This document shows positions 1-64,000 of a DNA stretch of 64,000 bases, one piece after another. The notes under the pieces were generated by a model, which searched no databases, had not been told where the DNA came from, and saw only the letters and a list, made by a program, of their open reading frames with translations. The DNA lies in NCBI RefSeq assembly GCF_041103235.1, contig NZ_JBGCUN010000004.1, forward strand, positions 1-64,000, in the 5' to 3' direction. The stretch's first letter is position 1; every line of letters begins with the position of its first letter. Origin of the DNA: Yoonia sp. R2331. GTDB taxonomy: Bacteria; Pseudomonadota; Alphaproteobacteria; Rhodobacterales; Rhodobacteraceae. Both the position numbers and the translations under genes were made by a program.

Positions 1-232
1 ATATCCATCACAAGCAACCAGGTGTTCTGGGCGAGATCCTGTTCATCAGCGAACTTTTCGCAGCCGCTTGATCCAGCGCAAAAACCCATACCATCGATCA
101 GCGCCTATCAATTAATGCAACAGTCCCCTTCGAATGACTCAGCACCTGGAGATTGCTGCTCTTTTTCAAGACACTCGAAACGAATGAACGCTATTTCGCA
201 AAATCGGGTTAATACAGGCTTTCTTTGAACAT
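1..232. other. window edge, no supported gene
   Basis: I see no open frame here with convincing coding character. The only plus-strand frame is short and has no ribosome binding site. This stretch may hold the 3' flank of the minus-strand DUF1612 gene or the end of a gene that begins outside the window. Confidence 0.4.
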
Positions 233-1300
233 TTAGATGTCGATCTTCCACACCCTATAGCGCCCCTGCCCGGTCACTTCGCGGATCATACCGCTTGCCT
301 CCATCCACGCCAGATTGCGCTGAACGGCGGCGCGACTGGCTCCAGTCGTCGCCTCAGCCATTGGGGCGGAGACCAAGGGCCACTGAGAGAAAATTCTTCG
401 CAAGGCAACCGGCGTGCGGCCAGACAAATGCGCCATGACGTTCTCTGCCCGCCCGGTCCAAGCTTCAATATCGTCAAGTGTTCGCATCGCCGTTAGGATT
501 GCGCTGTTCATCCCATCCAGCCAGCGGGCCAAACGTTCGGGCGGCAAGCCCGAAACACGCAGCCCCCCTGCCCCGCCCATGGCGAGCGGTGCGAAGATGG
601 CGCCGCTTCCATCGCTGGCCGCGATCCGGGACGCAGTGACGGCGGCTTCCATCTGGCCGCCGTGCTGTCCGAGGCCGGCCAGGTTCCAGAGATGAAAACC
701 CATGCAAGCCCGCGTGATTGGGTGGAGCTCGGCTGCTGCAGCCATTACGTCCAACCATCCACCCGCGCGATCTTCGAAACGCTCAGCGCTGCCTTCAATG
801 TTCTCGGGATCGCGGCGATCCAGGAAGGCGGCCAAGTCAGCCTTCGGTCCGGGACCGCCTGTCAGGCGCCGAACAGCCCATCCAACTCTTGCCAGGGCAT
901 TTGGGTCATCTTGTGCACCTGACAGCCGCATCGATATCCAAAGCGCCAGACGATCAGAACTCACCCGATCCCCTGCGAACCAGCTAAGGTCCGCTGCCTC
1001 GATAAGAGCGAGGCGATGCCGCCAGCCTTCCGGGCCACGCAGCAGCCTGTCATCCAGAGCACCCAGGCGTCCAGCCACTCTTGCCAGTCGCGCAGCGTGA
1101 ACGCCTTCTGCCTTTGCCCAGTCTTCGATGACGGCAGTGTCCGGCGGTTCTGCACGCGGCCCGGGAGGCAAATCATCTGGTTCTTCTTCGAATGGTCCCG
1201 GCAGAAACCAGAGATTCTCTTCGTGAGCCTCTTCATCCTCCTCGATGGTGATGAGGGGGTCATAGATATTGTCAGTCAAAGCGGATGCTTGGGTCTTCAT
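233..1300 (-). CDS. DUF1612/HTH-domain protein (RHE_PE00001-like)
   Basis: A 355-residue protein resembling the DUF1612 plus helix-turn-helix proteins common on rhizobial and roseobacter plasmids (recalled family similarity). An acidic N-terminus is followed by a largely helical middle with many Trp and Leu residues. The C-terminal 60 residues read as a winged helix-turn-helix of the type that splits into 'A..tgaSRAAVQRNL.WMEASGMIREVTGQGRYRVW'-like segments. It is probably a DNA-binding regulator, target unknown. A perfect 10-bp inverted repeat directly abuts the start codon and suggests autoregulation. It is divergent from the recombinase gene at 1527. The family assignment is fairly secure; the function is not. 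Confidence 0.75.
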   Translation of the reverse strand: MKTQASALTDNIYDPLITIEEDEEAHEENLWFLPGPFEEEPDDLPPGPRAEPPDTAVIEDWAKAEGVHAARLARVAGRLGALDDRLLRGPEGWRHRLALIEAADLSWFAGDRVSSDRLALWISMRLSGAQDDPNALARVGWAVRRLTGGPGPKADLAAFLDRRDPENIEGSAERFEDRAGGWLDVMAAAAELHPITRACMGFHLWNLAGLGQHGGQMEAAVTASRIAASDGSGAIFAPLAMGGAGGLRVSGLPPERLARWLDGMNSAILTAMRTLDDIEAWTGRAENVMAHLSGRTPVALRRIFSQWPLVSAPMAEATTGASRAAVQRNLAWMEASGMIREVTGQGRYRVWKIDI

Positions 1301-1328
1301 ATGTGCAAAATACTGTCCTTTTGCACAT
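1301..1328. promoter_or_regulatory. perfect inverted repeat at the DUF1612 start codon
   Basis: ATGTGCAAAA (1301-1310) and TTTTGCACAT (1319-1328) form a perfect 10-bp inverted repeat with an 8-nt spacer. It touches the start codon of the minus-strand gene, so a bound protein would block its transcription or translation. It is a likely operator, possibly for the adjacent HTH protein itself. Confidence 0.65.
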
Positions 1329-1477
1329 TACCCAAGTGATTTTGTGGCGGTTGCCTTCGCTCTTTATATAGTATGCGCGCGCGACTGCCGGTGAAACCTC
1401 TCAGATCGCGTTCAGCGCAAGGAAACCAAGGGTTTTTGGACGAGCGCGACGAGAAAGCACCTACTTGCATTCGTTTG

Positions 1478-1491
1478 TAAACGGTCGTTTA
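1478..1491. promoter_or_regulatory. TAAACG-N2-CGTTTA palindrome upstream of the recombinase
   Basis: A 6-bp inverted repeat with a 2-nt spacer lies 36 bp before the recombinase start, with further AAACG copies nearby (around 1473 and 1516). It could be part of a res crossover site or an operator for the resolvase. I cannot tell which. Confidence 0.4.
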
Positions 1492-1526
1492 GTAGCGATG
1501 CCTTTAATTGCAAACGGCCCGATTTC

Positions 1527-2435
1527 ATGCCCCTGATAGGCTACGCCCGTGTTTCCACTGAGGATCAGACCCCCCTGCCCCAGTCTGAGGCCCTGCAGAC
1601 TGCGGGTTGCGTCGAGATCTTTGAAGAGCACGCCTCGGGCGGCAATCGCGCGCGACCGGTGCTGGCACGCGTGCTCGAACGCGTCCAGAGCGGCGATACG
1701 CTGGTCGTTGTGCGGATCGACCGGCTTGCGCGATCTCTGTCGCACTTGCTGGAGGTGATCGAACGTCTGGAGGCCAAGGGAGCTTTCTTCCGCTCCCTGC
1801 ATGACCCCATCGACACCGCTTCCCCGCAGGGCAAGTTCACATTGCAGGTTCTGGGCGCCGCGGCCGAGTTCGAGCGCGCGCTGATACGTGAGCGCACAAA
1901 GGCCGGGCTTGCCTCTGCCCGCGCCAAAGGGCGCGTTGGTGGCAATCCTGGGCTACGCGCCAAGGATCCCGCTGCGCTGCGCAAGGTGCGGCTGGCGCGA
2001 CAGGACGGCTACGTGGAGCGCCTCAACGAGACCGCGCAGGATTGGGTGCCCCATGTGCGCCGCTTGCGACCGGATATGGCCTGGGAAGACCTGCTGCGGA
2101 TCATCAATGGCCCCCTGCCCCCAGATCGCCATTGGACACAAAGCCGACTGCTCCGCGCTGTGAAGGCATATGTGCGCGACGGGTTCCTTCCTGCCGAGGT
2201 GCTTGGCCGCGCCGGACGCCGCGAAACCGATGACCGCCTGCCGGCCATCGTCGCAGCGATCAAGGGCGCGGACCCCGAAATCACGCTGCAGGCGATCTGC
2301 GACCGGCTGGAATCGATGCGCGAACGGACCCCTCGAGGTCGTGCCAGCTGGCAGCCGTCTTCGGTCAAAATGTTGCTCGAACGAGCGGAGCGGCTTGGCC
2401 TAATTTCATCAGAATCGGCTCACTCCCAACTGTAA
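1527..2435 (+). CDS. serine recombinase/resolvase
   Basis: A 302-residue site-specific recombinase. The resolvase/invertase catalytic domain occupies about residues 1-145: the YARVSTEDQ motif gives the nucleophile Ser10, and VRIDRLARSL near residue 68 supplies the conserved arginines. The E-helix region FERALIRERTKAGL is also visible. The remaining ~155 residues are longer than the short HTH tail of Tn3-type resolvases and may hold a helical DNA-binding extension. On a RepABC replicon such enzymes usually resolve multimers, which fits its position just before repA. The start is the ATG at 1527; a good Shine-Dalgarno sequence is not visible. Family confident; role inferred. Confidence 0.9.
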   Translation: MPLIGYARVSTEDQTPLPQSEALQTAGCVEIFEEHASGGNRARPVLARVLERVQSGDTLVVVRIDRLARSLSHLLEVIERLEAKGAFFRSLHDPIDTASPQGKFTLQVLGAAAEFERALIRERTKAGLASARAKGRVGGNPGLRAKDPAALRKVRLARQDGYVERLNETAQDWVPHVRRLRPDMAWEDLLRIINGPLPPDRHWTQSRLLRAVKAYVRDGFLPAEVLGRAGRRETDDRLPAIVAAIKGADPEITLQAICDRLESMRERTPRGRASWQPSSVKMLLERAERLGLISSESAHSQL

Positions 2436-2778
2436 CTAGCAGAGGCTCAAACAGCTGAATCTATCAGCTCCAAACACCGTCAGAAGGTCAATTGTGCCAT
2501 TGGTTGCATGGGTTTAGCCAATACCGTCCAAACAATCCTCATGAGTGGCTTGAAGCACGGTCTTGTGGACTTATTGCTATAAAATCAACAACTTGCGGTT
2601 ATCTTAATGTGACTGTACGTATTGGTGCTGTGGATAACTTTCACACTACATCTAGATTCTTCTTGCCGGACTCACTTGATCGTGGCATTCCCGTTCTGAC
2701 GGCAAAACGCGTCAGACGCGCTGTACACCGTCAGAATGACCAAGAGCCTCAACAGAGGCCGAGAGTGGGCGGCAGGAC
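2436..2778. promoter_or_regulatory. repABC leader with iterated CCGTCAGAA motif
   Basis: This 343-bp gap before repA holds no gene. ACACCGTCAGAA occurs twice as a direct repeat (2474-2485 and 2725-2736), and TTCTGACGG (2694-2702) is the inverse of the second copy, making a perfect 9-bp inverted repeat with a 25-nt spacer. The RepA (ParA-type) proteins of RepABC plasmids repress their own operon from sites like these, so this is the likely repA promoter/operator. Other RepABC replicons keep parS sites here as well. Confidence 0.5.
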
Positions 2779-3978
2779 ATGGATGATCGTAACGTTGGAT
2801 ACGCGCAAGGCATAGGCTCTTCCGACATCGGAGCATTTGCCGACAATCTGGCTGAATCTTTGGATCGCCAGATGAAGATCGCTTTCGAGCCCGAAGAACG
2901 AAAGTCTCTGCGCCGTTTCAGTTCTACCGAAGTTGCCAGCCTCCTGCGCGTTAGCACATCTAACCTGCGCAACCGGCACAAGGACGGCAGCTTCCCGGAA
3001 GTTCATACGGACAACCGCGGACACCGGTTCTACACGGCCCAAGAGATCGATAAGCTGCGCGATATTCTGGGGCGCACCGGAAAGAACGCAGAAAGCTACC
3101 GCCCCGGTCGACGTGAAGGCGATCGTCTCCAGGTGGTATCTGTCGTCAATTTCAAAGGCGGATCGTCAAAAACAACAGCAACGATCCATCTTGCACAACG
3201 GTATGCTTTGCGAGGTTACCGAGTGTTGGTCTTGGATCTCGATCCTCAGGCAAGTTTGACCACTTTTTTCGGTTTTCGGCCTGAGCTCGAGTTCGCTGAA
3301 GGCGGCACAATCTATGATGCTCTGAGATATGAGGAGCAAGTTCCACTCTCCGACGTCATCCAAACGACCTACTTCCATAAGCTCGATATGGTTCCGGCGG
3401 GCCTAATGCTCTCGGAATATGAAACTGAGACGGCAAACGCCCTCGCCCGTCGGGTGCAGCCCATATTTGCGGAGCGCCTCGCCTTAGCGCTTGAGGAAGT
3501 TGAGGCGAGTTACGACATCGTGCTGATCGACTGCCCGCCTCAACTTGGCTTTCTGACCCTAACGGCGTTGGCAGCCTCGACGGGACTCCTGGTAACGGTC
3601 GTACCAGGCATGCTCGACATTGCTTCAATGAGCCAGTTCCTGAAACTTGCTTCGGAAACGGTAAAGGCTGTCGAAGAAGCCATTGGCCGGCGCGTTACAT
3701 GGGACTTCGTAAAGTTCTTGATCACGAGATACGAGCCGTCGGACGGGCCTCAGACCCAGATGGCGGGCTACCTGAGATCGATCTTGGCCGGACAGGTCAT
3801 GACTGAGCCAATGCTGAAGTCTACAGCAATCTCGGACGCCGGAATGACCCAGCAAACCGTCTACGAAGTTGATCCGAGCCAGTTCATCAGGAAAACGATT
3901 GATCGCGCTCTGACCAGCGTGAACGGCGTTGGCGATGAGTTGGAACAAACAATCCAAATGGCTTGGGGGCGTCGCTGA
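2779..3978 (+). CDS. repA: RepA partition ATPase (ParA family, RepABC type)
   Basis: A 399-residue ParA-type ATPase that segregates the replicon together with RepB and autorepresses repABC. The N-terminal ~110 residues hold a MerR-like helix-turn-helix (TEVASLLRVSTSNLRNRHKDG), as usual for RepABC RepA. The deviant Walker A box KGGSSKTT is at about residue 125. The Walker A' region (LDLDPQASLT) and Walker B region (IVLIDCPPQLG) follow. The stop codon overlaps the repB start by one base (TGATG), so the two are translationally coupled. It is the first gene of the repA-repB-repC order diagnostic of the family. High confidence. Confidence 0.95.
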   Translation: MDDRNVGYAQGIGSSDIGAFADNLAESLDRQMKIAFEPEERKSLRRFSSTEVASLLRVSTSNLRNRHKDGSFPEVHTDNRGHRFYTAQEIDKLRDILGRTGKNAESYRPGRREGDRLQVVSVVNFKGGSSKTTATIHLAQRYALRGYRVLVLDLDPQASLTTFFGFRPELEFAEGGTIYDALRYEEQVPLSDVIQTTYFHKLDMVPAGLMLSEYETETANALARRVQPIFAERLALALEEVEASYDIVLIDCPPQLGFLTLTALAASTGLLVTVVPGMLDIASMSQFLKLASETVKAVEEAIGRRVTWDFVKFLITRYEPSDGPQTQMAGYLRSILAGQVMTEPMLKSTAISDAGMTQQTVYEVDPSQFIRKTIDRALTSVNGVGDELEQTIQMAWGRR

Positions 3979-4946
3979 TGGCCCGAAATATCTTCAATCA
4001 GCCTCCAAAGGACGAGAAGGAGAGCGCGGCCCCCTCCCCTACCCCGCCGAAAGCGGCAAAACTGCCGGGATCTGTTGGCGGCTTGCGCGACTCTTTGCGC
4101 GAGATCACCGCGAATTCCATTCGGGACATCGAGCCCGATCAGATTGACATGGATGGTCTGCGCGATCGGTTGGTGCTGGAGGATTCCAGTATTGATGAGT
4201 TGGCCGAAAGCATTCGCAAGCATGGGCAACAAGTGCCAATTATGGTCCGTCCATCGGCCCAACCGGACAGATACCGTATCATCTACGGCCGACGCAGACT
4301 TGCAGCAATCCGCATGGTCGGCGGAACGGTCAAGGCGATCGTTCGAACCTTGGATGACGACGCATCTCTGATCGCACAGGGCCAAGAGAACAACCTCCGA
4401 CTAGACCCGTCATTCATCGAGAAATCTCTTTTTATCAAAGAGATGCAGGAATCAGGTTACAAGCCAAACGTAATTCAGGATGCTCTAGGCTTGACACGGC
4501 AGGGCGTATCCAACCATCGCGTCGTCATAGAACAACTGCCAGAAGGGCTTGTACAGCTGATCGGGCCGGCACATGGCATCGGACGACGGCAATGGGGTGA
4601 CCTGGCCGCGTTCTCGAAAAATATAGATCTGGTGAACACGGCCAAAGAGGCGATTGCCGCCCTGCCCGACGACACTCCAAGCGCGGAGAAGTTTCAAGCA
4701 GTCTACTCGGCTTGCTCGAACAAGGCGCGTAGCAACAAGAAGCAAGACAACCGCAGCCTAACGTCCGTCGTCAAAGATGGGGACGGTAGCTCTGTGGGAA
4801 CGCTGACAGTCGATCAGAAAACGATCGCCATCAAGATCGCCAAGAAGGACAACCCAGAATTCGGCCGATGGCTCGAAGAGCGCGCGGAGGCAACGCTTTT
4901 GCAACTCTTCGAACAGTGGCGGAATGAGAGCGGCTCTGGGTCCTAA
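3978..4946 (+). CDS. repB: RepB centromere-binding protein (ParB family)
   Basis: A 322-residue ParB-type protein that binds the plasmid centromere and stimulates RepA ATPase. The start is the ATG overlapping the repA stop by one base; a frame upstream would add only five residues. Around residues 50-130 lies the ParB N-terminal domain, with IRKHGQQVPIMVRP and the arginine-rich box GRRRLAAIR. The HTH follows (IQDALGLTRQGVSNHRVVIEQ). The C-terminus is a dimerization region of lower conservation. The two 16-18 bp palindromes downstream of repC are good candidate binding sites. High confidence from sequence plus gene order. Confidence 0.95.
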   Translation: MARNIFNQPPKDEKESAAPSPTPPKAAKLPGSVGGLRDSLREITANSIRDIEPDQIDMDGLRDRLVLEDSSIDELAESIRKHGQQVPIMVRPSAQPDRYRIIYGRRRLAAIRMVGGTVKAIVRTLDDDASLIAQGQENNLRLDPSFIEKSLFIKEMQESGYKPNVIQDALGLTRQGVSNHRVVIEQLPEGLVQLIGPAHGIGRRQWGDLAAFSKNIDLVNTAKEAIAALPDDTPSAEKFQAVYSACSNKARSNKKQDNRSLTSVVKDGDGSSVGTLTVDQKTIAIKIAKKDNPEFGRWLEERAEATLLQLFEQWRNESGSGS

Positions 4947-5184
4947 CCCAAGCCACACAGAGTAACGCGAACAGAGGAGAAAAGCGAAGACCAGAAAGAA
5001 AAGAGCCCCCCAAAGTTTCCCCTGGAGAGCCCTCATCATTCGATTAGCACTCATGATGTAGCAACCTCCAGCAAACCGGTCAAGAGTCACCGATTCGGTG
5101 GACGGATTTTTATTGCCTTTTCCTGAGTGAAATTTTGGGAAGAGACAGGGAATTTGTGGGCCAAACGGTCGTCGTGAACAAACC
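4947..5184 (-). ncRNA. candidate ctRNA region between repB and repC
   Basis: RepABC plasmids carry a small counter-transcribed RNA on the strand opposite repC in the repB-repC gap, which limits RepC synthesis. This 238-bp gap has the expected length and position and contains no gene. On the minus strand, a G-rich run followed by a T-rich stretch (about 5015-4990) could be the RNA's terminator, but I could not define the ends. Placement rests mainly on family knowledge. Confidence 0.4.
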
Positions 5185-6240
5185 ATGGCATTTACAAAAC
5201 TATCGATCGGAACCGCTGGCGCTGATGCATCACGCGGTCCAATTTCTGCGGCTGAAACCGACATTTGGACCATCTTCAGGGCACTGAGAGATGCACGTAG
5301 CGTGTTCGGTCTACGTCCTGGCCATATCCAAACACTTCAAGCAATGCTCAGTTTCTTGAAACCAGGCCACGGCGAAACGGTTTTCGCGTCCAACAACTCG
5401 ATTTGCCAGCGCGTCGGCGGTATCGACGAGCGGACCCTCCGAAGACACATCAACCGTTTCGTTGAACTCGGTTTCATCAAGCGCAATGACAGCTCGAACC
5501 GAAAGCGCTACCGCGTTCGCTCATCCGGCGGTCATTGCATCAGCTATGGATTGTCTCTAGCCCCCTTCCTCCAGCGCGCGAACGAGCTTGTCGCCATCGC
5601 ACATGAGATGGAAAATAACCGACGGGATCGGATATTTGCCCGCAAACAGATACTTACAAAGCTCGCCCATTTGGAAGAGCATGATCCCAGCAATACATTC
5701 ATCAACCACGCACGGAAAGCTCTTCGCAGGAAGCTGAGCCTCCCTGAATACCACGCGCTGCTTGCAGACACAGACAGAGAATGCCAGAGTTTGCATGCCC
5801 CAGATGACCCACCAGAAACTGTAGAATTGCCCGCCAATGACGGACAAACTGTCCGGCACCAATCTAAGTCTGAAGAAGAAAAAAAAGATTTAGATAGCAA
5901 CCTAGGCAATGAAGCTCTGAAACCAGACTTGCTAACCTCAGTTTGCGATCAAGCTACATCGTTCTCGACAGAGAGACTTAGAAACTGGTTGGACATTGAA
6001 AACCATGCTCGAACACTTGCACCCATGATTGGGATTCACCCAGATACATTCGAGAAGGCCAAGAATGCAGTAGGAGCTCAGAAAGCGTCATGCGCGATCT
6101 TCATCATGCTACAACTTGGACAACGCATCAGGGACTTTGGAGCGTATTTCCACAGTATCACCTTGGGCCAACGTCAAGACCAGTTTGATCCAGTGGCTTT
6201 GATCAAGCGTCTGTCCAAAACTGCTATGCAAAACGCCTAG
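5185..6240 (+). CDS. repC: RepC replication initiator
   Basis: A 351-residue RepC-type initiator. The N-terminal two thirds hold the typical winged-helix region with SICQRVGGIDERTLRRHINRFVELGFIKR, which recognizes the origin; RepC origins normally lie within repC itself. The C-terminal third (ASCAIFIMLQLGQRIRDFGAYFHSIT) matches the conserved end of the family, where the signature for 'not all repeats drawn into heat' segments sits. An acidic, Lys/Glu/Asp-rich linker at residues 215-250 separates the domains. It is the last gene of the operon and is followed at once by a palindrome. Replication from this gene makes the window part of an independent replicon. Confidence 0.93.
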   Translation: MAFTKLSIGTAGADASRGPISAAETDIWTIFRALRDARSVFGLRPGHIQTLQAMLSFLKPGHGETVFASNNSICQRVGGIDERTLRRHINRFVELGFIKRNDSSNRKRYRVRSSGGHCISYGLSLAPFLQRANELVAIAHEMENNRRDRIFARKQILTKLAHLEEHDPSNTFINHARKALRRKLSLPEYHALLADTDRECQSLHAPDDPPETVELPANDGQTVRHQSKSEEEKKDLDSNLGNEALKPDLLTSVCDQATSFSTERLRNWLDIENHARTLAPMIGIHPDTFEKAKNAVGAQKASCAIFIMLQLGQRIRDFGAYFHSITLGQRQDQFDPVALIKRLSKTAMQNA

Positions 6241-6241
6241 T

Positions 6242-6257
6242 GTCCACCGCGGTGGAC
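6242..6257. other. candidate parS palindrome, copy 1
   Basis: GTCCACCGCGGTGGAC is a perfect 16-bp palindrome starting one base after the repC stop codon. RepABC replicons have ParB-binding palindromes at characteristic places, one of which is just downstream of repC. Confidence 0.75.
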
Positions 6258-6373
6258 GTCTGGCCAGCAACTAGTCCAATGACGCGCGTTCTCGCCACAT
6301 GCATCAAAGCTACAGAGCCAAATTCCACTAGGGCGATACTCCACAGTCAATCCGTTTTCCTCCGACCCGCCGA

Positions 6374-6391
6374 TGTCCACCGCGGTGGACA
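6374..6391. other. candidate parS palindrome, copy 2
   Basis: TGTCCACCGCGGTGGACA is a perfect 18-bp palindrome with the same core as the site at 6242, 132 bp further on. Two copies on the repC-distal side support a centromere role for RepB. Confidence 0.75.
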
Positions 6392-6414
6392 GATCCGGCA
6401 CCAAGTCTCACAAC

Positions 6415-6927
6415 TCACATGTGCAACAGCCGCTCTTCGTCATCCACCACTTCCAAAGAACCTTTATTGTCAGTCCAGGCCCACAGGACGATGTTGAAGT
6501 CCGATGACGATGCACCCTTCGCAAAACTCTTGATCAGAAGCCCCACAAACCGATCCGCTATGAGGGCCCGTGCTAAATCCTGTGTCGGAACCGATTGCCC
6601 TTCGAGCATCTTCATGCGCCATGCAGGGTCGCCAAGCATCGCCGCTGTCGCGCCATACCGGTCAAGTCCGCCCGGATTGCGGGTATCGAAAATCGGCCCA
6701 AGGTCGGCGTTGTAGGACACCAAGATCGTGGGCTGCAGGCTGCCGACTTGGTTGGCTTCTCGGAGAGCGGTCGCGGGATCCAGCGAAGTGTAGAGGGCAG
6801 GGGTGTCCTTGGCATTAAAGCGCCCTCCATAGAGTTCAGCGCCTCGTCCGGACAAAGGCGCGCGGGCATAGACCGGGTTCAGGGCGCGGTAGAGCGGCCC
6901 TGAGTAGCGTCCATCTTTCAGCGGCAT
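6415..6927 (-). CDS. RES-domain toxin (NAD+-degrading family)
   Basis: A 170-residue RES-family protein. Characterized members degrade NAD+ and stop growth when their antitoxin is lost. The family features are visible: an early Arg in LYRALNP, GGRFNAKDTPALYTSLDPATALRE containing the conserved Arg and Glu, and a late Ser-rich segment (KSFAKGASSSDFN). It lies 101 bp downstream of the Xre/MbcA-type antitoxin on the same strand, the usual antitoxin-first order. On this replicon it probably acts as an addiction module. The family is confident; activity is inferred. Confidence 0.88.
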   Translation of the reverse strand: MPLKDGRYSGPLYRALNPVYARAPLSGRGAELYGGRFNAKDTPALYTSLDPATALREANQVGSLQPTILVSYNADLGPIFDTRNPGGLDRYGATAAMLGDPAWRMKMLEGQSVPTQDLARALIADRFVGLLIKSFAKGASSSDFNIVLWAWTDNKGSLEVVDDEERLLHM

Positions 6928-7028
6928 CTCAGCGTCCCGCCATTCAAAAATATGGTCTGTGACACCGATGTCCCGAGAACACGAAGTGTGACAGGGTATT
7001 GGTGTCTCATGTCTTGGCGGGGCGGGCT

Positions 7029-7379
7029 TTAGGCAAAGACGCCCGCATCAACCGCATCAATGTATTCCAGAACTTGCTGCGCTTTGCCTTCCTGCACCAG
7101 TTGCATGGCTGTCCGGCCATCAAAGCCGGGCAGGGGCTCTGACCGGTACCATGCATAGGCCATTAGTTCCGAGCCGAAGCGCGGTTCGACTTTGTTCAGC
7201 ACCTCTACCAATTCGCGCAGGCGGCGCTGCGTCTTGTCCGAACCGATGCGGGTTCGCCTCTGCAACGCGTCTTTGCCCAAGCCGACGGTCAATGCGATCT
7301 CTTCTGCTGACGTGCGTAGCACCGCGGCGATCTTGCGCGGTTCGAATTGCCCAGCTTCAGCAAAGTTCGTGATGTGCAT
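7029..7379 (-). CDS. Xre/MbcA/ParS-type antitoxin of the RES pair
   Basis: A 116-residue protein with an N-terminal HTH-like segment (KIAAVLRTSAEEIALTVGL) and a C-terminal MbcA/ParS toxin-binding domain of the pattern RLRELVEVLNKVEPRFGSELMAYAWYRSEPLPGFDGRTAMQLVQEGKAQQVLEYI, read here only by its key parts: the LPGFDGRTAMQLV core and the preceding Trp/Tyr cluster. It neutralizes the RES toxin and normally represses the operon. The palindrome GCAATATTGC at 7418-7427, 39 bp upstream of the start, is a plausible operator. It is short of the usual ~150 residues, so the HTH may be reduced. Confidence 0.85.
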   Translation of the reverse strand: MHITNFAEAGQFEPRKIAAVLRTSAEEIALTVGLGKDALQRRTRIGSDKTQRRLRELVEVLNKVEPRFGSELMAYAWYRSEPLPGFDGRTAMQLVQEGKAQQVLEYIDAVDAGVFA

Positions 7380-7838
7380 GATCTATGCTCCTACAGTGAT
7401 ACTGACGGTATATAGCGGCAATATTGCTGAAATTCAAGCTGTCAGGAGGTGCTGAGCCTTCGTTTCCCATGTTAATCCGTAACGCTGCATTGCTCTGAAC
7501 GCCGGAAATCCGGATTTTGGGCCTGAAAAGTCACAGTAGGCGCGTTTTTTGCCGATCGAGAACATCAGATAAGTTATTGATAATATGCTAAAGATTGCTG
7601 CGGTCGGGCTGGGGTTGCCGATATACCTTGCCGATCTTGGACCCCAATCGGCACTGACTGCATGAAGTCCTTGGGAACCGCGGTGGTGTCGGACCCTTGT
7701 CAGTTTCCGCGGTCCAGTTGGCGGTTGGAAAGGGAAAGTGTCCTTCGGGTTTTGTGACTGACAGTTGAGGGACCTTGGTGTGCCTCGGACGGGTCCGGGC
7801 CGGGTTCCGGTCTGCCGTTCCTGATGAAGGGCATTCAC
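7380..7838. other. divergent intergenic region with TA operator
   Basis: 459 bp without a supported gene between the minus-strand antitoxin and the plus-strand gene at 7839. The palindrome GCAATATTGC (7418-7427), extended imperfectly to AGCgGCAATATTGCtG, lies in the antitoxin promoter. Nothing else recognizable. Confidence 0.5.
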
Positions 7839-8309
7839 ATGCAACCAGGTGTCTTGCGCGTGCTGCGCGCGACCGCTGCCTCTTGGTGGCGGCACAGAGA
7901 GCTGCGCCGAACCGGCGAGAAGGAGCTGGCACGGCAGCTCGAGCGGACGGCCGTTCTCCGCGATCTCGGCTATCTCAAGCAGGCCGCGTCATTGCCGAAT
8001 GCGCATGTGATCTGCGGAGACGGTGGGACATTCCTCCATCTCGGTTGGACCACTGTGTCGAGTTTCGCGCCGATCGAGCGCTTTCCCTTGGCCGCTCTTG
8101 CGGTCGCACGAGGGATACCCTTCATCGATATTCGACCCGTCACCGATGTCATCGCCTTCGCGAACCTGCCGCGGGTGACGCGGAACGGATCGGTCAACCC
8201 TGAGCATTCGGGTGCCGACAGGTGCGTCTCGCTGACCACCTACATCGACATGGTCGAAAAGCTCGGTGCCAAGATCGCCAACGATCCGCGGTCCCGTCAG
8301 TCAATCTGA
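7839..8309 (+). CDS. conserved hypothetical protein
   Basis: A 156-residue protein of unknown function. The first 45 residues are Arg-rich and helical (WWRHRELRRTGEKELARQLE). The rest mixes beta and alpha structure, with no membrane segment or signal peptide and no catalytic motif I recognize. I prefer the ATG at 7839, which has AAGGG at a sensible distance, over the ATG 15 bp upstream. It is followed after 40 bp by the ArdC-like gene in the same direction, so the two probably share a transcript. Confidence 0.6.
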   Translation: MQPGVLRVLRATAASWWRHRELRRTGEKELARQLERTAVLRDLGYLKQAASLPNAHVICGDGGTFLHLGWTTVSSFAPIERFPLAALAVARGIPFIDIRPVTDVIAFANLPRVTRNGSVNPEHSGADRCVSLTTYIDMVEKLGAKIANDPRSRQSI

Positions 8310-8349
8310 TCACCATTTCCTCTCACCAATACTCGAAAGGAGGCCAGCC

Positions 8350-9288
8350 ATGGCCCGATCCCGCATGCCCAAGTTCGATGCCTCCGAGGTCATCACAAAC
8401 GAAATCATCCGCATCATCGAGCGCGGTGTCCTGCCGTGGCACAAGCCATGGACCGCAGGTGGCAGCTCTCGTCCCCTGCGCGTAGGCGGGGAACCCTACC
8501 AGGGGGTGAACAACTTCCTGCTGACGATGCGGACCGTGATGGCGGGCCACAGCTCGCCCTTCTGGATGACGTTGCCGCAGGCCAATGCGTTGGACGCAAA
8601 GGTCCGCAAGGGCGAGAAATCCTCTGTCGTCATCTATTACGGCCAAAGCCGGAAAGACGCGGGCGGCGAGGAAGACCGCAGCGATGGCGATGATCAGTCC
8701 GAGGAGGCCTGCATCTTCCGCTTCCAGAAATCCTACCGCGTGTTCAATGCCTGCCAGATCGAGGGCTTGCCCGACAGTTTCTTCCCCGACCCGGAGCCCG
8801 TGCCCGAGCATCCGCCGTCCGAGCCCATCCCGCACATGCAGGCGTTTTTTGACGCCATCGACATCACAACCGTCTTCACAGGAACGGAAGCGTACTACCT
8901 GCCGCCCGTGGACAAGGTCTACATGCCGTCCATCACGCGGTTCCAGGACCCGCGCAATTTCTACGGGGTCTGGGCGCATGAGCTGGCCCATGCCACGAAA
9001 GCCCCCCATCGACTGAACCGTGATTTCGGGTTCTCGAAGTTTGGCAACACGTCCTATGCGCGCGAGGAGATCGTGGCGGAGTTGACGTCGGTGTTTTTGG
9101 GTCAGACGCTCGGCTTTACGGCCCATACACTCGAGATGAACGCGGCGTATCTCTACAATTGGCTACGCGTTCTGCGCTCTGACAAGAATGCGATCTTCAA
9201 GCACGCGGCCGACGCGCAGCGCGCCTGCGACTACCTGATCGCACGGTCGGAGGCGGGTAGGGCAGGGGAGGGCGCCCAGGCCGCTTGA
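8350..9288 (+). CDS. ArdC-like antirestriction protein with zincin domain
   Basis: A 312-residue protein of the ArdC type, which protects entering plasmid DNA from host restriction. The N-terminal ArdC domain (about residues 1-135) shows IIRIIERGVLPWHKPW and the PYQGVNNFLL segment. The C-terminal zinc-metallopeptidase-like domain has the HELAH motif (HExxH) near residue 209 and a downstream Glu in EEIVAELTSVFL as third ligand. The ATG at 8350 is preceded by AAAGGAGG with ideal spacing, so the upstream in-frame extension is not used. An acidic linker sits at residues 105-120. Typical of conjugative plasmid leading regions. Confidence 0.9.
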   Translation: MARSRMPKFDASEVITNEIIRIIERGVLPWHKPWTAGGSSRPLRVGGEPYQGVNNFLLTMRTVMAGHSSPFWMTLPQANALDAKVRKGEKSSVVIYYGQSRKDAGGEEDRSDGDDQSEEACIFRFQKSYRVFNACQIEGLPDSFFPDPEPVPEHPPSEPIPHMQAFFDAIDITTVFTGTEAYYLPPVDKVYMPSITRFQDPRNFYGVWAHELAHATKAPHRLNRDFGFSKFGNTSYAREEIVAELTSVFLGQTLGFTAHTLEMNAAYLYNWLRVLRSDKNAIFKHAADAQRACDYLIARSEAGRAGEGAQAA

Positions 9289-9357
9289 GCGGTTTGTGCC
9301 AGTCAAGGGAAAGCAGGCTTTGAGGAGGGTGTTTCAAAACTCTCAAAGGACAAACCC

Positions 9358-9747
9358 ATGACCACCACCGCACAGCCCCAGACAGATCGCCCGGACGCCG
9401 CCTTGATCGCCGCCCAGAATGACGCCTTCCGCAAGCTGGCTTGCCTCGGGATCGCGCCCGAACAGCCCATTCAGGGCCGCATGCATGTGACCCGCTCGAT
9501 TATGGAGGCAGGAGGTGGCTTCATGGCCGAGGCGGCGAAGGCCACGGGCATGTTCGAGACCTTCGAGCCCGAGAACGATCCCGAAGGCTGGCATGATTTC
9601 GGGGCGGTCGAGATCCGGGGCGAGACCGTGTTCTGGAAGATCGATCTCTATGAAGCAGACTCGGATTTCCGCTACGGGGCTGAGACCCCGGACAATCCTG
9701 CCACCACCATGCGCGTGCTGACCATCATGCTAGCGCGCGACTGGTAG
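9358..9747 (+). CDS. DUF3768 family protein
   Basis: A 129-residue protein matching the DUF3768 pattern of alphaproteobacterial plasmids: a helical N-terminus (IAAQNDAFRKLACLG), then the conserved core FETFEPENDPEGWHDFG and VFWKIDLYEADSDFRYGAE, ending TMRVLTIMLARDW. The function is unknown. A strong terminator follows at 9787. It sits between the ArdC-like and ParB-like genes, a common order on roseobacter replicons. Confidence 0.85.
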   Translation: MTTTAQPQTDRPDAALIAAQNDAFRKLACLGIAPEQPIQGRMHVTRSIMEAGGGFMAEAAKATGMFETFEPENDPEGWHDFGAVEIRGETVFWKIDLYEADSDFRYGAETPDNPATTMRVLTIMLARDW

Positions 9748-9786
9748 AAGGGCAGGGGACGCCTCCCCATGACATCTCAGACCATG

Positions 9787-9822
9787 AAGGCCCGCTGCCC
9801 CCAAAAAGGCAAAGCGGGCCTT
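9787..9822 (+). terminator. rho-independent terminator after DUF3768
   Basis: AAGGCCCGCT (9787-9796) pairs perfectly with AGCGGGCCTT (9813-9822), followed by more T residues. The hairpin ends the ArdC-DUF3768 transcript. Confidence 0.8.
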
Positions 9823-9903
9823 TTGTCGTGGTGATCCCCGAAGCCGGGGATTGGTCACGCGCACGTGCGCGTACCGCATCTAACCCACCAAGAAGGATAT
9901 CCC

Positions 9904-11886
9904 ATGACCGCAAGTTTCAAACCCGTTTCCGTCGCCATCGGCGATCTGGTCCCGCACCCCGCCAATGTGCGCAGCAACTCCCCGGAAACCTACGACCCCG
10001 AGAACATCGCGCATCTCAAAGCCAGCATCGCCGTTCTGGGTCTGCTCCAACCGCTCCTCGTCCAGAAGATCGACGGCAAGTACGCAGTGCTGGCCGGTGG
10101 CCGGCGCCATGCCGCGCTGAAGGAGCTGATCGCCGACAAGGCCACCAAGGGGTTCACCGCGAAAACTAAGGTCGACTGCCGCCTTGTGCCGGAGGAGTGC
10201 GACGTGACGACGGCGCTATCGCTCGCCGAGAACATCACCCAGGCCCCTATGAATGCCATCGACGAGTTCGAGGCCTTCGCCCGGATGATGGAGGTCGACG
10301 GCCAGACGCCTGAGACGATCGCAAAGACCTTCGGCACCACAGTGGCGGCCGTGAAAGGTCGGTTGCGCTATGGTCTGATCCACCCCGACATCCGCGCTGC
10401 GGCGCGGGCGAAGACGATCACGCTCGATACGATGAAGGCCTTTGCCGAGCACCCGAGCCAGGAGGTGCAGCGCGAGGTTTATGAGGCGCTGACCAAAGAA
10501 GACAGCTACCTGCAGGCCTACACTGTCCGTCAGGCGCTCAAATCCCGCGGTGTGCAGGTCAGCGATGATATCGGGGCCTTTGTGCGCGAGGACTACGAAG
10601 CGCGGGGTGGGGCCATCGCGGCCGATCTCCTGGAAGAGCATTCCGTGCTCGAGGACGCCGCGCTGGTCGAGACCATCCTGCTCGAGAAGCTCGGGGCCGC
10701 TGCCGAGGAGGCACGCGTGAAACTGGGATTTTCCTGGGCTGATGCGATGGTCCGCTATGATTACGCGACTATGGCTGACTACGGCCGCGTCTATCCCGGC
10801 CCGATCGATCCGGATGAGGCCGCCCAAAAGCGCATCGATGAGATCACCGCCGAGCTCGAGCAACTCCAGCTCGAGATGGAGGATGAGGGGCTCGAAGACG
10901 AAGCCTACAATGCGCTCTACGACCGCGTGGATGCCTTGGAAGAGGAAGCCCGCGACCTGCAGGAGGCCTACAGCGCCGAGGATCTGGCGCGGGCCGGGGT
11001 TATCGCCTCATGGTCGAGTGGCCAAGTTACGCTTCATGTGGGCCTTATGCGCCCCGAGGACACCGTGAAAGACGAGGGCGCGTGTGGCTCTTCAAGCAAC
11101 CCAACGGGGGAGGAGGCCCCGGACGCCGGCGAAATCAGCTACCCGGGCTCGCTGGCCGAGGACCTCAAGACCGAGCGGGCAATGGCCCTTGGCGCCGCGA
11201 TGGCGCTGCATCCGGAGGCCACGCTCGATCTGGCGCTCTTCAAGCTGGTGAGCGACGTTCTGGGTCGCGGCATGAGCGTCACGCAGGCGATCAAGGTAGA
11301 GGCTCGCAAGGAATACCGCAGCCACGCCAAGATGGACGAGATCGATGGCACCTCGCTTGAGCAGGCGGCGGTGGCGCATGATGCGCTTGACCTCTCGTGG
11401 CTCGATGACACCCGCCCGCCCGCGGATCAGTTCGCGGCGTTTCGCGCGCTCGAAGCGGGTGAGAAGGCCAAGCTTGTGGCTTATGCGACGGCCAGCACCA
11501 CGCAGTCCTGTTTTGCCCGGGACCGGCAGCGTGACAGCCTGATGCATGCGTTCGAGATCGAGATCATGCCCGACATTCGCGCGTATTGGACGCCGAATGC
11601 GGCGCTGTTCAATCGCTTCAAGAAGGCTTGGCTCCTGAAGATCCTCGGCGAAGATCTGGGTCTCGCCCAGGAGGCGGTGACGCTGGCCTCTTCGAGCAAG
11701 AAGGAGATCGTCGCCTTCTGCGACAAGCTCTTTGCCGAGCCCTTCGCCACGCTTACGGACGCGCAGCGCGCCGCCGTGGCCGCCTGGTGCCCGCCGATGA
11801 TGCAAACCGCCGGTTTCGCCTGTGATGACACGGCGCCCACTGCGGAAACCCCCGTCCCTGACAGCGAAGTCGCGCAAGCGGCCTGA
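9904..11886 (+). CDS. ParB/RepB/Spo0J-family protein, large plasmid type
   Basis: A 660-residue protein with an N-terminal ParB-like nuclease/partition domain (residues 1-110: GDLVPHPANVRSNS, GLLQPLLVQ, and the arginine box GGRRHAAL) and an HTH around residues 125-175 (PETIAKTFGTTVAAVKGRLRYG). A long coiled-coil, Glu-rich region (residues 290-360) and a C-terminal half with no known fold follow. This long form is not the RepB of the repABC system. It is a separate plasmid gene, often found beside ArdC and DUF genes on roseobacter plasmids, and may regulate or organize DNA. The ATG at 9904 follows AAGAAGGAT. Confidence 0.88.
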   Translation: MTASFKPVSVAIGDLVPHPANVRSNSPETYDPENIAHLKASIAVLGLLQPLLVQKIDGKYAVLAGGRRHAALKELIADKATKGFTAKTKVDCRLVPEECDVTTALSLAENITQAPMNAIDEFEAFARMMEVDGQTPETIAKTFGTTVAAVKGRLRYGLIHPDIRAAARAKTITLDTMKAFAEHPSQEVQREVYEALTKEDSYLQAYTVRQALKSRGVQVSDDIGAFVREDYEARGGAIAADLLEEHSVLEDAALVETILLEKLGAAAEEARVKLGFSWADAMVRYDYATMADYGRVYPGPIDPDEAAQKRIDEITAELEQLQLEMEDEGLEDEAYNALYDRVDALEEEARDLQEAYSAEDLARAGVIASWSSGQVTLHVGLMRPEDTVKDEGACGSSSNPTGEEAPDAGEISYPGSLAEDLKTERAMALGAAMALHPEATLDLALFKLVSDVLGRGMSVTQAIKVEARKEYRSHAKMDEIDGTSLEQAAVAHDALDLSWLDDTRPPADQFAAFRALEAGEKAKLVAYATASTTQSCFARDRQRDSLMHAFEIEIMPDIRAYWTPNAALFNRFKKAWLLKILGEDLGLAQEAVTLASSSKKEIVAFCDKLFAEPFATLTDAQRAAVAAWCPPMMQTAGFACDDTAPTAETPVPDSEVAQAA

Positions 11887-11960
11887 CGCATCAAGCGACC
11901 CGCGCGAGGCGCAATGCCTGCGCGGGTCGATCCTTCCAAACCGAACGGAAAGACATCCCC

Positions 11961-12242
11961 ATGGCTATTCTCAAGTTCTCTGCCTCCGCCGTTGCGGCGC
12001 AGATCGCTCATGCGCGCGCCTGCAAGACCTTCCTGCCCAACTGGAACGGGCCCGTGGACAGGCCCGCCCTGATCCTCATCGTCGGCAATGGTGTGCATCT
12101 GCGCTCGAACGGCATCGACGGCACGACCACCCGCATCGTCACCACCGAGCAGGCCGATCCCTCCTTCGCCTTCGCCGACGGCATGAACCCGTTTCGAGAC
12201 AGCGACTGGATGGCGCAGCGCCGCATGCGTTTCGCGATCTGA
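11961..12242 (+). CDS. DUF3085-like small protein
   Basis: A 93-residue protein whose pattern (an initial hydrophobic stretch, 'GNGVHLRSNGIDG', then an Asp/Trp-rich end 'GMNPFRDSDWMAQRRMRF') recalls the DUF3085 proteins of alphaproteobacterial plasmids. Family members often continue past this point with a Gly/Asp-rich tail that is absent here. The stop codon overlaps the next reading frame by CTGA. Assignment moderate; function unknown. Confidence 0.6.
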   Translation: MAILKFSASAVAAQIAHARACKTFLPNWNGPVDRPALILIVGNGVHLRSNGIDGTTTRIVTTEQADPSFAFADGMNPFRDSDWMAQRRMRFAI

Positions 12243-12553
12243 CCGGCCAGTTCTACACCGACATCCTGGATGACGTGCAGGTGCTGATCGACCGGGGGCG
12301 GGGGGCCATCCGGCTCGCCACCGATGGCCACAGTATCCGCGTCTTCGTGCGCCGGGCCTCGGACTATCTCATCGGCGGGACCTACGAGGTGCCCTCGGGC
12401 CTCGGCGGCACCTTCCGGGTCATTCTCAAGGATGCCTGCGACACCTTCGCGATCGTGCAGAACTGCGGCAATTGCGAGGATTTCGACGCGATGCAGCCCT
12501 ACCGCGTGCCGCTCGATGCGCTGATGGAAATCGATGACCGGAGGGCGGCGTGA
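12239..12553 (+). CDS. hypothetical protein, probable CTG start
   Basis: A 104-residue frame with clear coding character (DILDDVQVLIDRGRGAIRLA, later VFVRRASDYLIGGTYEVP) that lacks any ATG, GTG or TTG near its beginning. The frame begins sensibly at CTG 12239, overlapping the previous stop as CTGA, exactly where an ATGA coupling would be expected; the next candidate, GTG at 12275, would remove 12 residues. Either a rare CTG start is used through coupling or an ATG was mutated. Its own stop overlaps the ATG of the next gene (TGATG). Function unknown. Confidence 0.55.
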   Translation: MTGQFYTDILDDVQVLIDRGRGAIRLATDGHSIRVFVRRASDYLIGGTYEVPSGLGGTFRVILKDACDTFAIVQNCGNCEDFDAMQPYRVPLDALMEIDDRRAA

Positions 12554-13206
12554 TGGGTTGGCTCTTCTACACCGACGGCCGCGTCCAGACCTACGCGGAT
12601 GAGAAAGCGGAGATTGCCCGGCTTTGCACTTTTGAGGGCGACAGGCGCAAAACCGAACTGGTGAAAGCCTGCAAGGTCGGCTCCACTTGGTATGCGGCGG
12701 CAAAGGTCACCAGTCTCGACGGCACCCCTGTCGAGGATGCGACCTATGTCACCGATGCGGACGGCTCGATCACCTTCGGAGCCGTCTTCCTCACCCGGTA
12801 CGACGATGGCTGCTGGGGCTACAAGGACATGGAGGAAAGCGCTGGCCCGAACGAGTCGCGCGCTCCCCTTGGGTTGATCGAGCTCCTCTCCGATCTGAAA
12901 GACCCCGACAGCTACGCCCATGCCTGGCGCCAGCGCTGCCGGGACTGGGCGGCAATCCCGGACTACGAGGAGGGCGACAGGATCAAGCTTGCCGCTCCCG
13001 TCAGCTTGAGTGATGGCAGTACATGCCAGATCGTCACGGCCACCCACTACAGGCGGGGGCGGCAAAAACGCCGCTGCTACCGCATCGAGGAAACCGGTGG
13101 GCTCGTACGTCTGTCGAAAGCCACTCTCGCAGGGTCCGAACGCCTCAGTTCTGCCAAGGGCTCGGTGAGTCCGGTACTGGCTGAGTTTTTCAGCGGGAAT
13201 GGATAG
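12553..13206 (+). CDS. DUF6927-like protein
   Basis: A 217-residue protein starting MGWLFYTDGRVQTYADEKAEI, a beginning I associate with the DUF6927 proteins of alphaproteobacterial plasmids (number recalled, not checked). It has a beta-rich body with Trp-rich segments (STWYAAAKV, DGCWGYKDMEE, DYEEGDRIKLAAPVS). Its ATG overlaps the preceding stop codon (TGATG); a GTG one codon earlier is also possible. It is the last of three overlapping genes that probably form one transcript. Function unknown; no catalytic motif seen. Confidence 0.65.
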   Translation: MGWLFYTDGRVQTYADEKAEIARLCTFEGDRRKTELVKACKVGSTWYAAAKVTSLDGTPVEDATYVTDADGSITFGAVFLTRYDDGCWGYKDMEESAGPNESRAPLGLIELLSDLKDPDSYAHAWRQRCRDWAAIPDYEEGDRIKLAAPVSLSDGSTCQIVTATHYRRGRQKRRCYRIEETGGLVRLSKATLAGSERLSSAKGSVSPVLAEFFSGNG

Positions 13207-13267
13207 TGAGAACGACCCGCCAGGATGGCGATGATTGGATCTGCAAAGTCGTCGCCATCTTGAAATC

Positions 13268-13285
13268 GTATCTCAAATGAGATAC
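13268..13285. promoter_or_regulatory. operator palindrome of the RelB/ParE-type operon
   Basis: GTATCTCA-AA-TGAGATAC is a perfect 8-bp inverted repeat with a 2-bp spacer, 28 bp before the antitoxin start. RelB-type antitoxins repress their own promoter from such palindromes. Confidence 0.7.
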
Positions 13286-13313
13286 ATCATTCCCATCAAC
13301 TGGAGGACCATCC

Positions 13314-13613
13314 ATGCCTGCCCAAACATCCATGCTTCATGTCCGTGTTGACGATCAGCTGAAAGCACAGGCTTCGGACGCACTTGCGGGCGTCGGTCTG
13401 ACGCTCTCCGATGCGGTGCGTATTCTTCTGACCCGCGTGGCCGCAGAAGGCGGCTTGCCTGCCGGATTGACCGCTGATCCGGATGCCTATGACGCCTGGT
13501 TCCGGGCGAAGGTACAGGAAGCGCTGGACGATCCAAGCCCCACAACGCCCCATGCCAAGGCGATGCAAGATGCCCAAGCATTGATTGACGGGAAGCGCCT
13601 TGCCAAATCTTGA
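13314..13613 (+). CDS. RelB/DinJ-family antitoxin
   Basis: A 99-residue antitoxin. The N-terminus is the ribbon-helix-helix of the RelB/DinJ family (MLHVRVDDQLKAQASDALAG, then LTLSDAVRILLTRVAAEGGLP), which binds the operon palindrome. The flexible C-terminal half would wrap the toxin. It overlaps the downstream toxin frame by up to 29 bp, the usual coupled arrangement. It gives the replicon a second addiction module besides RES-Xre. The ATG follows GGAGGACC. Confidence 0.9.
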   Translation: MPAQTSMLHVRVDDQLKAQASDALAGVGLTLSDAVRILLTRVAAEGGLPAGLTADPDAYDAWFRAKVQEALDDPSPTTPHAKAMQDAQALIDGKRLAKS

Positions 13614-13890
13614 TGGGCCCGATCTTGAATGGAAAGCCACGGCCATCGCCGACTTGTTGGCAATCATTGACTACATCTCTGACGACAACCCGGATGCCGC
13701 CCAAGTTCTCAAAGACGAGATTGAACACAAGACGTCCCTCCTTCCAGAACGCCCTCAGATGTACCGCGCGGGCCGTGTGGACGGGACTAGGGAGATGGTT
13801 GTTCGGCCAAACTACATCGTGGTTTATGCTGAAAGCCCTGAGATGGTGACCATTTTGCGCGTTCTTCATGCTGCGCAGCAGTGGCCATGA
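13585..13890 (+). CDS. ParE/RelE-superfamily toxin
   Basis: A 101-residue toxin with the ParE-type pattern: a first helix WKATAIADLLAIIDYISDDNPDAA, then RPQMYRAGRVDGTREMVV and the terminal strand YIVVYAESPEMVTILRVLHAAQQWP. ParE proteins poison gyrase whereas RelE proteins cut mRNA; the 'H..QQWP' ending fits ParE better. The start is uncertain: TTG at 13585 or TTG at 13600, both within the antitoxin gene. A terminator with seven T residues follows. Confidence 0.88.
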   Translation: MTGSALPNLDGPDLEWKATAIADLLAIIDYISDDNPDAAQVLKDEIEHKTSLLPERPQMYRAGRVDGTREMVVRPNYIVVYAESPEMVTILRVLHAAQQWP

Positions 13891-13905
13891 TCGGAGTGCA
13901 GGCCC

Positions 13906-13959
13906 CCCGCTAAGAAATTGCCGGTTCTACGCCTTCAAAGTGTAGAGCGGGCTTTTTTT
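13906..13959 (+). terminator. terminator after the RelB/ParE-type module
   Basis: CCCGCT (13906-13911) pairs with AGCGGG (13946-13951), with an inner TCTAC/GTAGA stem, followed by seven T residues at 13953-13959. Confidence 0.75.
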
Positions 13960-13997
13960 CCTTTGGAACTCAGACCCTGATCCAAAGGAAAATCCCC

Positions 13998-16900
13998 ATG
14001 TCCAAGCCCAAACCGGCAAACCCGGCTTTCCCAATCTCTGACACTGATCTCGCAAATGCCATCGCGCAAATCGGCGCGGAGATCGACCACCAACCCCTGC
14101 GTGGCTCAGCGCTCGCGCGCATCATGCGCGAGACGTTTCATGGCAGCGATGCCGGCGGTGCCTGGGACTGGCGCATGGCATATGACCTGATGCAGGCCGC
14201 GGCTGTTCAGGTGCTGCTGCGTGGGGCCGACGCGGCAGGTGACATCGCTGCTGCAAAGCTGCTTGCCTCACGGCTGCTGACGGAAACCCGCCGGTCGGAG
14301 CAACAGATCCGGCTGCAGCAGTTTTCCACGCCGCTGCCATTCGCGGCGCTGGTCTTACGGGCCGCGGCGATCCGCAAGGGCGAGACCGTGCTGGAGCCAT
14401 CCGCCGGCACTGGTGCCCTGGCCGGTTTCGCCGCCCGGGCCGGTGCCACGCTTTTGCTCAATGAAATCGACCCCTTTCGCCAGCACCTCCTGCGCGCGGT
14501 TTTCGGTGGCGAGGTGACGGGCCATGACGGCGAGCATATCGACGATCTGCTGCAGACGCCGGTTCTACCCGACGTCGTGGTGATGAACCCGCCTTTTGCC
14601 TCCTCGGTCGACCGATCCCGCGACAAGCACATCGCTGCCAAACATCTCATTGCGGCTGCAAAGCGCCTGGCACCAGGTGGGCGCCTGGTGGCGATCATGC
14701 CGCCGGGGTTCACGCACGACCGCGATGCCGCGCATTGGTGCCGCGCCTGCAGTCTCCTGACGCCGCGCCTGGCACTGACGATGCCGGGACAGGTTTATCG
14801 CAAGCTCGGCACCTCGGTGGAAACCCAGCTGATGGTCTTCGACAAGGTGCAGGAGGACGGCGAAATGATCCGCGTCCCTGTGCAGGATCTGGATGAGGCC
14901 TTGGCATATGTCGATGCAGTGGCCGCAACCCGGACCGAGATGCGCGCAGTCCAACGGGCGGCAGTGGTTAGTCCTGCTCGGCCGACCGTTCCATCATTTG
15001 CCCCACGCAAGACCGCCGCTGTGCCTGCCGCCATCTCCAAACCTCGGGACAATGCGGCTATCCCGCTCACTTTCACGAGCCTGGATATCGCGCGCGATAA
15101 CACCCCCGTCTCGGACATCTATGCGCGCTACCGCCCGCAACGAACCGAGATTGCAGGCGCGCAGGAACATCCCACGCCGTTGGTCGAGAGCATAGCCATG
15201 GCCTCTGTCGCGCCACCCGTGCCTTCGGGTGCCGCCAGTTCGGAATTGCGCCTGCCAGCACGATTGATCGAGGAGGGACATCTCTCAGAGGCGCAGCTCG
15301 AGACCATCATCATGGCGCATGATGCCCATGGGCGCGACCTGCCTGGTCGGTTCACCATCGATGAGGACCAAACGAGGCTGACGCGCGCCGACGATGACCC
15401 AGTCGCACGCGCCTATCGCCTCGGCTATTTCCTCGGCGACGGCACCGGTTGTGGCAAGGGCCGCGAATGTGCAGGGCTCATCCTAGTAAACTGGCTGGCC
15501 GGGCGCAGGAAGGCGATCTGGGTCTCCAAATCCGCCACGCTCATCGAGGACGCGATCCGCGACTGGACCGATCTCGGCGGCTCGCCCGCCGACATCCAGC
15601 CGCTCTCCAAATGGAAACCGGACCAGCCCATCCCGATGGGCGACGGCATCCTCTTTGTCACCTACGCTACGCTGCGGTCCGCGGGCAAATGCGGCACCAC
15701 GCGACTGAGCCAGATCCTCGACTGGATGGGTGAAGACTTTGAAGGCGTCCTCGCTTTTGATGAGGCCCATGCCATGCAGAACGCCGCAGGGTCCGAGCAG
15801 GGCAGGGGGGTCAAACCCTCCCAGCAGGGCCTTGCTGGCCTACGGCTGCAACTGGCAGCACCCCGGGCTCGCGTCTTCTACATCTCGGCCACGGGGGCCA
15901 CGAGTGTCCACAACCTCGCCTATGCCGCGCGGCTGGGGCTCTGGGGGCAAGGCCCCGAATACCCCTTCCCGAGTCGCGAGAGTTTCGTCTCGGCGATGGA
16001 GGCGGGCGGTGTCGCCGCCATGGAGGTGGTGGCGCGGGATCTCAAGACGCTCGGGCTCTACACGGCCCGTGCCCTCAGCTTTGATGGCGTGGAGTACGAT
16101 GTCCTCGAACACGCGTTGACCCCGGCCCAGATCGAGATCTACGACGCCTATGCCGGCGCGTTTCGGACGATCCACCACAATCTCGAAGCCGCGTTGACTG
16201 CGACCGGCGTCAACGATGCCTCGGGCGAGACCAATGCCTCGGCCGCACGCGCCTCGGCCAAATCTCGCTTCGAGAGCACCAAGCAGCGCTTCTTCAACCA
16301 TCTCCTGATGGGCATGAAGGCCCCGACCATCATCCGCGCCATCGAAGATGACCTCACGGCGGGCAACGCCTGCGTCATCCAGGTGGTCTCGACAGGCGAG
16401 AGCCTGCTGAAACGCCGGCTTGAGACGATGGACCCGGAAGACGAGCTCGTCGAGGGTGCGCTGACGCCGCGCGACTACGTGCTCGGCTATCTCGAGCAGG
16501 CCTTCCCGATCCACGCGCAAAAGCTGGTCGAGATCGACGGCAATATGGTGGCGGAAGCTCTGCGTGATGAGACCGGCGCGCTGGTCGTCTCGCGCGAGGC
16601 GCTTGCCCTTCGTGACGCGGCCATGATGGAGTTGATGACGCTGGCCCCGATCCCCTCGGCGCTCGACCAGATCCTCTGGGCCTTTGGCGACGAGGCCGTG
16701 GCAGAAGTCACAGGGCGGTCCATCCGGCCCCTCAAGGCCGAGGATGGTCATCTCTTCATCGAGAAGCGTAGCGCCAGCAGCAATTCCTCCGAGACCCAAG
16801 CCTTCATGGATGGCGAGAAGGATATCCTGATCTTTTCTGACGCGGGCGGCACGGGCCGCTCCTATCACACGGCGCAAACGGCGAAGAACCAGAAGCGGCG

Positions 16901-18260
16901 GCGGCACTACCTGCTGGAGCCCGGCTGGCGCGCCGATGCGGCCATCCAGGGGCTCGGCCGCACGCATCGCTCGGCCCAGGTCAGCGCGCCCTTCTTCCGG
17001 GTCTGCACCTCGGATGTGCATGGCGAAAAACGCTTCACCTCGACTATAGCCAAGCGCCTCGACCAGCTGGGGGCCTTGACCAAGGGACAGCGCGAGACCG
17101 GCTCGCAAGGCATGTTCCGCGAGGAGGACAATCTCGAAAGCCCGATCGCGCGAGCGGCACTGCGCGGGTATTTCGCCGATCTTGCCGCCGGGCGCGCTGA
17201 GGCGTTGAGCTACGAGAGCTTCACCGACTGGACGGCCTTGCGGCTGATCGACAAGGACGGGGTGCTGCTCGAGGAGCTGCCGCCGATCCAGCGGTTTCTC
17301 AATCGGGTGCTTGCCCTTCCCATCCACATGCAGAACGCACTTTTTGCCGAGTTCATGCGCCGGATTGCCGATCAGTCTGAGCGGGCGCGCGCGGCGGGCA
17401 CGCTCGATCTCGGCGTCGAAACCCTGCGTGGCGAAAAGATCGAACAGGTCTCCACCGAGGATCTCTGGACCTGCCCGAAATCCGGCGCTGTGACGCGGAT
17501 CATCGGGCTCGAGGTGACGGACCCCGTCCATGTCTTGGGCGCCGACGAGGCCATGTCGCGTAATCCTGACAAGCTGCCGATGGTCAATCGCGCCTCGGGG
17601 CGCGCGGCGCTCATCTCGGCGCGCCCCATGCAGATGTATGACGAGGACATCGTCACGCTCATGCGCAAGACAGTGCGGCCCAACGGGTCGAGCTATCTGG
17701 AAGAAACGCGGTTCGCGTCCTCTGCCTGGGAAGAGATCGGCAAGCCTGAGTTTGCGCGGCTTTGGGATGCCGAGGCTGCCTCCTTGCCCAAGACCACCAC
17801 GACCAAGCTCTACCTGTTGACAGGGCTGCTGTTGCCGATCTGGAAGGATATTCCGACCACGAATGAACGCATCTACAGGGTCACGCCGGACGGGGCGACC
17901 GCCATGATCGGGCGGACTCTGAGCGAGCAAGGCGCGGCCGCGCTGCGCGCCCGCTTCCTCGTGTCCAACCCGCAAACACCGCAGGAGATGTTGACCGCCG
18001 CTCTCGGCACCACCGCGCCTGTCGATCTGGGCCGGGGTCTCACCCTGACCCGTCGCCGGGTCGCAGGCGAGATGCGCCTCGAGTTGGGCGGTGCGGATAA
18101 AGGCATGATCGATGGGCTCAAGGCCATGGGGTGTTTCACTGAGATCATTGCCTTCCAGCTGCGGGTGTTCCTGCCGCATGGGGACGGGATCGACACGGGA
18201 AGCATTCTGGCCCGGATCGTGGGGCAGCGAGCCGCTAGAGCGGCAGAACAAGCCGCCTGA
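13998..18260 (+). CDS. strawberry-notch family helicase with N-terminal methylase domain
   Basis: A 1,420-residue fusion. Residues ~90-290 read as an N6-adenine-type methyltransferase: LEPSAGTGALAGFAA is the cofactor loop and VVMNPPF (about residue 195) the catalytic NPPF motif. Residues ~440-1,050 form an SNF2-like strawberry-notch helicase core: Walker A-like GDGTGCGKGRE near 480, the DEAH box (AFDEAHAMQ) near 588, and the helicase C-terminal part GLGRTHRSAQ near 985. The C-terminal strawberry-notch domain follows. Such proteins are carried by plasmids and phages and may methylate or remodel incoming DNA; their role is not established. RBS and spacing fit the ATG at 13998. Confidence 0.9.
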   Translation: MSKPKPANPAFPISDTDLANAIAQIGAEIDHQPLRGSALARIMRETFHGSDAGGAWDWRMAYDLMQAAAVQVLLRGADAAGDIAAAKLLASRLLTETRRSEQQIRLQQFSTPLPFAALVLRAAAIRKGETVLEPSAGTGALAGFAARAGATLLLNEIDPFRQHLLRAVFGGEVTGHDGEHIDDLLQTPVLPDVVVMNPPFASSVDRSRDKHIAAKHLIAAAKRLAPGGRLVAIMPPGFTHDRDAAHWCRACSLLTPRLALTMPGQVYRKLGTSVETQLMVFDKVQEDGEMIRVPVQDLDEALAYVDAVAATRTEMRAVQRAAVVSPARPTVPSFAPRKTAAVPAAISKPRDNAAIPLTFTSLDIARDNTPVSDIYARYRPQRTEIAGAQEHPTPLVESIAMASVAPPVPSGAASSELRLPARLIEEGHLSEAQLETIIMAHDAHGRDLPGRFTIDEDQTRLTRADDDPVARAYRLGYFLGDGTGCGKGRECAGLILVNWLAGRRKAIWVSKSATLIEDAIRDWTDLGGSPADIQPLSKWKPDQPIPMGDGILFVTYATLRSAGKCGTTRLSQILDWMGEDFEGVLAFDEAHAMQNAAGSEQGRGVKPSQQGLAGLRLQLAAPRARVFYISATGATSVHNLAYAARLGLWGQGPEYPFPSRESFVSAMEAGGVAAMEVVARDLKTLGLYTARALSFDGVEYDVLEHALTPAQIEIYDAYAGAFRTIHHNLEAALTATGVNDASGETNASAARASAKSRFESTKQRFFNHLLMGMKAPTIIRAIEDDLTAGNACVIQVVSTGESLLKRRLETMDPEDELVEGALTPRDYVLGYLEQAFPIHAQKLVEIDGNMVAEALRDETGALVVSREALALRDAAMMELMTLAPIPSALDQILWAFGDEAVAEVTGRSIRPLKAEDGHLFIEKRSASSNSSETQAFMDGEKDILIFSDAGGTGRSYHTAQTAKNQKRRRHYLLEPGWRADAAIQGLGRTHRSAQVSAPFFRVCTSDVHGEKRFTSTIAKRLDQLGALTKGQRETGSQGMFREEDNLESPIARAALRGYFADLAAGRAEALSYESFTDWTALRLIDKDGVLLEELPPIQRFLNRVLALPIHMQNALFAEFMRRIADQSERARAAGTLDLGVETLRGEKIEQVSTEDLWTCPKSGAVTRIIGLEVTDPVHVLGADEAMSRNPDKLPMVNRASGRAALISARPMQMYDEDIVTLMRKTVRPNGSSYLEETRFASSAWEEIGKPEFARLWDAEAASLPKTTTTKLYLLTGLLLPIWKDIPTTNERIYRVTPDGATAMIGRTLSEQGAAALRARFLVSNPQTPQEMLTAALGTTAPVDLGRGLTLTRRRVAGEMRLELGGADKGMIDGLKAMGCFTEIIAFQLRVFLPHGDGIDTGSILARIVGQRAARAAEQAA

Positions 18261-18382
18261 AAAGTCAAAGCGGGCTTCCGGTCGGGCGGCGCGGATCGGG
18301 ATTTGGCCGATCTGCGCTTTCCGGGCGCGCGCTGACCAATGCCAGGCCCGCCCGCCCCAAATTCAGATAAGAGGACAGACCC

Positions 18383-18769
18383 ATGACCAATCCCCAGATC
18401 GACTATGCCGCAATGGCGGCTCAGTGGCGTGCAGAGCGCGAAACCACCTTGAAGGCATCCAGAGTAGAGCTGTTCGCGCAACTACGTGCGCTTGGCATCA
18501 GCGAGGTCACTGCCGAATACCAAGGCTATGGCGACTCCGGCAATGTCGAGGATGTGACGGTGCAGCCTGCAGAGGTCCAACTGCCGGAGCCGCTTGCCAC
18601 AGAGGTTGGCGACTTCGCCTGGTCGCTCGCTTATCACCATCACCCGGGGTTCGAAAACAACGAGGGCGGCTACGGCACGCTGACCTGGGACATAGCACTA
18701 GACAGCATCACCCTCGATCACGCGGACCGCTATGTCGAATGCTCGCACAGCTTTGACGAGGGGCTGTGA
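18383..18769 (+). CDS. DUF6878-like protein
   Basis: A 128-residue acidic protein. An N-terminal helix (AAQWRAERETTLKASRVELF) is followed by a beta-rich domain with EYQGYGDSGNVEDV, a Tyr/His cluster (WSLAYHHHPGFENNEGG) and DHADRYVECSHSF near the end. This matches my memory of DUF6878 proteins from roseobacter plasmids; function unknown. The next gene begins one base after its stop, so they are cotranscribed. Confidence 0.7.
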   Translation: MTNPQIDYAAMAAQWRAERETTLKASRVELFAQLRALGISEVTAEYQGYGDSGNVEDVTVQPAEVQLPEPLATEVGDFAWSLAYHHHPGFENNEGGYGTLTWDIALDSITLDHADRYVECSHSFDEGL

Positions 18770-18770
18770 G

Positions 18771-19232
18771 ATGGCCCATCCGCTTCATCATGCCGAAAGC
18801 TCTGCCCGGAAATTCGGCGGGGTGCCGTCTGACTATCAGTCCATACATGACTGGTTCGATGCCTCGAAAGAGCACCTCGCGCTCTTCACGCACCGAGCCA
18901 TGCGCCACCATGCCCAAGGCCTGTTTGAGGCCGAACGTGTCTTCGGCCTGTCCCTGACCAATAGCGCAGGTCGGGACATTCCCGTGCGCTGGATCGGCGA
19001 GCAGCATATCCGTGAAGACTGCCAGGGCCGCATCCCGACTATGGCGGACTGGCTGCGACACATACAACCTGAGCCTTGGATGGCAAATGGCTATATCGAC
19101 CGGCATGTCGGCTCCGAGCCCTGCGGCGACCCAAGGGTTGCCTGGGCCTCCGAGGTCGCAGCCGGCAGAACGGTTCTTGGCCTGAAAGATTGGATGGCGG
19201 CGCGCGCGACGCAAGCCACGCAAAGCGCCTGA
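18771..19232 (+). CDS. DUF6915-like protein
   Basis: A 153-residue protein starting MAHPLHHAESSARKFGG, with conserved-looking blocks: HDWFDASKEHLALFTHRAMRH, GRDIPVRWIGEQHIREDC and GRIPTMADWLRHIQPEPWM. The many His and Asp residues in the first half suggest a metal-dependent hydrolase-like fold, but that is speculation. I recall this as DUF6915, usually next to DUF6878 as here. The start ATG lies one base after the preceding stop. A terminator at 19268 ends the pair. Confidence 0.7.
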   Translation: MAHPLHHAESSARKFGGVPSDYQSIHDWFDASKEHLALFTHRAMRHHAQGLFEAERVFGLSLTNSAGRDIPVRWIGEQHIREDCQGRIPTMADWLRHIQPEPWMANGYIDRHVGSEPCGDPRVAWASEVAAGRTVLGLKDWMAARATQATQSA

Positions 19233-19267
19233 CAGGTCTCGGTCGTTTGCCAAACGAATGCCGCACG

Positions 19268-19293
19268 GAAGCCCGGTTGGAGGATCGGGCTTC
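19268..19293 (+). terminator. hairpin after the DUF6878-DUF6915 pair
   Basis: GAAGCCCG (19268-19275) and CGGGCTTC (19286-19293) form a perfect 8-bp stem with a 10-nt loop, followed by a short T-containing tail. Confidence 0.65.
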
Positions 19294-19332
19294 TTGCGTC
19301 GTTTCCCCATCATTCTTCTTGAGGAGGATCGC

Positions 19333-19638
19333 ATGACACTCGAAGACATCAAGGCGGCCGTCGATGCCGGTCAGACCGTGCACTGGGCCAATACCGGCTA
19401 CGTTGTCCACAGGGACAGTCTCGGCGAATACCTGATCACCTATTTGCCGAACGGCAGCTGCATTGGCCTGACCGACCGGAGCGGGCAACGGTTGAACGGG
19501 GATGAAGCGGAGTTCTTCATCGCGCGACCGGAGAATTGCAGCGTTCCCAACCGGCGGGGCCACTCGAAACCTGACGAGCAGCGAAGGGGCGTTGCGCCCG
19601 GCGGAGAGGCAGCACAACCACTCCGACGGCAGCTCTGA
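19333..19638 (+). CDS. small conserved hypothetical protein
   Basis: A 101-residue protein. The first 65 residues form a compact beta-rich unit (TVHWANTGYVVHRDSLGEYLITYLPNG as read in parts); the Gly/Arg/Pro-rich tail looks poorly ordered and may be an extension past the original end. The ATG follows GAGGAGGAT, an excellent ribosome binding site. No known domain recognized. It lies between two terminators, so it is probably its own transcription unit. Confidence 0.6.
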   Translation: MTLEDIKAAVDAGQTVHWANTGYVVHRDSLGEYLITYLPNGSCIGLTDRSGQRLNGDEAEFFIARPENCSVPNRRGHSKPDEQRRGVAPGGEAAQPLRRQL

Positions 19639-19763
19639 CCCGTGGGCGGGGCTGAAAGGAAAGCGAGCTTTCTGATTTGTGATCCCATGAGGGGTCGAGA
19701 AAGCAAACCCGGATGCGCTGGCAAGGACGTCAGGCACCGACTTATCCAAGAAGGAACCATCCC

Positions 19764-20492
19764 ATGTTCGCAGGAACCCTCACCCGCAATGTCGAGACCG
19801 CAGCCGCCGAGTACACCGGCATGATCCACTCGACGCGCTTTGACATCGCCATCCAGTTGGAGGCACGGGCCAAGATGTCCGAACGCAGCCCGGATTTTGA
19901 CGTGACGGCAGTCAACAAATCCGGTCGCAAGGTGCGCATCGGCACGGCCTGGAACGAGACCGGCAATACCAGCGGCAACCCCTACATCTCGATGCAGATC
20001 GATGTCGGCCTGGGCCCTTTCCGGGTCAACGCGGTGCAGACGAAAGAGGCGCGTGCGGCCCAGAGCGGCGCGTTCGAGATCATCCCGCTGGTCTCGAACG
20101 GGCTGATGAAATCCGGCTCGATCTCGGGCGAGCTGACCGCCATGGACGCCGATAACGCCTTCACCGGCTACATCGCCAACATGATGTTCGATCTGGAGTT
20201 CATGCTGATCGAGAACAGCTACAAGACCGAGGAGACCCACCCCGACTACCGCATCGAGGTCAGCTCGCCGCGGGGCACGCCGATCCGCGTCGGCTCAGCT
20301 TGGATGACGAAAAGCAGCCGCACGGGCAACGACTATCTGTCGCTGCTGATCAACACGCCCGATGGCGATCTGCGCGTCAACGCCGTGCAGAACGAAGAAC
20401 AGCGCGGCGGGCAGACCTTCTCGATCATCCCGTTCATCGACAGCGGTGAGCAGCTGCAGGACGCGGGCGCGGGGCTGTCGCTGGTCGCGTGA
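19764..20492 (+). CDS. tandem DUF736 protein
   Basis: A 242-residue protein made of two copies of the DUF736 unit, which is usually ~100 residues and single. Parallel blocks show this: KVRIGTAWNETGNTSGNPYIS with PFRVNAVQTKEAR in the first half, and PIRVGSAWMTKSSRTGNDYLS with DLRVNAVQNEEQR in the second. DUF736 is a plasmid-associated family of unknown function. The start at 19764 follows AAGAAGGAA. A very strong terminator follows at 20523. Confidence 0.85.
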   Translation: MFAGTLTRNVETAAAEYTGMIHSTRFDIAIQLEARAKMSERSPDFDVTAVNKSGRKVRIGTAWNETGNTSGNPYISMQIDVGLGPFRVNAVQTKEARAAQSGAFEIIPLVSNGLMKSGSISGELTAMDADNAFTGYIANMMFDLEFMLIENSYKTEETHPDYRIEVSSPRGTPIRVGSAWMTKSSRTGNDYLSLLINTPDGDLRVNAVQNEEQRGGQTFSIIPFIDSGEQLQDAGAGLSLVA

Positions 20493-20522
20493 CCAGTGCG
20501 CGAGAGGAGACGATCTTAACCC

Positions 20523-20556
20523 AAAGGGGAGCCGTGGGATCACGGTTCCCCTTTTT
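20523..20556 (+). terminator. terminator after tandem DUF736 gene
   Basis: AAAGGGGAgCCGTG pairs with CACGGtTCCCCTTT across a 4-6 nt loop and is followed by T residues. A textbook intrinsic terminator. Confidence 0.85.
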
Positions 20557-20995
20557 CTGCGTTGGCGTGGTTGAATGACAGCTGCGCGGATTGCAGACGT
20601 TCGTATCACCCGCAGCGAATGCGACCGGAGAGCCCAAATCGACCGATATGCCAAGATGGCTATCTTGCGGGCACAGCAATTTGGGGAGTCCCAAATGACC
20701 CAAAGCGGAAGCTCAGAATGCTGACTTTGAATGTCTACTTTAAAGCGCCTCCCTCATCTTGGATTTTCCGGTGGAAACATTTTAGAATGTGGCGGCATGG
20801 ATTTGTTACCCATTGTGCCGAGCCCAAAGGCCAGCCTTTTTTGGAGGTTGTTCAATGAGAGGATAATCTTTCCCCCATTCCCAACATTTTCTTCTCTGCT
20901 ACTGTTTCACTCTTGAGACACTTTTGAGTGGCTGGATTTGCTCCGGAACGGTTCATGACTTAGTCTTTCGCATGTATCATAGAGGTCAAACATTC
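20557..20995. other. spacer before the aldehyde dehydrogenase locus
   Basis: About 440 bp with no supported gene and visibly lower GC than the backbone on its left, marking the change to inserted metabolic cargo. It contains the TGTTTCA-N4-TGAGACA inverted repeat at 20903-20920. Confidence 0.5.
20903..20920. promoter_or_regulatory. AcoR-like regulator operator, site 1
   Basis: TGTTTCA-ctct-TGAGACA, a 7-bp inverted repeat with one mismatch and a 4-bp spacer, lies 76 bp before the regulator's start. The same motif occurs before the aldehyde dehydrogenase gene. Confidence 0.7.
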
Positions 20996-21955
20996 ATGCC
21001 CAGAACAGTTGCCCACATCGAAAAAGTTCTGGAAGTCGCAAATTCGTCTTCTGCAGCAGCTCGGTCCCGACTGGCTGCGAGTTGGCGTCGTTCTGCAGAG
21101 AAGCATGGGCTTGATCCGGGCGAAAAACGGAGCCCTGAGCGTATCGATGTCACGCATCTGCGCGAACGTACCGGAGCGTTCGAGAAATTCATGACAGTGG
21201 CTTCTCCCAGGTTGGACAATTTGTATTCGCTGGTTGGTCAATCAGGATGTGCCGTTCTGCTGACCGATGATGATGGTGTTGTTCTGGATCAGAGGGTTTC
21301 AGAGGCAGATGCTGCGATTTTCGAGGCTTGGGGACTTTGTGTTGGGGCTGATTGGAGTGAAGAACGTGAAGGGACCAATGGCATCGGGACTTGCCTTGCC
21401 GAGCAGAGGAAGGTCATCATCCATCGGGACGAACATTTCTATGCACGAAACACTGCAATGAGCTGCATCGACGCGCCTATTTATGGTGCAGAAGGGCAAA
21501 TCGTTGCAGCGTTGGATGTATCGTCGGCTCGAGCAGATCAAACCGAAGCCTTCAATCGCCTCATTGGTGCTCAGGTCGCTCAAACCGCGCGCGCAATAGA
21601 AGAAGCCAACTTTCGGGCAGCTTTTGAAAAGGCACGCATTGTTGTTGCCGAGAGTGATGATGCTGAGGCCGCGACCCTTCTGGCAATAGATGGCGATGAC
21701 CTGATAATAGGCGCCACTCGCGAGGCTAGACGGGTGTTTGGGTTTGATTCAATCGGAGCCCTCGTGCCTCGACCAGCCAGTGATGTATTGGGCCGGGAAG
21801 ATGGACCAACTGGTTTCAAAAAGGCCGAGCGCGCAGCCGTTGTCCGGGCTTTGACGCGAGCTGGGGGCAATGTTTCCCAAGCGGCCCGGCAACTGGGAAT
21901 AGGCCGTGCAACGCTTTATCGCCGCATGAAGAGGCTTGGCTTGGATCAAACCTGA
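20996..21955 (+). CDS. AcoR-like GAF-Fis transcriptional regulator lacking AAA+ domain
   Basis: A 319-residue regulator. An N-terminal region of AcoR type ([13 protein letters not shown] near residue 32) leads into a GAF-like sensory domain at about residues 65-210 ([39 protein letters not shown]). The C-terminal Fis-type HTH is at 275-318 ([31 protein letters not shown]). The central sigma54-interacting AAA+ module of true AcoR proteins is missing, so it likely works as a simple activator or repressor. The ATG at 20996 has AGAGGT upstream; one 24 bp earlier lacks an RBS. It lies directly upstream of the aldehyde dehydrogenase it probably controls. Confidence 0.82.
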
Positions 21956-21962
21956 TCCCATC

Positions 21963-21980
21963 TGTCTCACACCTGAGACA
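21963..21980. promoter_or_regulatory. AcoR-like regulator operator, site 2
   Basis: TGTCTCA-cacc-TGAGACA is a perfect 7-bp inverted repeat with a 4-bp spacer, 102 bp before the aldehyde dehydrogenase start. It matches the site before the regulator gene. Confidence 0.75.
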
Positions 21981-22082
21981 GCTTTCCAGGGTGTATTTCT
22001 TCAGTCCGCAGACAACGAACTGCCGACGCGCCATGGTCCTTGGCAATCCCGGAGGAGGTCCGGATTGTCAAGGAGGAACCAA

Positions 22083-23606
22083 ATGAACGATATGACCCAC
22101 ACTGAGACTGGCACTTATGTCTCACCTTTCAAGCCTCGCTATGAAAACTTCATTGGCGGCGAGTTCACTCCGCCGGTGAAAGGGCAGTATTTTACAAACG
22201 TGACCCCAATCACTGGTGAGGCGATCACGGAATGCGCACGTTCCGATGAGGCGGACATTGAATTGGCCCTTGATGCAGCGCATGCCGCAAAAGACAGCTG
22301 GGGCAAAACTTCGGCTGCAGAGCGTTCAAATCTTCTGTTGAAAATTGCGGACGCAATTGATGCAAACCTTGAGCGCCTTGCGCAGGCTGAAACCTGGGAC
22401 AACGGTAAGCCAATTCGCGAAACCATGGCCGCAGACATTCCTCTGTCCGCCGACCACTTCCGGTATTTTGCAGGTGTGTTACGTGGCCAGGAGGGCAATA
22501 TGAGTGAAATCGACGCTGATACAGTCGCATATCACTTTCACGAACCACTGGGTGTCGTCGGCCAGATTATTCCCTGGAACTTCTCAATCCTGATGGCGGC
22601 ATGGAAACTTGCACCGGCCCTGGCAGCGGGCAACTGTATCGTGCTGAAGCCAGCTGAACAGACGCCTGCGGCCATCATGATCTTGGCTGAAATCATGGCT
22701 GAATATCTGCCAGCAGGTGTCCTGAACATCGTCAACGGCTACGGAGCTGAGGTGGGTGCACCCCTGGCCCGATCTCCACGGATCGCTAAGATCGCTTTCA
22801 CCGGCTCTACCGCGACAGGGCGCAAAATTATGGAAGCTGCGACCGAAAATCTGATCCCGGTGACGCTGGAACTTGGTGGCAAAAGCCCGAACATCTTCTT
22901 CTCGGATGTTATGGCCAAAGATGACGAGTTTCTCGACAAAGCCGTCGAAGGCTTTGTTCTCTTTGCCTTCAATCAGGGCGAAGTCTGCACCTGTCCGTCG
23001 CGAGCTTTGGTGCAGGAAGATATCTATGACGAGTTTATCGCCCGTTGCATTGAGCGTGTAAAAGCGATCAAACACGGAGATCCGCGTAATCCTGATACCA
23101 TGGTTGGCGCGCAAGCCAGCACCGAACAGCAGGAAAAGATCCTTTCTTACCTGACCATCGGTCGCGAAGAGGGTGCTCAGGTTCTGGTCGGCGGCGACGC
23201 CGCCCGGTTCAACGGAGAATTGGCAGGTGGAAACTACATTCAGCCAACTATCCTCAAGGGCCACAACAAAATGCGCGTCTTCCAGGAGGAGATCTTTGGG
23301 CCGGTTGTGTCGGTTACAACCTTTAAGGATGAAGCCGAAGCGCTGGCGATTGCCAACGACACGATGTACGGTCTGGGAGCAGGTGTCTGGTCACGTGATG
23401 CGAACACCTGCTATCGGTTTGGCCGGGCCATTGAGGCGGGTCGCGTATGGGTAAACAACTATCACGCCTACCCGGCCCACGCTGCATTTGGCGGCTATAA
23501 GCAGTCGGGCATCGGACGCGAGACTCATAAGATGATGCTGGACCACTATCAGCAGACCAAAAACATTCTGATGAGCTATAATCCCAACAAGCTGGGCTTC
23601 TTCTAA
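22083..23606 (+). CDS. aldehyde dehydrogenase (AcoD/ExaC type)
   Basis: A 507-residue NAD+-dependent aldehyde dehydrogenase, probably acting on acetaldehyde or similar short aldehydes. Visible landmarks: the cofactor-site segment [30 protein letters not shown], the catalytic Glu in [10 protein letters not shown], and the nucleophile region [14 protein letters not shown], whose Cys-x-Cys pattern is typical of the AcoD/ExaC subgroup. The C-terminal [26 protein letters not shown] is also characteristic. The ATG at 22083 follows AAGGAGGAACCAA. It is preceded by an operator like that of the adjacent regulator and followed by a strong terminator. Confidence 0.93.
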
Positions 23607-23615
23607 ATGTATCGA

Positions 23616-23638
23616 GCGGGGGTCAAGTGGACCCCCGC
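23616..23638 (+). terminator. terminator after aldehyde dehydrogenase
   Basis: GCGGGGGTC and GACCCCCGC form a perfect 9-bp stem with a 5-nt loop ten bases after the stop codon, followed by a pyrimidine-rich tail. Confidence 0.8.
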
Positions 23639-24418
23639 CTCTCTATCCATTTTCAGGGCAAAGCTGACCTTGGGCGGCAACTCAGCGAGCGGCTGCTATC
23701 CACCCTTCCTAGCCAGTGGTCAGTCAAGGTCGTAGGTTATTGTGCAATCGCAGCGAAAGCTCAATTTTGTCCCGCATCTTACCAGTTCGTTCGTCCCTCA
23801 ACGAAGTTCCGCATTTGACCTCTGCAACTGAAATTCAGAATTTCCCGGGTCTTCTTTAGGAAGCAGTTCTAACTTGCCTTGCGGCCTCCCCTGCTCGGCT
23901 TCGCGTGTCGCAGGGGAGAACGGCCCTTCGGTCCGTCGCGCATTCGGCCATGCGGCCTCACCGCGGCGTTGCACCCGGCATTCCGGTTTGCCCGCCTCGC
24001 GAGCACGTTCCTCCCCGGCCGCTCCGCCGGATTGCGCTCTGGTCTGTTTTGGCCTGAGGCCAAAACGATCCCGCCACTTCATCCGTCTCCCGCGTCCGGT
24101 CGGGCCGTTTGCCTGCTCGGGTCGGGCAAACCTACCGTCTAAACACACACACATGAGTGCGGAAGCATATCCTCCGGATGGCCCCCAAATCAGCCCGCGT
24201 CAAGGATCGCAAAACTTTTCGGCGAGGGCGGGGTCTGTGGCGCGGGGCGGTCTCGTGCGTGAGGGCGCGCAAGTGTCAGATGCTGCGCGCGGAAAACTTT
24301 TGCGCCCGGCAAGCCGGCGGCTGCGCCGTCCCTGACCCGTGCAGATTCGGAAACCAGGCATTCGGCCATGCCCCCACACTCACGTGGTGGCCTTGGAACC
24401 GAACACTGGAGACCAGAC
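23639..24418. other. hairpin-rich GC-rich spacer
   Basis: About 780 bp without a convincing gene; frames in it are Arg/Pro-rich shadows. It changes from a moderate-GC half to a GC-rich half at about 23870. Clear secondary structures include GTTTTGGCC-TGA-GGCCAAAAC (24046-24066) and GTTTGCC/GGCAAAC (24107-24131). A regulatory or replication-related role is possible; nothing decisive is seen. Confidence 0.45.
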
Positions 24419-25348
24419 ATGGCTTACGACACCGCAAACACCTACGAGACCATTGAGCTTTTCGGACTGACCGAGAAGGACGCACAGCTGCCGATCCCCG
24501 AGGATCACATCCTGACCGACCGCATCATCCGCGAGAGCTTCGAGGCTTTGCTCGGGCCGCTGCGCGGGACCGGGCTTGAAGCGGAAATCGAACCGCTGGC
24601 GCACGGGCTCGCCACGATCCTGCAGCGCCGGAAGGTGGCGCTTGGCAAGGAGGTCGACCGCACCGCCGACAAGATCGGCGCGCTGGCAAAATCTCACGAC
24701 GGATCAGAGATCGCCGAGACCGCGCTCGAAGAGGCGCAGGCGCGCTTTCTGCAGCTGCGCGAGATTGTCGGCGCCATTGAGGTGATGAGCGAGGCAGCGG
24801 CGGAATGCTACGAGATCGAGACGGGTCACGCCTTCATCCCGGCAGCCGGGTCGCGCGCAAGCGTCCGGGCGCAAGAGACCGGGGCGGTCTTTGAGGCACG
24901 GCAGCTCCTGGAGCAGCACGACCGCGAGACCGCCGAGAAGTCGAAAGTCGAGGGGGTGCCCCTGATCGTCTCGGGCGCCACCGACTGGACCGATGTCGAT
25001 GTGATCTTCAACACGCTCGACAAGGTTCGCGAACGGATCAAACAGAACCGCAATCAGGAGATCTTCCTCTGCCACAAAGGTGGCAAGCACGGGGCGGAGA
25101 TGATTGCGGCTCGGTGGGCCCGGGCACGTGGGATAGCACAGGCGCGCTTTGATCCGCGCTGGTCTGCCCATGGGCGGGCGGCACCGTTCAAGTGCAACGA
25201 CGAAATACTGGACGACAAGTTCGCGGCGACGGGAGTTGTACTCTTCGGCGGCAACGGGGTCGCGCTGAACCTCGGGCAGAAGGCCGAAGCGAAAGGCCTG
25301 ACGGTCATGCGGGTTGCGGGCCCGGTGAAGAAGGCGTCGCAGGAGTGA
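24419..25348 (+). CDS. DUF2493-domain protein
   Basis: A 309-residue protein. The N-terminal 170 residues are helical (a start MAYDTANTYETIELFGLTEK, then TILQRRKVALGKEVDRTADKIGAL). The C-terminal part shows the DUF2493 pattern: a beta strand PLIVSGATDWTDVDVIFNTLD, then FLCHKGGKHGAEMIAARWAR and later TGVVLFGGNGVALNLGQKAEAKG. DUF2493 resembles a Rossmann-like, nucleotide-binding (SLOG-related) fold, but its substrate is unknown. Common on roseobacter plasmids near the mobilization genes, as here. A strong terminator follows. Confidence 0.85.
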   Translation: MAYDTANTYETIELFGLTEKDAQLPIPEDHILTDRIIRESFEALLGPLRGTGLEAEIEPLAHGLATILQRRKVALGKEVDRTADKIGALAKSHDGSEIAETALEEAQARFLQLREIVGAIEVMSEAAAECYEIETGHAFIPAAGSRASVRAQETGAVFEARQLLEQHDRETAEKSKVEGVPLIVSGATDWTDVDVIFNTLDKVRERIKQNRNQEIFLCHKGGKHGAEMIAARWARARGIAQARFDPRWSAHGRAAPFKCNDEILDDKFAATGVVLFGGNGVALNLGQKAEAKGLTVMRVAGPVKKASQE

Positions 25349-25351
25349 AGA

Positions 25352-25379
25352 GAGGGGGTCGCGCTTGGCGCGGCCCCTT
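25352..25379 (+). terminator. terminator after DUF2493 gene
   Basis: GGGGtCGCGC and GCGCGgCCCC pair across a TTG loop three bases after the stop codon, continuing in AG/CTT outer pairs. Confidence 0.7.
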
Positions 25380-25524
25380 CGTCATGTCTCATGACGCGTG
25401 CGATCGGTGTCGCAAGATCGACAGGCTGCGCCGTCCAGCACCGTCATCCCTCTACCCGGTCCGTCAGAGTGCGGCCCATCCGCATCGGTGCGGGCTGGGG
25501 ATGGTGCGCACCTCACGCACATCG

Positions 25525-25699
25525 TTAGCGGGACAAAACGCGAGGGGTCGCGACGTCGCATTTGAGGCCGAAGACTTGCGCGTCCCTCGGGTGGTGTTTC
25601 GGAACATCGCATCCACGCGGGCGGGCTCCGTCAGCACCCCGGCCAGGATCGGCGGGACGCGAACGCGGATGGTGGCGTCGGCGTGATGGCAAGGGTCAT
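25525..25699 (-). pseudogene. decayed antisense relative of the small protein at 25888
   Basis: An ATG at 25699 (minus strand) follows AAAAGGAGTGATCCGC, a strong ribosome binding site, but the frame stops after 22 codons. Continuing in the other frames, the sequence encodes RVDAMFRNTTRG and then FGLKCDVATPRVL, which parallel RVGAMFRNTRNG and FNLKLDFPVAVSEL of the intact gene at 25888. It therefore looks like a frameshifted, inverted paralog of that gene. Confidence 0.45.
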
Positions 25700-25887
25700 G
25701 CGGATCACTCCTTTTTGCTCATAGATGTGGATCGCACGGGGTCGGCCCGTTCGTGCCCTCAGCTCACGCTTCGGCAAGCACAAATACGGCTTCCACGGCG
25801 GGGCCGCGGACCCTCCGCATTTGCGCTTGCGACCGGGCCTCTTGCCCCCGTGCCGGGTGATCCCCATCGCAACAAGGAGTAACCCAA

Positions 25888-26094
25888 ATGACCAACCACT
25901 ACGTCGCTACCGTCCCCGTCAAGTTCACCGACACCGATGGCCAAGAGCGCACCCGCTTTCAGCGCGTGGGTGCGATGTTCCGCAACACCCGCAACGGGGA
26001 CGGATCGGAGTTCTTCAACCTCAAGCTCGACTTCCCGGTCGCGGTCTCGGAGCTGGTGATGTTCCCGCCGAGCGCGAAAGATCCCCAGGACTAA
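25888..26094 (+). CDS. small conserved plasmid protein
   Basis: A 68-residue, probably all-beta protein (YVATVPVKFTDTDGQERTRF, then FFNLKLDFPVAVSELVMFPP). No domain recognized; I recall similar small proteins on roseobacter plasmids. The ATG follows AAGGAGTAACCCAA. A large hairpin at 26111 follows the stop. A decayed relative appears just upstream on the opposite strand. Confidence 0.65.
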   Translation: MTNHYVATVPVKFTDTDGQERTRFQRVGAMFRNTRNGDGSEFFNLKLDFPVAVSELVMFPPSAKDPQD

Positions 26095-26110
26095 ATCCTC
26101 TGACGAGGAT

Positions 26111-26141
26111 GGGCCGCCCCAGGACGATCTTGGGGCGGCCC
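26111..26141 (+). terminator. perfect 11-bp hairpin after small protein gene
   Basis: GGGCCGCCCCA (26111-26121) and TGGGGCGGCCC (26131-26141) pair perfectly across a 9-nt loop, 17 bp after the stop codon. There is no T tract, so termination is likely but not certain. Confidence 0.6.
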
Positions 26142-26286
26142 GATCCCTGTTCCAGGGATGCCGGTTCCGGCGCGGGTGATCCCAACAGCGATCTCCCGGG
26201 TGCCGGTCGCTGCGCGGTCCACGGACGCACATTCCTCGGTATGATCATGCTGCGACAGACCGGCCAGTCAGCCTCAAGGGGGCCAT

Positions 26287-26606
26287 CCACAAAAACCTAT
26301 CGGCCAGGGCCTCCCGGTTTTTGTGGCAGAGATTTGGGGACCCAAATCTGACCCTCCTTGACCCTGCCTGTCCGCCCTGTCGGTGGGGTTTGCGCCCGCC
26401 CGCGGTTCCGTCCGAACACATGGGTGTTCGGCCAGATCCTCGGGCGGTGCTGGGGAAGGGGATCCATTTTACAGGTGGGTCGCCCGGTGGTGAGGGCGGC
26501 AGAGCCGCGTCCCAGCGTGCCGCGGCTTGAAGCGGACACCAAGGCTGCCTGAGACTGAAAGCTACGGACGTATATAATTGACGTCTTGGTATATTATCGT
26601 AATATA
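26287..26606. other. candidate oriT region with three perfect inverted repeats
   Basis: This lies in a 561-bp gene-free gap directly before the mobilization genes. CCACAAAAACC/GGTTTTTGTGG (26287-26297/26316-26326, 11 bp) abuts AGATTTGGG-GA-CCCAAATCT (26330-26349). A third repeat, TATATTA-TCG-TAATATA (26590-26606), sits in an AT-rich stretch 50 bp before the MobC-like gene. Adjacent hairpins beside relaxase genes are typical of transfer origins. The nick site was not identified. Confidence 0.5.
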
Positions 26607-26655
26607 GGGGCAGCCTTGGTGGAAGTTGGCAGGAAATAGGGGGTCTTTCTTCCGC

Positions 26656-27237
26656 ATGTCCCGAACAAAACGCCTGACAGAGACGGAGAAGATGCAGATC
26701 GTCCGCGAGGCGGCGCAGGGTGTGTCGACGTCTGACCTCGCTGAGCGTTTTGGCGTCACATCACGCGCTGTGCGCTACATCCTGAAAGCCGATGCCGAGC
26801 GCCAGACAGATGCCGCCATCCCGGTTTCAGCAGTCAGTGTGAAGGTCACGGCTGCGGAGCTTGAGGAGCTCGACGAGATATTGGCGAAGGCGGGGATCGA
26901 GAGCCGGGCCGAGGGGTTGCGGCGGCTTATCCAGGCGGCAGGCGGGGTATTCGTTCCGGACGCTCAGATGGCGGCTGAGATGGCCCGCTATCGGGCCACC
27001 CTACATGAGGTTGGCAATGGTGTCGTCCAGATCGCCAAGCAGATGACGCAGGCCAATCGGATGGGGCAGGGGGCTGGTCCAGAGTTCACCGAAATGCGTC
27101 TTGCCCAGATGCGCGGACTGGCGCGGTTCATTCTGGATTCTGCCGACGAGATCGACCTGCTTCTGCGTCGCCGTCGGGACGCAATGAAGCTCGAAGCCAC
27201 GAGCGCATTGAAGGAGTTCGCTCATGCCGCTGAATGA
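26656..27237 (+). CDS. MobC-like mobilization accessory protein
   Basis: A 193-residue protein. Residues ~5-50 form a helix-turn-helix (TETEKMQIVREAAQGVSTSDLAERFGVTSRAVRYIL). The middle has a ribbon/helix region (VKVTAAELEELDEILAKAG), and the C-terminal half is helical with RATLHEVGNGVVQIAKQMTQANR, the pattern of MobC relaxosome proteins. It probably binds oriT and helps the relaxase. The last 14 bp overlap the relaxase gene. The ATG at 26656 has GGGGG-type purines upstream; a TTG 30 bp earlier is possible. Confidence 0.75.
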   Translation: MSRTKRLTETEKMQIVREAAQGVSTSDLAERFGVTSRAVRYILKADAERQTDAAIPVSAVSVKVTAAELEELDEILAKAGIESRAEGLRRLIQAAGGVFVPDAQMAAEMARYRATLHEVGNGVVQIAKQMTQANRMGQGAGPEFTEMRLAQMRGLARFILDSADEIDLLLRRRRDAMKLEATSALKEFAHAAE

Positions 27238-29554
27238 CGCCGTCGACGCCGTCACCGGCGAGGTCTTCCGGGACGGCTGGAGCCGGATCAGGGGCTCGAT
27301 GCAGGGGCTGCATGTCGCCAAGCAGACCCAGCTTGTACGTGCGGCAGCGGGGCATCGGCCAGCGGTCTTCAAGGCGATCCGGGGCGGGGGGACGCACAAC
27401 AAATCGCAGCTGATGAACCAGCTCGATTACCTCACCACCAAGTCCACGCATATCGTGGACTCGAGCGGGTTCCTGGATGGCAAGACGAAGCTCGAGGTGG
27501 GTGACATCAAGGACCTCACCGAGCGCTTTGCCAAGCGGTGGGATGCGGGCTTCAAGCCCAAGCTTGGTCAGACCACCCACATGCTCATGTCCTTCCCAAT
27601 CGGCACGCGCGGCGAGGATGTGCGCGACATTGCGACGGATGTGGCCGAGCGGTTCTTCCAGACTGATGCGGGGCATTTCGACTACATCATCGCGGTGCAT
27701 GAGGACCGCGATCACCCCCATGCGCATCTGGTGCTGAACCGCCGCTCGCAGGAGGGCGAGTTCTTCTTCCTCGGGCGCAACCATCGCTTCAACTATGACG
27801 ACTTCCGCCTCGCCATGGTCGAGGAGGCGGAAAAGTACGGCGTGCGCCTGGAAGCCACGCGCCGCGTCGAACGCGGGGTTGTGCATTACTCCGCCCGCGC
27901 CAGCGAGATCTATGCGGCGAAAGAAGAGGGTCGCGCGCCTGTTGAGCGGGAGCGTGTGGGGGCCGATCTGACGCAGACGTTGGCGGAGATCGCCAATACC
28001 AGAACCGTCTACCATTCGCTTGCCACGGAGGCCTCGCGGGAGTCCCGCGAGGATATCGCCGCAGCGCTCTTCCGCGCGGGCGAGGTGCTGGCGCATGGCG
28101 GGCAGGTGGACCGAACAGGAGATGTGTATATGGCCGAGGATCAAAGTTTCGAGGATCTGAGAAGCCTCTATGCGGAGAAGCTCGCGCGGGTGCAAGGCAT
28201 GATCACCGAGAAGCCTGACACGGAACGTCCCGAGCTGGAAAAACGCCTCATCAAGATCCAGACGCAGGTCCAGCACATGCAGCCGCTCGGATTGCGGTCG
28301 AGCACGCTGTCTGAGGCCCCCTCGGAGGGCGGGGTTTACTCAGAGGCAAACATACAAGAGAGCCAGCTCGAACGCCTTGTCGAGCCGCACTTGCGGTCGC
28401 GGATTGACGCGGCCCTGCGCGGCACCGGGATCAGTACAGCGGAAGTGGTCGCCCGGATCGAGACGGGCGCCTCCAATGCAGCACTCGAGCATCAATGGAT
28501 CGCCGATGATCTCGCCAAGGTGGCCGAGGCGCGCGATCTGAACCTCGAACGCCGCGCCGATCTGGAACAGGCGCGCGACATCCTGAATGACGTGCATGTC
28601 GCGCTTGGCACGCTTTTGGAACGGGAGAACGTGCTGCGCCGGGATGGTGTCACGGGAGCGGTGAGCGAGCGGTTCCACTATCACGAGGATGCGGTGCGGG
28701 CGATGGAAGGGACAATCCGTCAGGAGATGCGCGCAGAAGGTCTGAAAGCGCAGCAAATCGAAGATCGGGAGTGGGAGGTGGTCTCAAAGGCAGAGCGCCG
28801 GATCGAGGCGGAGCAGCGCGCGTATCTTGAGGTACACCCGGAGCTGCTCGCCCGTCCGGACGATGTGATCGACCGGTCCGAGCCCTACAGGGAGACCATC
28901 ACCGATGCGGCCCGCGCCAGTGAGATCGCCCGCGAGGTCGACCGGATCATGGAGGCACGCGATGTCCGCACGCCTGTTGCAGATGCTGTCGCGGATGACT
29001 TGCGCACGCGATATCCGGACATGCCGTCGCACCTCGCCCGCGGGCTTGGCGCGACCTACGCGGCCGTCGCCGAGATCCGCGACACGGAGGCCATCAATCA
29101 GGTCCGCCGCGAAACCGAGTTACGAGACGGGATTGGGGTTGGCACACGCGACGAAGCTCTCGCAGCCCGCGATGAAACGGCGATGCGGTCTGATGAACGT
29201 ACCGACCGTCTCGCAGACGAGATTGCACGTGTCCTGGACCATGAGCGGGCGGGGGAGTTGTCCGCGCCCTTCGAGACCGAGGCGGAGCGGGACGCGTTCC
29301 GCGAGGAGATCGCGCGGGCGCTGGACGTTCGCCAACTTGAGCGGCTCACATCCGGCGATGCCGATGCGCTGGACAAGGTTCTCGAGGACCGTCTCGACCG
29401 GCTCTATGTCGCCAAGGTCTACCTGCAATCCGATGCCGCGACGGCCAACACGGAGGCCTTGCGCCAGGTGGTCGATGATCTTGCCGACGCCGAGTATGAA
29501 AAACACCGCACTGGCGATGTGGATGGCGAGACCGAGCGGGGACAGGTCCATTGA
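27224..29554 (+). CDS. virD2: VirD2-type relaxase
   Basis: A 776-residue relaxase that would nick oriT and lead the strand into a recipient. The N-terminal nuclease domain (residues ~40-230) has SQLMNQLDYLTTKS with the candidate catalytic tyrosine and the metal-binding three-histidine motif in HEDRDHPHAHLVLNRR near residue 160. The remaining ~500 residues are helical and charged, as in long plasmid relaxases, and hold no helicase motifs. It overlaps MobC upstream and VirD4 downstream (TTGA), so the three form one mobilization operon. Confidence 0.9.
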   Translation: MPLNDAVDAVTGEVFRDGWSRIRGSMQGLHVAKQTQLVRAAAGHRPAVFKAIRGGGTHNKSQLMNQLDYLTTKSTHIVDSSGFLDGKTKLEVGDIKDLTERFAKRWDAGFKPKLGQTTHMLMSFPIGTRGEDVRDIATDVAERFFQTDAGHFDYIIAVHEDRDHPHAHLVLNRRSQEGEFFFLGRNHRFNYDDFRLAMVEEAEKYGVRLEATRRVERGVVHYSARASEIYAAKEEGRAPVERERVGADLTQTLAEIANTRTVYHSLATEASRESREDIAAALFRAGEVLAHGGQVDRTGDVYMAEDQSFEDLRSLYAEKLARVQGMITEKPDTERPELEKRLIKIQTQVQHMQPLGLRSSTLSEAPSEGGVYSEANIQESQLERLVEPHLRSRIDAALRGTGISTAEVVARIETGASNAALEHQWIADDLAKVAEARDLNLERRADLEQARDILNDVHVALGTLLERENVLRRDGVTGAVSERFHYHEDAVRAMEGTIRQEMRAEGLKAQQIEDREWEVVSKAERRIEAEQRAYLEVHPELLARPDDVIDRSEPYRETITDAARASEIAREVDRIMEARDVRTPVADAVADDLRTRYPDMPSHLARGLGATYAAVAEIRDTEAINQVRRETELRDGIGVGTRDEALAARDETAMRSDERTDRLADEIARVLDHERAGELSAPFETEAERDAFREEIARALDVRQLERLTSGDADALDKVLEDRLDRLYVAKVYLQSDAATANTEALRQVVDDLADAEYEKHRTGDVDGETERGQVH

Positions 29555-31557
29555 GCGCCTCCATGGGAAAAGCGCGGATCGCCACGGGCGTCCTGCTTGT
29601 GACGCTGGTGACCGGGGCCATGGGCTATACCATCGCCTCGGCGGTGCTGACCTACCAGGATCTTGGGTTTGGGGCCGAGATCGACTTTGCTTATATCGCG
29701 CAGAACTACATCACGATCCTCGATCGCCGCCCGGAGGACGCGCAACTTATTCACCTGATCGTCGGCAGCTTCGCCGCCGCCGGCCTGATGCTGAGCCTCG
29801 CCCTTTCAGGCTCGGCCCTCACACGCTTTGGCCAGACCCATTGGCAGTCTGCGCGCGAGATGAAGGCCAATGGCTTCTTCGGGGCGCCAGGGACCGGGTT
29901 CATCCTCGGCAAGCTGGGGCCGCCGGGCTCCCGCGCCAATTACATTTGCTCCAAGGTCTTCCCCCATGCGCTGATCGTGGCGCCCACGGGCCGTGGCAAG
30001 ACCACGGGCTTTGTCATTCCGAACCTGCTGACCTGGCAAGGCTCCGCCGTGACGCTCGATGTGAAGGGCGAGTGTTTCGAGGCCACGGCCCGGCACCGCG
30101 CGGCCCAAGGCGACAAGGTCTATCGCTTTGCCCCTACCGATTGGGAGGGCAAGCGCACGCATCGCTACAACCCGCTCCTGCGTATCTTCGAGCTGAGAGA
30201 CCCTGCCCGCCAGCAGATGGAACTGCAGCTCTTGGCGACGCTGTTCCTGCAGAGTGACAACGACCGGGTGCAGGGCCTCCTCAAAGGCGGGATCGATCTC
30301 TTCGTGGCGGCAGGGCTCTTGGCGTTCCAGCGCAAGCGCCCGACCTTGGGCGAGATCTACCGCATCGCCGCCTCGGGCGGGAACAAGCAGAAGGAGTATT
30401 TCGCGCGGGGTCACGAGGTCGACAACAGGGCAGCAAAGCTGATTTTCACGCGGCTTGCCTCGACCAACAACGATACGCTGACCTCCTACGTCTCGCTCTT
30501 GATGACCTCGGGGCTCGATCAATGGCAGAACCCGGCCATCGATGAGGCGACGGCGGTCTCGGACTTTGACTTCCGCACGATCCGCAAGAAACCCTTTTCG
30601 GTCTATCTTGTGGTCCAGCCTCTCATGGTGAAGCCTCTGGCACCCCTGATCCGGCTCTTCTTCTCCGATCTTCTCTCGGCCATGCAGGAGAAGGATCCCG
30701 GGCCGGATGAGCCCTGGCCGGTGATGATCATGCTCGATGAGTTCAATCGCTTGGGCAAGATGCCCATCGTGGTCGAGAGCATCGAGACCCTGCGGACCTA
30801 TCGCGGTCACCTTGCCGTAGTGACACAAACCATACCCGCCCTCGATGAAATCTACGGCGAGAACACCCGCCGTGCGCTGCAGGGCAATGCGGGCGTGAAA
30901 CTCTACCTGACACCCTCAGATGAAAAGACCGTCGAGGAGCTGAGCAAGGCGGTCGGCAAGACCACGAAAACCGTCGTCACGCGCTCCCAATCCATCGGCA
31001 AGAATCCCTTCGAGGGGCGCAGCCAATCAACACGGACCGAGGAAAGCTCCTTGCTTCCTGAAGATGAAGCGCGCCGCCTGCCGCTCGACGAGATCGTCAT
31101 GGTCATCGATGCCCAAATGCCTGTCCGGGCAAAACGGATCCAGTACTTCGATGATCGGCTGTTCAGGGCGATCCACGCGGCGCAGTCAGGCGAGCTGCCG
31201 TTCCCGGAGCTGGGGGGAGGGGGGCCGCAAGGCAATCTGCCGTTGAGTATGCGCGCCATGCCGATGACACCGCCACCGGACGGGCAAAGCGGACCCAACA
31301 CCGAAGTGGACGCTGCACACCAGGCCGCTGCTGGTCAGCCGTCAGCGCATGTCGTTCCAAAGAAAACCGCGCCCGTCGTTCAAGCTGTGATCGCCGAGGA
31401 ACAACGCCAGATGGAGATGGATTTTGGGGGCCAAGTCATGGATGCCGAGACAGCGAGCGCCGTGGGCGAGGCGCAAATGCGCTCCGCCGTCGGTGGCTTG
31501 GACGACATGGAAGCGATGCTGCGGGAGGATGGTGGTCAAAAGCTTGTTGCTCGATAG
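29551..31557 (+). CDS. virD4: VirD4-type coupling protein (T4CP)
   Basis: A 668-residue coupling ATPase that brings the relaxosome to a type IV secretion channel. Two N-terminal membrane segments (about residues 8-32 and 70-92) precede the Walker A motif APTGRGKTTGFVIPNLL (~142) and the Walker B region MIMLDEFNRLGKMP (~392). TQTIPALDEIYGEN, RALQGNAGVKLYL and the late arginine-rich region follow. The TTG start overlaps the relaxase stop (TTGA) with a purine-rich stretch upstream; an ATG 12 bp later is an alternative. No VirB secretion genes are in the window. Confidence 0.92.
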   Translation: MSASMGKARIATGVLLVTLVTGAMGYTIASAVLTYQDLGFGAEIDFAYIAQNYITILDRRPEDAQLIHLIVGSFAAAGLMLSLALSGSALTRFGQTHWQSAREMKANGFFGAPGTGFILGKLGPPGSRANYICSKVFPHALIVAPTGRGKTTGFVIPNLLTWQGSAVTLDVKGECFEATARHRAAQGDKVYRFAPTDWEGKRTHRYNPLLRIFELRDPARQQMELQLLATLFLQSDNDRVQGLLKGGIDLFVAAGLLAFQRKRPTLGEIYRIAASGGNKQKEYFARGHEVDNRAAKLIFTRLASTNNDTLTSYVSLLMTSGLDQWQNPAIDEATAVSDFDFRTIRKKPFSVYLVVQPLMVKPLAPLIRLFFSDLLSAMQEKDPGPDEPWPVMIMLDEFNRLGKMPIVVESIETLRTYRGHLAVVTQTIPALDEIYGENTRRALQGNAGVKLYLTPSDEKTVEELSKAVGKTTKTVVTRSQSIGKNPFEGRSQSTRTEESSLLPEDEARRLPLDEIVMVIDAQMPVRAKRIQYFDDRLFRAIHAAQSGELPFPELGGGGPQGNLPLSMRAMPMTPPPDGQSGPNTEVDAAHQAAAGQPSAHVVPKKTAPVVQAVIAEEQRQMEMDFGGQVMDAETASAVGEAQMRSAVGGLDDMEAMLREDGGQKLVAR

Positions 31558-31659
31558 GGTGGCGAGGGTGGTATGTCGGTCGAGTGGGCGGAGAGCGGAC
31601 CTTCGCTGCATGTGCCCAAGGCAGGCAATTCGGCTCCATGAGCTGCCGTTCGCCCTTGA

Positions 31660-32955
31660 TCAGTCAGATTTAATCAGAGATGTTCCTTCCGGTTTTGTGT
31701 CAGACACGAGTTCGCGGGCATGGATGCCAAGGACGATCAACGCTGGCCAAAGCAGGTAGGCTTCGATCTCGATGTTTTCGCCAAACGAGAGCAGTGTGAA
31801 AGTCATCACAATCCCCAACGGCAAATGCCCTCTGGGACCACGTGCAGAGTCAATGAGGCTGAGACATGTTTGCCAAACAAATGGAACCAGCAACGCAATC
31901 AGACCGACGATCCCTTTCACGAACAGCAGTCCGAACCACGTATGATGGCTTCCAATCGGCATATATTCCACGGCGTGGCTGCCGGGTTGAACTGTTCCAT
32001 GACCAAACCAGAATGCTTCATTCTCCCAACGTTCGGATGCGATCCGCTGTAGAGTTGCGCGGACCCGTGTGCTGTCAGCGCGCGCGCTTTTGAAAGCCGA
32101 GATCGCTTGTGAAACTGACGTCACAACAGATGTGCCAAAGATGGCCATTGAAGCCGTCAAAACCGCGACGACCTGCCAGGCCCAACCGCGCAGGATCAAC
32201 GGCATCATACGTGGGCCAACGGTGCAGGTGACGAGGCCAACCAAACCCATGCGCGACTTCGACGCAAAGATCATCAACATGCCGGCCGCGACACCGAAGC
32301 TGCGCCATTTGATGGATTTTTCCTCGAGCGCGAACAACACCATGACGACGCCAAGAAGCGCAGCGAACGGCGACCACGGCGCATAGAACTGCCACCGTGG
32401 CGTCCAGCTGGCCGGATCCCAAGTAAAGAGAAAGACAGAGAAATATTCGGGGCCGGGGCCACCGATCGCTTTTAGCGGAGATGTGAATATCCTTTCGGGC
32501 AGGCCGACATAGGGCGCAACGAGGAGCATGGGCGCGATGATCAGGGTCCAAAGTCCGACGACACATTGTGCGCGGACAAGCACCTCTCGTCTGATGGGAA
32601 GAAGTGAGCCGGCCAGCGGGAAAAGAGCGAGAAGCGCCCAACCCTTGGCCCATCCGATTGAGGATTTAATCGTCTTCTTGAGTCCAAGTCCCCAATCAAG
32701 GTGCCCCAGCCAAAGGGCCACCAGCATAACGAACATGCCGAGGATCCACGCCCAAACAACCGGGGGGATCGTGCCTGTTGCCCGAAGGTCATCGCGGACG
32801 GCCGGGCCGAGATAAAGAACCAGTACTGCCAGACCGCCAAGGACCCACGCCAGAACGGGACCCACAACATAGAGAGAGCCAACCGCGTAGAAAGGCCAGG
32901 TCAGGACAAGGGTCCGATAGACCAGTCCCTCGGCGGGGTTGAGGTCGGTCATCAT
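31660..32955 (-). CDS. O-antigen ligase/Wzy-type polymerase
   Basis: A 431-residue polytopic inner-membrane protein with about ten hydrophobic segments and the O-antigen ligase-like pattern: a long loop near residues 280-340 including ERWENEAFWFGHG and SHHTWFGLLFVKGIVGL, where the 'HxxWFGLL' block is characteristic of Wzy/WaaL proteins. It would polymerize or ligate the repeat units flipped by the Wzx protein at 42247. Its start overlaps the Wzz-like stop codon (ATGATGA), and the two are cotranscribed. Substrate unknown. Confidence 0.85.
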   Translation of the reverse strand: MMTDLNPAEGLVYRTLVLTWPFYAVGSLYVVGPVLAWVLGGLAVLVLYLGPAVRDDLRATGTIPPVVWAWILGMFVMLVALWLGHLDWGLGLKKTIKSSIGWAKGWALLALFPLAGSLLPIRREVLVRAQCVVGLWTLIIAPMLLVAPYVGLPERIFTSPLKAIGGPGPEYFSVFLFTWDPASWTPRWQFYAPWSPFAALLGVVMVLFALEEKSIKWRSFGVAAGMLMIFASKSRMGLVGLVTCTVGPRMMPLILRGWAWQVVAVLTASMAIFGTSVVTSVSQAISAFKSARADSTRVRATLQRIASERWENEAFWFGHGTVQPGSHAVEYMPIGSHHTWFGLLFVKGIVGLIALLVPFVWQTCLSLIDSARGPRGHLPLGIVMTFTLLSFGENIEIEAYLLWPALIVLGIHARELVSDTKPEGTSLIKSD

Positions 32956-34397
32956 TCGTCGCGAGGCTTGGACATCAGGCGGCTGATGACGGCGAGTCGC
33001 ACCCAACCCAACATCAGACCGATCAACAGCATGAAAGTCGCAGCACCACCGGCCGCGATCGCCAGTTTGCGATTGGGCGACGATGGTTTTTCAGCAAGCG
33101 ACGGATTCTCAAGCACTTGTACCAGCGGGTAAGATGCATAAACATCTGATTTGCTGGATTGGGCTTTGGCAATCGCAGAGGCAAAGACAGCCTCGGCGAC
33201 GGTGAAGTCGCGTTCGAGATCCTGAAGCTGTGCTGCGGCGGCAGCCAAACGGGCGAGATCGGCGCTGCCTTCTTCGAATTGTGCCTTGAGTGTTGCCAAT
33301 TCGCGCGCCGCACCCTGACGTGTTGCCTCCATCTGGACAAGTTGGGCCTGCAGGTTTGCACGAGCACCCTGTGGGGCCAGGTCGAGGGCAGCAAGCGAAT
33401 CGTCATCAAGTCCGGTGACCGCCATGGCCATCTGATTGGCCGCCAAAGCGGCGGCATCGCGTGCCTTGCGGGCTTCTTCGACCTTCGGATGGCGCGCGCC
33501 ATATTGTGAGTTAGCCTGTGCAAGATCCGCCTCATGGTCAGCAATCTCGTCCAACAGGGCGAGGTAGGCGCCGTCCGCAAAAAGTTTGAGTGTCGCGGCG
33601 GCCATCGCGGGCGTCAGTTCAAGTTGGTTGGCAAGCGCGTTTACGGATGCGGATGTTTCGCTGAGTTCGGCCGACTTGGCCAGAATACGCGCTTCCAGCG
33701 CAAGGTTGCGGTCCATGAGTACGTCGTATTGCTCTACTGAAATCAGGCCTGACTGAGCTTGCAGGTTGGCGATTTCTGTCCGAGTTCCGCCCACCGAAGC
33801 ACGGTAGTCGGAAATGGCCTGTAGACCGCTGTCTTCACGTGTGCTGACCTCATCCGCGCGCAACGCGTCAAGCTCTGCAAAAAAGGCAGCTAGGATGGCT
33901 TCGCCGCGTTGTTGGGCCTCTTCGGGGCTGCGACCTGTCATTTCGATATGGATCAGGCTTGTCTGATCCACCAGTTCGACGCGAGGGCGGCCCATTTCTG
34001 CGCGCGAAACTCCAAGGTCGTCGGCGGCCTCACTGAGAATACGATCTGCGCCCAACAAGCGTTTATAAGTCTCGGTCGGGCTAACGGCATTGTTGGCAAA
34101 GGCGGAATTTGCGTAGGAAGAGGCCTGACCAATGCCGTTGAGGTTGAGGGAGGCCGAGGCACCTGATCCTGGCAGGATCAGCGAGGTTGTCGATTTGTAC
34201 GACAATGGGGCCGTCTTGAGGTAACCGGTGATCGGTGCCCAGATCAGCGTGCCGCCCAGGATGGCAAAAGCAAGATACCGCGGGAGTCGCCCAAAATCGC
34301 TAAGCCGTCCACCAACCAGTGCGCGGCGGATACGTCCACCTTTTTGGGGTGAAGGTGCATCTTCAGCGACAAATGGCATTGTAGGTTGCAAAGTCAT
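32952..34397 (-). CDS. Wzz/GumC-like chain-length determinant (kinase-less)
   Basis: A 481-residue polysaccharide co-polymerase that controls chain length. One membrane segment near residue 45 (YLAFAILGGTLIWAPITGYL) and one near the C-terminus (LAIAAGGAATFMLLIGLMLGW) bracket a long periplasmic coiled-coil region with GARHPKVEEARKARD. There is no C-terminal tyrosine-kinase domain, as in GumC-type proteins. The ATG at 34397 follows AAAGGAGAC. The CCTAACC-aaaa-GGATAGA operator-like site lies 91 bp upstream. Overlaps the Wzy-like gene. Confidence 0.88.
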   Translation of the reverse strand: MTLQPTMPFVAEDAPSPQKGGRIRRALVGGRLSDFGRLPRYLAFAILGGTLIWAPITGYLKTAPLSYKSTTSLILPGSGASASLNLNGIGQASSYANSAFANNAVSPTETYKRLLGADRILSEAADDLGVSRAEMGRPRVELVDQTSLIHIEMTGRSPEEAQQRGEAILAAFFAELDALRADEVSTREDSGLQAISDYRASVGGTRTEIANLQAQSGLISVEQYDVLMDRNLALEARILAKSAELSETSASVNALANQLELTPAMAAATLKLFADGAYLALLDEIADHEADLAQANSQYGARHPKVEEARKARDAAALAANQMAMAVTGLDDDSLAALDLAPQGARANLQAQLVQMEATRQGAARELATLKAQFEEGSADLARLAAAAAQLQDLERDFTVAEAVFASAIAKAQSSKSDVYASYPLVQVLENPSLAEKPSSPNRKLAIAAGGAATFMLLIGLMLGWVRLAVISRLMSKPRDE

Positions 34398-34487
34398 CGG
34401 CGGTCTCCTTTGCCGATGTTCTAGCCTTGAAATCTTAGCGAATTCATCTGCGCGGTCGGAGTGGTACCGGTATCGTTTGGCTATAGA

Positions 34488-34505
34488 CCTAACCAAAAGG
34501 ATAGA
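34488..34505. promoter_or_regulatory. EPS regulon box, variant copy at wzz-like promoter
   Basis: CCTAACC-aaaa-GGATAGA matches the cluster motif CCTATCC-N4-GGATAGG at 12 of 14 arm positions and has the same 4-bp spacer. It lies 91 bp upstream of the Wzz-like start. Confidence 0.7.
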
Positions 34506-34508
34506 ACC

Positions 34509-35123
34509 TTAATAAAGTCCGGCTTCTCGCGCGATCATTGCAGCCTGCGTACGGTTTGCAGCACCCACTTTGCGGTAGAGCGTTTTGACGTGGAGTTTGA
34601 CCGTCGGTTCCTGAATATCCAGGTCGCGTGCAATTTCCTTGTTGGACTTGCCTTCGGTCAATCCCTTGAGAACCTGGCGTTCTCTCTCAGTCAGCTTCTC
34701 AGCCAAAGCATTCGTTGGCTCTTCTTCGACGGCGGTCATGAAATCGAGCGGCGCGTATTGCTCTCCCATGGCCATAAACTTGACTGCATTCACCAAGGAT
34801 TTTGCTGGCAGGGATTTAGGCACAAATCCCGCTGCTCCAGCCTCAAGCGCGCTTTCCGCGATCTGCTTCGTCGCCTCTCCGGAAATCAGGGCGACGCGTT
34901 GCCCTTCCCCCATTGCAATGGCGGTCTTCAACCCATCAAGCCCGTTCATCCCAGGCATGTTGTAATCGAGAAGGATGAGATCATAGCGCTCATCTTCTTC
35001 AATGCGTACGCATGCATCAGCGAAATTTCCAACCGCAGCGGTCTCCATTCGCCCCTCGCCCTCAAGGAACATGACAAGGGTGTCACGTAGCAGGTCGTGA
35101 TCGTCAGCGATTAATACTCTCAT
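34509..35123 (-). CDS. LuxR-family response regulator
   Basis: A 204-residue two-component regulator. The receiver domain has DDHD at residues 7-10, the phospho-acceptor Asp53 in LLDYNMPG, and PKSLP near 104. The LuxR-type HTH is at about 140-200 (LTERERQVLKGLTEGKSNKEIARDL, TVKLHVKTLYRKVG). It likely controls the polysaccharide cluster; the hybrid kinase at 38349 is a candidate partner, and the inverted repeats near four promoters are candidate binding sites. It is divergent from the WecG fusion gene. Confidence 0.9.
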   Translation of the reverse strand: MRVLIADDHDLLRDTLVMFLEGEGRMETAAVGNFADACVRIEEDERYDLILLDYNMPGMNGLDGLKTAIAMGEGQRVALISGEATKQIAESALEAGAAGFVPKSLPAKSLVNAVKFMAMGEQYAPLDFMTAVEEEPTNALAEKLTERERQVLKGLTEGKSNKEIARDLDIQEPTVKLHVKTLYRKVGAANRTQAAMIAREAGLY

Positions 35124-35219
35124 AGCGTGTCCAATGCGACTTTCTTGCACCTTATTGTGTGACTAAGGTCAATCAAAGGCCAAAGACACGGGAAATCCGG
35201 GTGGCATTGTCCCACTTTC

Positions 35220-35226
35220 GGATAGG
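35220..35226. promoter_or_regulatory. EPS regulon half-box
   Basis: GGATAGG with no good partner arm on its left, in the divergent promoter region between the response regulator and the WecG fusion. A half-site at best. Confidence 0.35.
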
Positions 35227-35372
35227 GCCGCCATCCTGCGGAACCATGCGGCGTGATCTGTTGGGCAGTTCTCGCGCCATTTGACCCACTAACCTGCCCG
35301 CCCGCTCCGTTGAGCCAACCCCCTGTTTTCGTTGATCAGAATAGCAACTGAACACGAACACAGGATCGCAAA

Positions 35373-36758
35373 ATGAAACACGCAACCTTCGACTTCGACT
35401 TCGACACCGCATCAGACGCGACAATCCTTAAGACAACGTTTCTTCCGGCTCTCGGCCTTTCGCTCGCAGATTGTTCGCAAGTCGATGCCATCCGCGCGCT
35501 CCTCACACCTGGCCGCCGCATGGCCTTTTTCATGAACGCGCACTGCTGCAACATTCTGCACCAGGACCGCCAGTACAAAGCGGCGGTTCGTCGAGCTGAC
35601 GTTCTGCTGCCTGACGGCATTGGTGTCGAAATGGCTGCCAAGATGTCCGGCAAAAAGCTGACTGCAAACCTCAACGGCACGGATTTGATCCCACTGCTAC
35701 TGAGAGAGGCCGCAGACCAAGGCAAATCGGTCTTCTTGTATGGTGGAACGCTAGGCACGGCCGAAAAGGCAGCCTTGAACCTGATTGCAAAGACGCCCGG
35801 CTTGCGGATTGCAGGCACCCGCGATGGTTTCGCAGGCGCCGCCGATACTGCAGAGGTCATTGCCGATATCAATGCCAGCGGCGCTGATATCGTCTTGGTC
35901 GCCCTTGGTGTGCCGATGCAGGAAAAATGGGTGCACCAGAATGCGGCATATCTGAATGCCGATCTAACAATGGGTGTGGGCGCTGCGTTCGACTTTTTCG
36001 CTGGTAACGTAGCGCGGGCACCCAAGTGGGTGCGTCGTGCCAAGTCCGAATGGGTTTGGCGCCTGGCGATGGAGCCTCGCCGCATGGCCAAGCGGTATCT
36101 GTCAGGCAACTTCACCTTCCTCGTACGCGCAGCCGCAGCGACGGCCCGTCAGGCATCAGGCGCGTCGATCGCGCGCCGCATCCTGGATGTGACTATTGCA
36201 ACATCTGCACTCGTTCTGTTGGCGCCTGTCCTTGCTGCCACCGCAATTGCCGTGAAGTCCGAAAGCAAGGGGCCGGTGCTCTTCAAGCAGACGCGGATCG
36301 GTAAAGACGGTATCCCGTTCACGATGATCAAGTTCCGTTCGATGGTTCAAAACGCCGAAGAACTGCGCGGTGGTTTGCTCGAAACATCTGATCGCGAAGG
36401 TGTCTGCTTCAAATCAAAAGACGACCCACGGATCACACGTGTCGGTCGCTTCATCCGCCGCACGTCGATCGACGAATTGCCGCAAGTGCTGAACGTTCTC
36501 AAGGGTGAAATGTCAATTGTCGGGCCGCGCCCCGCCTTGCCATCCGAGGTGCAGGCCTATCCGGCGCGAGCTTATGGTCGGCTGGCCGTCAAGCCGGGGA
36601 TCACGGGGGTCTGGCAGGTCTCGGGTCGCGCAAACACCAGCTTTGACCGGATGATCGACATGGACCTCGCCTATGCCGGTTCCCGGACCGTGATGCTTGA
36701 CCTCATCGTAATTGCTCTGACGTTTCGAGCTGTCATCTCGGGCCGTGGTGCGCACTGA
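35373..36758 (+). CDS. WecG/TagA glycosyltransferase fused to sugar-phosphate transferase
   Basis: A 461-residue two-enzyme fusion. Residues ~20-245 are a WecG/TagA/CpsF glycosyltransferase: [46 protein letters not shown]-type core and [20 protein letters not shown]. Residues ~265-461 are a bacterial sugar transferase (PssY/WcaJ family) with one membrane anchor, [28 protein letters not shown] and [13 protein letters not shown]. The second part would start the repeat unit on undecaprenyl phosphate and the first would add the next sugar. Normally these are separate genes. Start ATG at 35373. Confidence 0.9.
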
Positions 36759-36803
36759 ATTCGCTCTTCCTCCACATCAATCACACAAGCAAGGATCTTT
36801 TCA

Positions 36804-37691
36804 ATGACACATGTTCGCAAAGCCGTCTTTCCCGTCGCAGGTATGGGGACCCGTTTTCTGCCAGCCACGAAGTCAGTTCCCAAAGAAATGCTCACTCTGG
36901 TTGATCGTCCGCTGATCCAATATGCAGTCGACGAGGCACGAGAGGCCGGCATTGAAGAATTCATCTTTGTTTCTGCAGCAGGCAAAGGAGCATTGGAGGA
37001 CTACTTCGATACGGCAGCCGCGCTGGAGCACCAGCTTGTGGCAAAGGGAAAGTCCGACGCCTTGGCCGCTTTGGAATGTACCCGAATGCCTGAAGGTGCG
37101 CTCACGATCCTTCGCCAAGCGCAACCCTTGGGGCTTGGCCACGCGGTTCGGCATGCCAAAGGTCTGATCGGAAACGAACCCTTTGCCGTGTTGCTGCCGG
37201 ATGATGTCATCGCCAGTGAAACAGGTGCCCTCACGCAGATGGTGAAGGCCCATGCGAAGGTCGGCGGTCATATGGTGGCGACGATGGATGTCCCGCGCAA
37301 GGCAACGCAGTCTTACGGGGTTCTAGATGTCGCAAATGAATTTGGGCGCTTGTCTCATGCCAAGGGCATAGTCGAGAAGCCGGCACCAAACGCTGCGCCG
37401 TCGACCAAAGCGGTGGTTGGCCGGTATATTCTGAGTCCGTCAATCTTTGACCGGTTGGACACTTTGGATCCGGGCGCAGGTGGCGAGTTGCAGTTGACCG
37501 ACGCGATCAATGCCGATGTCGATGCGGCAGGGGTGACAGGGTATCGTTTTGTAGGTGAGCGGTTTGATTGTGGCTCGGTGCAGGGATTTGTCCAAGCGAC
37601 AGCTGCATTCGCCTTGGCCCGTGCGGACCTGGTTGGTGACTTCGCCGCTTTTGTGGGAAGCCGTTCTGACAGACACTATTTTTCGGCATAA
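36804..37691 (+). CDS. galU: UTP-glucose-1-phosphate uridylyltransferase
   Basis: A 295-residue GalU, which makes UDP-glucose for the polysaccharide. Diagnostic parts: FPVAGMGTRFLPATKSVPKEML at the N-terminus (nucleotide loop), EARSAGIEEF-like helix, the PDD motif in FAVLLPDDVI, a GVLDV region, IVEKPAPNAAPS, and GGELQLTDAI near residue 230. It sits directly after the WecG fusion in the same direction. Confident. Confidence 0.95.
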   Translation: MTHVRKAVFPVAGMGTRFLPATKSVPKEMLTLVDRPLIQYAVDEAREAGIEEFIFVSAAGKGALEDYFDTAAALEHQLVAKGKSDALAALECTRMPEGALTILRQAQPLGLGHAVRHAKGLIGNEPFAVLLPDDVIASETGALTQMVKAHAKVGGHMVATMDVPRKATQSYGVLDVANEFGRLSHAKGIVEKPAPNAAPSTKAVVGRYILSPSIFDRLDTLDPGAGGELQLTDAINADVDAAGVTGYRFVGERFDCGSVQGFVQATAAFALARADLVGDFAAFVGSRSDRHYFSA

Positions 37692-37699
37692 TCTGCAAA

Positions 37700-37717
37700 C
37701 CTATCCGAAAGGATAGG
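37700..37717. promoter_or_regulatory. EPS regulon box, perfect copy before 37791
   Basis: CCTATCC-gaaa-GGATAGG is a perfect 7-bp inverted repeat with a 4-bp spacer, 74 bp before the start of the secreted protein gene. A further CCTATCC half follows at 37720. It lies just after galU, so a terminator role is conceivable, but the recurrence elsewhere favours an operator. Confidence 0.75.
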
Positions 37718-37790
37718 TCCCTATCCTGATGCCCAAATGCAATTCGCCGCACGTTCTGTCACTCAGCCTGCAACAACTAAGGAGCTTTCA

Positions 37791-38306
37791 ATGTTTACGT
37801 CTTTCAAGTCTGTGGGGTTGAACCTGATTTTTGCAATTGGGCTGGCGACTTCGGCCATCGCACAGGACATCCAGGCGCCTGAAGGCGAAGTGCTTTTGAC
37901 GGCTGGCGGCGAAATCAGCGTGACAAATGTTGATGAGACGCTTCAGTTTGATCTAGCCGCACTCACGGAAATGGACAGCACTGCGTTTGAAACTGAAACG
38001 ATCTGGACCGACGGCGTGCACACGTTTGAAGGTGTTTCGCTGCATGTTTTCGCAGATCTCGTCGGTGCTGAGGCAGGCACGTTTCTTGCCGCAGCGATCA
38101 ATGACTACACGGTCGAGATACCGGTCAGCGACGCTGTCGAAGGCGGGCCAATCATCGCCTACTTTATGGATGGCGAAGAGATGTCCGTCCGCGATAAGGG
38201 TCCGCTTTGGATCATCTACCCATATGACAGCAGCGCGGACTATCGCTCTGAGGTCATCTTTTCTCGCAGCATCTGGCAACTCGACAGAATTGAAGTCGTA
38301 AAGTAA
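37791..38306 (+). CDS. secreted molybdopterin-oxidoreductase-like protein
   Basis: A 171-residue exported protein. Residues 1-24 form a signal peptide ending SAIAQ. The rest resembles the molybdopterin-binding fold of the Oxidored_molyb type: the early FDLAALTEMDS, a middle EGVSLHVFADLVGA and a late KGPLWIIYPYDSS region. Such small proteins are often encoded next to sensor kinases and may act as periplasmic sensing partners. The next gene, the hybrid kinase, starts 43 bp downstream, so they form an operon. The start at 37791 follows AAGGAGC. Confidence 0.78.
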   Translation: MFTSFKSVGLNLIFAIGLATSAIAQDIQAPEGEVLLTAGGEISVTNVDETLQFDLAALTEMDSTAFETETIWTDGVHTFEGVSLHVFADLVGAEAGTFLAAAINDYTVEIPVSDAVEGGPIIAYFMDGEEMSVRDKGPLWIIYPYDSSADYRSEVIFSRSIWQLDRIEVVK

Positions 38307-38348
38307 CCCACTGGGGCAGCCCCCAATACTGGCCCTGAGGTTTCTAAT

Positions 38349-40847
38349 TTGTCAGTCACCACTCACGAGCGAGCCAAAACCAGTCGTGCGGTCGCGGTAC
38401 TGGCTGGTTTTGTGGCTTTGGCAGCAATCGTGCTTCTGACCTATAATGTCTCGCGTGAAATACGGCTCTTGGGTTCGGCAAGTTCTGACAATGTTCAGTG
38501 GGCGTTGTCGCAGACCGAAGTTGAATTCCTTGTGTTTTCAACACGTGCATCTGCGCCAGTGCCTGATCTGAATGACATTCGACGCAAATTCGATGTATTC
38601 TATAGCCGCATTGATACTGTTGGGCGTGCGACCGTCTTCGAGAACTTGCGGACCAATGAAACCTTTACCCGACAGCTTGATCAAATCAGGGACTTTCTGG
38701 ATGAGAGTGTCGAGATTATCGACACAGATGACGCGGATTTCCTGAACCAATTGCCAATGCTCGAGGCCATGTCGGCGGAGATACGGCCGGTGGTCCGGCG
38801 ACTGGCCAATTCCGGATTGGAGCAGTTCGCGATCACGGCCGACAATCAACGCCTGGCCGTCGCCAGAACCATGACTCAACTTGCCACGGTTTTGGCCAGT
38901 CTTATTGGGGCGTTGGCCTTTTTGGTGTATTACCTCAATCGCATGAATAATCGCGCGGTCGTACGAGAACGCGAACAAAAGCTGACAGCGGACCGTATGA
39001 ACACGGTCATCGGCACGTCCCTGGATGGCGTCATTGTCAGCAATGAAGAGGGCAAAATCATTGAATTCAGCCCTGCCGCCGAAGCGATATTCGGCCACAA
39101 CCATGAGGATGTCCTCGGCAAAGAAATCGGTGATGTCATTGTGCCTGACCATCTGCGGGACGCCCATGATGCAGGCATGGAGCGGATGCGGCAGGGTGGC
39201 CAAAAGCGGGTTGTTGGCAAAGGTCGCGTCACACTTGAAGCCAAACGCGCAAACGGAGAACACTTTCCCGTCGAGCTCGCGATTCAGTCCGCTGTAACAG
39301 ACGAGGGCGAGATGTTCATTGCGTTCCTGCGCGACATCTCCAAACGCGTCGCGGCACAGGAAGAACTGGTTGCCGCGCGCGACAAGGCGTTGGCGGGGGA
39401 GAAGCTAAAGACAGATTTTCTTGCGACCATGAGCCATGAAATCCGCACGCCTCTCAATGGGCTACTTGGGAATATGGATCTTTTGCGCGATACTAAGCTG
39501 AACTCGGCGCAAAACCGCTACATGCGCAATATGGAAACGTCTGGACGGCTACTGATGAGCCATATTTCCGACGTTCTGGACATTACACGATATGACGCCG
39601 GCAAACTGAATACGCGTTCAGAGCCGGTCAATGTTTCGGCGTTGCTGCAGGATATCATAGACAGTCAATCCAGCATGGCGGCGGCCAACGAAACCACGCT
39701 GGACTGGGGCTGGGAAGGCGATCCGTTGAATTGGATCAAGTCTGATCATGACCGTTTGCAGCATGTCCTGATGAATCTGATCGGCAACGCGGTCAAGTTC
39801 ACCAAGCGTGGTAAGGTTTCCTTGACCGCGCATAGTCATCGGGCAGACGACGGCCATTCCATCACCTTTGAAATCTCGGACACAGGACCAGGCATCTCAC
39901 CCGAGTTGGCAGATCGAATTTTTGATGATTTCGTGACCGGCAACACTGCCTACGATCGTGATGTGGGCGGCACGGGGCTTGGCCTAAGCATTGCCAAGCG
40001 ATTTGTAAGCGCTTTGAACGGCAAGATTTGGCTAGAGAGCCGCGAGGGGGAGGGCAGCAACTTTTTTGTCGATTTGCCTGTCACGCTGGCCGACCCTGGC
40101 AAAGAGCCCAGTCAGGACAACGTTACCACTGAAGTGATGGGTCAACTGAATGTGCTGTTGGTCGAAGACAACGAAATCAACCGTGTTGTCGCGCGGGAGA
40201 TGCTCGAGCTGGATGGTCACAAAGTCACTGAAGCGCACGATGGGCAGCAGGGTGTCCATCTGGCCCATGTAACCAAGTATGATTTGATCCTGATGGATAT
40301 CAGTATGCCGATCATGGATGGGCGCACAGCGACCCGCTCGATCCGCGAGGGAAATGGTCAGTCTGCGAAATCCAGAATTGTCGCACTGACCGCAAATGCG
40401 ATGGCCGAAGAGCAGGAAGATTTCATCGCTGACGGCATGGACGGAATACTGACAAAACCGCTGACCAAGGCCGCGCTGCGGCAGGTTTTGCAGTCGGGAC
40501 ATCGGCAGACGCCAATCGATGGCGTGATCATCGTCGATGCCAAACACGCCTTCGAAACCAAAGACGCGCTCGGGGAAGAGGCTTATGGCAAGCTCTTGAC
40601 CCGGCTTGCGGGTGAGGTAGATGACTTGATCGACTGGTTGGAAACCGCCGAAAGGCCTGACCGTTCCGATATAGCAAGCCGCGCTCACAAAGTGGCTGGC
40701 AGTGCCGCCGTCTTCGGGGCTGTTGCGCTGCGAGAGCATCTCAAAAATATCGAAGCCGCGGCCAAGGCCGGTGAAGACAGCAATGTCTTGAACCTTATTG
40801 ACGAGTTGCCTAACCTGTGGCGGACCTCGAAATCAGCGATGTCTTAA
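38349..40847 (+). CDS. hybrid sensor histidine kinase (PAS-HisKA-HATPase-REC-Hpt)
   Basis: An 832-residue membrane sensor. A TTG start is followed by TM1 (residues ~14-35), an extracytoplasmic domain and TM2 (~175-197). A PAS domain (~215-330), the HisKA with FLATMSHEIRTPLNGLLGN (~358-380) and the HATPase (GTGLGLSIAKRF) follow. A receiver (LLVEDNEINRVVAREML, LMDISMPIMDGR) and a C-terminal Hpt (RAHKVAGSAAVFG) complete it. It likely feeds the LuxR-type regulator at 34509 and senses via the adjacent secreted protein. It converges with the Wza-like gene, overlapping by 4 bp. Confidence 0.92.
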   Translation: MSVTTHERAKTSRAVAVLAGFVALAAIVLLTYNVSREIRLLGSASSDNVQWALSQTEVEFLVFSTRASAPVPDLNDIRRKFDVFYSRIDTVGRATVFENLRTNETFTRQLDQIRDFLDESVEIIDTDDADFLNQLPMLEAMSAEIRPVVRRLANSGLEQFAITADNQRLAVARTMTQLATVLASLIGALAFLVYYLNRMNNRAVVREREQKLTADRMNTVIGTSLDGVIVSNEEGKIIEFSPAAEAIFGHNHEDVLGKEIGDVIVPDHLRDAHDAGMERMRQGGQKRVVGKGRVTLEAKRANGEHFPVELAIQSAVTDEGEMFIAFLRDISKRVAAQEELVAARDKALAGEKLKTDFLATMSHEIRTPLNGLLGNMDLLRDTKLNSAQNRYMRNMETSGRLLMSHISDVLDITRYDAGKLNTRSEPVNVSALLQDIIDSQSSMAAANETTLDWGWEGDPLNWIKSDHDRLQHVLMNLIGNAVKFTKRGKVSLTAHSHRADDGHSITFEISDTGPGISPELADRIFDDFVTGNTAYDRDVGGTGLGLSIAKRFVSALNGKIWLESREGEGSNFFVDLPVTLADPGKEPSQDNVTTEVMGQLNVLLVEDNEINRVVAREMLELDGHKVTEAHDGQQGVHLAHVTKYDLILMDISMPIMDGRTATRSIREGNGQSAKSRIVALTANAMAEEQEDFIADGMDGILTKPLTKAALRQVLQSGHRQTPIDGVIIVDAKHAFETKDALGEEAYGKLLTRLAGEVDDLIDWLETAERPDRSDIASRAHKVAGSAAVFGAVALREHLKNIEAAAKAGEDSNVLNLIDELPNLWRTSKSAMS

Positions 40848-42052
40848 CGCAAAAACGTTACCGCACCGATCACACCCAAAACACGCCCAATTTCAGTAAT
40901 ATTCGTGACTGTACTGTCATAACAGGCAAGCGCATCGCCTGGCAGCAAATAGGGGTCATAGTCATCGCGGTCTGCACGGCGGAGCAGATCTTCAATGTCG
41001 CGCTCAATAACCGCCGACATTCCGGTGACAGGGTTGCGTGAAAACAGGACAGAAGAACGGTCAGCACTTGTGCTGCGCGGACCACCGACACAGTTGGAGT
41101 CTATCACAGCCTGCATGTAGCGGGTGCCATAAGGCACCTCGCGAACTGTTTGGCCAATCGCGGACGAGGCGTTGTCGGTTGCCGGTTGTGTAAGGTTCGA
41201 CAAGAACAAACTAACCCCCGGCGGGCTGATCGGACTGGGCCGCATCAGGTCTTCCTGAAAACATTGACGGCTTGGGACCGAGACCTCATCACCCGTGAGC
41301 AGCATTATGTCGACGGCATTCTGACCCTCAAAAACGCCCTGCATGTCCAGACGATAAACCAGACCGTTGCGCCGGACTTCGACAGCAGAAATGTCGGCAT
41401 CTGGCCGGACACCACCAGCGGCCCTGAGTGCTGCAGACAAGTTGCGTGCCTCAGTTGATGCGCCCAATGCATCCTGTCGGCGTCCGTCGACACTGTCGCC
41501 GGGCACGCCTCCGATTTCGACGGCCCGCGGTTCGAAAACTGCGCCAGATACACCCACGGTCACGGATGCAAAATCGGCTGCACGGACCGAAATCCTTGGC
41601 GGTTCTGCGTAGAAGTCGTTGGACAGCAATTGCTGCTCAATGTCCGCTTCGATCTGGTTTGTGCTGCGACCCTGCGCGCGGACCGGACTAAGGAACGGCA
41701 GCTTGAGTGTGCCGTCGCGCGAAATCACATAGCTGCCGTTAAAGGTTTCGTCGTCGCCAACACGGACATCGACAAGATCGTTTCGGGTCAAACGCTCACC
41801 TTGCAACGCGGATGCAGCGATCGCACTGCCTTTGCCTGTCGCGCCGCCAAGAGGTAAGCATTTAGACGCATTCAGAGCAACAGAACGCAGATTCTTGGCG
41901 TCCGCGCGCGTGACTGTCGGTTCGCGATATTGTGCCTGATAGGCATCACCGACCGAGACGCCCTCAATATTGTCTGGCGGGTCATAGCTGTTGCAGGCCG
42001 CCACAACCACAAGCGGTAGTAGCGCTGTCTTCGCGTTTGTCTTGAATGCCAC
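40844..42052 (-). CDS. Wza-like polysaccharide export lipoprotein
   Basis: A 402-residue outer-membrane export protein. The GTG at 42052 begins a lipoprotein signal (VVVAAC with the lipobox Cys at residue 21), which fixes the start; frames above it are not used. The polysaccharide export domain shows RLTRNDLVDVRVGDDETFNGSYVI and DGTLKLPFLSPV, and SLBB-like repeats follow. It would form the export channel with the Wzz-like protein. The cluster motif CCTATCC-N4-GGATAGG lies at 42129-42146, 77 bp upstream. The divergent neighbour is the Wzx gene. Confidence 0.85.
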   Translation of the reverse strand: MAFKTNAKTALLPLVVVAACNSYDPPDNIEGVSVGDAYQAQYREPTVTRADAKNLRSVALNASKCLPLGGATGKGSAIAASALQGERLTRNDLVDVRVGDDETFNGSYVISRDGTLKLPFLSPVRAQGRSTNQIEADIEQQLLSNDFYAEPPRISVRAADFASVTVGVSGAVFEPRAVEIGGVPGDSVDGRRQDALGASTEARNLSAALRAAGGVRPDADISAVEVRRNGLVYRLDMQGVFEGQNAVDIMLLTGDEVSVPSRQCFQEDLMRPSPISPPGVSLFLSNLTQPATDNASSAIGQTVREVPYGTRYMQAVIDSNCVGGPRSTSADRSSVLFSRNPVTGMSAVIERDIEDLLRRADRDDYDPYLLPGDALACYDSTVTNITEIGRVLGVIGAVTFLR

Positions 42053-42128
42053 TTTTGCCTCGCATTCCTTGTCAAATGAGACACTAGGGGAACCACCGAC
42101 GTCGGTCCATGGGTCAAAGGTGCTGATG

Positions 42129-42146
42129 CCTATCCCAACGGATAGG
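42129..42146. promoter_or_regulatory. EPS regulon box, perfect copy between wza-like and wzx-like genes
   Basis: CCTATCC-caac-GGATAGG is a perfect 7-bp inverted repeat with a 4-bp spacer in the divergent promoter region, so it could control both genes. Confidence 0.78.
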
Positions 42147-42246
42147 TTGTTGCCCATTTGCGCAAGACACCTGACCCAAGGCGTCCGAGACGCGGGGCGT
42201 CATAGGTTGTTAGACCAATCCTCGCAACAAGATTGGAACTGGCCTC

Positions 42247-43482
42247 GTGCAAACCACATCGAACTCTAAAGCGTTGATTGCGAACCTGATGGCCTATGGC
42301 GCGTCCGAGGTTGCAGCTAAGGCATCGAGGCTACTGGTCGTTGTTGCAGTCGCGCGTACGCTTGACCTCAAAGAAATCGGTATTGCAGCCACCGCCATTG
42401 CGGCCGGTGACATTCTTAAGGCGCTGACTGAGAACGGTGTCGGGCAGCGGATTATCGCAGCCAAAGACCGTGATCTGGCAGCAACATGCGCAACCTCGCA
42501 TCGTATTTTTTGGGCATGGTGTGTTGGGCTCTTCATCGTTCAGGCCTTGATAGCAGCCGGATACCTCTGGGCAGGTGGCAGCATGACCTTGGCGGTATTG
42601 ATCCTGCTCTTAGGTGCTGAATACCTCTTTATGCCGGCAGGCCTTGTGAATGTCGCTCTGGCCATGCGCTCCGGTAAGCTCAAGCAGACGGCTTCGATTG
42701 CGGGCGCCCAGGTCGTGGGGGCGAACCTGATCTCGATCGTCTTGGTGTTTGTCTGGCCTTCCGCCATCGCAATGATCCTGCCGCGGGTGCTGTCGGCGCC
42801 GATCTGGCTGATCGCGGTCCGCCGACTTCAGCCATGGAGCCGTGACCGCAATGCCGGTTTGGCACCGCTGCGTCCGTTTGTTCAGTTTGGCTGGGCTGTT
42901 CTCGGTGTCGAGCTGGTCAAGGCGCTGCGTCTTCAAGCGGACAAGATGATCGTTGGTGTCACCATGGGGGCCGAAGCATTGGGGCTGTACTTCATGGCTT
43001 TCAATGCTGGGCTGAGCTTGTCGAACTCATTCACTGTCGCCTTTTCTACCGTTTTGTTCCCCCATCTGACTCAGACAGCGGACCAGATTGCTGCGCTGCG
43101 CAACAGCCTTGTGGCAGGCGTCGCAGCCATCAGCCCGATCGTTGTGCTTCAGGCCCTTCTGGCCCCAATCTATGTCCCTTTGCTATTGGGCCCGGACTGG
43201 GCCGGGATTGCTCACATCGTCTCGATCCTCTGCCTTGTTGCAATTCCAACAACGATCTGGACCGCCGCCGCCGGTTGGCTTCGTGCCAACAATCGACCCG
43301 ATATCGAGCTTTGGGTCACGATCGGACTGGCGGGTGGCATCATCTTGAACACCTATCTCCTCGCGCCGATGGGCCTGACGTTCGTTGCGACCGGTTACGC
43401 GGTCACGGCCACAATAATCTTTATCGGAGCATCCATCCCCGCAATCAGACCCGCATTCCTCATGCGCAGTACAAAGGCTTAA
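42247..43482 (+). CDS. Wzx-type oligosaccharide flippase
   Basis: A 411-residue polytopic membrane protein with about 12 hydrophobic segments and the MOP-flippase features ARTLDLKEIGIAATAIAAGDILKALTENGVGQRII near residues 37-70 and FQFGWAVLGVELVKALRLQADKMIVG-like middle block. It would flip the lipid-linked repeat unit to the periplasmic face. GTG start at 42247. The next glycosyltransferase gene starts 3 bp after its stop, forming a four-gene operon. Confidence 0.88.
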   Translation: MQTTSNSKALIANLMAYGASEVAAKASRLLVVVAVARTLDLKEIGIAATAIAAGDILKALTENGVGQRIIAAKDRDLAATCATSHRIFWAWCVGLFIVQALIAAGYLWAGGSMTLAVLILLLGAEYLFMPAGLVNVALAMRSGKLKQTASIAGAQVVGANLISIVLVFVWPSAIAMILPRVLSAPIWLIAVRRLQPWSRDRNAGLAPLRPFVQFGWAVLGVELVKALRLQADKMIVGVTMGAEALGLYFMAFNAGLSLSNSFTVAFSTVLFPHLTQTADQIAALRNSLVAGVAAISPIVVLQALLAPIYVPLLLGPDWAGIAHIVSILCLVAIPTTIWTAAAGWLRANNRPDIELWVTIGLAGGIILNTYLLAPMGLTFVATGYAVTATIIFIGASIPAIRPAFLMRSTKA

Positions 43483-43485
43483 ACC

Positions 43486-44409
43486 ATGACAAGCTTTTCA
43501 ATCATTATCCCATGTTTCAATGCAGCTGAGACGATCTTGGAAACGTTGTGCAGCCTCCAGGCCCAAACCGTCACAAACTGGGAAGCGGTTTGCGTTGATG
43601 ATGGGTCAACCGATGCAACGACCCGAATTATCGCCGCCGCCCGAGATGCGGACCCGCGTATCATTTTGACCCACAATACAAGCAAAGGCCCAAGTGCGGC
43701 GCGCAATCATGGCGCTCTGACGCTGGCAAAGGGTGAGATCATTGCATTCTGCGACGCTGACGACCTTTGGTCACCAAGCAAGCTGGCCGAACTGAATGCA
43801 GAATTTTCGGATCTTTTTGTCGATGCCGCATTTGGCAAAGTAGCCTTTTTTCGTGATCGACCTTCAGCAGTGACCGCCACGTCGACCGTTCCGTCCAAGC
43901 CGTTGCACATTCCGATGTTGCTGAGCGAAAACCCAGTTTGCACGATGTCGAACCTGTCCATCCGTCGTGCGATTTTTGAAAGATCAGGCGGATTTGATGA
44001 AACGCTGGTTCACAACGAGGACTTGGAATGGCTGGTTCGGCTCGTGGGGCAAGGCGCAAACGTCGTTGGGCTTCCGACTACTCAGACGTTTTATCGCGCC
44101 AGCCCTTATGGCCTTTCATCAGACCTGAAGGCGATGGAAGTTGGTCGCAAGGCTGTTCTTGAGACCGCAGCATCGTTTGGTTTCGAACCAGATGCTGCAT
44201 CAAACGCCGTCTATCAGCGTTACCTTGCCCGTCGCGCCTTGCGCCTCGGCCAGGGCCGCACACTGGCGTTGCGTTTTGCGTTGTCTGGACTTGCCATATG
44301 CCCAAGCGGCTTTTTCGCCTCACCCAAGCGCGGAGCTTTGACGTTGATCGGCGCATTATGTGCGTTTGTTCTTCCTACACCTGTTTGCCGAACTCTGTTT
44401 TCACGCTGA
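43486..44409 (+). CDS. GT2-family glycosyltransferase
   Basis: A 307-residue family 2 glycosyltransferase (GT-A fold). SIIIPCFNAAETILETL opens the domain; VCVDDGSTDATT is the nucleotide-binding block; AFCDADDLWSPSKL contains the DxD motif for the metal-sugar nucleotide; HNEDLEWLVRLV holds the acidic acceptor-site residues. It adds one sugar of the repeat unit; the donor is unknown. It lies directly after the flippase gene. Confidence 0.9.
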   Translation: MTSFSIIIPCFNAAETILETLCSLQAQTVTNWEAVCVDDGSTDATTRIIAAARDADPRIILTHNTSKGPSAARNHGALTLAKGEIIAFCDADDLWSPSKLAELNAEFSDLFVDAAFGKVAFFRDRPSAVTATSTVPSKPLHIPMLLSENPVCTMSNLSIRRAIFERSGGFDETLVHNEDLEWLVRLVGQGANVVGLPTTQTFYRASPYGLSSDLKAMEVGRKAVLETAASFGFEPDAASNAVYQRYLARRALRLGQGRTLALRFALSGLAICPSGFFASPKRGALTLIGALCAFVLPTPVCRTLFSR

Positions 44410-44426
44410 GTCAAAGGATCAATACT

Positions 44427-45407
44427 ATGCCATATGTTTCCATAATTGTGCCTGCTTACGATGTTGCCAGCACCCTGCCGGAAACGCTCGGCGCGTTGCT
44501 TGCGCAATCTTTCTCAGACTTTGAAGTTCTTGTCGTAGATGACGGTTCGACGGATGAGACAGCACGCATTGCTCACAGCTTCCAGAGCGATGATCGCGTC
44601 AAGCTGATTTCCCAACGCAACCGCGGTTTGGCCGGCGCCCGCAATTCCGGCATCGCGGCCGCCCGAGGTGGGCTGATCGCATTTTGCGATGCTGACGACA
44701 CCTGGGAACCTGAGAAGCTCGAAACCCATGTCCGGCATTTGCACGCAAACCCTGATATTGGGATCAGCTATGCCGGTTCGGCGATAATGGATGAAGGAAG
44801 TATCCAACTTGGGCGACATCAATCGCCGCGGTTGCGGGATATCCGGCCCGAACACATTTTCAAGCGCAATCCGATCGGCAACGGTTCGGCACCGGTGATG
44901 CGCCGCGCAGTGTTTGATGCCATCGCCTACCGGCCATCATTCGAAACCGAACGTGATTGGTATTTCGATGAGACATTTCGTCAGTCAGAAGACATCGAGT
45001 GTTGGCTACGCATAGCGTTGACCACGGACTGGTGCTTCGAAGGGGTTGACGGCCACCTCACAAACTATCGCATCAATGCCTCTGGACTCTCGGCTGATAC
45101 GGACCGTCAACTTGCATCGTGGGAGAACATGGTCTCAAAGCTGCGGCCGATTAACCCGACCTTCTTTGACGAACATGAGACAGCAGCACGGTCATATCAG
45201 TATCGCTATCTTGCGCGCCGGGCAGTGAGTGATTTTGACGGTGTACGGGCTTGGAATCTTACGCTGCAATCCCTGCACCAGTCGTTTCGCCCGGTTTTCG
45301 AAGAACCGATAAAAACAATCCAGACTGCGGTGGCGGCGGGGGCACTAAGACTTGTTGGGCCAAATGCTCTGCGTCCCTTCCTGGTGGCCAAGGGAGCGAA
45401 GTCATGA
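44427..45407 (+). CDS. GT2-family glycosyltransferase
   Basis: A 326-residue GT2 enzyme parallel to its upstream neighbour: YVSIIVPAYDVASTLPETLG, VLVVDDGSTDETARIA, AFCDADDTWEPEKLE and the acceptor block FRQSEDIECWLRIAL. It is a diverged relative, consistent with an old duplication. The ATG at 44427 is chosen because upstream in-frame codons overlap the previous gene. Its stop overlaps the next start as ATGA. Confidence 0.9.
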   Translation: MPYVSIIVPAYDVASTLPETLGALLAQSFSDFEVLVVDDGSTDETARIAHSFQSDDRVKLISQRNRGLAGARNSGIAAARGGLIAFCDADDTWEPEKLETHVRHLHANPDIGISYAGSAIMDEGSIQLGRHQSPRLRDIRPEHIFKRNPIGNGSAPVMRRAVFDAIAYRPSFETERDWYFDETFRQSEDIECWLRIALTTDWCFEGVDGHLTNYRINASGLSADTDRQLASWENMVSKLRPINPTFFDEHETAARSYQYRYLARRAVSDFDGVRAWNLTLQSLHQSFRPVFEEPIKTIQTAVAAGALRLVGPNALRPFLVAKGAKS

Positions 45408-46441
45408 CGCGTCCGATGAAAGTCGTCCACCTTGTTGATGACACGACTGCCGGGGGCATCACGCGGGTTGTCGATTTCATTTTGTCCGGCAATGGCAGGC
45501 AGACCGAGATCCAGCACGAACGTCAGGTTGCATCGCGAGGCAAACTTAACGCTACGCGCTACGAGGCAGATGTCATCGTATCACATCTGACGTTTTCCTG
45601 GCGAAACCTGCCGGCGCTCATTTTACTTCGGGCGTCGAATGCCGGGAAGCCAATGATCCATGTCGAACATAGCTACACTGAAGGATTTGTGGCCCATAAC
45701 GTGACCCATCAGCGCCGGTTCCTGACACTGCTCCGCACCGGCTTTTCCTTGTTCGACCAAATTGTGAGCGTGAGCTACGCGCAGGCAGATTGGTTTTCAG
45801 CAAAGAACCTGTGCGCCAGAAGTAAGGTTTCGACAATCCAGTCCTGCGTCGACCTTGCTCCGTTCCGCTCAATCCCGGCCACGGACGGTCCTGTCCGGAT
45901 ATTTGGTGCCATTGGTCGGCTTGATCGTCAAAAAGGTTTTGATGCGTTGATTGCGGCATTCAAGACATGCGAGGCGCGTGACATCGAACTTCACATTTTT
46001 GGGGAAGGCGAAGAGGAAGAAAATCTCCGTCAGCTCGCTGCAGGCGATCAAAGGATCGTCTTCAAAGGCTTTGCGGCCTCACCCACCGAAGCGTTCGCCA
46101 ATATTGACGCCGTTGTAATGCCTTCGCGCTGGGAAGCTTACGGCTTGGTCGCCATCGAAGCGATCAGTGCCGGTAAATTGTTGATCTGCTCGAATGTTGA
46201 CGGATTGCAGGACCATGAACCGCTCGGCGCTGAGTTTCTTGAGCAGTATTCAAAGAATTGTATAGCGTGCAAGATCCTGCAAGTTCGGTCGCGGGCAGGT
46301 AGCCCACTCAACGAATTGAACGCGAAATCCATTATCCTCGAAGAAACATTCTTTCTAAAATGGCGCCAACTGCTTTGTGCCAACTCGCATTTTTGGACCA
46401 GCGAATCTGGTGACAAAGGTCTCATGGCGGGTCGGACATGA
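45404..46441 (+). CDS. GT4-like glycosyltransferase
   Basis: A 345-residue glycosyltransferase of the GT-B fold. N-terminal MKVVHLVDDTTAGGITRVVDF is the acceptor loop; IFGAIGRLDRQKGFDALIAAF, then FKGFAASPTEAFANIDAVVMPSRWEAYGLVAIEAISAG is the donor-site half, with the E-x7-E-like pattern. After about residue 270 the expected C-terminal helix is replaced by a Cys- and Ser-rich tail that does not look like the family, ending beside an IS remnant. The tail may be the result of a frameshift; the enzyme may be damaged. Confidence 0.82.
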   Translation: MTRPMKVVHLVDDTTAGGITRVVDFILSGNGRQTEIQHERQVASRGKLNATRYEADVIVSHLTFSWRNLPALILLRASNAGKPMIHVEHSYTEGFVAHNVTHQRRFLTLLRTGFSLFDQIVSVSYAQADWFSAKNLCARSKVSTIQSCVDLAPFRSIPATDGPVRIFGAIGRLDRQKGFDALIAAFKTCEARDIELHIFGEGEEEENLRQLAAGDQRIVFKGFAASPTEAFANIDAVVMPSRWEAYGLVAIEAISAGKLLICSNVDGLQDHEPLGAEFLEQYSKNCIACKILQVRSRAGSPLNELNAKSIILEETFFLKWRQLLCANSHFWTSESGDKGLMAGRT

Positions 46442-46623
46442 CGCTCTCAGTCCCTCGGCATGCCCCCCATGATTGCCGCGAACCGGCTTTGGGCCGTCAA
46501 TCAAGGTTTAGTGAGGCTATTCACCAAACATCTCCACATTGATCCTTGACCCCTGCCATTCCTTCGCCATGCGGTCGATCATTGGGTTCCATCAGATTGG
46601 TGCCACCCAGTCGGAGCGCCGAG
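46442..46623. other. spacer before IS3 remnant
   Basis: 182 bp with no supported gene. A 26-codon frame from 46468 looks like an orphan tail. This is probably part of the disrupted end of the polysaccharide cluster. Confidence 0.4.
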
Positions 46624-47050
46624 TGGTATCCGGTTCTATGGCAAACCGGCTAGCATTGTCAGTGACAACAGGACGGAGTTCACCAGTCGCGCGATCCTGA
46701 AATGGGCCAACGAAAACGGCGTTGAGTGGCATTGCATCGATCCTGGCAAGCCCCAGCAGAACGCCTTCATCGAAAGCTTCAACGGTAGCTTGCGCGACGA
46801 ACTCTTGAACGAGGAGATGTTCGACAGCCTAGACGATGCAAGACGCAAACTCGCCCTATGGCGATACGATTACAACAACGTCAAGCCCGCACTCGTCGCT
46901 CGACAACAAAACACCCGCAGAAGCGCGCCGAGCGCTTGAACAATTTGAGGGCTCCGCGCCCGCCGCGCTTGCCCAAACTGACAACAAAGAATATGAAAAC
47001 CAGACCCGCAGACTCTCGTTTTGAATGAGGGAGCCTCGGGGGGCAGGTCA
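46624..47050 (+). mobile_element. truncated IS3-family element (3' end)
   Basis: The 3' part of orfB of the same element found complete at 54691-55946, on the opposite strand. It begins near the codons for RFYG, contains SDNRTEF and [17 protein letters not shown], is frameshifted near 46890, and ends with the terminal inverted repeat ...GGGGGGCAGGTCA at 47050. The first ~830 bp of the element are missing. A few single-base differences separate the copies. Confidence 0.9.
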
Positions 47051-47052
47051 CA

Positions 47053-47245
47053 ATTGCCTACACACTCATCGAGACCGCCAAGCTCAACAAGGTTGATCCG
47101 CAGGCGTGGCTAACATGGGTCCTCGCCCAAATCACTGACCACAAGATCACGCGCCTCGACGAGCTCACACCTTGGCATTGTGCTGCTCGAGCAGCATAAC
47201 AGCGACAGTAGACGTCGCACCAAAGCGCCTTCACCGGACGGGCAC
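47053..47245 (+). mobile_element. IS66-family remnant (end of transposase gene)
   Basis: Bases 47053-47199 encode [20 protein letters not shown] and [19 protein letters not shown], the conserved C-terminus of IS66 TnpC, ending in a stop. CACCGGACGG-type sequence at about 47232 resembles the IS66 terminal repeat. Only the end of the element survives, abutting the IS3 remnant. Confidence 0.8.
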
Positions 47246-47333
47246 TCTCTTGTCCAATTCCATCGACGTAATTCCGCGCTGTCGAAAACCGAAGTCGCCA
47301 TCGGTACTGGCGCTGCGCTGCGAGGCATAGAAT

Positions 47334-47528
47334 ATGATTGAGAATGACATTCTGAGCGAAGTTGAAGCTCAAGCCATCAGACAGCTAGATATGCTCTGTC
47401 CGGACACCGAAATTACTCTTCAGGAAGCCATGGAGCAGGCCGGTTCGGCCCTTCATCAGCATGGCTTTCGAAGGGGGCTGGTTTTGATTGAGGGACAAGT
47501 GGATGATCATGGCCACCAAGCCGAATGA
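47334..47528 (+). CDS. small hypothetical protein
   Basis: A 64-residue acidic protein (MIENDILSEVEAQAIRQLDM, LCPDTEITLQEAMEQAG). Mostly helical, no known domain. GAGG lies 8 bases before the ATG. Related in style, not clearly in sequence, to the other small proteins of this island. Confidence 0.5.
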   Translation: MIENDILSEVEAQAIRQLDMLCPDTEITLQEAMEQAGSALHQHGFRRGLVLIEGQVDDHGHQAE

Positions 47529-47708
47529 TCAGCGTCGGTTTCTTGAATCTGATCCGACAATACCCTCCCCATAAAAAGCGGGTTGAGCAACTACCAAGCC
47601 GGTATGCATCCTTGTTCCCATTGGCTAGAGGACGCAATCAAGGTGTTTGCTTGTTTGATACGGCCAAGTCCTCAAGAGCGCTCAGGTAGGGCAGTGCAGG
47701 GAGGAGAT

Positions 47709-47978
47709 ATGCCACTAGAATATTCGATAAACTTCCTAGGATTTGAACAAGAGAACGTAGAGAGTGGAGATGTTTTGACTCGCGACGGTGAACATCTTGG
47801 CAAATGGGTATACGGCGAGCAATACGGTATGGAATGGTACTACTTTATCCCGAACGGGATGGAACGTCCCACACTGTCGGATCACCACCTCAGCTTCCTG
47901 CTGGCGCTGATTACAGAATGGCATAAATCGCGGAACCGGGTCACCAACAAACGATTAGCTACTACAACGTCGACTTAA
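47709..47978 (+). CDS. small hypothetical protein
   Basis: An 89-residue protein with beta-rich, Trp/Tyr-containing sequence (FLGFEQENVESGD, GKWVYGEQYGMEWYYFIPNG). The ATG at 47709 follows GGGAGGAGAT, a strong ribosome binding site, and is preferred over upstream frame extension. No recognized family. Confidence 0.6.
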   Translation: MPLEYSINFLGFEQENVESGDVLTRDGEHLGKWVYGEQYGMEWYYFIPNGMERPTLSDHHLSFLLALITEWHKSRNRVTNKRLATTTST

Positions 47979-48304
47979 ACATCCACAGCCCGCTACAAAA
48001 GCATGTTCGGAGCGAAAGAACTCAAACCATAGACGCACCGTCAGCGCCACCCCCAACTAAAGCGAGTTGCAGACCATTTGGGGTGAATGCGATACTCTTG
48101 GCCCAGCGTTGGGTGAATCGCTCGATCCGAATGCGCTTTGATGCGGCTGCGACCTTGTTTATGAATTCAAATGCGAACGGGTCCGCTTTTCTGCTCCACT
48201 ATTCGGGCGTAACGTTCGACTTGTTTACGGTCTGTTAACCAATTCTTCTGTCAACATGTAACTACTGCTTTCTGGAACTAGAAAACCATTTGCTGGGGAA
48301 GATA
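47979..48304. other. gene-free spacer with CtrA-like half box
   Basis: About 326 bp with no gene I can support. It ends with TTAACC at 48235-48240, 65 bp before the next small gene, and the conserved leader block CTGGAAC-TAGA shared with 51416. Confidence 0.45.
48235..48240 (+). promoter_or_regulatory. CtrA-like half box
   Basis: TTAACC, 65-70 bp before the ATG at 48305. It corresponds in position to TTAACT before the paralog at 51416. Confidence 0.45.
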
Positions 48305-48484
48305 ATGCACGAACACCGATGGATTGTTGGTATACTTGAAGATATTGTCAGGTACGCCGAAGATAACAAACTCGACAGGCTGAACGATACGATCAGGGAG
48401 GCGAGAACAGTCGCGATTCAAGAAGTTGGATATCCCATACATCGAACCTTTTCCGCTAAGCCAAAACTGTCTTTGGTGAAGTAG
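48305..48484 (+). CDS. small paralog A1
   Basis: A 59-residue charged helical protein (WIVGILEDIVRYAEDNKLDR, LNDTIREARTVAIQEVG) and a clear paralog of the 60-residue protein at 51416. Both are preceded by the same CTGGAACTAGA...TTGCTGGGGAAGAT leader giving GGGGA as ribosome binding site. Function unknown; possibly a small helical adaptor. Neighbours: the broken A-B module partner at 48636. Confidence 0.7.
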   Translation: MHEHRWIVGILEDIVRYAEDNKLDRLNDTIREARTVAIQEVGYPIHRTFSAKPKLSLVK

Positions 48485-48583
48485 ATCCTTCCGAAATCGA
48501 CTTGTCCATTCAGGCGAGGCTCAGCTGTAGATTGCACTTTGGCGTCGGCAAATTTTGCCAAGTTAAACTTTGGCTATCCAATG

Positions 48584-48590
48584 TTAACCT
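48584..48590 (+). promoter_or_regulatory. CtrA-like half box before B1 remnant
   Basis: TTAACCT with another TTAA at 48563-48566, 46 bp before the ATG at 48636, the same distance as the intact box before the paralog at 51758. Confidence 0.5.
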
Positions 48591-48635
48591 AGCCTGACGT
48601 AAGCGTCTAAAGACATAATTTGGGGAGTGCACAGA

Positions 48636-48769
48636 ATGGAAAAAGAGCTGCTAAGCGTTTTGGCTTCGTAGGACTTGAGGCCGCGCTTTATGAGGTTGCG
48701 ACCACGCTAAACGACCAACATTTCCTTAGCAGCGAATCTGCTAAGGAGACCAGGCTGAAAGACGCGTAG
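48636..48769 (+). pseudogene. broken small paralog B1
   Basis: It starts MEKELL like the intact 59-residue paralog at 51758 but then stops after 11 codons. An internal deletion of about 31 bp shifts the frame; from AAGCG onward the other frame again matches the paralog (GLEAALYEVATTLND versus GLEQALYQVAATLNE). So this is a decayed copy. Confidence 0.75.
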
Positions 48770-48862
48770 ACCTACCGCTACTTCCAAATGGGGCATCGAA
48801 ACGTTGAACAAAACGCAACTTGTGAGCCGTTGCATTTCGTCTTCCCCGTTCCTTCGGGTCAA

Positions 48863-48896
48863 TCCTCCCGTAGCAGATCCAAAATCTTTGGGAGGA
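48863..48896 (+). promoter_or_regulatory. possible ribosome-site-hiding hairpin
   Basis: TCCTCCC (48863-48869) is perfectly complementary to GGGAGGA (48890-48896), which is the ribosome binding site of the TTG-started gene at 48904. Pairing would hide it, so translation may be structure-controlled. Confidence 0.5.
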
Positions 48897-48903
48897 GGCC
48901 AAA

Positions 48904-49107
48904 TTGGAACGAATTTCGAGGGTGATTTCAGCATCGCTGGATTATTCTGAAGACGGAAATCTGCAGCGAGCTGCGTCTGCTGGCGAAATGTCAAGCGAAG
49001 ACTTTGGGATATTTTCTGAACTCCGCCTCGTGGAGGTGGATGAAGAAGGGTCGAAGGTGAACCTCACAAGCCTAGGAAAATTCGTGATGAGTTTCTTGGG
49101 TCGATAG
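48904..49107 (+). CDS. small hypothetical protein, TTG start
   Basis: A 67-residue protein (MERISRVISASLDYSEDGNL, then FGIFSELRLVEVDEEGSKVN). TTG start preceded by the very strong GGGAGGAGG at a good distance, which also lies in a predicted hairpin. No domain recognized. It belongs to the small-gene island. Confidence 0.5.
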   Translation: MERISRVISASLDYSEDGNLQRAASAGEMSSEDFGIFSELRLVEVDEEGSKVNLTSLGKFVMSFLGR

Positions 49108-49119
49108 AGTGAAACTGAC

Positions 49120-49211
49120 TCGCGGGGCTGCCCACCAACTGCGAAGCAAGTTGACTGTGTGAGGGTGTGCGTGCGATGATGGCGACAAGGAATTTGGAAC
49201 AAATTGGTTAA
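49120..49211 (-). ncRNA. candidate small RNA element, copy 1
   Basis: This shares with 52020-52112 the layout (minus strand): TTAACCAATTT, then ACACCCTCACACAG and a hairpin. TTAACC on the minus strand (49211-49206) could be a CtrA-like promoter box. The hairpin (CAACT...AGTTG) is weaker than in copy 2 and lacks a T tract. Orientation uncertain. Confidence 0.35.
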
Positions 49212-49254
49212 CAAAAGGCAAAAAGCAGTTGGAGAGCTTTACCAAGTAGCCTTG

Positions 49255-50145
49255 CTAGACCGCCTTAGAAACTACCCTATTTCGACCAGCTCTCTTTGCG
49301 TCATAAAGCAACTCGTCCGCCCGCTTCAGAACCTCTGCGCCCGCAGTCGAAGCTGATGACAACCCTGCCAGTCCAACACTTGCTGTAATTCCAATCTGAT
49401 GTCCACTTGCAAAAATGATCGTTGACTCAAGTTCTTGGAGTAAACGAATACACGCAATCTCTGCGCTTTTGACTTTGGTTTCAGGAAAAATGACGGCAAA
49501 CTCCTCACCGCCTAGTCGCCCTACCATGTCGATGGTGCGGAACTGATTGATGAGTTTGCCTGATACCGCGCGCAACACCTGATCGCCTGCATCGTGGCCA
49601 TAGGTATCATTCACCGCTTTGAAGTGGTCGATGTCTATCATGGCAACAGCAAAATGATGCTTGAATCTTTTTGCGCGAGCGAACTCGGCCTCCAATCTTC
49701 CCAAGAACGGTCGGCGATTGGGCAATTCGGTCAAAGGATCCGTATCTGCTTCCTTTTGCAGGATCTCATAAGCTGTGGTCAGCTCCCGGATACTCACCAT
49801 ATCGATCAAACTTTGCTCAACAATTACAGGGATATGGCGGATGGAATTTGCATTCATCAGGCGAAGTATGGCGGCAATCTCATCATCCGGGCCGCAAGTG
49901 ATGACATTCGGAGACATCACCTTAGCAACAACTGTGTTGGCTGGAAGCGCTTTTATGTTGGCGACAACAGGTAGCAAATCACGTTCGGATACAATCCCCA
50001 CCAGTTTCCCTGCCGCATCGCAGACAACAAGTGCTCCAATGCGTAGTTCCATCAACTTGGTTGCCACCTCACTCAAAGTCGAAGTTGGCGACACCTTTTC
50101 AACACTATTAGTCGACTTCTCAGCCAGAAGTTTCGCTATCTTCAT
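49255..50145 (-). CDS. CBS-GGDEF diguanylate cyclase
   Basis: A 296-residue cyclic-di-GMP synthase. Residues ~15-130 are a CBS pair (SERDLLPVV, MSPNVITCGPDDEI, SIRHIPVIV). The GGDEF domain follows: DPLTELPNRRPFLGRLEAE and GRLGGEEFAVIFP at about 212, which is the active GGEEF variant. RTID five residues upstream is a canonical I-site, so product inhibition is likely. The CBS pair may sense adenine nucleotides. It lies convergent with the small-gene module, consistent with a surface-attachment circuit, but no effector is seen. Confidence 0.93.
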   Translation of the reverse strand: MKIAKLLAEKSTNSVEKVSPTSTLSEVATKLMELRIGALVVCDAAGKLVGIVSERDLLPVVANIKALPANTVVAKVMSPNVITCGPDDEIAAILRLMNANSIRHIPVIVEQSLIDMVSIRELTTAYEILQKEADTDPLTELPNRRPFLGRLEAEFARAKRFKHHFAVAMIDIDHFKAVNDTYGHDAGDQVLRAVSGKLINQFRTIDMVGRLGGEEFAVIFPETKVKSAEIACIRLLQELESTIIFASGHQIGITASVGLAGLSSASTAGAEVLKRADELLYDAKRAGRNRVVSKAV

Positions 50146-50178
50146 GCCATGCCTTTAAGCTGCGTCTCTGGGCAAAGC

Positions 50179-50397
50179 ATGTCGAAACCAAATGAATCCT
50201 TTGTGAAGAAGTTCGATGATGGCCCGGTTACAGTGGGGCATGTGGAGACAGAGCCTGAATGGCAAACGACTCTACTCTCGATTTCACACCGGCTAATCGG
50301 AGATAGGCCGTTCACGAAACTATCGGAGGACGTGCCGGTACTTAGTTTTGCCGTTTCTATCCAGCACTTCAGCAAAACAAGAATGCGACGCCTGTGA
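50179..50397 (+). CDS. questionable small frame
   Basis: A plus-strand frame (from the ATG at 50179: MSKPNESFVKKFDDGPVTVG) with reasonable amino-acid composition. It overlaps the minus-strand gene at 50320-50751 and lacks a good ribosome binding site. The minus-strand gene has a paralog, so at least the overlapping part is more likely coding on that strand. Confidence 0.25.
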   Translation: MSKPNESFVKKFDDGPVTVGHVETEPEWQTTLLSISHRLIGDRPFTKLSEDVPVLSFAVSIQHFSKTRMRRL

Positions 50398-50751
50398 TGT
50401 GTTGATGACTCTTGGTTTCCCCCCCACTGCCACTCCTATCACTCTAAATAGAACCTTGTTCGCTGCTTCCTCTGTACAATCCATCAGCAAGATTGTGATG
50501 TGTGTGGGCGCAACCGCCAATACTGAATCCGTCTTGCGAACAAGGGAGCGGATCAGACTTACCGAAAGCCCCATACAGGTAAGTCCATAGGCGCTAGAAG
50601 CTTCAGTTTCGTCCCTTTGAGTATCCGTCATCCTGAACGATATCGAGCAGTATCTTTGTCGCTTTCGCTTAAGCTGCCAAGTCATCATCTTGTACGAGAA
50701 CGAGTTGAATAGGTGATTCGTCATACTTGATGCATTCCGACTGTCAGACAT
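50320..50751 (-). CDS. degenerate GGDEF-like protein (D1)
   Basis: A 143-residue protein whose second half, SLIRSLVRKTDSVLAV...ITILLMDCTEEAANKVLFRV, has the spacing of a GGDEF domain (R..D.v, then hydrophobic-iLL.d...e.A..v..R) but lacks the GG(D/E)EF residues, so it cannot be a cyclase. A paralogous stretch exists at 53941-54153. The N-terminal 60 residues are low in recognizable pattern. It might be a regulatory remnant of c-di-GMP signalling. Start at 50751 is a choice; another ATG lies 9 bp upstream. Confidence 0.5.
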   Translation of the reverse strand: MSDSRNASSMTNHLFNSFSYKMMTWQLKRKRQRYCSISFRMTDTQRDETEASSAYGLTCMGLSVSLIRSLVRKTDSVLAVAPTHITILLMDCTEEAANKVLFRVIGVAVGGKPRVINTSQASHSCFAEVLDRNGKTKYRHVLR

Positions 50752-51415
50752 GATCCCCAACTAGCTAGGTTCGGGTTTTCAAATCGCCGAATTCTTCGAA
50801 CGTGCTCCCAAAAGGGTTCAACATAAAACTACTAATAAACAGTTCAATTATTCGCGGTTACTGGACAGTCCAAGGGCATCCTTCGCCACTGAATCTTTCA
50901 CAAAGCCCAACGGACAAGCGATACCTCGAAGTTGTCACACAGTCTGACCAAGCAAAAAATCGCAAGTGTAAGCTATTTGAATTGCCTTCGCTGGCGATTT
51001 CATCCGAGTGTGGGACCGCAAAGTAGTCGGCAAACGGTCAGCGACCCCACTGCTCTCGGTGGGAGAAAGTATTTTGACGATATCATACTGGGCGGGTTCG
51101 TTCTACCTCTAGGAGTTCAACCGCTCAGGTGCCAGAGTGCTTCGGGCCAGCGGGCCCCCCCCCAAAAATGGCCAGTTGTAGAATCCCTTTCAATCGGCAT
51201 ACTCCCAACCCTCGACGGACTTGCCATGCCTATAGGCGGAACCCTCTCGATCAAATCCGCTGATGAGTGCTTGAACGACCACTCTTGCAGCCTGCAATCG
51301 AAGGCTGAACACAGTACGTAAGGTCCGCTCGGTATGTTTACGATTCCTTAACTATGAGACCGGTCAAAATACAAATCAACTTGCTGGAACTAGATAACCT
51401 TTGCTGGGGAAGATG
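50752..51415. other. gene-free spacer with CtrA-like box
   Basis: About 660 bp with frames that look like noise. It contains a run of C residues near 51166 and the TTAACTAT box at 51348-51355, with the leader shared with 48305. Confidence 0.45.
51348..51352 (+). promoter_or_regulatory. CtrA-like half box
   Basis: TTAAC(TAT), 64 bp before the A2 gene start at 51416. Confidence 0.4.
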
Positions 51416-51598
51416 ATGCAAAACCACGGATGGATTGTTAGCATTCTTGAAGATGTTGCTTGTTACGCCGAGAAGAACAAACTGGAAAAGCTTGAGGAGA
51501 CATTGCGAGAGGCGCAAGCTGTCGCTGCCATCGAAACGGGCTGCGAAACTACCATCTATCAACGGTCAAAACGGGCCAACCTTCACGTCGTGAAGTAG
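51416..51598 (+). CDS. small paralog A2
   Basis: A 60-residue protein, paralog of A1 (WIVSILEDVACYAEKNKLEK, LEETLREAQAVAAIETG). By homology the ATG at 51416 is the start; the ATG one codon earlier lacks a counterpart in A1. It is the first gene of the intact A-B module, with the second gene at 51758. Function unknown. Confidence 0.72.
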   Translation: MQNHGWIVSILEDVACYAEKNKLEKLEETLREAQAVAAIETGCETTIYQRSKRANLHVVK

Positions 51599-51696
51599 GC
51601 GCACAAAGTGGAATGCTGCCCATTTGGCGGGCATGAAGTTTTGTGTGTCCACCAAATAGGCAGAATTCTGCCGCATCTACTAACAGATCCTTGAGT

Positions 51697-51713
51697 TTAA
51701 CTCCTCGTTAACC
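51697..51713 (+). promoter_or_regulatory. full CtrA-like box before B2
   Basis: TTAA-N7-TTAACC, the complete CtrA-type consensus arrangement, 45 bp before the ATG at 51758. CtrA is the conserved alphaproteobacterial cell-cycle regulator. Confidence 0.65.
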
Positions 51714-51757
51714 TTCCCTAATTACGCCTTCCGTTGACGTAAATTGGGGAAAATGTC

Positions 51758-51937
51758 ATGGAAAAAGAACTTCTGCACCTACGATTGGTTGATGCGATCA
51801 TGATGGCGAAGCGCTCAGGCTTTGATGGACTTGAGCAGGCACTTTATCAGGTTGCAGCGACGCTGAACGAGGACACCCTTTGGAGCGACCGCCCAAACTT
51901 GGTTGATCAAGACAAGTCTTTCAAACCGGTCAGATAA
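51758..51937 (+). CDS. small paralog B2 (intact)
   Basis: A 59-residue protein (MEKELLHLRLVDAIMMAKRSG, GLEQALYQVAATLNEDTLWS as short segments). It has a full CtrA-like box upstream and an intact reading frame, unlike its counterpart at 48636. Helical, charged, of unknown function. It is downstream of A2 and separated by the box, so it may be independently transcribed. Confidence 0.7.
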   Translation: MEKELLHLRLVDAIMMAKRSGFDGLEQALYQVAATLNEDTLWSDRPNLVDQDKSFKPVR

Positions 51938-52299
51938 GTACGTAGAGCGGGCGATAACTCACAACTTGCGAAAATGCCGTGCCGAGCGGTTTTCGGGAGC
52001 CATACCACAAGGTCATGATTGGAAAAGAAATGCCCACTCGCCAGTGAGCGAGTGGGCTGTGTGAGGGTGTATCGCGAGGGTTGCGATGCATCGACCATGA
52101 GGAAAATTGGTTATTAAAGAATGAAGGGATGGCACAGCCTCACTAAATCGACATGCAATCTAGGATTTGTAGACTGCTTGTTTCGTTCTTATCTCTACGA
52201 GATACTATGCACTCTGCCCTGTAAGCTGACTGAACGGGCTAGCCAAACTGGGGCGGAACACAATTGTTCACGGAGTGATCGATTGGCGCGGAATGGACC
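51938..52299. other. spacer with candidate small RNA
   Basis: About 360 bp between B2 and the AerR-like gene. It contains the candidate small RNA at 52020-52112; the remaining ~190 bp before the AerR-like gene hold no clear CtrA box and no TGT-N12-ACA PpsR-type site that I could find. Confidence 0.45.
52020..52112 (-). ncRNA. candidate small RNA element, copy 2
   Basis: On the minus strand, TTTAATAACCAATTT is followed by ACACCCTCACACAG and then CCCACTCGC/GCGAGTGGG with a 6-nt loop, ending in a T-rich tail (CATTTCTTTT). This looks like an intrinsic terminator and marks the 3' end of a short transcript. The block ACACCCTCACACAG is identical to copy 1. A tiny peptide cannot be excluded. Confidence 0.45.
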
Positions 52300-53082
52300 T
52301 TGACGAGTTTTACTGGTGTTCGAAGACGGGAAGAATGTGATGAAACATTCGACTGGACGGTGCGAGGTGTTCAAGATGTTGCGTCTTTCCTCGGTGCTTC
52401 CGATCCCTATTCCGGGGCAGCGGCCTCGCTGGACGATATGACTTGTGCGTTTTTGTCAGCCCTGCGTTCTCGAGACATCTCAAAAGCTTGCGAACTCGGT
52501 AACATCTCGGACAATTGGCCAGCCTTGGCATTGGGAGCCATTGCACATCTCGATAAAGCATGGAGCGATGACACGCTTACAATCGGGGAGATTGCGGAAA
52601 CCTACTGGACATTGCGCAGGACGCTGGACGAACTGACCTCATCCCAAGCACGAGCGGCCCAATCATCACTCTTCATTGGCACGGCCATCATATGGATACC
52701 AAAGACCGAACAGCACACTTTTGGGCCTCAAATGCTCGTCGACAACATCAGACGTTTTGGGTGGGACGCACATCTTTGGCACGACTTCAGTTCAGACGAT
52801 TTGATTGAGAAAATTGGGTCTCACGACATAGATGTTATCGGTGTCTCGATTGGTACGGACAATCAGTTGGATGGTTTGGCAGACTTAGTCACACAGATCA
52901 GGCGGTCTGCCATAAACCCCAACATCAAGATTTTAGTCGGCGGCAGCGCTATTCATGGATCCCCAAACCTCTATAGCTTCTTGGGTGCCGATGCCGTTTC
53001 AGCTTCGGCAGATGATGCAATGGACTTCTTCGAACGAGGTTGGACGGAGTCGGAACGTAGAGAAGGCCGGTTTGATGGGTGA
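52300..53082 (+). CDS. B12-binding-domain protein (AerR/PpaA-like)
   Basis: A 260-residue cytoplasmic protein. Residues 1-115 are helical, as in AerR/PpaA antirepressors; residues ~122-250 form a B12-binding-like Rossmann domain (LFIGTAIIWIPKTEQHTFG, IDVIGVSIGTDNQLDGLADL, KILVGGSAIHGSPNL). The DxHxxG cobalamin motif appears as E137-x-H139-x-x-G142, so the axial His is kept. AerR-type proteins bind cobalamin and block a PpsR/CrtJ repressor, and the next gene is PpsR-like. TTG start at 52300 is likely; no good ATG exists in frame. It overlaps the next gene by 8 bp. Confidence 0.8.
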   Translation: MTSFTGVRRREECDETFDWTVRGVQDVASFLGASDPYSGAAASLDDMTCAFLSALRSRDISKACELGNISDNWPALALGAIAHLDKAWSDDTLTIGEIAETYWTLRRTLDELTSSQARAAQSSLFIGTAIIWIPKTEQHTFGPQMLVDNIRRFGWDAHLWHDFSSDDLIEKIGSHDIDVIGVSIGTDNQLDGLADLVTQIRRSAINPNIKILVGGSAIHGSPNLYSFLGADAVSASADDAMDFFERGWTESERREGRFDG

Positions 53083-53749
53083 TGCGCCGATTGATGGGTC
53101 GGGAAAAAACCCTTGGAGCGGTTACGACGCCGCCGCGCTTTTGGCGTCTAGTGGCGATGTCAGCATCCTGTTGTCGGAGCGTATCGAAGTTCTGGACGTT
53201 GTGGTGCCAGAAAAGAAGAAGTTCGACTTTGATCTCCGAACGAAATGGTGCGGACGGGGGCTTGTGGACATCGTGGCCAAGGACAGCGCCGTCAAGATAC
53301 CGTCACTGCTAGGACTCGACGCAACACCGTCAGTTGCAAGTGACCGGTGGCGACATCTTAACTTCATGGTGGAAAGTGATTCCGAGATCCCTCTCCTCGC
53401 CAAGAGTTTTCGAGTTCAAGCAACATTTGGACCCGTCCATCAAATCGTTTGTAGAGACCTCCGACCAATGACGGAGTTGAATGCACGATGGCAAGCCGAG
53501 AACGAAAAGCTCCTCAAACAGATTGCGCGTGAACCTGCGCCATCGGCAGAACAATTTAGCGCATCTGCGAGCGCATTGGTCGGGGCGGCACCTCTCGCAG
53601 ACATTATGGCAGCAGCTGCCGATGAGGTGGCGAGAATCTGCATTGCTGAAGCGCTCCGCTCCTGCCGTGGCGATGAATTCGCCGCCGCTGAGTTATTGGG
53701 GATCACTCGCTTAGAGCTCAGGCGGAGGAAAAGAGCCTCACTACATTGA
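53075..53749 (+). CDS. mini-PpsR/CrtJ-like regulator (PAS-Fis HTH)
   Basis: A 224-residue DNA-binding regulator. Residues ~20-135 match the first PAS domain of PpsR: GRGLVDIVAKDSAVKIPSLL, then RWRHLNFMVESDSEIPLLAKSF and IVCRDLRPMTELNARWQ. A helical linker and a Fis-type HTH follow (ICIAEALRSCRGDEFAAAEL, LLGITRLELRRRK). Full PpsR (~470 residues) has two PAS domains plus an N-domain; these are missing here. Cys189 is where the redox-active HTH Cys of PpsR/CrtJ lies, and Cys197 is nearby. The ATG overlaps the AerR-like stop by 8 bp. No photosynthesis genes are in the window, so its targets differ from the classical ones. Confidence 0.8.
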   Translation: MGDAPIDGSGKNPWSGYDAAALLASSGDVSILLSERIEVLDVVVPEKKKFDFDLRTKWCGRGLVDIVAKDSAVKIPSLLGLDATPSVASDRWRHLNFMVESDSEIPLLAKSFRVQATFGPVHQIVCRDLRPMTELNARWQAENEKLLKQIAREPAPSAEQFSASASALVGAAPLADIMAAAADEVARICIAEALRSCRGDEFAAAELLGITRLELRRRKRASLH

Positions 53750-53829
53750 TGGCGCTCGAGACAGTCTCAGGGAATGTTCTCTCAGATGCGAATTCGACAT
53801 TCGATCTCAGCTGTAGACCCAATGCTGTG

Positions 53830-53868
53830 CCTTCAATCCACTCGCTCACTCGGCGAGTGGATTGAAGG
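53830..53868. terminator. 16-bp perfect hairpin between convergent genes
   Basis: CCTTCAATCCACTCGC (53830-53845) is the exact inverse of GCGAGTGGATTGAAGG (53853-53868), with a 7-nt loop. It lies 80 bp after the PpsR-like stop and before the convergent D2 fragment. Its core (CCACTCGC...GCGAGTGG) resembles the hairpin at 52030. A bidirectional terminator or a structured RNA. Confidence 0.6.
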
Positions 53869-53940
53869 TGAATTTCGAGAGGATCGGCACGCCAATCGTA
53901 CCAAATTGAATATATTAACGTTGTCCTTCCCAACTCTTAA

Positions 53941-54153
53941 TCAGTACGGTGGTTGAACTTGTTTGGCAAAACTTGCGTCGGAAAAAAATCTTCTGATAAC
54001 GTGTTGATCGGCGTCCTTTTCTCCACCAATTCGCACTTCGGCAGAGCAAGTGAGTGTTGCCAGCGAACCGCTGACGACCTGGACCTCATTCCCAATCGAC
54101 TCGCGGATGACCCTATCAAGGACCATCTTGGCTCGTTCGCCGCAACAATCCAT
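53941..54153 (-). pseudogene. degenerate GGDEF-like fragment (D2)
   Basis: A 70-residue frame (LMDCCGERAKMVLDRVIRES, then LATLTCSAEVRIGGEKDAD) parallels D1's ILLMDCTEEAANKVLFRV region. The preceding in-frame sequence IVILL and upstream coding-like sequence (about 54172-54275) are separated by a TAA, suggesting a nonsense mutation in a once longer gene. It is more likely a remnant than a functional gene. Confidence 0.5.
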
Positions 54154-54285
54154 TAGAAGAATGACGATTTAACGTAATTGACCAACTTTACGTTGGGTAA
54201 TGCACACGGTTTCCTTAGGCGCTTCAGGTACTTGGATCTCGGGCGACAAAGTAATCGAGAAACGGTCGCGATTGTTAGGCTCTCA

Positions 54286-54295
54286 TTAACCTTAA
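54286..54295 (+). promoter_or_regulatory. CtrA-like box before C1
   Basis: TTAACCTTAA, 40 bp before the ATG at 54336. The identical sequence stands before its paralog at 56700. Confidence 0.5.
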
Positions 54296-54335
54296 GCGAC
54301 AAACGTTCAAGGATCACACAACTTGGGGTAGTGTC

Positions 54336-54545
54336 ATGTTAAGCTCAAAGAATGCTCTGGAGAGAGCTCAAACTGTTGCACAAAAATACTTGGGCGACTG
54401 TCAAAATCTAACTGAGGACCAACTGATTGGTAGAATTGAAGACAAGGGCTACGCACTGGCAAGGCGGGGACAAGCTGCCGAGGCGAACTTTCTTTTCGTG
54501 GCCGTATCAGACCTTGAGCTGGCGAGAAAAAGAGACTGCCAGTAA
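54336..54545 (+). CDS. small paralog C1
   Basis: A 69-residue helical protein (RAQTVAQKYLGDCQNL, LIGRIEDKGYALARRGQ, FLFVAVSDLELA). It is a paralog of C2 at 56503: both keep LIG-x(1)-E/I-x-K-x-Y-x-LAR and LFVAVSDL/ADL. Unknown function. The ATG is preceded by a CtrA-like box and a purine-rich stretch. Confidence 0.68.
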   Translation: MLSSKNALERAQTVAQKYLGDCQNLTEDQLIGRIEDKGYALARRGQAAEANFLFVAVSDLELARKRDCQ

Positions 54546-54717
54546 CGCTCGCCTTAGTTTCTGAGGGAGACAAAGCGTCGGTTGTGCCAACTCTTGGCCC
54601 TCTTCATCGACGACGAAGCCAAACTCTTTTTCGGGCTAAACCACTTTAGCTCTCCCGTTGCTACAATGGAAGAATTCGGTTCGTCTACTGTGACCTGCCC
54701 CCCCGAGGCTCCCTCAT

Positions 54718-55576
54718 TCAAAACGAGAGTCTGCGGGTCTGGTTTTCATATTCTTTGTTGTCAGTTTGGGCAAGCGCGGCGGGCGCGGAGCCCTCAAATT
54801 GTTCAAGCGCTCGGCGCGCTTCTGCGGGTGTTTTGTTGTCGAGCGACGAGAGCGGCCTGACGTTGTTGTAATCGTATCGCCATAGGGCGAGTTTGCGTCT
54901 TGCATCGTCTAGGCTGTCGAACATCTCCTCGTTCAGGAGTTCGTCGCGCAAGCTACCGTTGAAGCTCTCGAAGAAGGCGTTCTGCTGGGGTTTGCCAGGA
55001 TCAATGTAATGCCACTCAACGCCGTTTTCGTTGGCCCATTTCAGGATCGCGCGACTGTTGAACTCCGTCCTGTTGTCACTGACAATGCTAGCCGGTTCGC
55101 CATAGAACCGGATAAGTGCATCCAGTTCCCGTGCCACCCGTGCGCCCGAGACGGCTGGTGTCAGCCATCAGGCACAGGTTTTCCCGGCAGCAATCATCAT
55201 TCACGGCCAGAATGCGGAACCGGCGAGATGCGCCGAACGTTTCAGACAAGAAGTCTAGCGACCATCGTTCTCCGGGCCGCAGCGCTTCTGGCATCGGTGT
55301 TCGTGACCCACGTGCCCGCTTCCTCCCCCATCGTCGCCTGACGCCCAGTTTCTCTTCTGTGTTCAGGCGATACAATTTCTTGTGGTTCATCACATATCCT
55401 TCGCGCTCAAGCATGATCCCGATCCGGCGATAGCCAAACCTGCGCCGCTTATTTGCGATCTTCTTCATCTCTTTGCGGATCTTCGGATTGTCAGGCGGAC
55501 GGTCGCACCTGACGGTTTTTGGATCGACACCAACCAGCCTGCACGCCCGCCATTGCGAGATGGCATGATCTCGCAT
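54718..55576 (-). pseudogene. IS3-family transposase OrfB, frameshifted
   Basis: The integrase part of the transposase, in two frames: the upstream part (RRFGYRRIGIMLEREG, LDFLSETFGASRRFRILAVND) reaches the catalytic region, and from 55137 the other frame continues [21 protein letters not shown] and ends NQTRRLSF. A single extra base near 55155 separates them. DNRTEF replaces the usual DNGTEF at the second catalytic Asp. Inactive as it stands. Confidence 0.85.
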
Positions 55577-55614
55577 CGCCCTGAGCGCTGCTTCCCGTCG
55601 GTCGTTTGATGTCG

Positions 55615-55878
55615 TCAGTTCTTTCCCAGCAAGTCTTTCAGAACCACGTCATCCAGCGTCTGGTCCGCCAGCAGACGCTTCAGCTTGGCATTCTCATCCT
55701 CGAGTGCCTTCAGCTTGACTGCATCAGACACCTCCATGCCGCCATACTTGGACTTGAATTTGTAGAATGTGCCCTGGCTGAGGCCGTGCTTGCGGCACAC
55801 CTCAGCCGTTGGCATCCCGGCTTCCTGTTCTTTGATCATTCCAATTATCTGCGCTATTGTGAAACGGCTCTTTCGCAT
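55615..55878 (-). CDS. IS3-family transposase OrfA
   Basis: An 87-residue HTH protein (FTIAQIIGMIKEQEAGMPT, CRKHGLSQGTFYKFKSKYGG) with a leucine-zipper-like C-terminus (LKALEDENAKLKRLLADQ), as in IS3 OrfA. It would normally be fused to OrfB by programmed frameshifting. Confidence 0.9.
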   Translation of the reverse strand: MRKSRFTIAQIIGMIKEQEAGMPTAEVCRKHGLSQGTFYKFKSKYGGMEVSDAVKLKALEDENAKLKRLLADQTLDDVVLKDLLGKN

Positions 55879-56074
55879 TCGTTTGCTCCTTCAAAAGGTT
55901 GAGCAAACTCTACATTAAAGTCCAGGAGGTTGCGGGGGGCAGGTCAGATCGCGTAGCGAACAAGCAGTGCGACGCTAACTAGACTTCGGTCCGAATTTAT
56001 AGGTGCTTGTCTAAGTGTGCTATGCGTCCGGTTTCTACCATTTGCTGTTAACAGCCGGTGGGATTCATTTTTCA

Positions 56075-56080
56075 TTAACT
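56075..56080 (+). promoter_or_regulatory. CtrA-like half box before the membrane protein gene
   Basis: TTAACT, with another TTAACA at 56048-56053, 42 bp before the ATG at 56122. Confidence 0.4.
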
Positions 56081-56121
56081 AGTGACCTGCAGACTATTGA
56101 GATCCACTCGGGAGAACCCTG

Positions 56122-56367
56122 ATGATAGCTATCTTTTACGGTCTAGTCGCGACAGCAACGACGCTTGCGATGTACTTGATATATGGTCTGAATGCGGGTC
56201 AATTGGTGGCGGTATACTATGGGTCGGCAGCAGTTTGCGGGCTAGTGCTCCAAGGTATAGCTAGCTTCAACAGCCGACGAACTCACCAACCAGAAGAGTT
56301 ACTCAACGATCCCGAAACTCGATACGAAGTATTCGATGGAGTGATCCTTCTGACGCCAGAACAGTAG
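56122..56367 (+). CDS. small membrane protein
   Basis: An 81-residue protein with two hydrophobic segments (about residues 3-24 and 30-50) and an acidic tail (EELLNDPETRYEVFDGVILL). Inner-membrane location likely. The ATG follows GGGAGAACCCTG. It is next to the C-type small genes and has a CtrA-like half box. Function unknown. Confidence 0.65.
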   Translation: MIAIFYGLVATATTLAMYLIYGLNAGQLVAVYYGSAAVCGLVLQGIASFNSRRTHQPEELLNDPETRYEVFDGVILLTPEQ

Positions 56368-56502
56368 CTATTGATAGAAACGTTGGACTCGTTGTGTCTT
56401 GCTCCACAATTTGATCCTTCGCAACTCCTACATTGAAAGAGCGATTTGGATCAGCCTAGCTATTACAGCTAACAAGGCACTTCAAAGAACAGAAAAGCAA
56501 AT

Positions 56503-56700
56503 CTAGGTGGAAATCTGAAGGTCAGCTACGGCAACAAACAGCCTCTTCGCTGAGCCGAAATCCCCTTCTCGGGCAAGTTGGTAGGCCTTTTTCTCTAGCT
56601 CGCCGATCAACGACACATCCGATGCCTCTTTCGGCCAATCATTCATGTACTTCGCGACCACCTGCATAGCGAGGTGGCGCCTGTGTGCGCTAGTTTGCAT
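56503..56700 (-). CDS. small paralog C2
   Basis: A 65-residue protein, paralog of C1 at 54336 (AMQVVAKYMNDWPKEASDVS, LIGELEKKAYQLAREGD, RLFVAVADLQIS). On the minus strand. TTAACCTTAA (TTAAGGTTAA on its own strand) stands 46 bp upstream at 56746-56755. Unknown function. Confidence 0.68.
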   Translation of the reverse strand: MQTSAHRRHLAMQVVAKYMNDWPKEASDVSLIGELEKKAYQLAREGDFGSAKRLFVAVADLQIST

Positions 56701-57182
56701 GTCTTTGTTTCCAGCAAGACACCCCCCCTACGTCTTTCTGGTCCCTTAACCTTAATATAATGTTACTAACATTCTCCGGTCATGATGAGTGATGGAACAG
56801 CCGATCAGGGACAAGCAATGTCCGCTTTGGAGAAGCTGCACTGCAGCGAGAACTAGCGAGCTGAATGGCAAGTTGGGGCCGTCCTAAACGACGCCTTACT
56901 CCGCAAGTGTTGAGATGCTGCGCTTCCTCCAAGGTCGGCAGAGAGCCCACAGCGGAAGTAATGATTCCTCGCTGCGCGCGCACGCAGCACGGAAATTGCT
57001 GCGGGCACTTGGATTTTGGCGCGCGAATGCGGCGGTGAAACCGGCCATTTATCCGGGCTACTACTAAGTTTGGAGCACAAACCCACGGGCGGCAGATCAG
57101 TTGCAATCAGATTTGCGAGTAGCATTCCGACGTCAGCGCGGTGCTGATGCTTGGGTTTGGAGGGCGGCAAGGAGGGCAAATC
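56701..57182. other. gene-free spacer before recombinase
   Basis: About 480 bp with no supported gene. It contains the TTAACCTTAA box at 56746-56755 belonging to C2. The rest looks like noise, and an attachment site for the recombinase was not identified. Confidence 0.4.
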
Positions 57183-57815
57183 ATGCCTCGAGTCCAACTT
57201 CCTGCTGTCACCCCGAAACGTAAAGCCTGGAACAAGGGGCGGATCGTCGGCCAGAAACGACCGCTGCTACCAAAACAGGTTTGGGCGATCCGAGCGCGAC
57301 TGGAACTGGCGAACAACCTTCGCGATCTGGCGCTATTTAACGTGGCCATCGACAGCAAGCTACGCGGGTGTGATCTGGTCAGGCTTTCTGTGGTCGATCT
57401 GGTCAAAGTGGACCGCGTCCGAGAACGTGTTTCGGTCATCCAGAGCAAAACCAAACGACCTGTTCAGTTTGAACTGACGGAAAACACAAGGGAAACTGTC
57501 CTGGCTTGGGTCAAATCACCCGAAATGTTGGTTTGCTCGTTCATGTTTCCCAGCCGCTTTCACGATCGCCCGCATATCTCAACCCGTCAATATGGCCGGT
57601 TGGTGCACGATTGGGTGTCGTCAATTGGTCTGGAACCAAGCGGATACGGAACGCATTCGCTTCGCCGAACCAAAGCTGCTGAGATCTATCGAAAAACAGG
57701 TAACCTGCGCGCAGTTCAGCTCTTGCTAGGACACACAAAGGTCGACAGCACGGTGCGCTACTTGGGAGTTGAACTCGAAGATGCGCTGAGCATCGCCGAA
57801 AATATTGACCTTTAG
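57183..57815 (+). CDS. short tyrosine recombinase/integrase
   Basis: A 210-residue integrase with the catalytic set R61 (SKLRGCDLV), H158-x-x-R161 (HSLRRTKA), H184 (LLGHTKV) and Y193 (TVRYLG). The N-terminal core-binding and arm domains of larger integrases are missing; only ~30 residues precede the catalytic core. The ATG at 57183 is preferred; an earlier ATG would add 14 residues. It lies at the right border of the small-gene island and may have brought it in, but no attachment sites were found. Confidence 0.88.
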   Translation: MPRVQLPAVTPKRKAWNKGRIVGQKRPLLPKQVWAIRARLELANNLRDLALFNVAIDSKLRGCDLVRLSVVDLVKVDRVRERVSVIQSKTKRPVQFELTENTRETVLAWVKSPEMLVCSFMFPSRFHDRPHISTRQYGRLVHDWVSSIGLEPSGYGTHSLRRTKAAEIYRKTGNLRAVQLLLGHTKVDSTVRYLGVELEDALSIAENIDL

Positions 57816-58010
57816 GCATTGGGTGAGCGGCTGATGCCGCTCGCCTTTGCGGGCCGACCCGCTGCAAGCATCAGGTTTGACGTAAGATGACCAGCGCCGC
57901 CAAAATCTATTTGACGTCCGCTCGCCATAACCATCCCGGACCAGATAAAGTCGGGTGAATTTGCTGCCAGCTCCAAGTTTGTAATCACTCAGACGGCCAA
58001 CCCTTTTTGC

Positions 58011-58691
58011 TCAAGTAGCGATCCGGATGGCGGCGCAAAGTTCGGGGTGCAGAATCCAGTTCCCCGGCTTCTCTTCGTGTCCGGAATCACTGCTAAATCC
58101 AATCAGCGCAACTCCATCCAAACTCGTTGAAGGCACCTTGGAACCTGTCTCTGTAGACAAATAGCCAGCAATCATTCGACCCGCGCTTGCTAGCGCTTTT
58201 TTGGCTGAGGCAGTGGATTTGTAACTGCCCGCATTCGCGACCCTCTCCTCTGTCAGCCCGTCCGCTTCCGCCAGCGATAACGCCATCAACATCGCGCCTT
58301 GCGGTTTTGTCAGATTTACAGTGTTGAGGGCCTCCACGTATTCGTCGGATGTTGGTACCTGTGTCCCGGTGCTTGGATCTGTCCTTCGGTCCTCGCTCCT
58401 GCGGGTTTCACGCGCATCGATGACGCAATGCAAAGCTGCGATCGCGGCTTCTTCGGTCTTACCGGTTGCCTCGGCAATCAAACCACGGGCTTTCGTCGGC
58501 GGCTTTGGGAATGCCCGAGCCATGTATACGCCCGCGACACAAGCGGACTTGATCTGATATCGGCCATATTCGCCCATGCGGATCGCCATAGGGGCTTCTT
58601 TATCGGTGTACTTGGCCTTCGATTTCTTCGACATAGCCTTGAAGACGCCACGTCCCGCATCTGATCTGTTTGGCGCTGTATAGTCTGACAT
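58011..58691 (-). CDS. hypothetical protein
   Basis: A 226-residue protein. The N-terminus is Lys-rich (MSKKSKAKYTDKEAP near residue 20). A middle segment resembles a beta-rich unit (YQIKSACVAGVYMARAFPKPP), and a helical, Ser/Ala-rich region near residues 150-175 follows. No family recognized. The ATG at 58691 follows AGGAGACC. It is divergent from the small cold-shock locus. Confidence 0.55.
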   Translation of the reverse strand: MSDYTAPNRSDAGRGVFKAMSKKSKAKYTDKEAPMAIRMGEYGRYQIKSACVAGVYMARAFPKPPTKARGLIAEATGKTEEAAIAALHCVIDARETRRSEDRRTDPSTGTQVPTSDEYVEALNTVNLTKPQGAMLMALSLAEADGLTEERVANAGSYKSTASAKKALASAGRMIAGYLSTETGSKVPSTSLDGVALIGFSSDSGHEEKPGNWILHPELCAAIRIAT

Positions 58692-58810
58692 CGGTTGGTC
58701 TCCTGAGGATGGCAAGTCACAACGCCGGTTCGGCGGTTACCTATCCGGCAATGGAACTGCTGCGTTAGTCGGTGGGAGAAGACTAATAAACAAATGGCCG
58801 TCGGGCGATG

Positions 58811-58831
58811 GGGCGCTCCAAAGGAGCGCCC
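58811..58831 (-). terminator. hairpin after the cold-shock gene
   Basis: GGGCGCTCC and GGAGCGCCC form a perfect 9-bp stem with an AAA loop, just past the end of the minus-strand cold-shock gene. Confidence 0.7.
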
Positions 58832-58842
58832 ACTTGCAAAGA

Positions 58843-59049
58843 TCAGGCGAGCGCGATGTTGGTTGCGCTTTCGCGGCCGTCGCGGCCGGCCTCGACATCG
58901 AAGGTCACCTTCTGATCGTCTTTCAGGGAGGTCATCCCCGACTTCTCAAGCGCGGAGATGTGTAGAAATACATCCTTGCCACCGTCGTCAGGTGCAACGA
59001 AGCCGAAGCCTTTGGTGGTGTTGAACCATTTCACTGTGCCATTGGCCAT
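58843..59049 (-). CDS. cold-shock domain protein
   Basis: A 68-residue CSD protein binding RNA or single-stranded DNA: MANGTVKWFNTTKGFGFVAPDDG (RNP1 KGFGFV), DVFLHISALEKSG (RNP2 VFLH). The ATG at 59049 is chosen because MANGTVKWFN is the family start. Likely helps translation under cold or stress; followed by a strong terminator. Confidence 0.95.
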   Translation of the reverse strand: MANGTVKWFNTTKGFGFVAPDDGGKDVFLHISALEKSGMTSLKDDQKVTFDVEAGRDGRESATNIALA

Positions 59050-59128
59050 GTGAATTTTCCTTACTTTATCGCTGCCCACAACATGCGGCAGCCCGGCTTC
59101 TCACGACAGTGTCGAGTGCTGCGAGCCA

Positions 59129-59440
59129 GTGAAGGAAAACAGAGGGTCGAATGGAGGTCAGTACCCCATAAAACGTGGTGGCTGCCGGGGAGGATTACAA
59201 GGTGCACTCAGTGCTTTGGCCAATGTTCCCTTTGCCAAGAGAGCATTGATCCACTATGGATCACAAGCTGCCGGATACCCTGGCAGCCAGAAAAGGAAAG
59301 CCAGAATCTCGTTCAACGACTTGGCGAAGAAAGAGGCCGCCGACAAAAGGGCCTTGCAAGAAAAAGATACGAAACCGCAGACTGCAACCAAACGACCTCC
59401 TGAAGCAAAGACCGAGCCGACCGACCCAAAATCAGGTTGA
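59129..59440 (+). CDS. possible basic small protein
   Basis: A 103-residue frame starting GTG, with a Lys/Glu-rich second half (RISFNDLAKKEAADKRALQE, KDTKPQTATKRPPEAK). The composition is protein-like but no family is recognized and the ribosome binding site is poor. It could be shorter, starting later. Confidence 0.4.
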   Translation: MKENRGSNGGQYPIKRGGCRGGLQGALSALANVPFAKRALIHYGSQAAGYPGSQKRKARISFNDLAKKEAADKRALQEKDTKPQTATKRPPEAKTEPTDPKSG

Positions 59441-59463
59441 GAGTCTGAGCATTTAGGCTCTTC

Positions 59464-59715
59464 TTATCCAGAGTAATAGGGTCGGCGTTGCGAAAGGTTG
59501 CCGCCAACGATGATCTCATTGATCAGCTTGGCCGTTGCCGCGTGCAATTTTCGCTCTGTTTCCGGTCCAAGTGCATTTTCGTGGGTGGCTGCTGCATCTC
59601 GGAGAATCCCCGCAATCTCGCCTTCCGGCAGCAGATTGCGATCTTGCAAGGCGAGTAGGAGGGCCTCACAAATCGACAAGGCTGCCATGCCTGCGGGATC
59701 TTGTAGGTCTGACAT
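59464..59715 (-). CDS. small hypothetical protein
   Basis: An 83-residue helical protein (MSDLQDPAGMAALSICEALL, NLLPEGEIAGILRDAAATHE). The ATG at 59715 has an upstream purine stretch. Unknown function; divergent from the Crp-type gene. Confidence 0.6.
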   Translation of the reverse strand: MSDLQDPAGMAALSICEALLLALQDRNLLPEGEIAGILRDAAATHENALGPETERKLHAATAKLINEIIVGGNLSQRRPYYSG

Positions 59716-59865
59716 CGGGCATTCCACTTTCGTTTGTTCTATTCCGACGAGGTTGGGTCTTGATCGCCCTAAACTCACAAAGAGTTTGGTACTCTGCACT
59801 GATCGAAAGCAGTCTCAACGCCGAACTAATCCTGAAGCATGCGCCCGGTTCGGGAGGGACCGAAA

Positions 59866-60597
59866 ATGAACATCAAAGCCAGTCCACTCACCCAAAAGCT
59901 TTCTGCGTTCGTTGCACTGTCGGAGACTGAGCTGACCGTTCTAGAGCGTTTGCATGAGCGTAGGAAATATTTCTCGGCAGGCCGCGACCTGGTTCACCAA
60001 GGCCAATCCGAGCAGGCTGCCTACATCCTGGCGGCGGGCTGGGTCGTTTCCTACAAGATCCAGCCTGACGGGTCGCGGCAGATTGTTGATTTCCAGATAC
60101 CGGGGGATTTTCTGGGGCTGCGCAGCGTCCTTTTGCACACATCTGATCATGGGATTGAGCCAATCGTCGAGATCGAAGCTGCGGAAGTTCTGGTGAGCGA
60201 TCTTCTGCGAGCCTTTGCAGAGACACCCCGGCTGGCCACAGCCATTCTCTGGGCCGTGTCGCGGGATGAGGCGATGGTGGTCGAACATCTGGTTGGGCTG
60301 GGTCGGCGCGACGCGGATGCGCGCATGGCGCATTTCCTGCTAGAGCTGGGCGTCAGACTGTCCCTCGTCGGTATGGGAAGCAGGCTGGGCTATCCCTGTC
60401 CGCTCACACAGTATCATCTGGGGGATGCGTTGGGGTTGAGCGCCATCCACGTCAACCGCGTCCTTCGTAAACTCCGCGAAAGCGGGCTCGTCACGTTTCA
60501 GGGCGGTCTTGTCACGTTCGATGACTACGAGGGGCTGGTTGCATTGGCGGATTTCGATCCGGCCTACCTCGATCAGTCGCGGCCTTTGTTGCCGTGA
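59866..60597 (+). CDS. Crp/Fnr-family transcriptional regulator
   Basis: A 243-residue regulator. Residues ~20-130 form a cyclic-nucleotide-binding-type beta roll (RRKYFSAGRDLVHQGQSEQ, FQIPGDFLGLRSVLL). The C-terminal winged helix (LTQYHLGDALGLSAIHVNRV, LRKLRESGLVTF) binds DNA. No Fnr-type cysteine cluster is visible, so oxygen sensing through an iron-sulfur cluster is unlikely. The ATG at 59866 is preferred; one at 59839 is possible. Target genes unknown. A GC-rich hairpin follows at 60603. Confidence 0.9.
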   Translation: MNIKASPLTQKLSAFVALSETELTVLERLHERRKYFSAGRDLVHQGQSEQAAYILAAGWVVSYKIQPDGSRQIVDFQIPGDFLGLRSVLLHTSDHGIEPIVEIEAAEVLVSDLLRAFAETPRLATAILWAVSRDEAMVVEHLVGLGRRDADARMAHFLLELGVRLSLVGMGSRLGYPCPLTQYHLGDALGLSAIHVNRVLRKLRESGLVTFQGGLVTFDDYEGLVALADFDPAYLDQSRPLLP

Positions 60598-60602
60598 AAC
60601 GA

Positions 60603-60629
60603 CCGCCCTCAGTCAGGCTGGGGGCGGCC
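60603..60629 (+). terminator. hairpin after Crp/Fnr gene
   Basis: ACCGCCC and GGGCGGC-type arms pair across about 12 nt, shortly after the stop codon. Confidence 0.55.
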
Positions 60630-60657
60630 CTGTCGTCTTGTCACATGGAGGCCGACA

Positions 60658-60858
60658 TCACATCAACGCGCGGCTTGCTTCCTTGAGTTCCTTGTGGGCC
60701 TCTTCGTCGTTTTCGGCTTCATGGGCCTTTTCGGCGGCTTGGTAGTGCTTCAAAGCTGTGGCTTTCTTGGAGCCTTCGGGGGCCTTGTCATAGGCGGCCT
60801 TGACGGACGCCATATGTTTCACAGTCTGGTTTTCCGCGGTTTGGTTTTCTTCATTCAT
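60658..60858 (-). CDS. small helical stress-type protein
   Basis: A 66-residue, Lys/Glu/Ala-rich protein (MNEENQTAENQTVKHMASVK, KKATALKHYQAAEKAHEAEN). The ATG at 60858 follows GGAAAGGACA, which excludes the longer frame upstream. Helical and highly charged, as in small stress or DNA-protection proteins. No family assigned. Confidence 0.65.
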   Translation of the reverse strand: MNEENQTAENQTVKHMASVKAAYDKAPEGSKKATALKHYQAAEKAHEAENDEEAHKELKEASRALM

Positions 60859-61028
60859 GGAAATGTCCTTTCCTGGACGGTCCGAGAAAAAGAGGCGCAA
60901 AGAGCATAGAGTTATTGAGAATGCACTACATGTTTCCCGCGCCTCTGAGCTACTCGTAAAAAGCCACCATGACTTTCGGTGGACAGGGTCACCTATCCGG
61001 TTTCTCCGTGTCTTCGCACTGACGCAGG

Positions 61029-61439
61029 TTAGCCCGTCTGAGCCAGATAGTAGAACCATGCCAGAACCACGACCCCAACGAAGGCCAACAGTGTCCAAGA
61101 AACCGATAGTTTTGGAAAGGTGCCTGCTTCGAGCGATTTCGGAACGCGAGGCGGCGCACGCAACGGCAACAATGAAACCAGCTTTGCTGCTCTGCCCTCG
61201 CTAGCAAGCGCCAGCGCCGGAATGTCGGCAATCGCTTCAAAATGCGTTGTCAGCCGAACTTGCGCACCCTCCCGGCCCAGACGAGCAAGCTCACGCGCCT
61301 CAGTCCATGGCTCGAGGTTAAGGCGCGCAAGCGCAGACAAGACCGTAACGGCTGCACCGGTTCTGTCTTCACCCACTTGCGCGTAAAGGAAGGCATCGTA
61401 GTCGCTGCCATCGGGGTGGAGAACATCTGAGGCGGACAT
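61029..61439 (-). CDS. hypothetical C-tail-anchored protein
   Basis: A 136-residue protein with an N-terminal soluble domain (MSASDVLHPDGSDYDAFLYA, VGEDRTGAAVTVLSALARLN) and one C-terminal membrane segment (LSVSWTLLAFVGVVVLAWFYYL). The ATG at 61439 follows AAAGGAAACC. I recall similar proteins in Rhodobacterales but no function. Confidence 0.65.
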   Translation of the reverse strand: MSASDVLHPDGSDYDAFLYAQVGEDRTGAAVTVLSALARLNLEPWTEARELARLGREGAQVRLTTHFEAIADIPALALASEGRAAKLVSLLPLRAPPRVPKSLEAGTFPKLSVSWTLLAFVGVVVLAWFYYLAQTG

Positions 61440-61681
61440 GGGTTTCCTTTCGGCGTGAGGATCATTCGATAACTCGCACGCAGGTTTCTGGAGCCGCGGA
61501 ACGGCTTTTCCTCTCACTCTGACAGCAAAGACCCCGACGGGGGCTAACCTCGATCAGCATCGCACCACAACAGTTCAGATAGTGTTCCCGCAGCTGCCTT
61601 GCTGTGACAAGGCGTTCCTTTCGACGCTTGCCACATTGGCGACGGCGGAAAGTCCAGCATTCTAATCAATGGAGACCCGGG

Positions 61682-61996
61682 ATGCTCACGCGTTCGACCA
61701 GATCAATGGTGACGTTTTCCAACGACTTCATGATTGGCGAGAGCCAGCGTGAGTTTCCGGCAGGAACGTACGAAATCCTTGTCGAGGAAGAGCTTCTACA
61801 AGGCCTCAGCTTCGAGGCTTACCGGCATACCGCGACATACTTGATGGTCCTGGGGCGAGGGAGCAATGCGGGTCAAACGACGATGCACATGACCACACAA
61901 GAGGAGCTCGAACATTCGATCACACGTGATCGGGCACTCTCCGAAACGAACAAACACAGCGAAGCGGCGCTTTCCCCGCAGGAGGACATGACATGA
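61682..61996 (+). CDS. hypothetical protein
   Basis: A 104-residue protein (VTFSNDFMIGESQREFPAGT, YEILVEEELLQGLSFEAYRH). Beta-rich start, polar tail. The stop overlaps the next gene (ATGA). The ATG at 61682 is preceded by purine-rich GGAGACCCGG. Unknown function. Confidence 0.65.
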   Translation: MLTRSTRSMVTFSNDFMIGESQREFPAGTYEILVEEELLQGLSFEAYRHTATYLMVLGRGSNAGQTTMHMTTQEELEHSITRDRALSETNKHSEAALSPQEDMT

Positions 61997-62346
61997 CCAC
62001 ACCCGAATGGCTGAAACCCGGCATCTACGGCGCGCTCCTTGGCGCAGCGTTTGCTGGCATCGTTGGATTTTCCTGGGGCGGCTGGATGACCGGAGGCGGC
62101 GCGGAGGAGATGGCCAACAATATGGCGCAGGAGGAGGTGATCGCGGCGCTTGTGCCCGTCTGCCTCGATATGTCCCGCACCGACAATGAACGCATTGCAA
62201 AGCTGGCTACGATCCGCGAGGCATCGTCATTCCAGCGGCGCGACGCTGTTATGGAAGCCGGCTGGGCGACTATGCCCGGAACAGATGGCCCGAACCGCGA
62301 TCTGGCACAGGCATGCATCGAAGGTCTCGACCTTGATGCATCGTAG
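61993..62346 (+). CDS. hypothetical membrane-anchored protein
   Basis: A 117-residue protein with one N-terminal membrane segment (GIYGALLGAAFAGIVGFSWG, residues ~10-30) and a helical domain with two Cys (VPVCLDMSRTDNERI, AQACIEG). It overlaps the previous gene by 4 bp and the next by 11 bp, so a three-gene transcript is likely. Confidence 0.68.
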   Translation: MTTPEWLKPGIYGALLGAAFAGIVGFSWGGWMTGGGAEEMANNMAQEEVIAALVPVCLDMSRTDNERIAKLATIREASSFQRRDAVMEAGWATMPGTDGPNRDLAQACIEGLDLDAS

Positions 62347-63169
62347 TGACCTCAAATTCTCGCCCGTTTCGTCCAAGGGCGCCGTAGGCGTGCTTGCCAC
62401 GGTGTCTTTCACGGAATTCCTTGCGCTCGCCTTTGTCGCATTCATCGCGATCGGATCGCCATCTTTCGCCCAATCACAATCGGCCCCGATGCCCGCGAAC
62501 GCGCAGCCCAAAAGCTATGGCGAGGGATGGGAATGCGTTCGTGGGTACCGGCGTGACGACGATGCCTGCCTTGCCGTCATCGTTCCGGAGAACGCCTATG
62601 CCACCAACCGAACCTATGGCGCAGGCTGGGCATGTCTGCACGGGTTTCAGGAGGTCGATGGCGCGACTTGTCTAGAGGTCGTCGTGCCCGATGGCGGATT
62701 TCTCGACCCGTCGGGCCAAAGATGGAACTGCCTTCGTGGCTACATGAAGGTCGACGACATTTGCCTCGAAGTAGTTGTGCCGGACAATGCGTATCTGTCA
62801 GCCGACTCCTATGGCGCCGCTTGGCTTTGCAACCGTGGCTACCAGGTCGAAGGCGACACTTGTGTCGCAATCGCGGTTCCTGAGAACGCCTTTCTGAATG
62901 GTTCCGGATACGGGCAGCCATGGACATGTGAGCGAGGCTATTTCGAACGCGATGACACCTGTGAGGCTGTCGTCGTCCCGGAGAACGCCTATTTCGACGA
63001 TGCGAGCTACGGCCCAGGCTGGAAGTGTAATCGTGGCTTTGCAGAGGCCAACGACGGGTGCAATGAGATCGACCTCCCCGAAAATGCGCATCTCAACCGA
63101 TCGGGAAACGGTTGGGAGTGCCATAGGAATTTTCAGCGCTCGCGGGGGCGTTGCGTCCTGAACGACTAG
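62336..63169 (+). CDS. secreted cysteine-rich repeat protein
   Basis: A 277-residue exported protein. An N-terminal signal region is followed by about seven repeats of ~38 residues with the pattern GxxWxCxRGYxxxxxxCxxVxVPENA (for example WECVRGYRRDDDACLAVIVP and WKCNRGFAEANDGCNEIDLP). Each repeat has two cysteines, probably disulfide-bonded. Such beta-repeat proteins occur in alphaproteobacteria; binding or envelope roles are possible. The start at 62336 gives the signal peptide. It overlaps the previous gene. Confidence 0.78.
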   Translation: MHRSDLKFSPVSSKGAVGVLATVSFTEFLALAFVAFIAIGSPSFAQSQSAPMPANAQPKSYGEGWECVRGYRRDDDACLAVIVPENAYATNRTYGAGWACLHGFQEVDGATCLEVVVPDGGFLDPSGQRWNCLRGYMKVDDICLEVVVPDNAYLSADSYGAAWLCNRGYQVEGDTCVAIAVPENAFLNGSGYGQPWTCERGYFERDDTCEAVVVPENAYFDDASYGPGWKCNRGFAEANDGCNEIDLPENAHLNRSGNGWECHRNFQRSRGRCVLND

Positions 63170-63258
63170 CGCTCGCAATTAAGACCGAAACGCGGCTCAC
63201 CCACCCGAACGCTTCATGTGATCGGACCCCGTTCAACCCGCCTGGCAAAGGAATAATC

Positions 63259-64000
63259 ATGGAATCGGACAATGTAGAAAACTCGATGACACGGCTGTCA
63301 ACGATGGGGCCGCAAGCCCCGCCTGACCTGTCCGCGTCCCGTCGATCTCACACCAGCAAAGTAGTAACGAAAGGGGTGCCCACAGCGATTGTCTATTGCG
63401 AGGGGAACTTCGGGCAGATCGACGGGAAAACCGCAAACGGGCTTGTCCGTCACAGCCAAGCCTACCGCATTCTTTCGGTCATGGACAGCAGACTTGAAGG
63501 GCGCGACAGCGGGCAAGTGCTGGACAATGTGAGTAACGGCATCCCCATCGTTGAAGATCTCGAGGCTGCGGTTACGCGTGAAGCAAGTATCCCAGACACG
63601 CTGATCTACGGGATGGCCCCCTCTACAGGGAAGATGTCGCCTACTGATCGAGAGATCGTGCTGGATGCCATCGCGCTCGGCATGAACATCGTCAGCGGTC
63701 TCCACGAATACCTTGGCGACGATCCCGAGATTTCAAACGCCGCTGATGCGGCCAACGTTACGATCCGAGATATTCGCAAACCCCGACCAAGCAAGGACAT
63801 GCGTCTGTTTGACGGAAGCGTGTCCGAGGGGAAGGCAATCCGCATTGCCGTACTCGGAACGGATTGTGCAATTGGCAAGCGGACGACGGCGACCATTCTG
63901 GCCAGGGAACTGAACGCGCGTGGTATCAAGACCGTCCTCGTTGGCACCGGCCAGACGGGACTTATGCAGGGCGCAAAATACGGGATCGCCATGGACGCCG
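63259..64000 (+). CDS. DUF1611-domain protein (DgcN-like), partial
   Basis: A reading frame open to the window end (247 codons seen). The start MESDNVENSMTRLSTMGPQ follows an AAAGGAATA purine stretch. Blocks such as PTAIVYCEGNFGQIDGKTANGLVRHS, YGMAPSTGKMSP, DAIALGMNIVSGLHEYLGDD and the P-loop-like IAVLGTDCAIGKRTTATILARE match the DUF1611 family. Characterized relatives (DgcN) are D-glutamate N-acetyltransferases acting with the enolase-family DgcA in D-glutamate catabolism. The remainder lies beyond the window. Confidence 0.85.
   Translation, partial: MESDNVENSMTRLSTMGPQAPPDLSASRRSHTSKVVTKGVPTAIVYCEGNFGQIDGKTANGLVRHSQAYRILSVMDSRLEGRDSGQVLDNVSNGIPIVEDLEAAVTREASIPDTLIYGMAPSTGKMSPTDREIVLDAIALGMNIVSGLHEYLGDDPEISNAADAANVTIRDIRKPRPSKDMRLFDGSVSEGKAIRIAVLGTDCAIGKRTTATILARELNARGIKTVLVGTGQTGLMQGAKYGIAMDA

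Follow-up and report, generated by a model that had tools for sequence, protein, structure and literature searches.

In purple bacteria the textbook switch for light and oxygen consists of the repressor PpsR/CrtJ and its antirepressors. The N-domain and the Q-linker of PpsR mediate dimerisation, the four-helix bundle of the antirepressor AppA docks on the Q-linker (PMC3949515; PMC9144470), and PAS2 is required for PpsR tetramers (PMC3949515). For the B12-binding antirepressors, the accessible part of PMC9144470 describes how Trp94 of SAerR covers the upper face of cobalamin and His145 serves as the lower cobalt ligand, how light makes a His of the N-terminal tail of LAerR the upper cobalt ligand, and how the SCHIC domain of AppA is marked by a replaced cap Trp and a long beta3-alpha3 loop. 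In two-hybrid experiments with proteins of Dinoroseobacter shibae the contact between PpaA and PpsR requires cobalamin, according to PMC10890935. LdaP of the same roseobacter is an accessory light-dependent PpsR modulator and in this resembles the module proposed below, but it is a LOV/FMN protein and hence another kind of sensor than a B12 protein. A second PpsR-type protein per cell is likewise found in Rhodopseudomonas and Bradyrhizobium (PpsR1/PpsR2), of which the accessible text of PMC6899989 speaks as two PpsR proteins with no mention of a truncation. No published description of a PpsR without PAS1 and PAS2 was found in the open literature searched.

Here we analyzed a pair of overlapping genes in a window of 64,000 nucleotides (the whole stretch of Yoonia sp. 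R2331 DNA under study), of which the first encodes a PpaA/AerR-like protein and the second a short PpsR-type protein, called mini-PpsR below. The features of the pair are as follows.

52256 to 52269 (L001 1457-1470), plus strand: inverted repeat GAACA-N4-TGTTC, 5' of the pair, given as a lead only.
52300 to 53082, plus strand: gene of the B12-binding PpaA/AerR-like sensor, 260 aa, TTG start (Pfam PF02310, 2e-12).
52336 to 52338, plus strand: Cys13 in the N-terminal C-x(2,5)-W of the B12 protein (motif count).
52561 to 52563, plus strand: Trp88 of the B12 protein, equivalent to Trp94 of SAerR (alignment, 38/38 rows).
52714 to 52716, plus strand: His139 of the B12 protein, equivalent of the lower cobalt ligand His145 of SAerR (38/38 rows).
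53075 to 53082, plus strand: overlap of the two genes, 8 bp.
53075 to 53749, plus strand: gene of the mini-PpsR, 224 aa (TIGR02040 2e-18, below the cut-off; profile against PDB PpsR 4e-12).
53138 to 53452, plus strand: PpsR-type, PAS-like N-domain, mini-PpsR residues 22-126 (TIGR02040, PDB profile, alignment).
53453 to 53524, plus strand: first half of the Q-linker, with a predicted end near the PpsR hinge (alignment).
53576 to 53671, plus strand: HTH helices A+B (identity 0.75-0.91; the best conserved part in 4/5 within-clade pairs).
53639 to 53641, plus strand: Cys189 at the redox-Cys position of PpsR/CrtJ (kept in 7/7 minis and 32/32 PpsRs).
53705 to 53737, plus strand: diverged recognition helix, TRLELRRRKRA vs SRQSLYVKLRK (alignment).

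The preliminary description of this DNA had named the first product an AerR/PpaA-like protein with a B12-binding motif E137-x-H139-x-x-G142 and had reported the overlap of 8 bp. Both frames and the overlap are present, which suggests translational coupling, the motif reads E137-Q-H139-T-F-G142, and the family assignment is upheld by the Pfam B12-binding match and by AerR as the top PDB match. With the single sequence the best PDB chain was AerR 7te2 (E 1e-4), and a profile built from four partners, as we call the B12 proteins whose genes adjoin a mini-PpsR gene, again placed 7te2 first (5e-16), with 8j2y at 1e-9, the SCHIC domain of AppA at 4e-9 and CarH at 1e-6. The AlphaFold model (pLDDT 63.6) retrieved B12 proteins and photoreceptors in Foldseek, photocobilin being first, CarH among them and AerR at rank 21, with TM values of about 0.3.

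The partners resemble PpaA/AerR (7TE2) in the four-helix cap followed by a Rossmann B12 domain, in the lower-ligand His, the cap Trp and the Gly motif, and in being paired with a PpsR-type gene (6/6 adjoin a mini-PpsR); His139, Gly142 and Trp88 are conserved throughout an alignment of the six partners with 32 AerR/PpaA proteins (38/38 rows). They differ from PpaA/AerR in forming a separate clade, in the second cap aromatic, which is Phe in 31/32 of the other AerR/PpaA and is replaced in five of the six partners (Ile, Ile, Phe, Asp, Asp, Asp), and in an N-terminal C-x(2,5)-W at residues 12-16, found in 6/6 partners and ahead of the B12 domain in 0/32 of the others. This motif was counted over the first 60 residues of the partners and over all residues up to 75 before HxxG in the others, independently of the MAFFT alignment, in which the N-terminal Cys is in register for 3/6 partners. 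The SCHIC domain of AppA (4HH3 with PpsR) has a related fold and docks on the Q-linker of PpsR, whereas the partners are without BLUF, show no insertion corresponding to the long beta3-alpha3 loop (six partners) and keep the cap Trp (6/6). Because of the kept Trp and the missing SCHIC-type loop, cobalamin is likelier than haem as the cofactor of the partners. None of them carries an N-terminal upper-ligand His of the LAerR His10 type; the first 60 residues hold no His at all in 3/6 partners, the one of the window included, and each of the other three has just one there, at 21 or 45. The N-terminal Cys of the partners is, as we infer from the motif, a candidate for the upper cobalt ligand of the light state.

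The second product had been presented as a regulator with one PpsR-type PAS domain and a Fis-type HTH bearing Cys189 at the redox position, and both domain claims proved sound, the profile searches relating the protein to PpsR/CrtJ and not to another family. Against the NCBIfam PpsR-CrtJ profile TIGR02040 the mini-PpsR scores 66.7 bits (2e-18), where the family cut-off is 275.4, in two stretches that cover profile positions 1-113 (N-domain) and 365-433 (HTH) in the genome search; four homologous minis score 53.8-64.7 bits and the own full-length PpsR 424.5. A profile from five mini homologues matched the solved PpsR structures 4hh3 (4e-12) and 4hh2 (8e-12) from the N-domain into the beginning of the Q-linker, and for this reason the PAS-type N-domain is considered real; a single-sequence PDB search, which gave chance matches only, is superseded by this profile. 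PAS1 and PAS2 are missing from 7/7 minis in the alignment, the Pfam scan gave no PAS match in P0002, and a weak PAS_4 match in the mini P0009 (residues 24-111) lies inside the N-domain. It follows from the TIGR02040 and PDB profile matches that the mini-PpsR is a PpsR minus PAS1 and PAS2, of which the Q-linker helix would end near the hinge at residues 142-146 described in the accessible part of PMC3949515. The AlphaFold model, made from two sequences, has a pLDDT of 43 and supports no claim.

The minis thus share with PpsR/CrtJ (TIGR02040; 4HH2/4HH3) the N-domain, the start of the Q-linker and the Fis-type HTH with its redox Cys, as well as the position of the gene next to one of ppaA/aerR type. 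They differ in length (222-244 aa vs 469 in the own PpsR and 473-555 for the open frames of the other 31 aligned), in the absence of PAS1 and PAS2, in profile scores far under the family cut-off and in the loss of the recognition helix SRQSLYVKLRK in 7/7.

Homologues were searched in the genus and in wider draws of genomes. Within the genus the mini form is present in 3/6 genomes, namely the own, one of the same species and the congener G003. A contig scan with the single protein, whose E-values are valid for the candidate stretches only, returned the same species (L004), a MAG contig labelled Erythrobacter (L005) and two weak Winogradskyella matches (24-25% identity). The L005 mini is 66% identical to that of the window and has the B12 gene and the 8-bp overlap likewise; no full PpsR over the cut-off was found in this MAG (Erythrobacter bin), and the contig is possibly a misbinned one from Rhodobacteraceae. 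The G003 mini is 57% identical and is without a B12 gene beside it. A supposed remnant of that gene 5' of the G003 mini (KDQFDG and then a stop, vs EGRFDG in the window) was rejected as too short, tblastn having found no longer one. In Roseinatronobacter sp. S2 the pair is situated on a 613-kb plasmid beside hemA-puhE-acsF-puhCBA, with the mini annotated as a hypothetical protein, and in the genus g183 it occurs in 3/7 genomes (G187, G402, G403), directly downstream of bchO in 3/3, the order in G187 being bchI-bchD-bchO and then the pair. The full-length PpsRs of Roseinatronobacter and g183 are 44-45% identical, vs at least 73% within g183, and on this ground the two count here as separate genera. 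Synteny in other genomes, the absence of which had been named beforehand as a finding against the pair, is therefore seen in L005, in Roseinatronobacter sp. S2 and in three g183 genomes, and the pairing is a real unit: a B12 gene adjoins 6/7 minis, with tight junctions (overlaps of 8, 8 and 4 bp; gaps of 3, 3 and 2 nt).

In a draw of 394 genomes from the family at least 166 matched at 1e-8, and among the matches listed all lie in frames of 470-751 aa besides the minis of G000, G001 and G187 and one partial match in a 68-aa frame of G301. A draw of 385 genomes from the class gave 13 matched genomes at 1e-16, the 12 besides the window's own having frames of 480-596 aa, and among 293 relatives of G187 there were 7 at 1e-17, of which 3 are minis, all in g183. 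Within the draws made, the mini form looks confined to few Rhodobacteraceae; since in the family and class searches no more than the 7-9 best candidates of each genome are scored, rare minis may be missed.

In one tree a single branch (100/99) separates the 7 minis from the 32 full PpsRs, and in the other a single branch (100/99) separates the 6 partners from the 32 other AerR/PpaA; both trees came with a long-branch warning. The subgroups are the same in both, which are the window with L005 (and G003 in the case of the mini), G187 with G402 and G403, and Roseinatronobacter. Between the window and L005 dN/dS is 0.18 for the mini and 0.23 for the B12 gene, between G187 and G402 it is 0.13 and 0.12, and for the minis of G187 and G403 it is 0.36; in comparisons against G003 the synonymous sites are saturated. 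The pair could be read as the functionless leftover of a decaying ppaA-ppsR copy, which would agree with the vanished PAS1, PAS2 and recognition helix, with IS-like ORFs seen nearby by eye and with the G003 mini that has no adjacent partner gene. We consider this hardly probable at all, since the frames are open in 7/7 minis and 6/6 partners and form one group each, since the values of 0.12-0.23 for both genes in the closest pairs denote purifying selection, and since the Cys and the motif WRH[LV]N are kept in every mini. The pair is real and conserved, and it is probably functional.

The loss of the DNA-reading helix, which changes what mechanism is likeliest, escaped the preliminary description. 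The recognition helix SRQSLYVKLRK is near-invariant across the 32 full-length PpsRs, which comprise the own one and 31 from the best-scoring loci and are not a random draw, and in 496 pairs of full-length PpsRs it averages 0.91-1.00 in every divergence band. At its 11 near-invariant positions 20/77 cells survive in the 7 minis, and the kept fraction in the other four regions (N-domain, Q-linker, helices A+B, helix C) is 0.44-0.49. Q454, S455, Y457, V458 and the N-N-R that precedes the helix are found in 0/7 minis, and the redox Cys and WRH[LV]N in 7/7. In six hosts that bear a mini the full PpsR has SRQSLYVKLRK (6/6), so it is the mini that changed and not the host lineage. Conservation is inverted also among the minis themselves: in five within-clade pairs (55-71% identical overall) the recognition helix reaches 0.27-0.55 and helices A+B 0.75-0.91, the former being the lowest of five segments in 4/5 pairs and the latter the highest in 4/5. 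The exception is the window vs G003, with helix C at 0.83 above A+B at 0.81 and the N-domain at 0.54 below the recognition helix at 0.55; the pair G187/G402 is near-identical and hence uninformative in this respect. The HTH_8 score is 46 bits in the own PpsR vs 18-25 in five minis scanned.

What is left of the HTH permits a reading in which the mini-PpsR is an independent regulator that binds DNA sites of its own through an Arg-rich helix, with the B12 protein as its antirepressor and with targets outside the PpsR regulon. The last helix of the window clade is Arg-rich, with ELRRR in 3/3 minis, and that of G403 is basic too, so that some form of contact with DNA is conceivable; HTH_8 exceeds the gathering score of 22 bits in P0002, P0006 and P0007 (23.5-24.9 bits), and the plasmid location and the inverted repeat 5' of the pair are also in keeping with such a regulator. 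However, this helix is variable within clades and helices A+B are far less so, it is net acidic in the minis of G187, G402 and Roseinatronobacter (18.1 and 19.1 bits, below the gathering score, in the two of them scanned), the homologous pairs lie in or beside photosynthesis clusters, and the repeat GAACA-N4-TGTTC occurs among 77 loci only in the window's own species. An independent regulator is in our view unlikely, though still credible.

The retained N-domain and half Q-linker would suit a decoy as well, in which the mini-PpsR soaks up PpaA/AerR-type proteins via the Q-linker helix and repression by PpsR becomes stronger, the amount that is free being set by its own B12 protein. The Q-linker docking residues are partly retained in the minis of g183 and Roseinatronobacter. 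A decoy leaves unexplained why HTH helices A+B and the Cys are the best-kept part in 4/5 within-clade pairs, and we find it quite improbable.

The reading that we prefer, with a confidence just short of even, is that the two genes form a coupled module derived from PpaA/AerR and PpsR/CrtJ which acts via mixed oligomers with full-length PpsR. The B12 protein would sense light and/or the B12 state through a His-ligated cobalamin and would dock on the mini-PpsR at its N-domain/Q-linker helix, in the way the related domain of AppA does on PpsR. For pairing, the mini-PpsR would still have the N-domain, the helix of the Q-linker and the first helices of the HTH, redox Cys included, but it would no longer read the PpsR DNA site. 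Most probably it would join the cell's own full-length PpsR in mixed oligomers, and light, redox state or B12 would in this way relax or adjust the repression of the photosynthesis genes. Action through full-length PpsR is favoured because the parts for pairing and docking, and the Cys, are retained in the mini and those for tetramers and DNA reading are gone, and because the own genome and 5/6 other mini-bearing genomes or records also encode a full PpsR that exceeds the cut-off. Counterpoints to the mixed oligomers are that the pair is plasmid-borne and outside the own photosynthesis cluster, that the G003 mini has no partner beside it, that the L005 MAG shows no full PpsR over the cut-off and that the window clade has lost the Gln and Glu of the Q-linker which PpsR uses with PAS2 and which the g183 minis keep. 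Id-type inhibitors are the comparison system for a repressor paralogue without DNA reading. A fuller proposal would make the mini-PpsR their counterpart, a DNA-blind paralogue with intact pairing surfaces and redox Cys that forms inactive mixed oligomers with the full repressor, under a B12 photoreceptor whose upper cobalt ligand in the light is a Cys and not a His, the whole serving as one switch of photosynthesis genes for light, redox and B12; in this complete form we hold it to be unlikely.

The surroundings of the pair had been described earlier as a plasmid with small CtrA-boxed genes, a CBS-GGDEF cyclase, IS debris and no photosynthesis genes. A ParA-like ATPase gene and repC in the window, on a contig of 109,844 bp, confirm the plasmid, Pfam confirms the cyclase, and transposase-like ORFs were recognised by eye. 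A single TTAA-N7-TTAA site, which we take to be a CtrA-type box, is present at 51697-51711, 5' of a small gene, as the sole one in the window (0.08 expected). None of the 29 window proteins run against Pfam is a photosynthesis protein, as had been claimed for the window, but the own genome has a photosynthesis cluster on contig C3, with puhE, acsF, bchL, bchH, bchB and bchN, that includes the full-length PpsR and a PpaA-type gene just before it. The window pair is therefore an extra pair and not a replacement of the classical ppaA-ppsR. The suggestion of a reduced light, redox or B12 switch for other targets keeps its first part, the reduced PpsR and the pairing, and loses strength in the second, given the own cluster and the bchO and puh neighbours of the homologues. 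Since related pairs lie in or beside the photosynthesis clusters of other species, the pair may be a previously unrecognised controller of photosynthesis genes.

A second compact pair that is conserved in at least three genera, and in two of these lies in or beside the photosynthesis cluster, would give the switch a further level of control so far unrecognised. A natural PpsR fragment made of the N-domain, half of the Q-linker and the first HTH helices also offers a direct test of how a B12 sensor acts on PpsR; for LAerR and for complexes of CrtJ/DNA/AerR crystallisation failed, as PMC9144470 reports.

Some minor observations were made in the window and in related loci. The PpsR-type sites TGT-N12-ACA number 13 in the window vs 8.8 expected, with none at 41493-55158, and a promoter and terminator scan at the pair stayed at chance level. 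A third AerR-like protein of the own genome is encoded on contig C1 (G000:C1:1762833-1763318; L002 1459-2292, minus strand), on which no PpsR match was found. It groups with homologues of G003, G187, G402 and a Sulfitobacter plasmid (99/97), on which the gene lies near chlG and a geranylgeranyl reductase gene, and the proteins of this third type in G187 and G402 miss the second Gly of the GG motif. The corresponding place of the G003 locus has the same spacing of the TTAA site (TTAACCCCCAGTTAA), and window positions 56025-56881 are 89% identical to a stretch of that locus. Families of proteins of 64-74 aa surround the pair (window 51401-51598, 48290-48484 and 48904-49107; L027 8127-8324 and 8800-9024), no family over the cut-off being found by Pfam for eight small proteins (6 of the window, 2 of L027), and look-alikes judged by eye adjoin the mini-PpsR in G003. 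Similar proteins of 65-69 aa, again judged by eye, are encoded at 54336-54545 and 56503-56700 on opposite strands, on either side of the IS-like ORFs. A regulator with GAF and Fis-type HTH domains (20924-21955) adjoins an aldehyde dehydrogenase gene, and a CRP/FNR-type regulator is encoded at 59839-60597, about 6 kb 3' of the pair.
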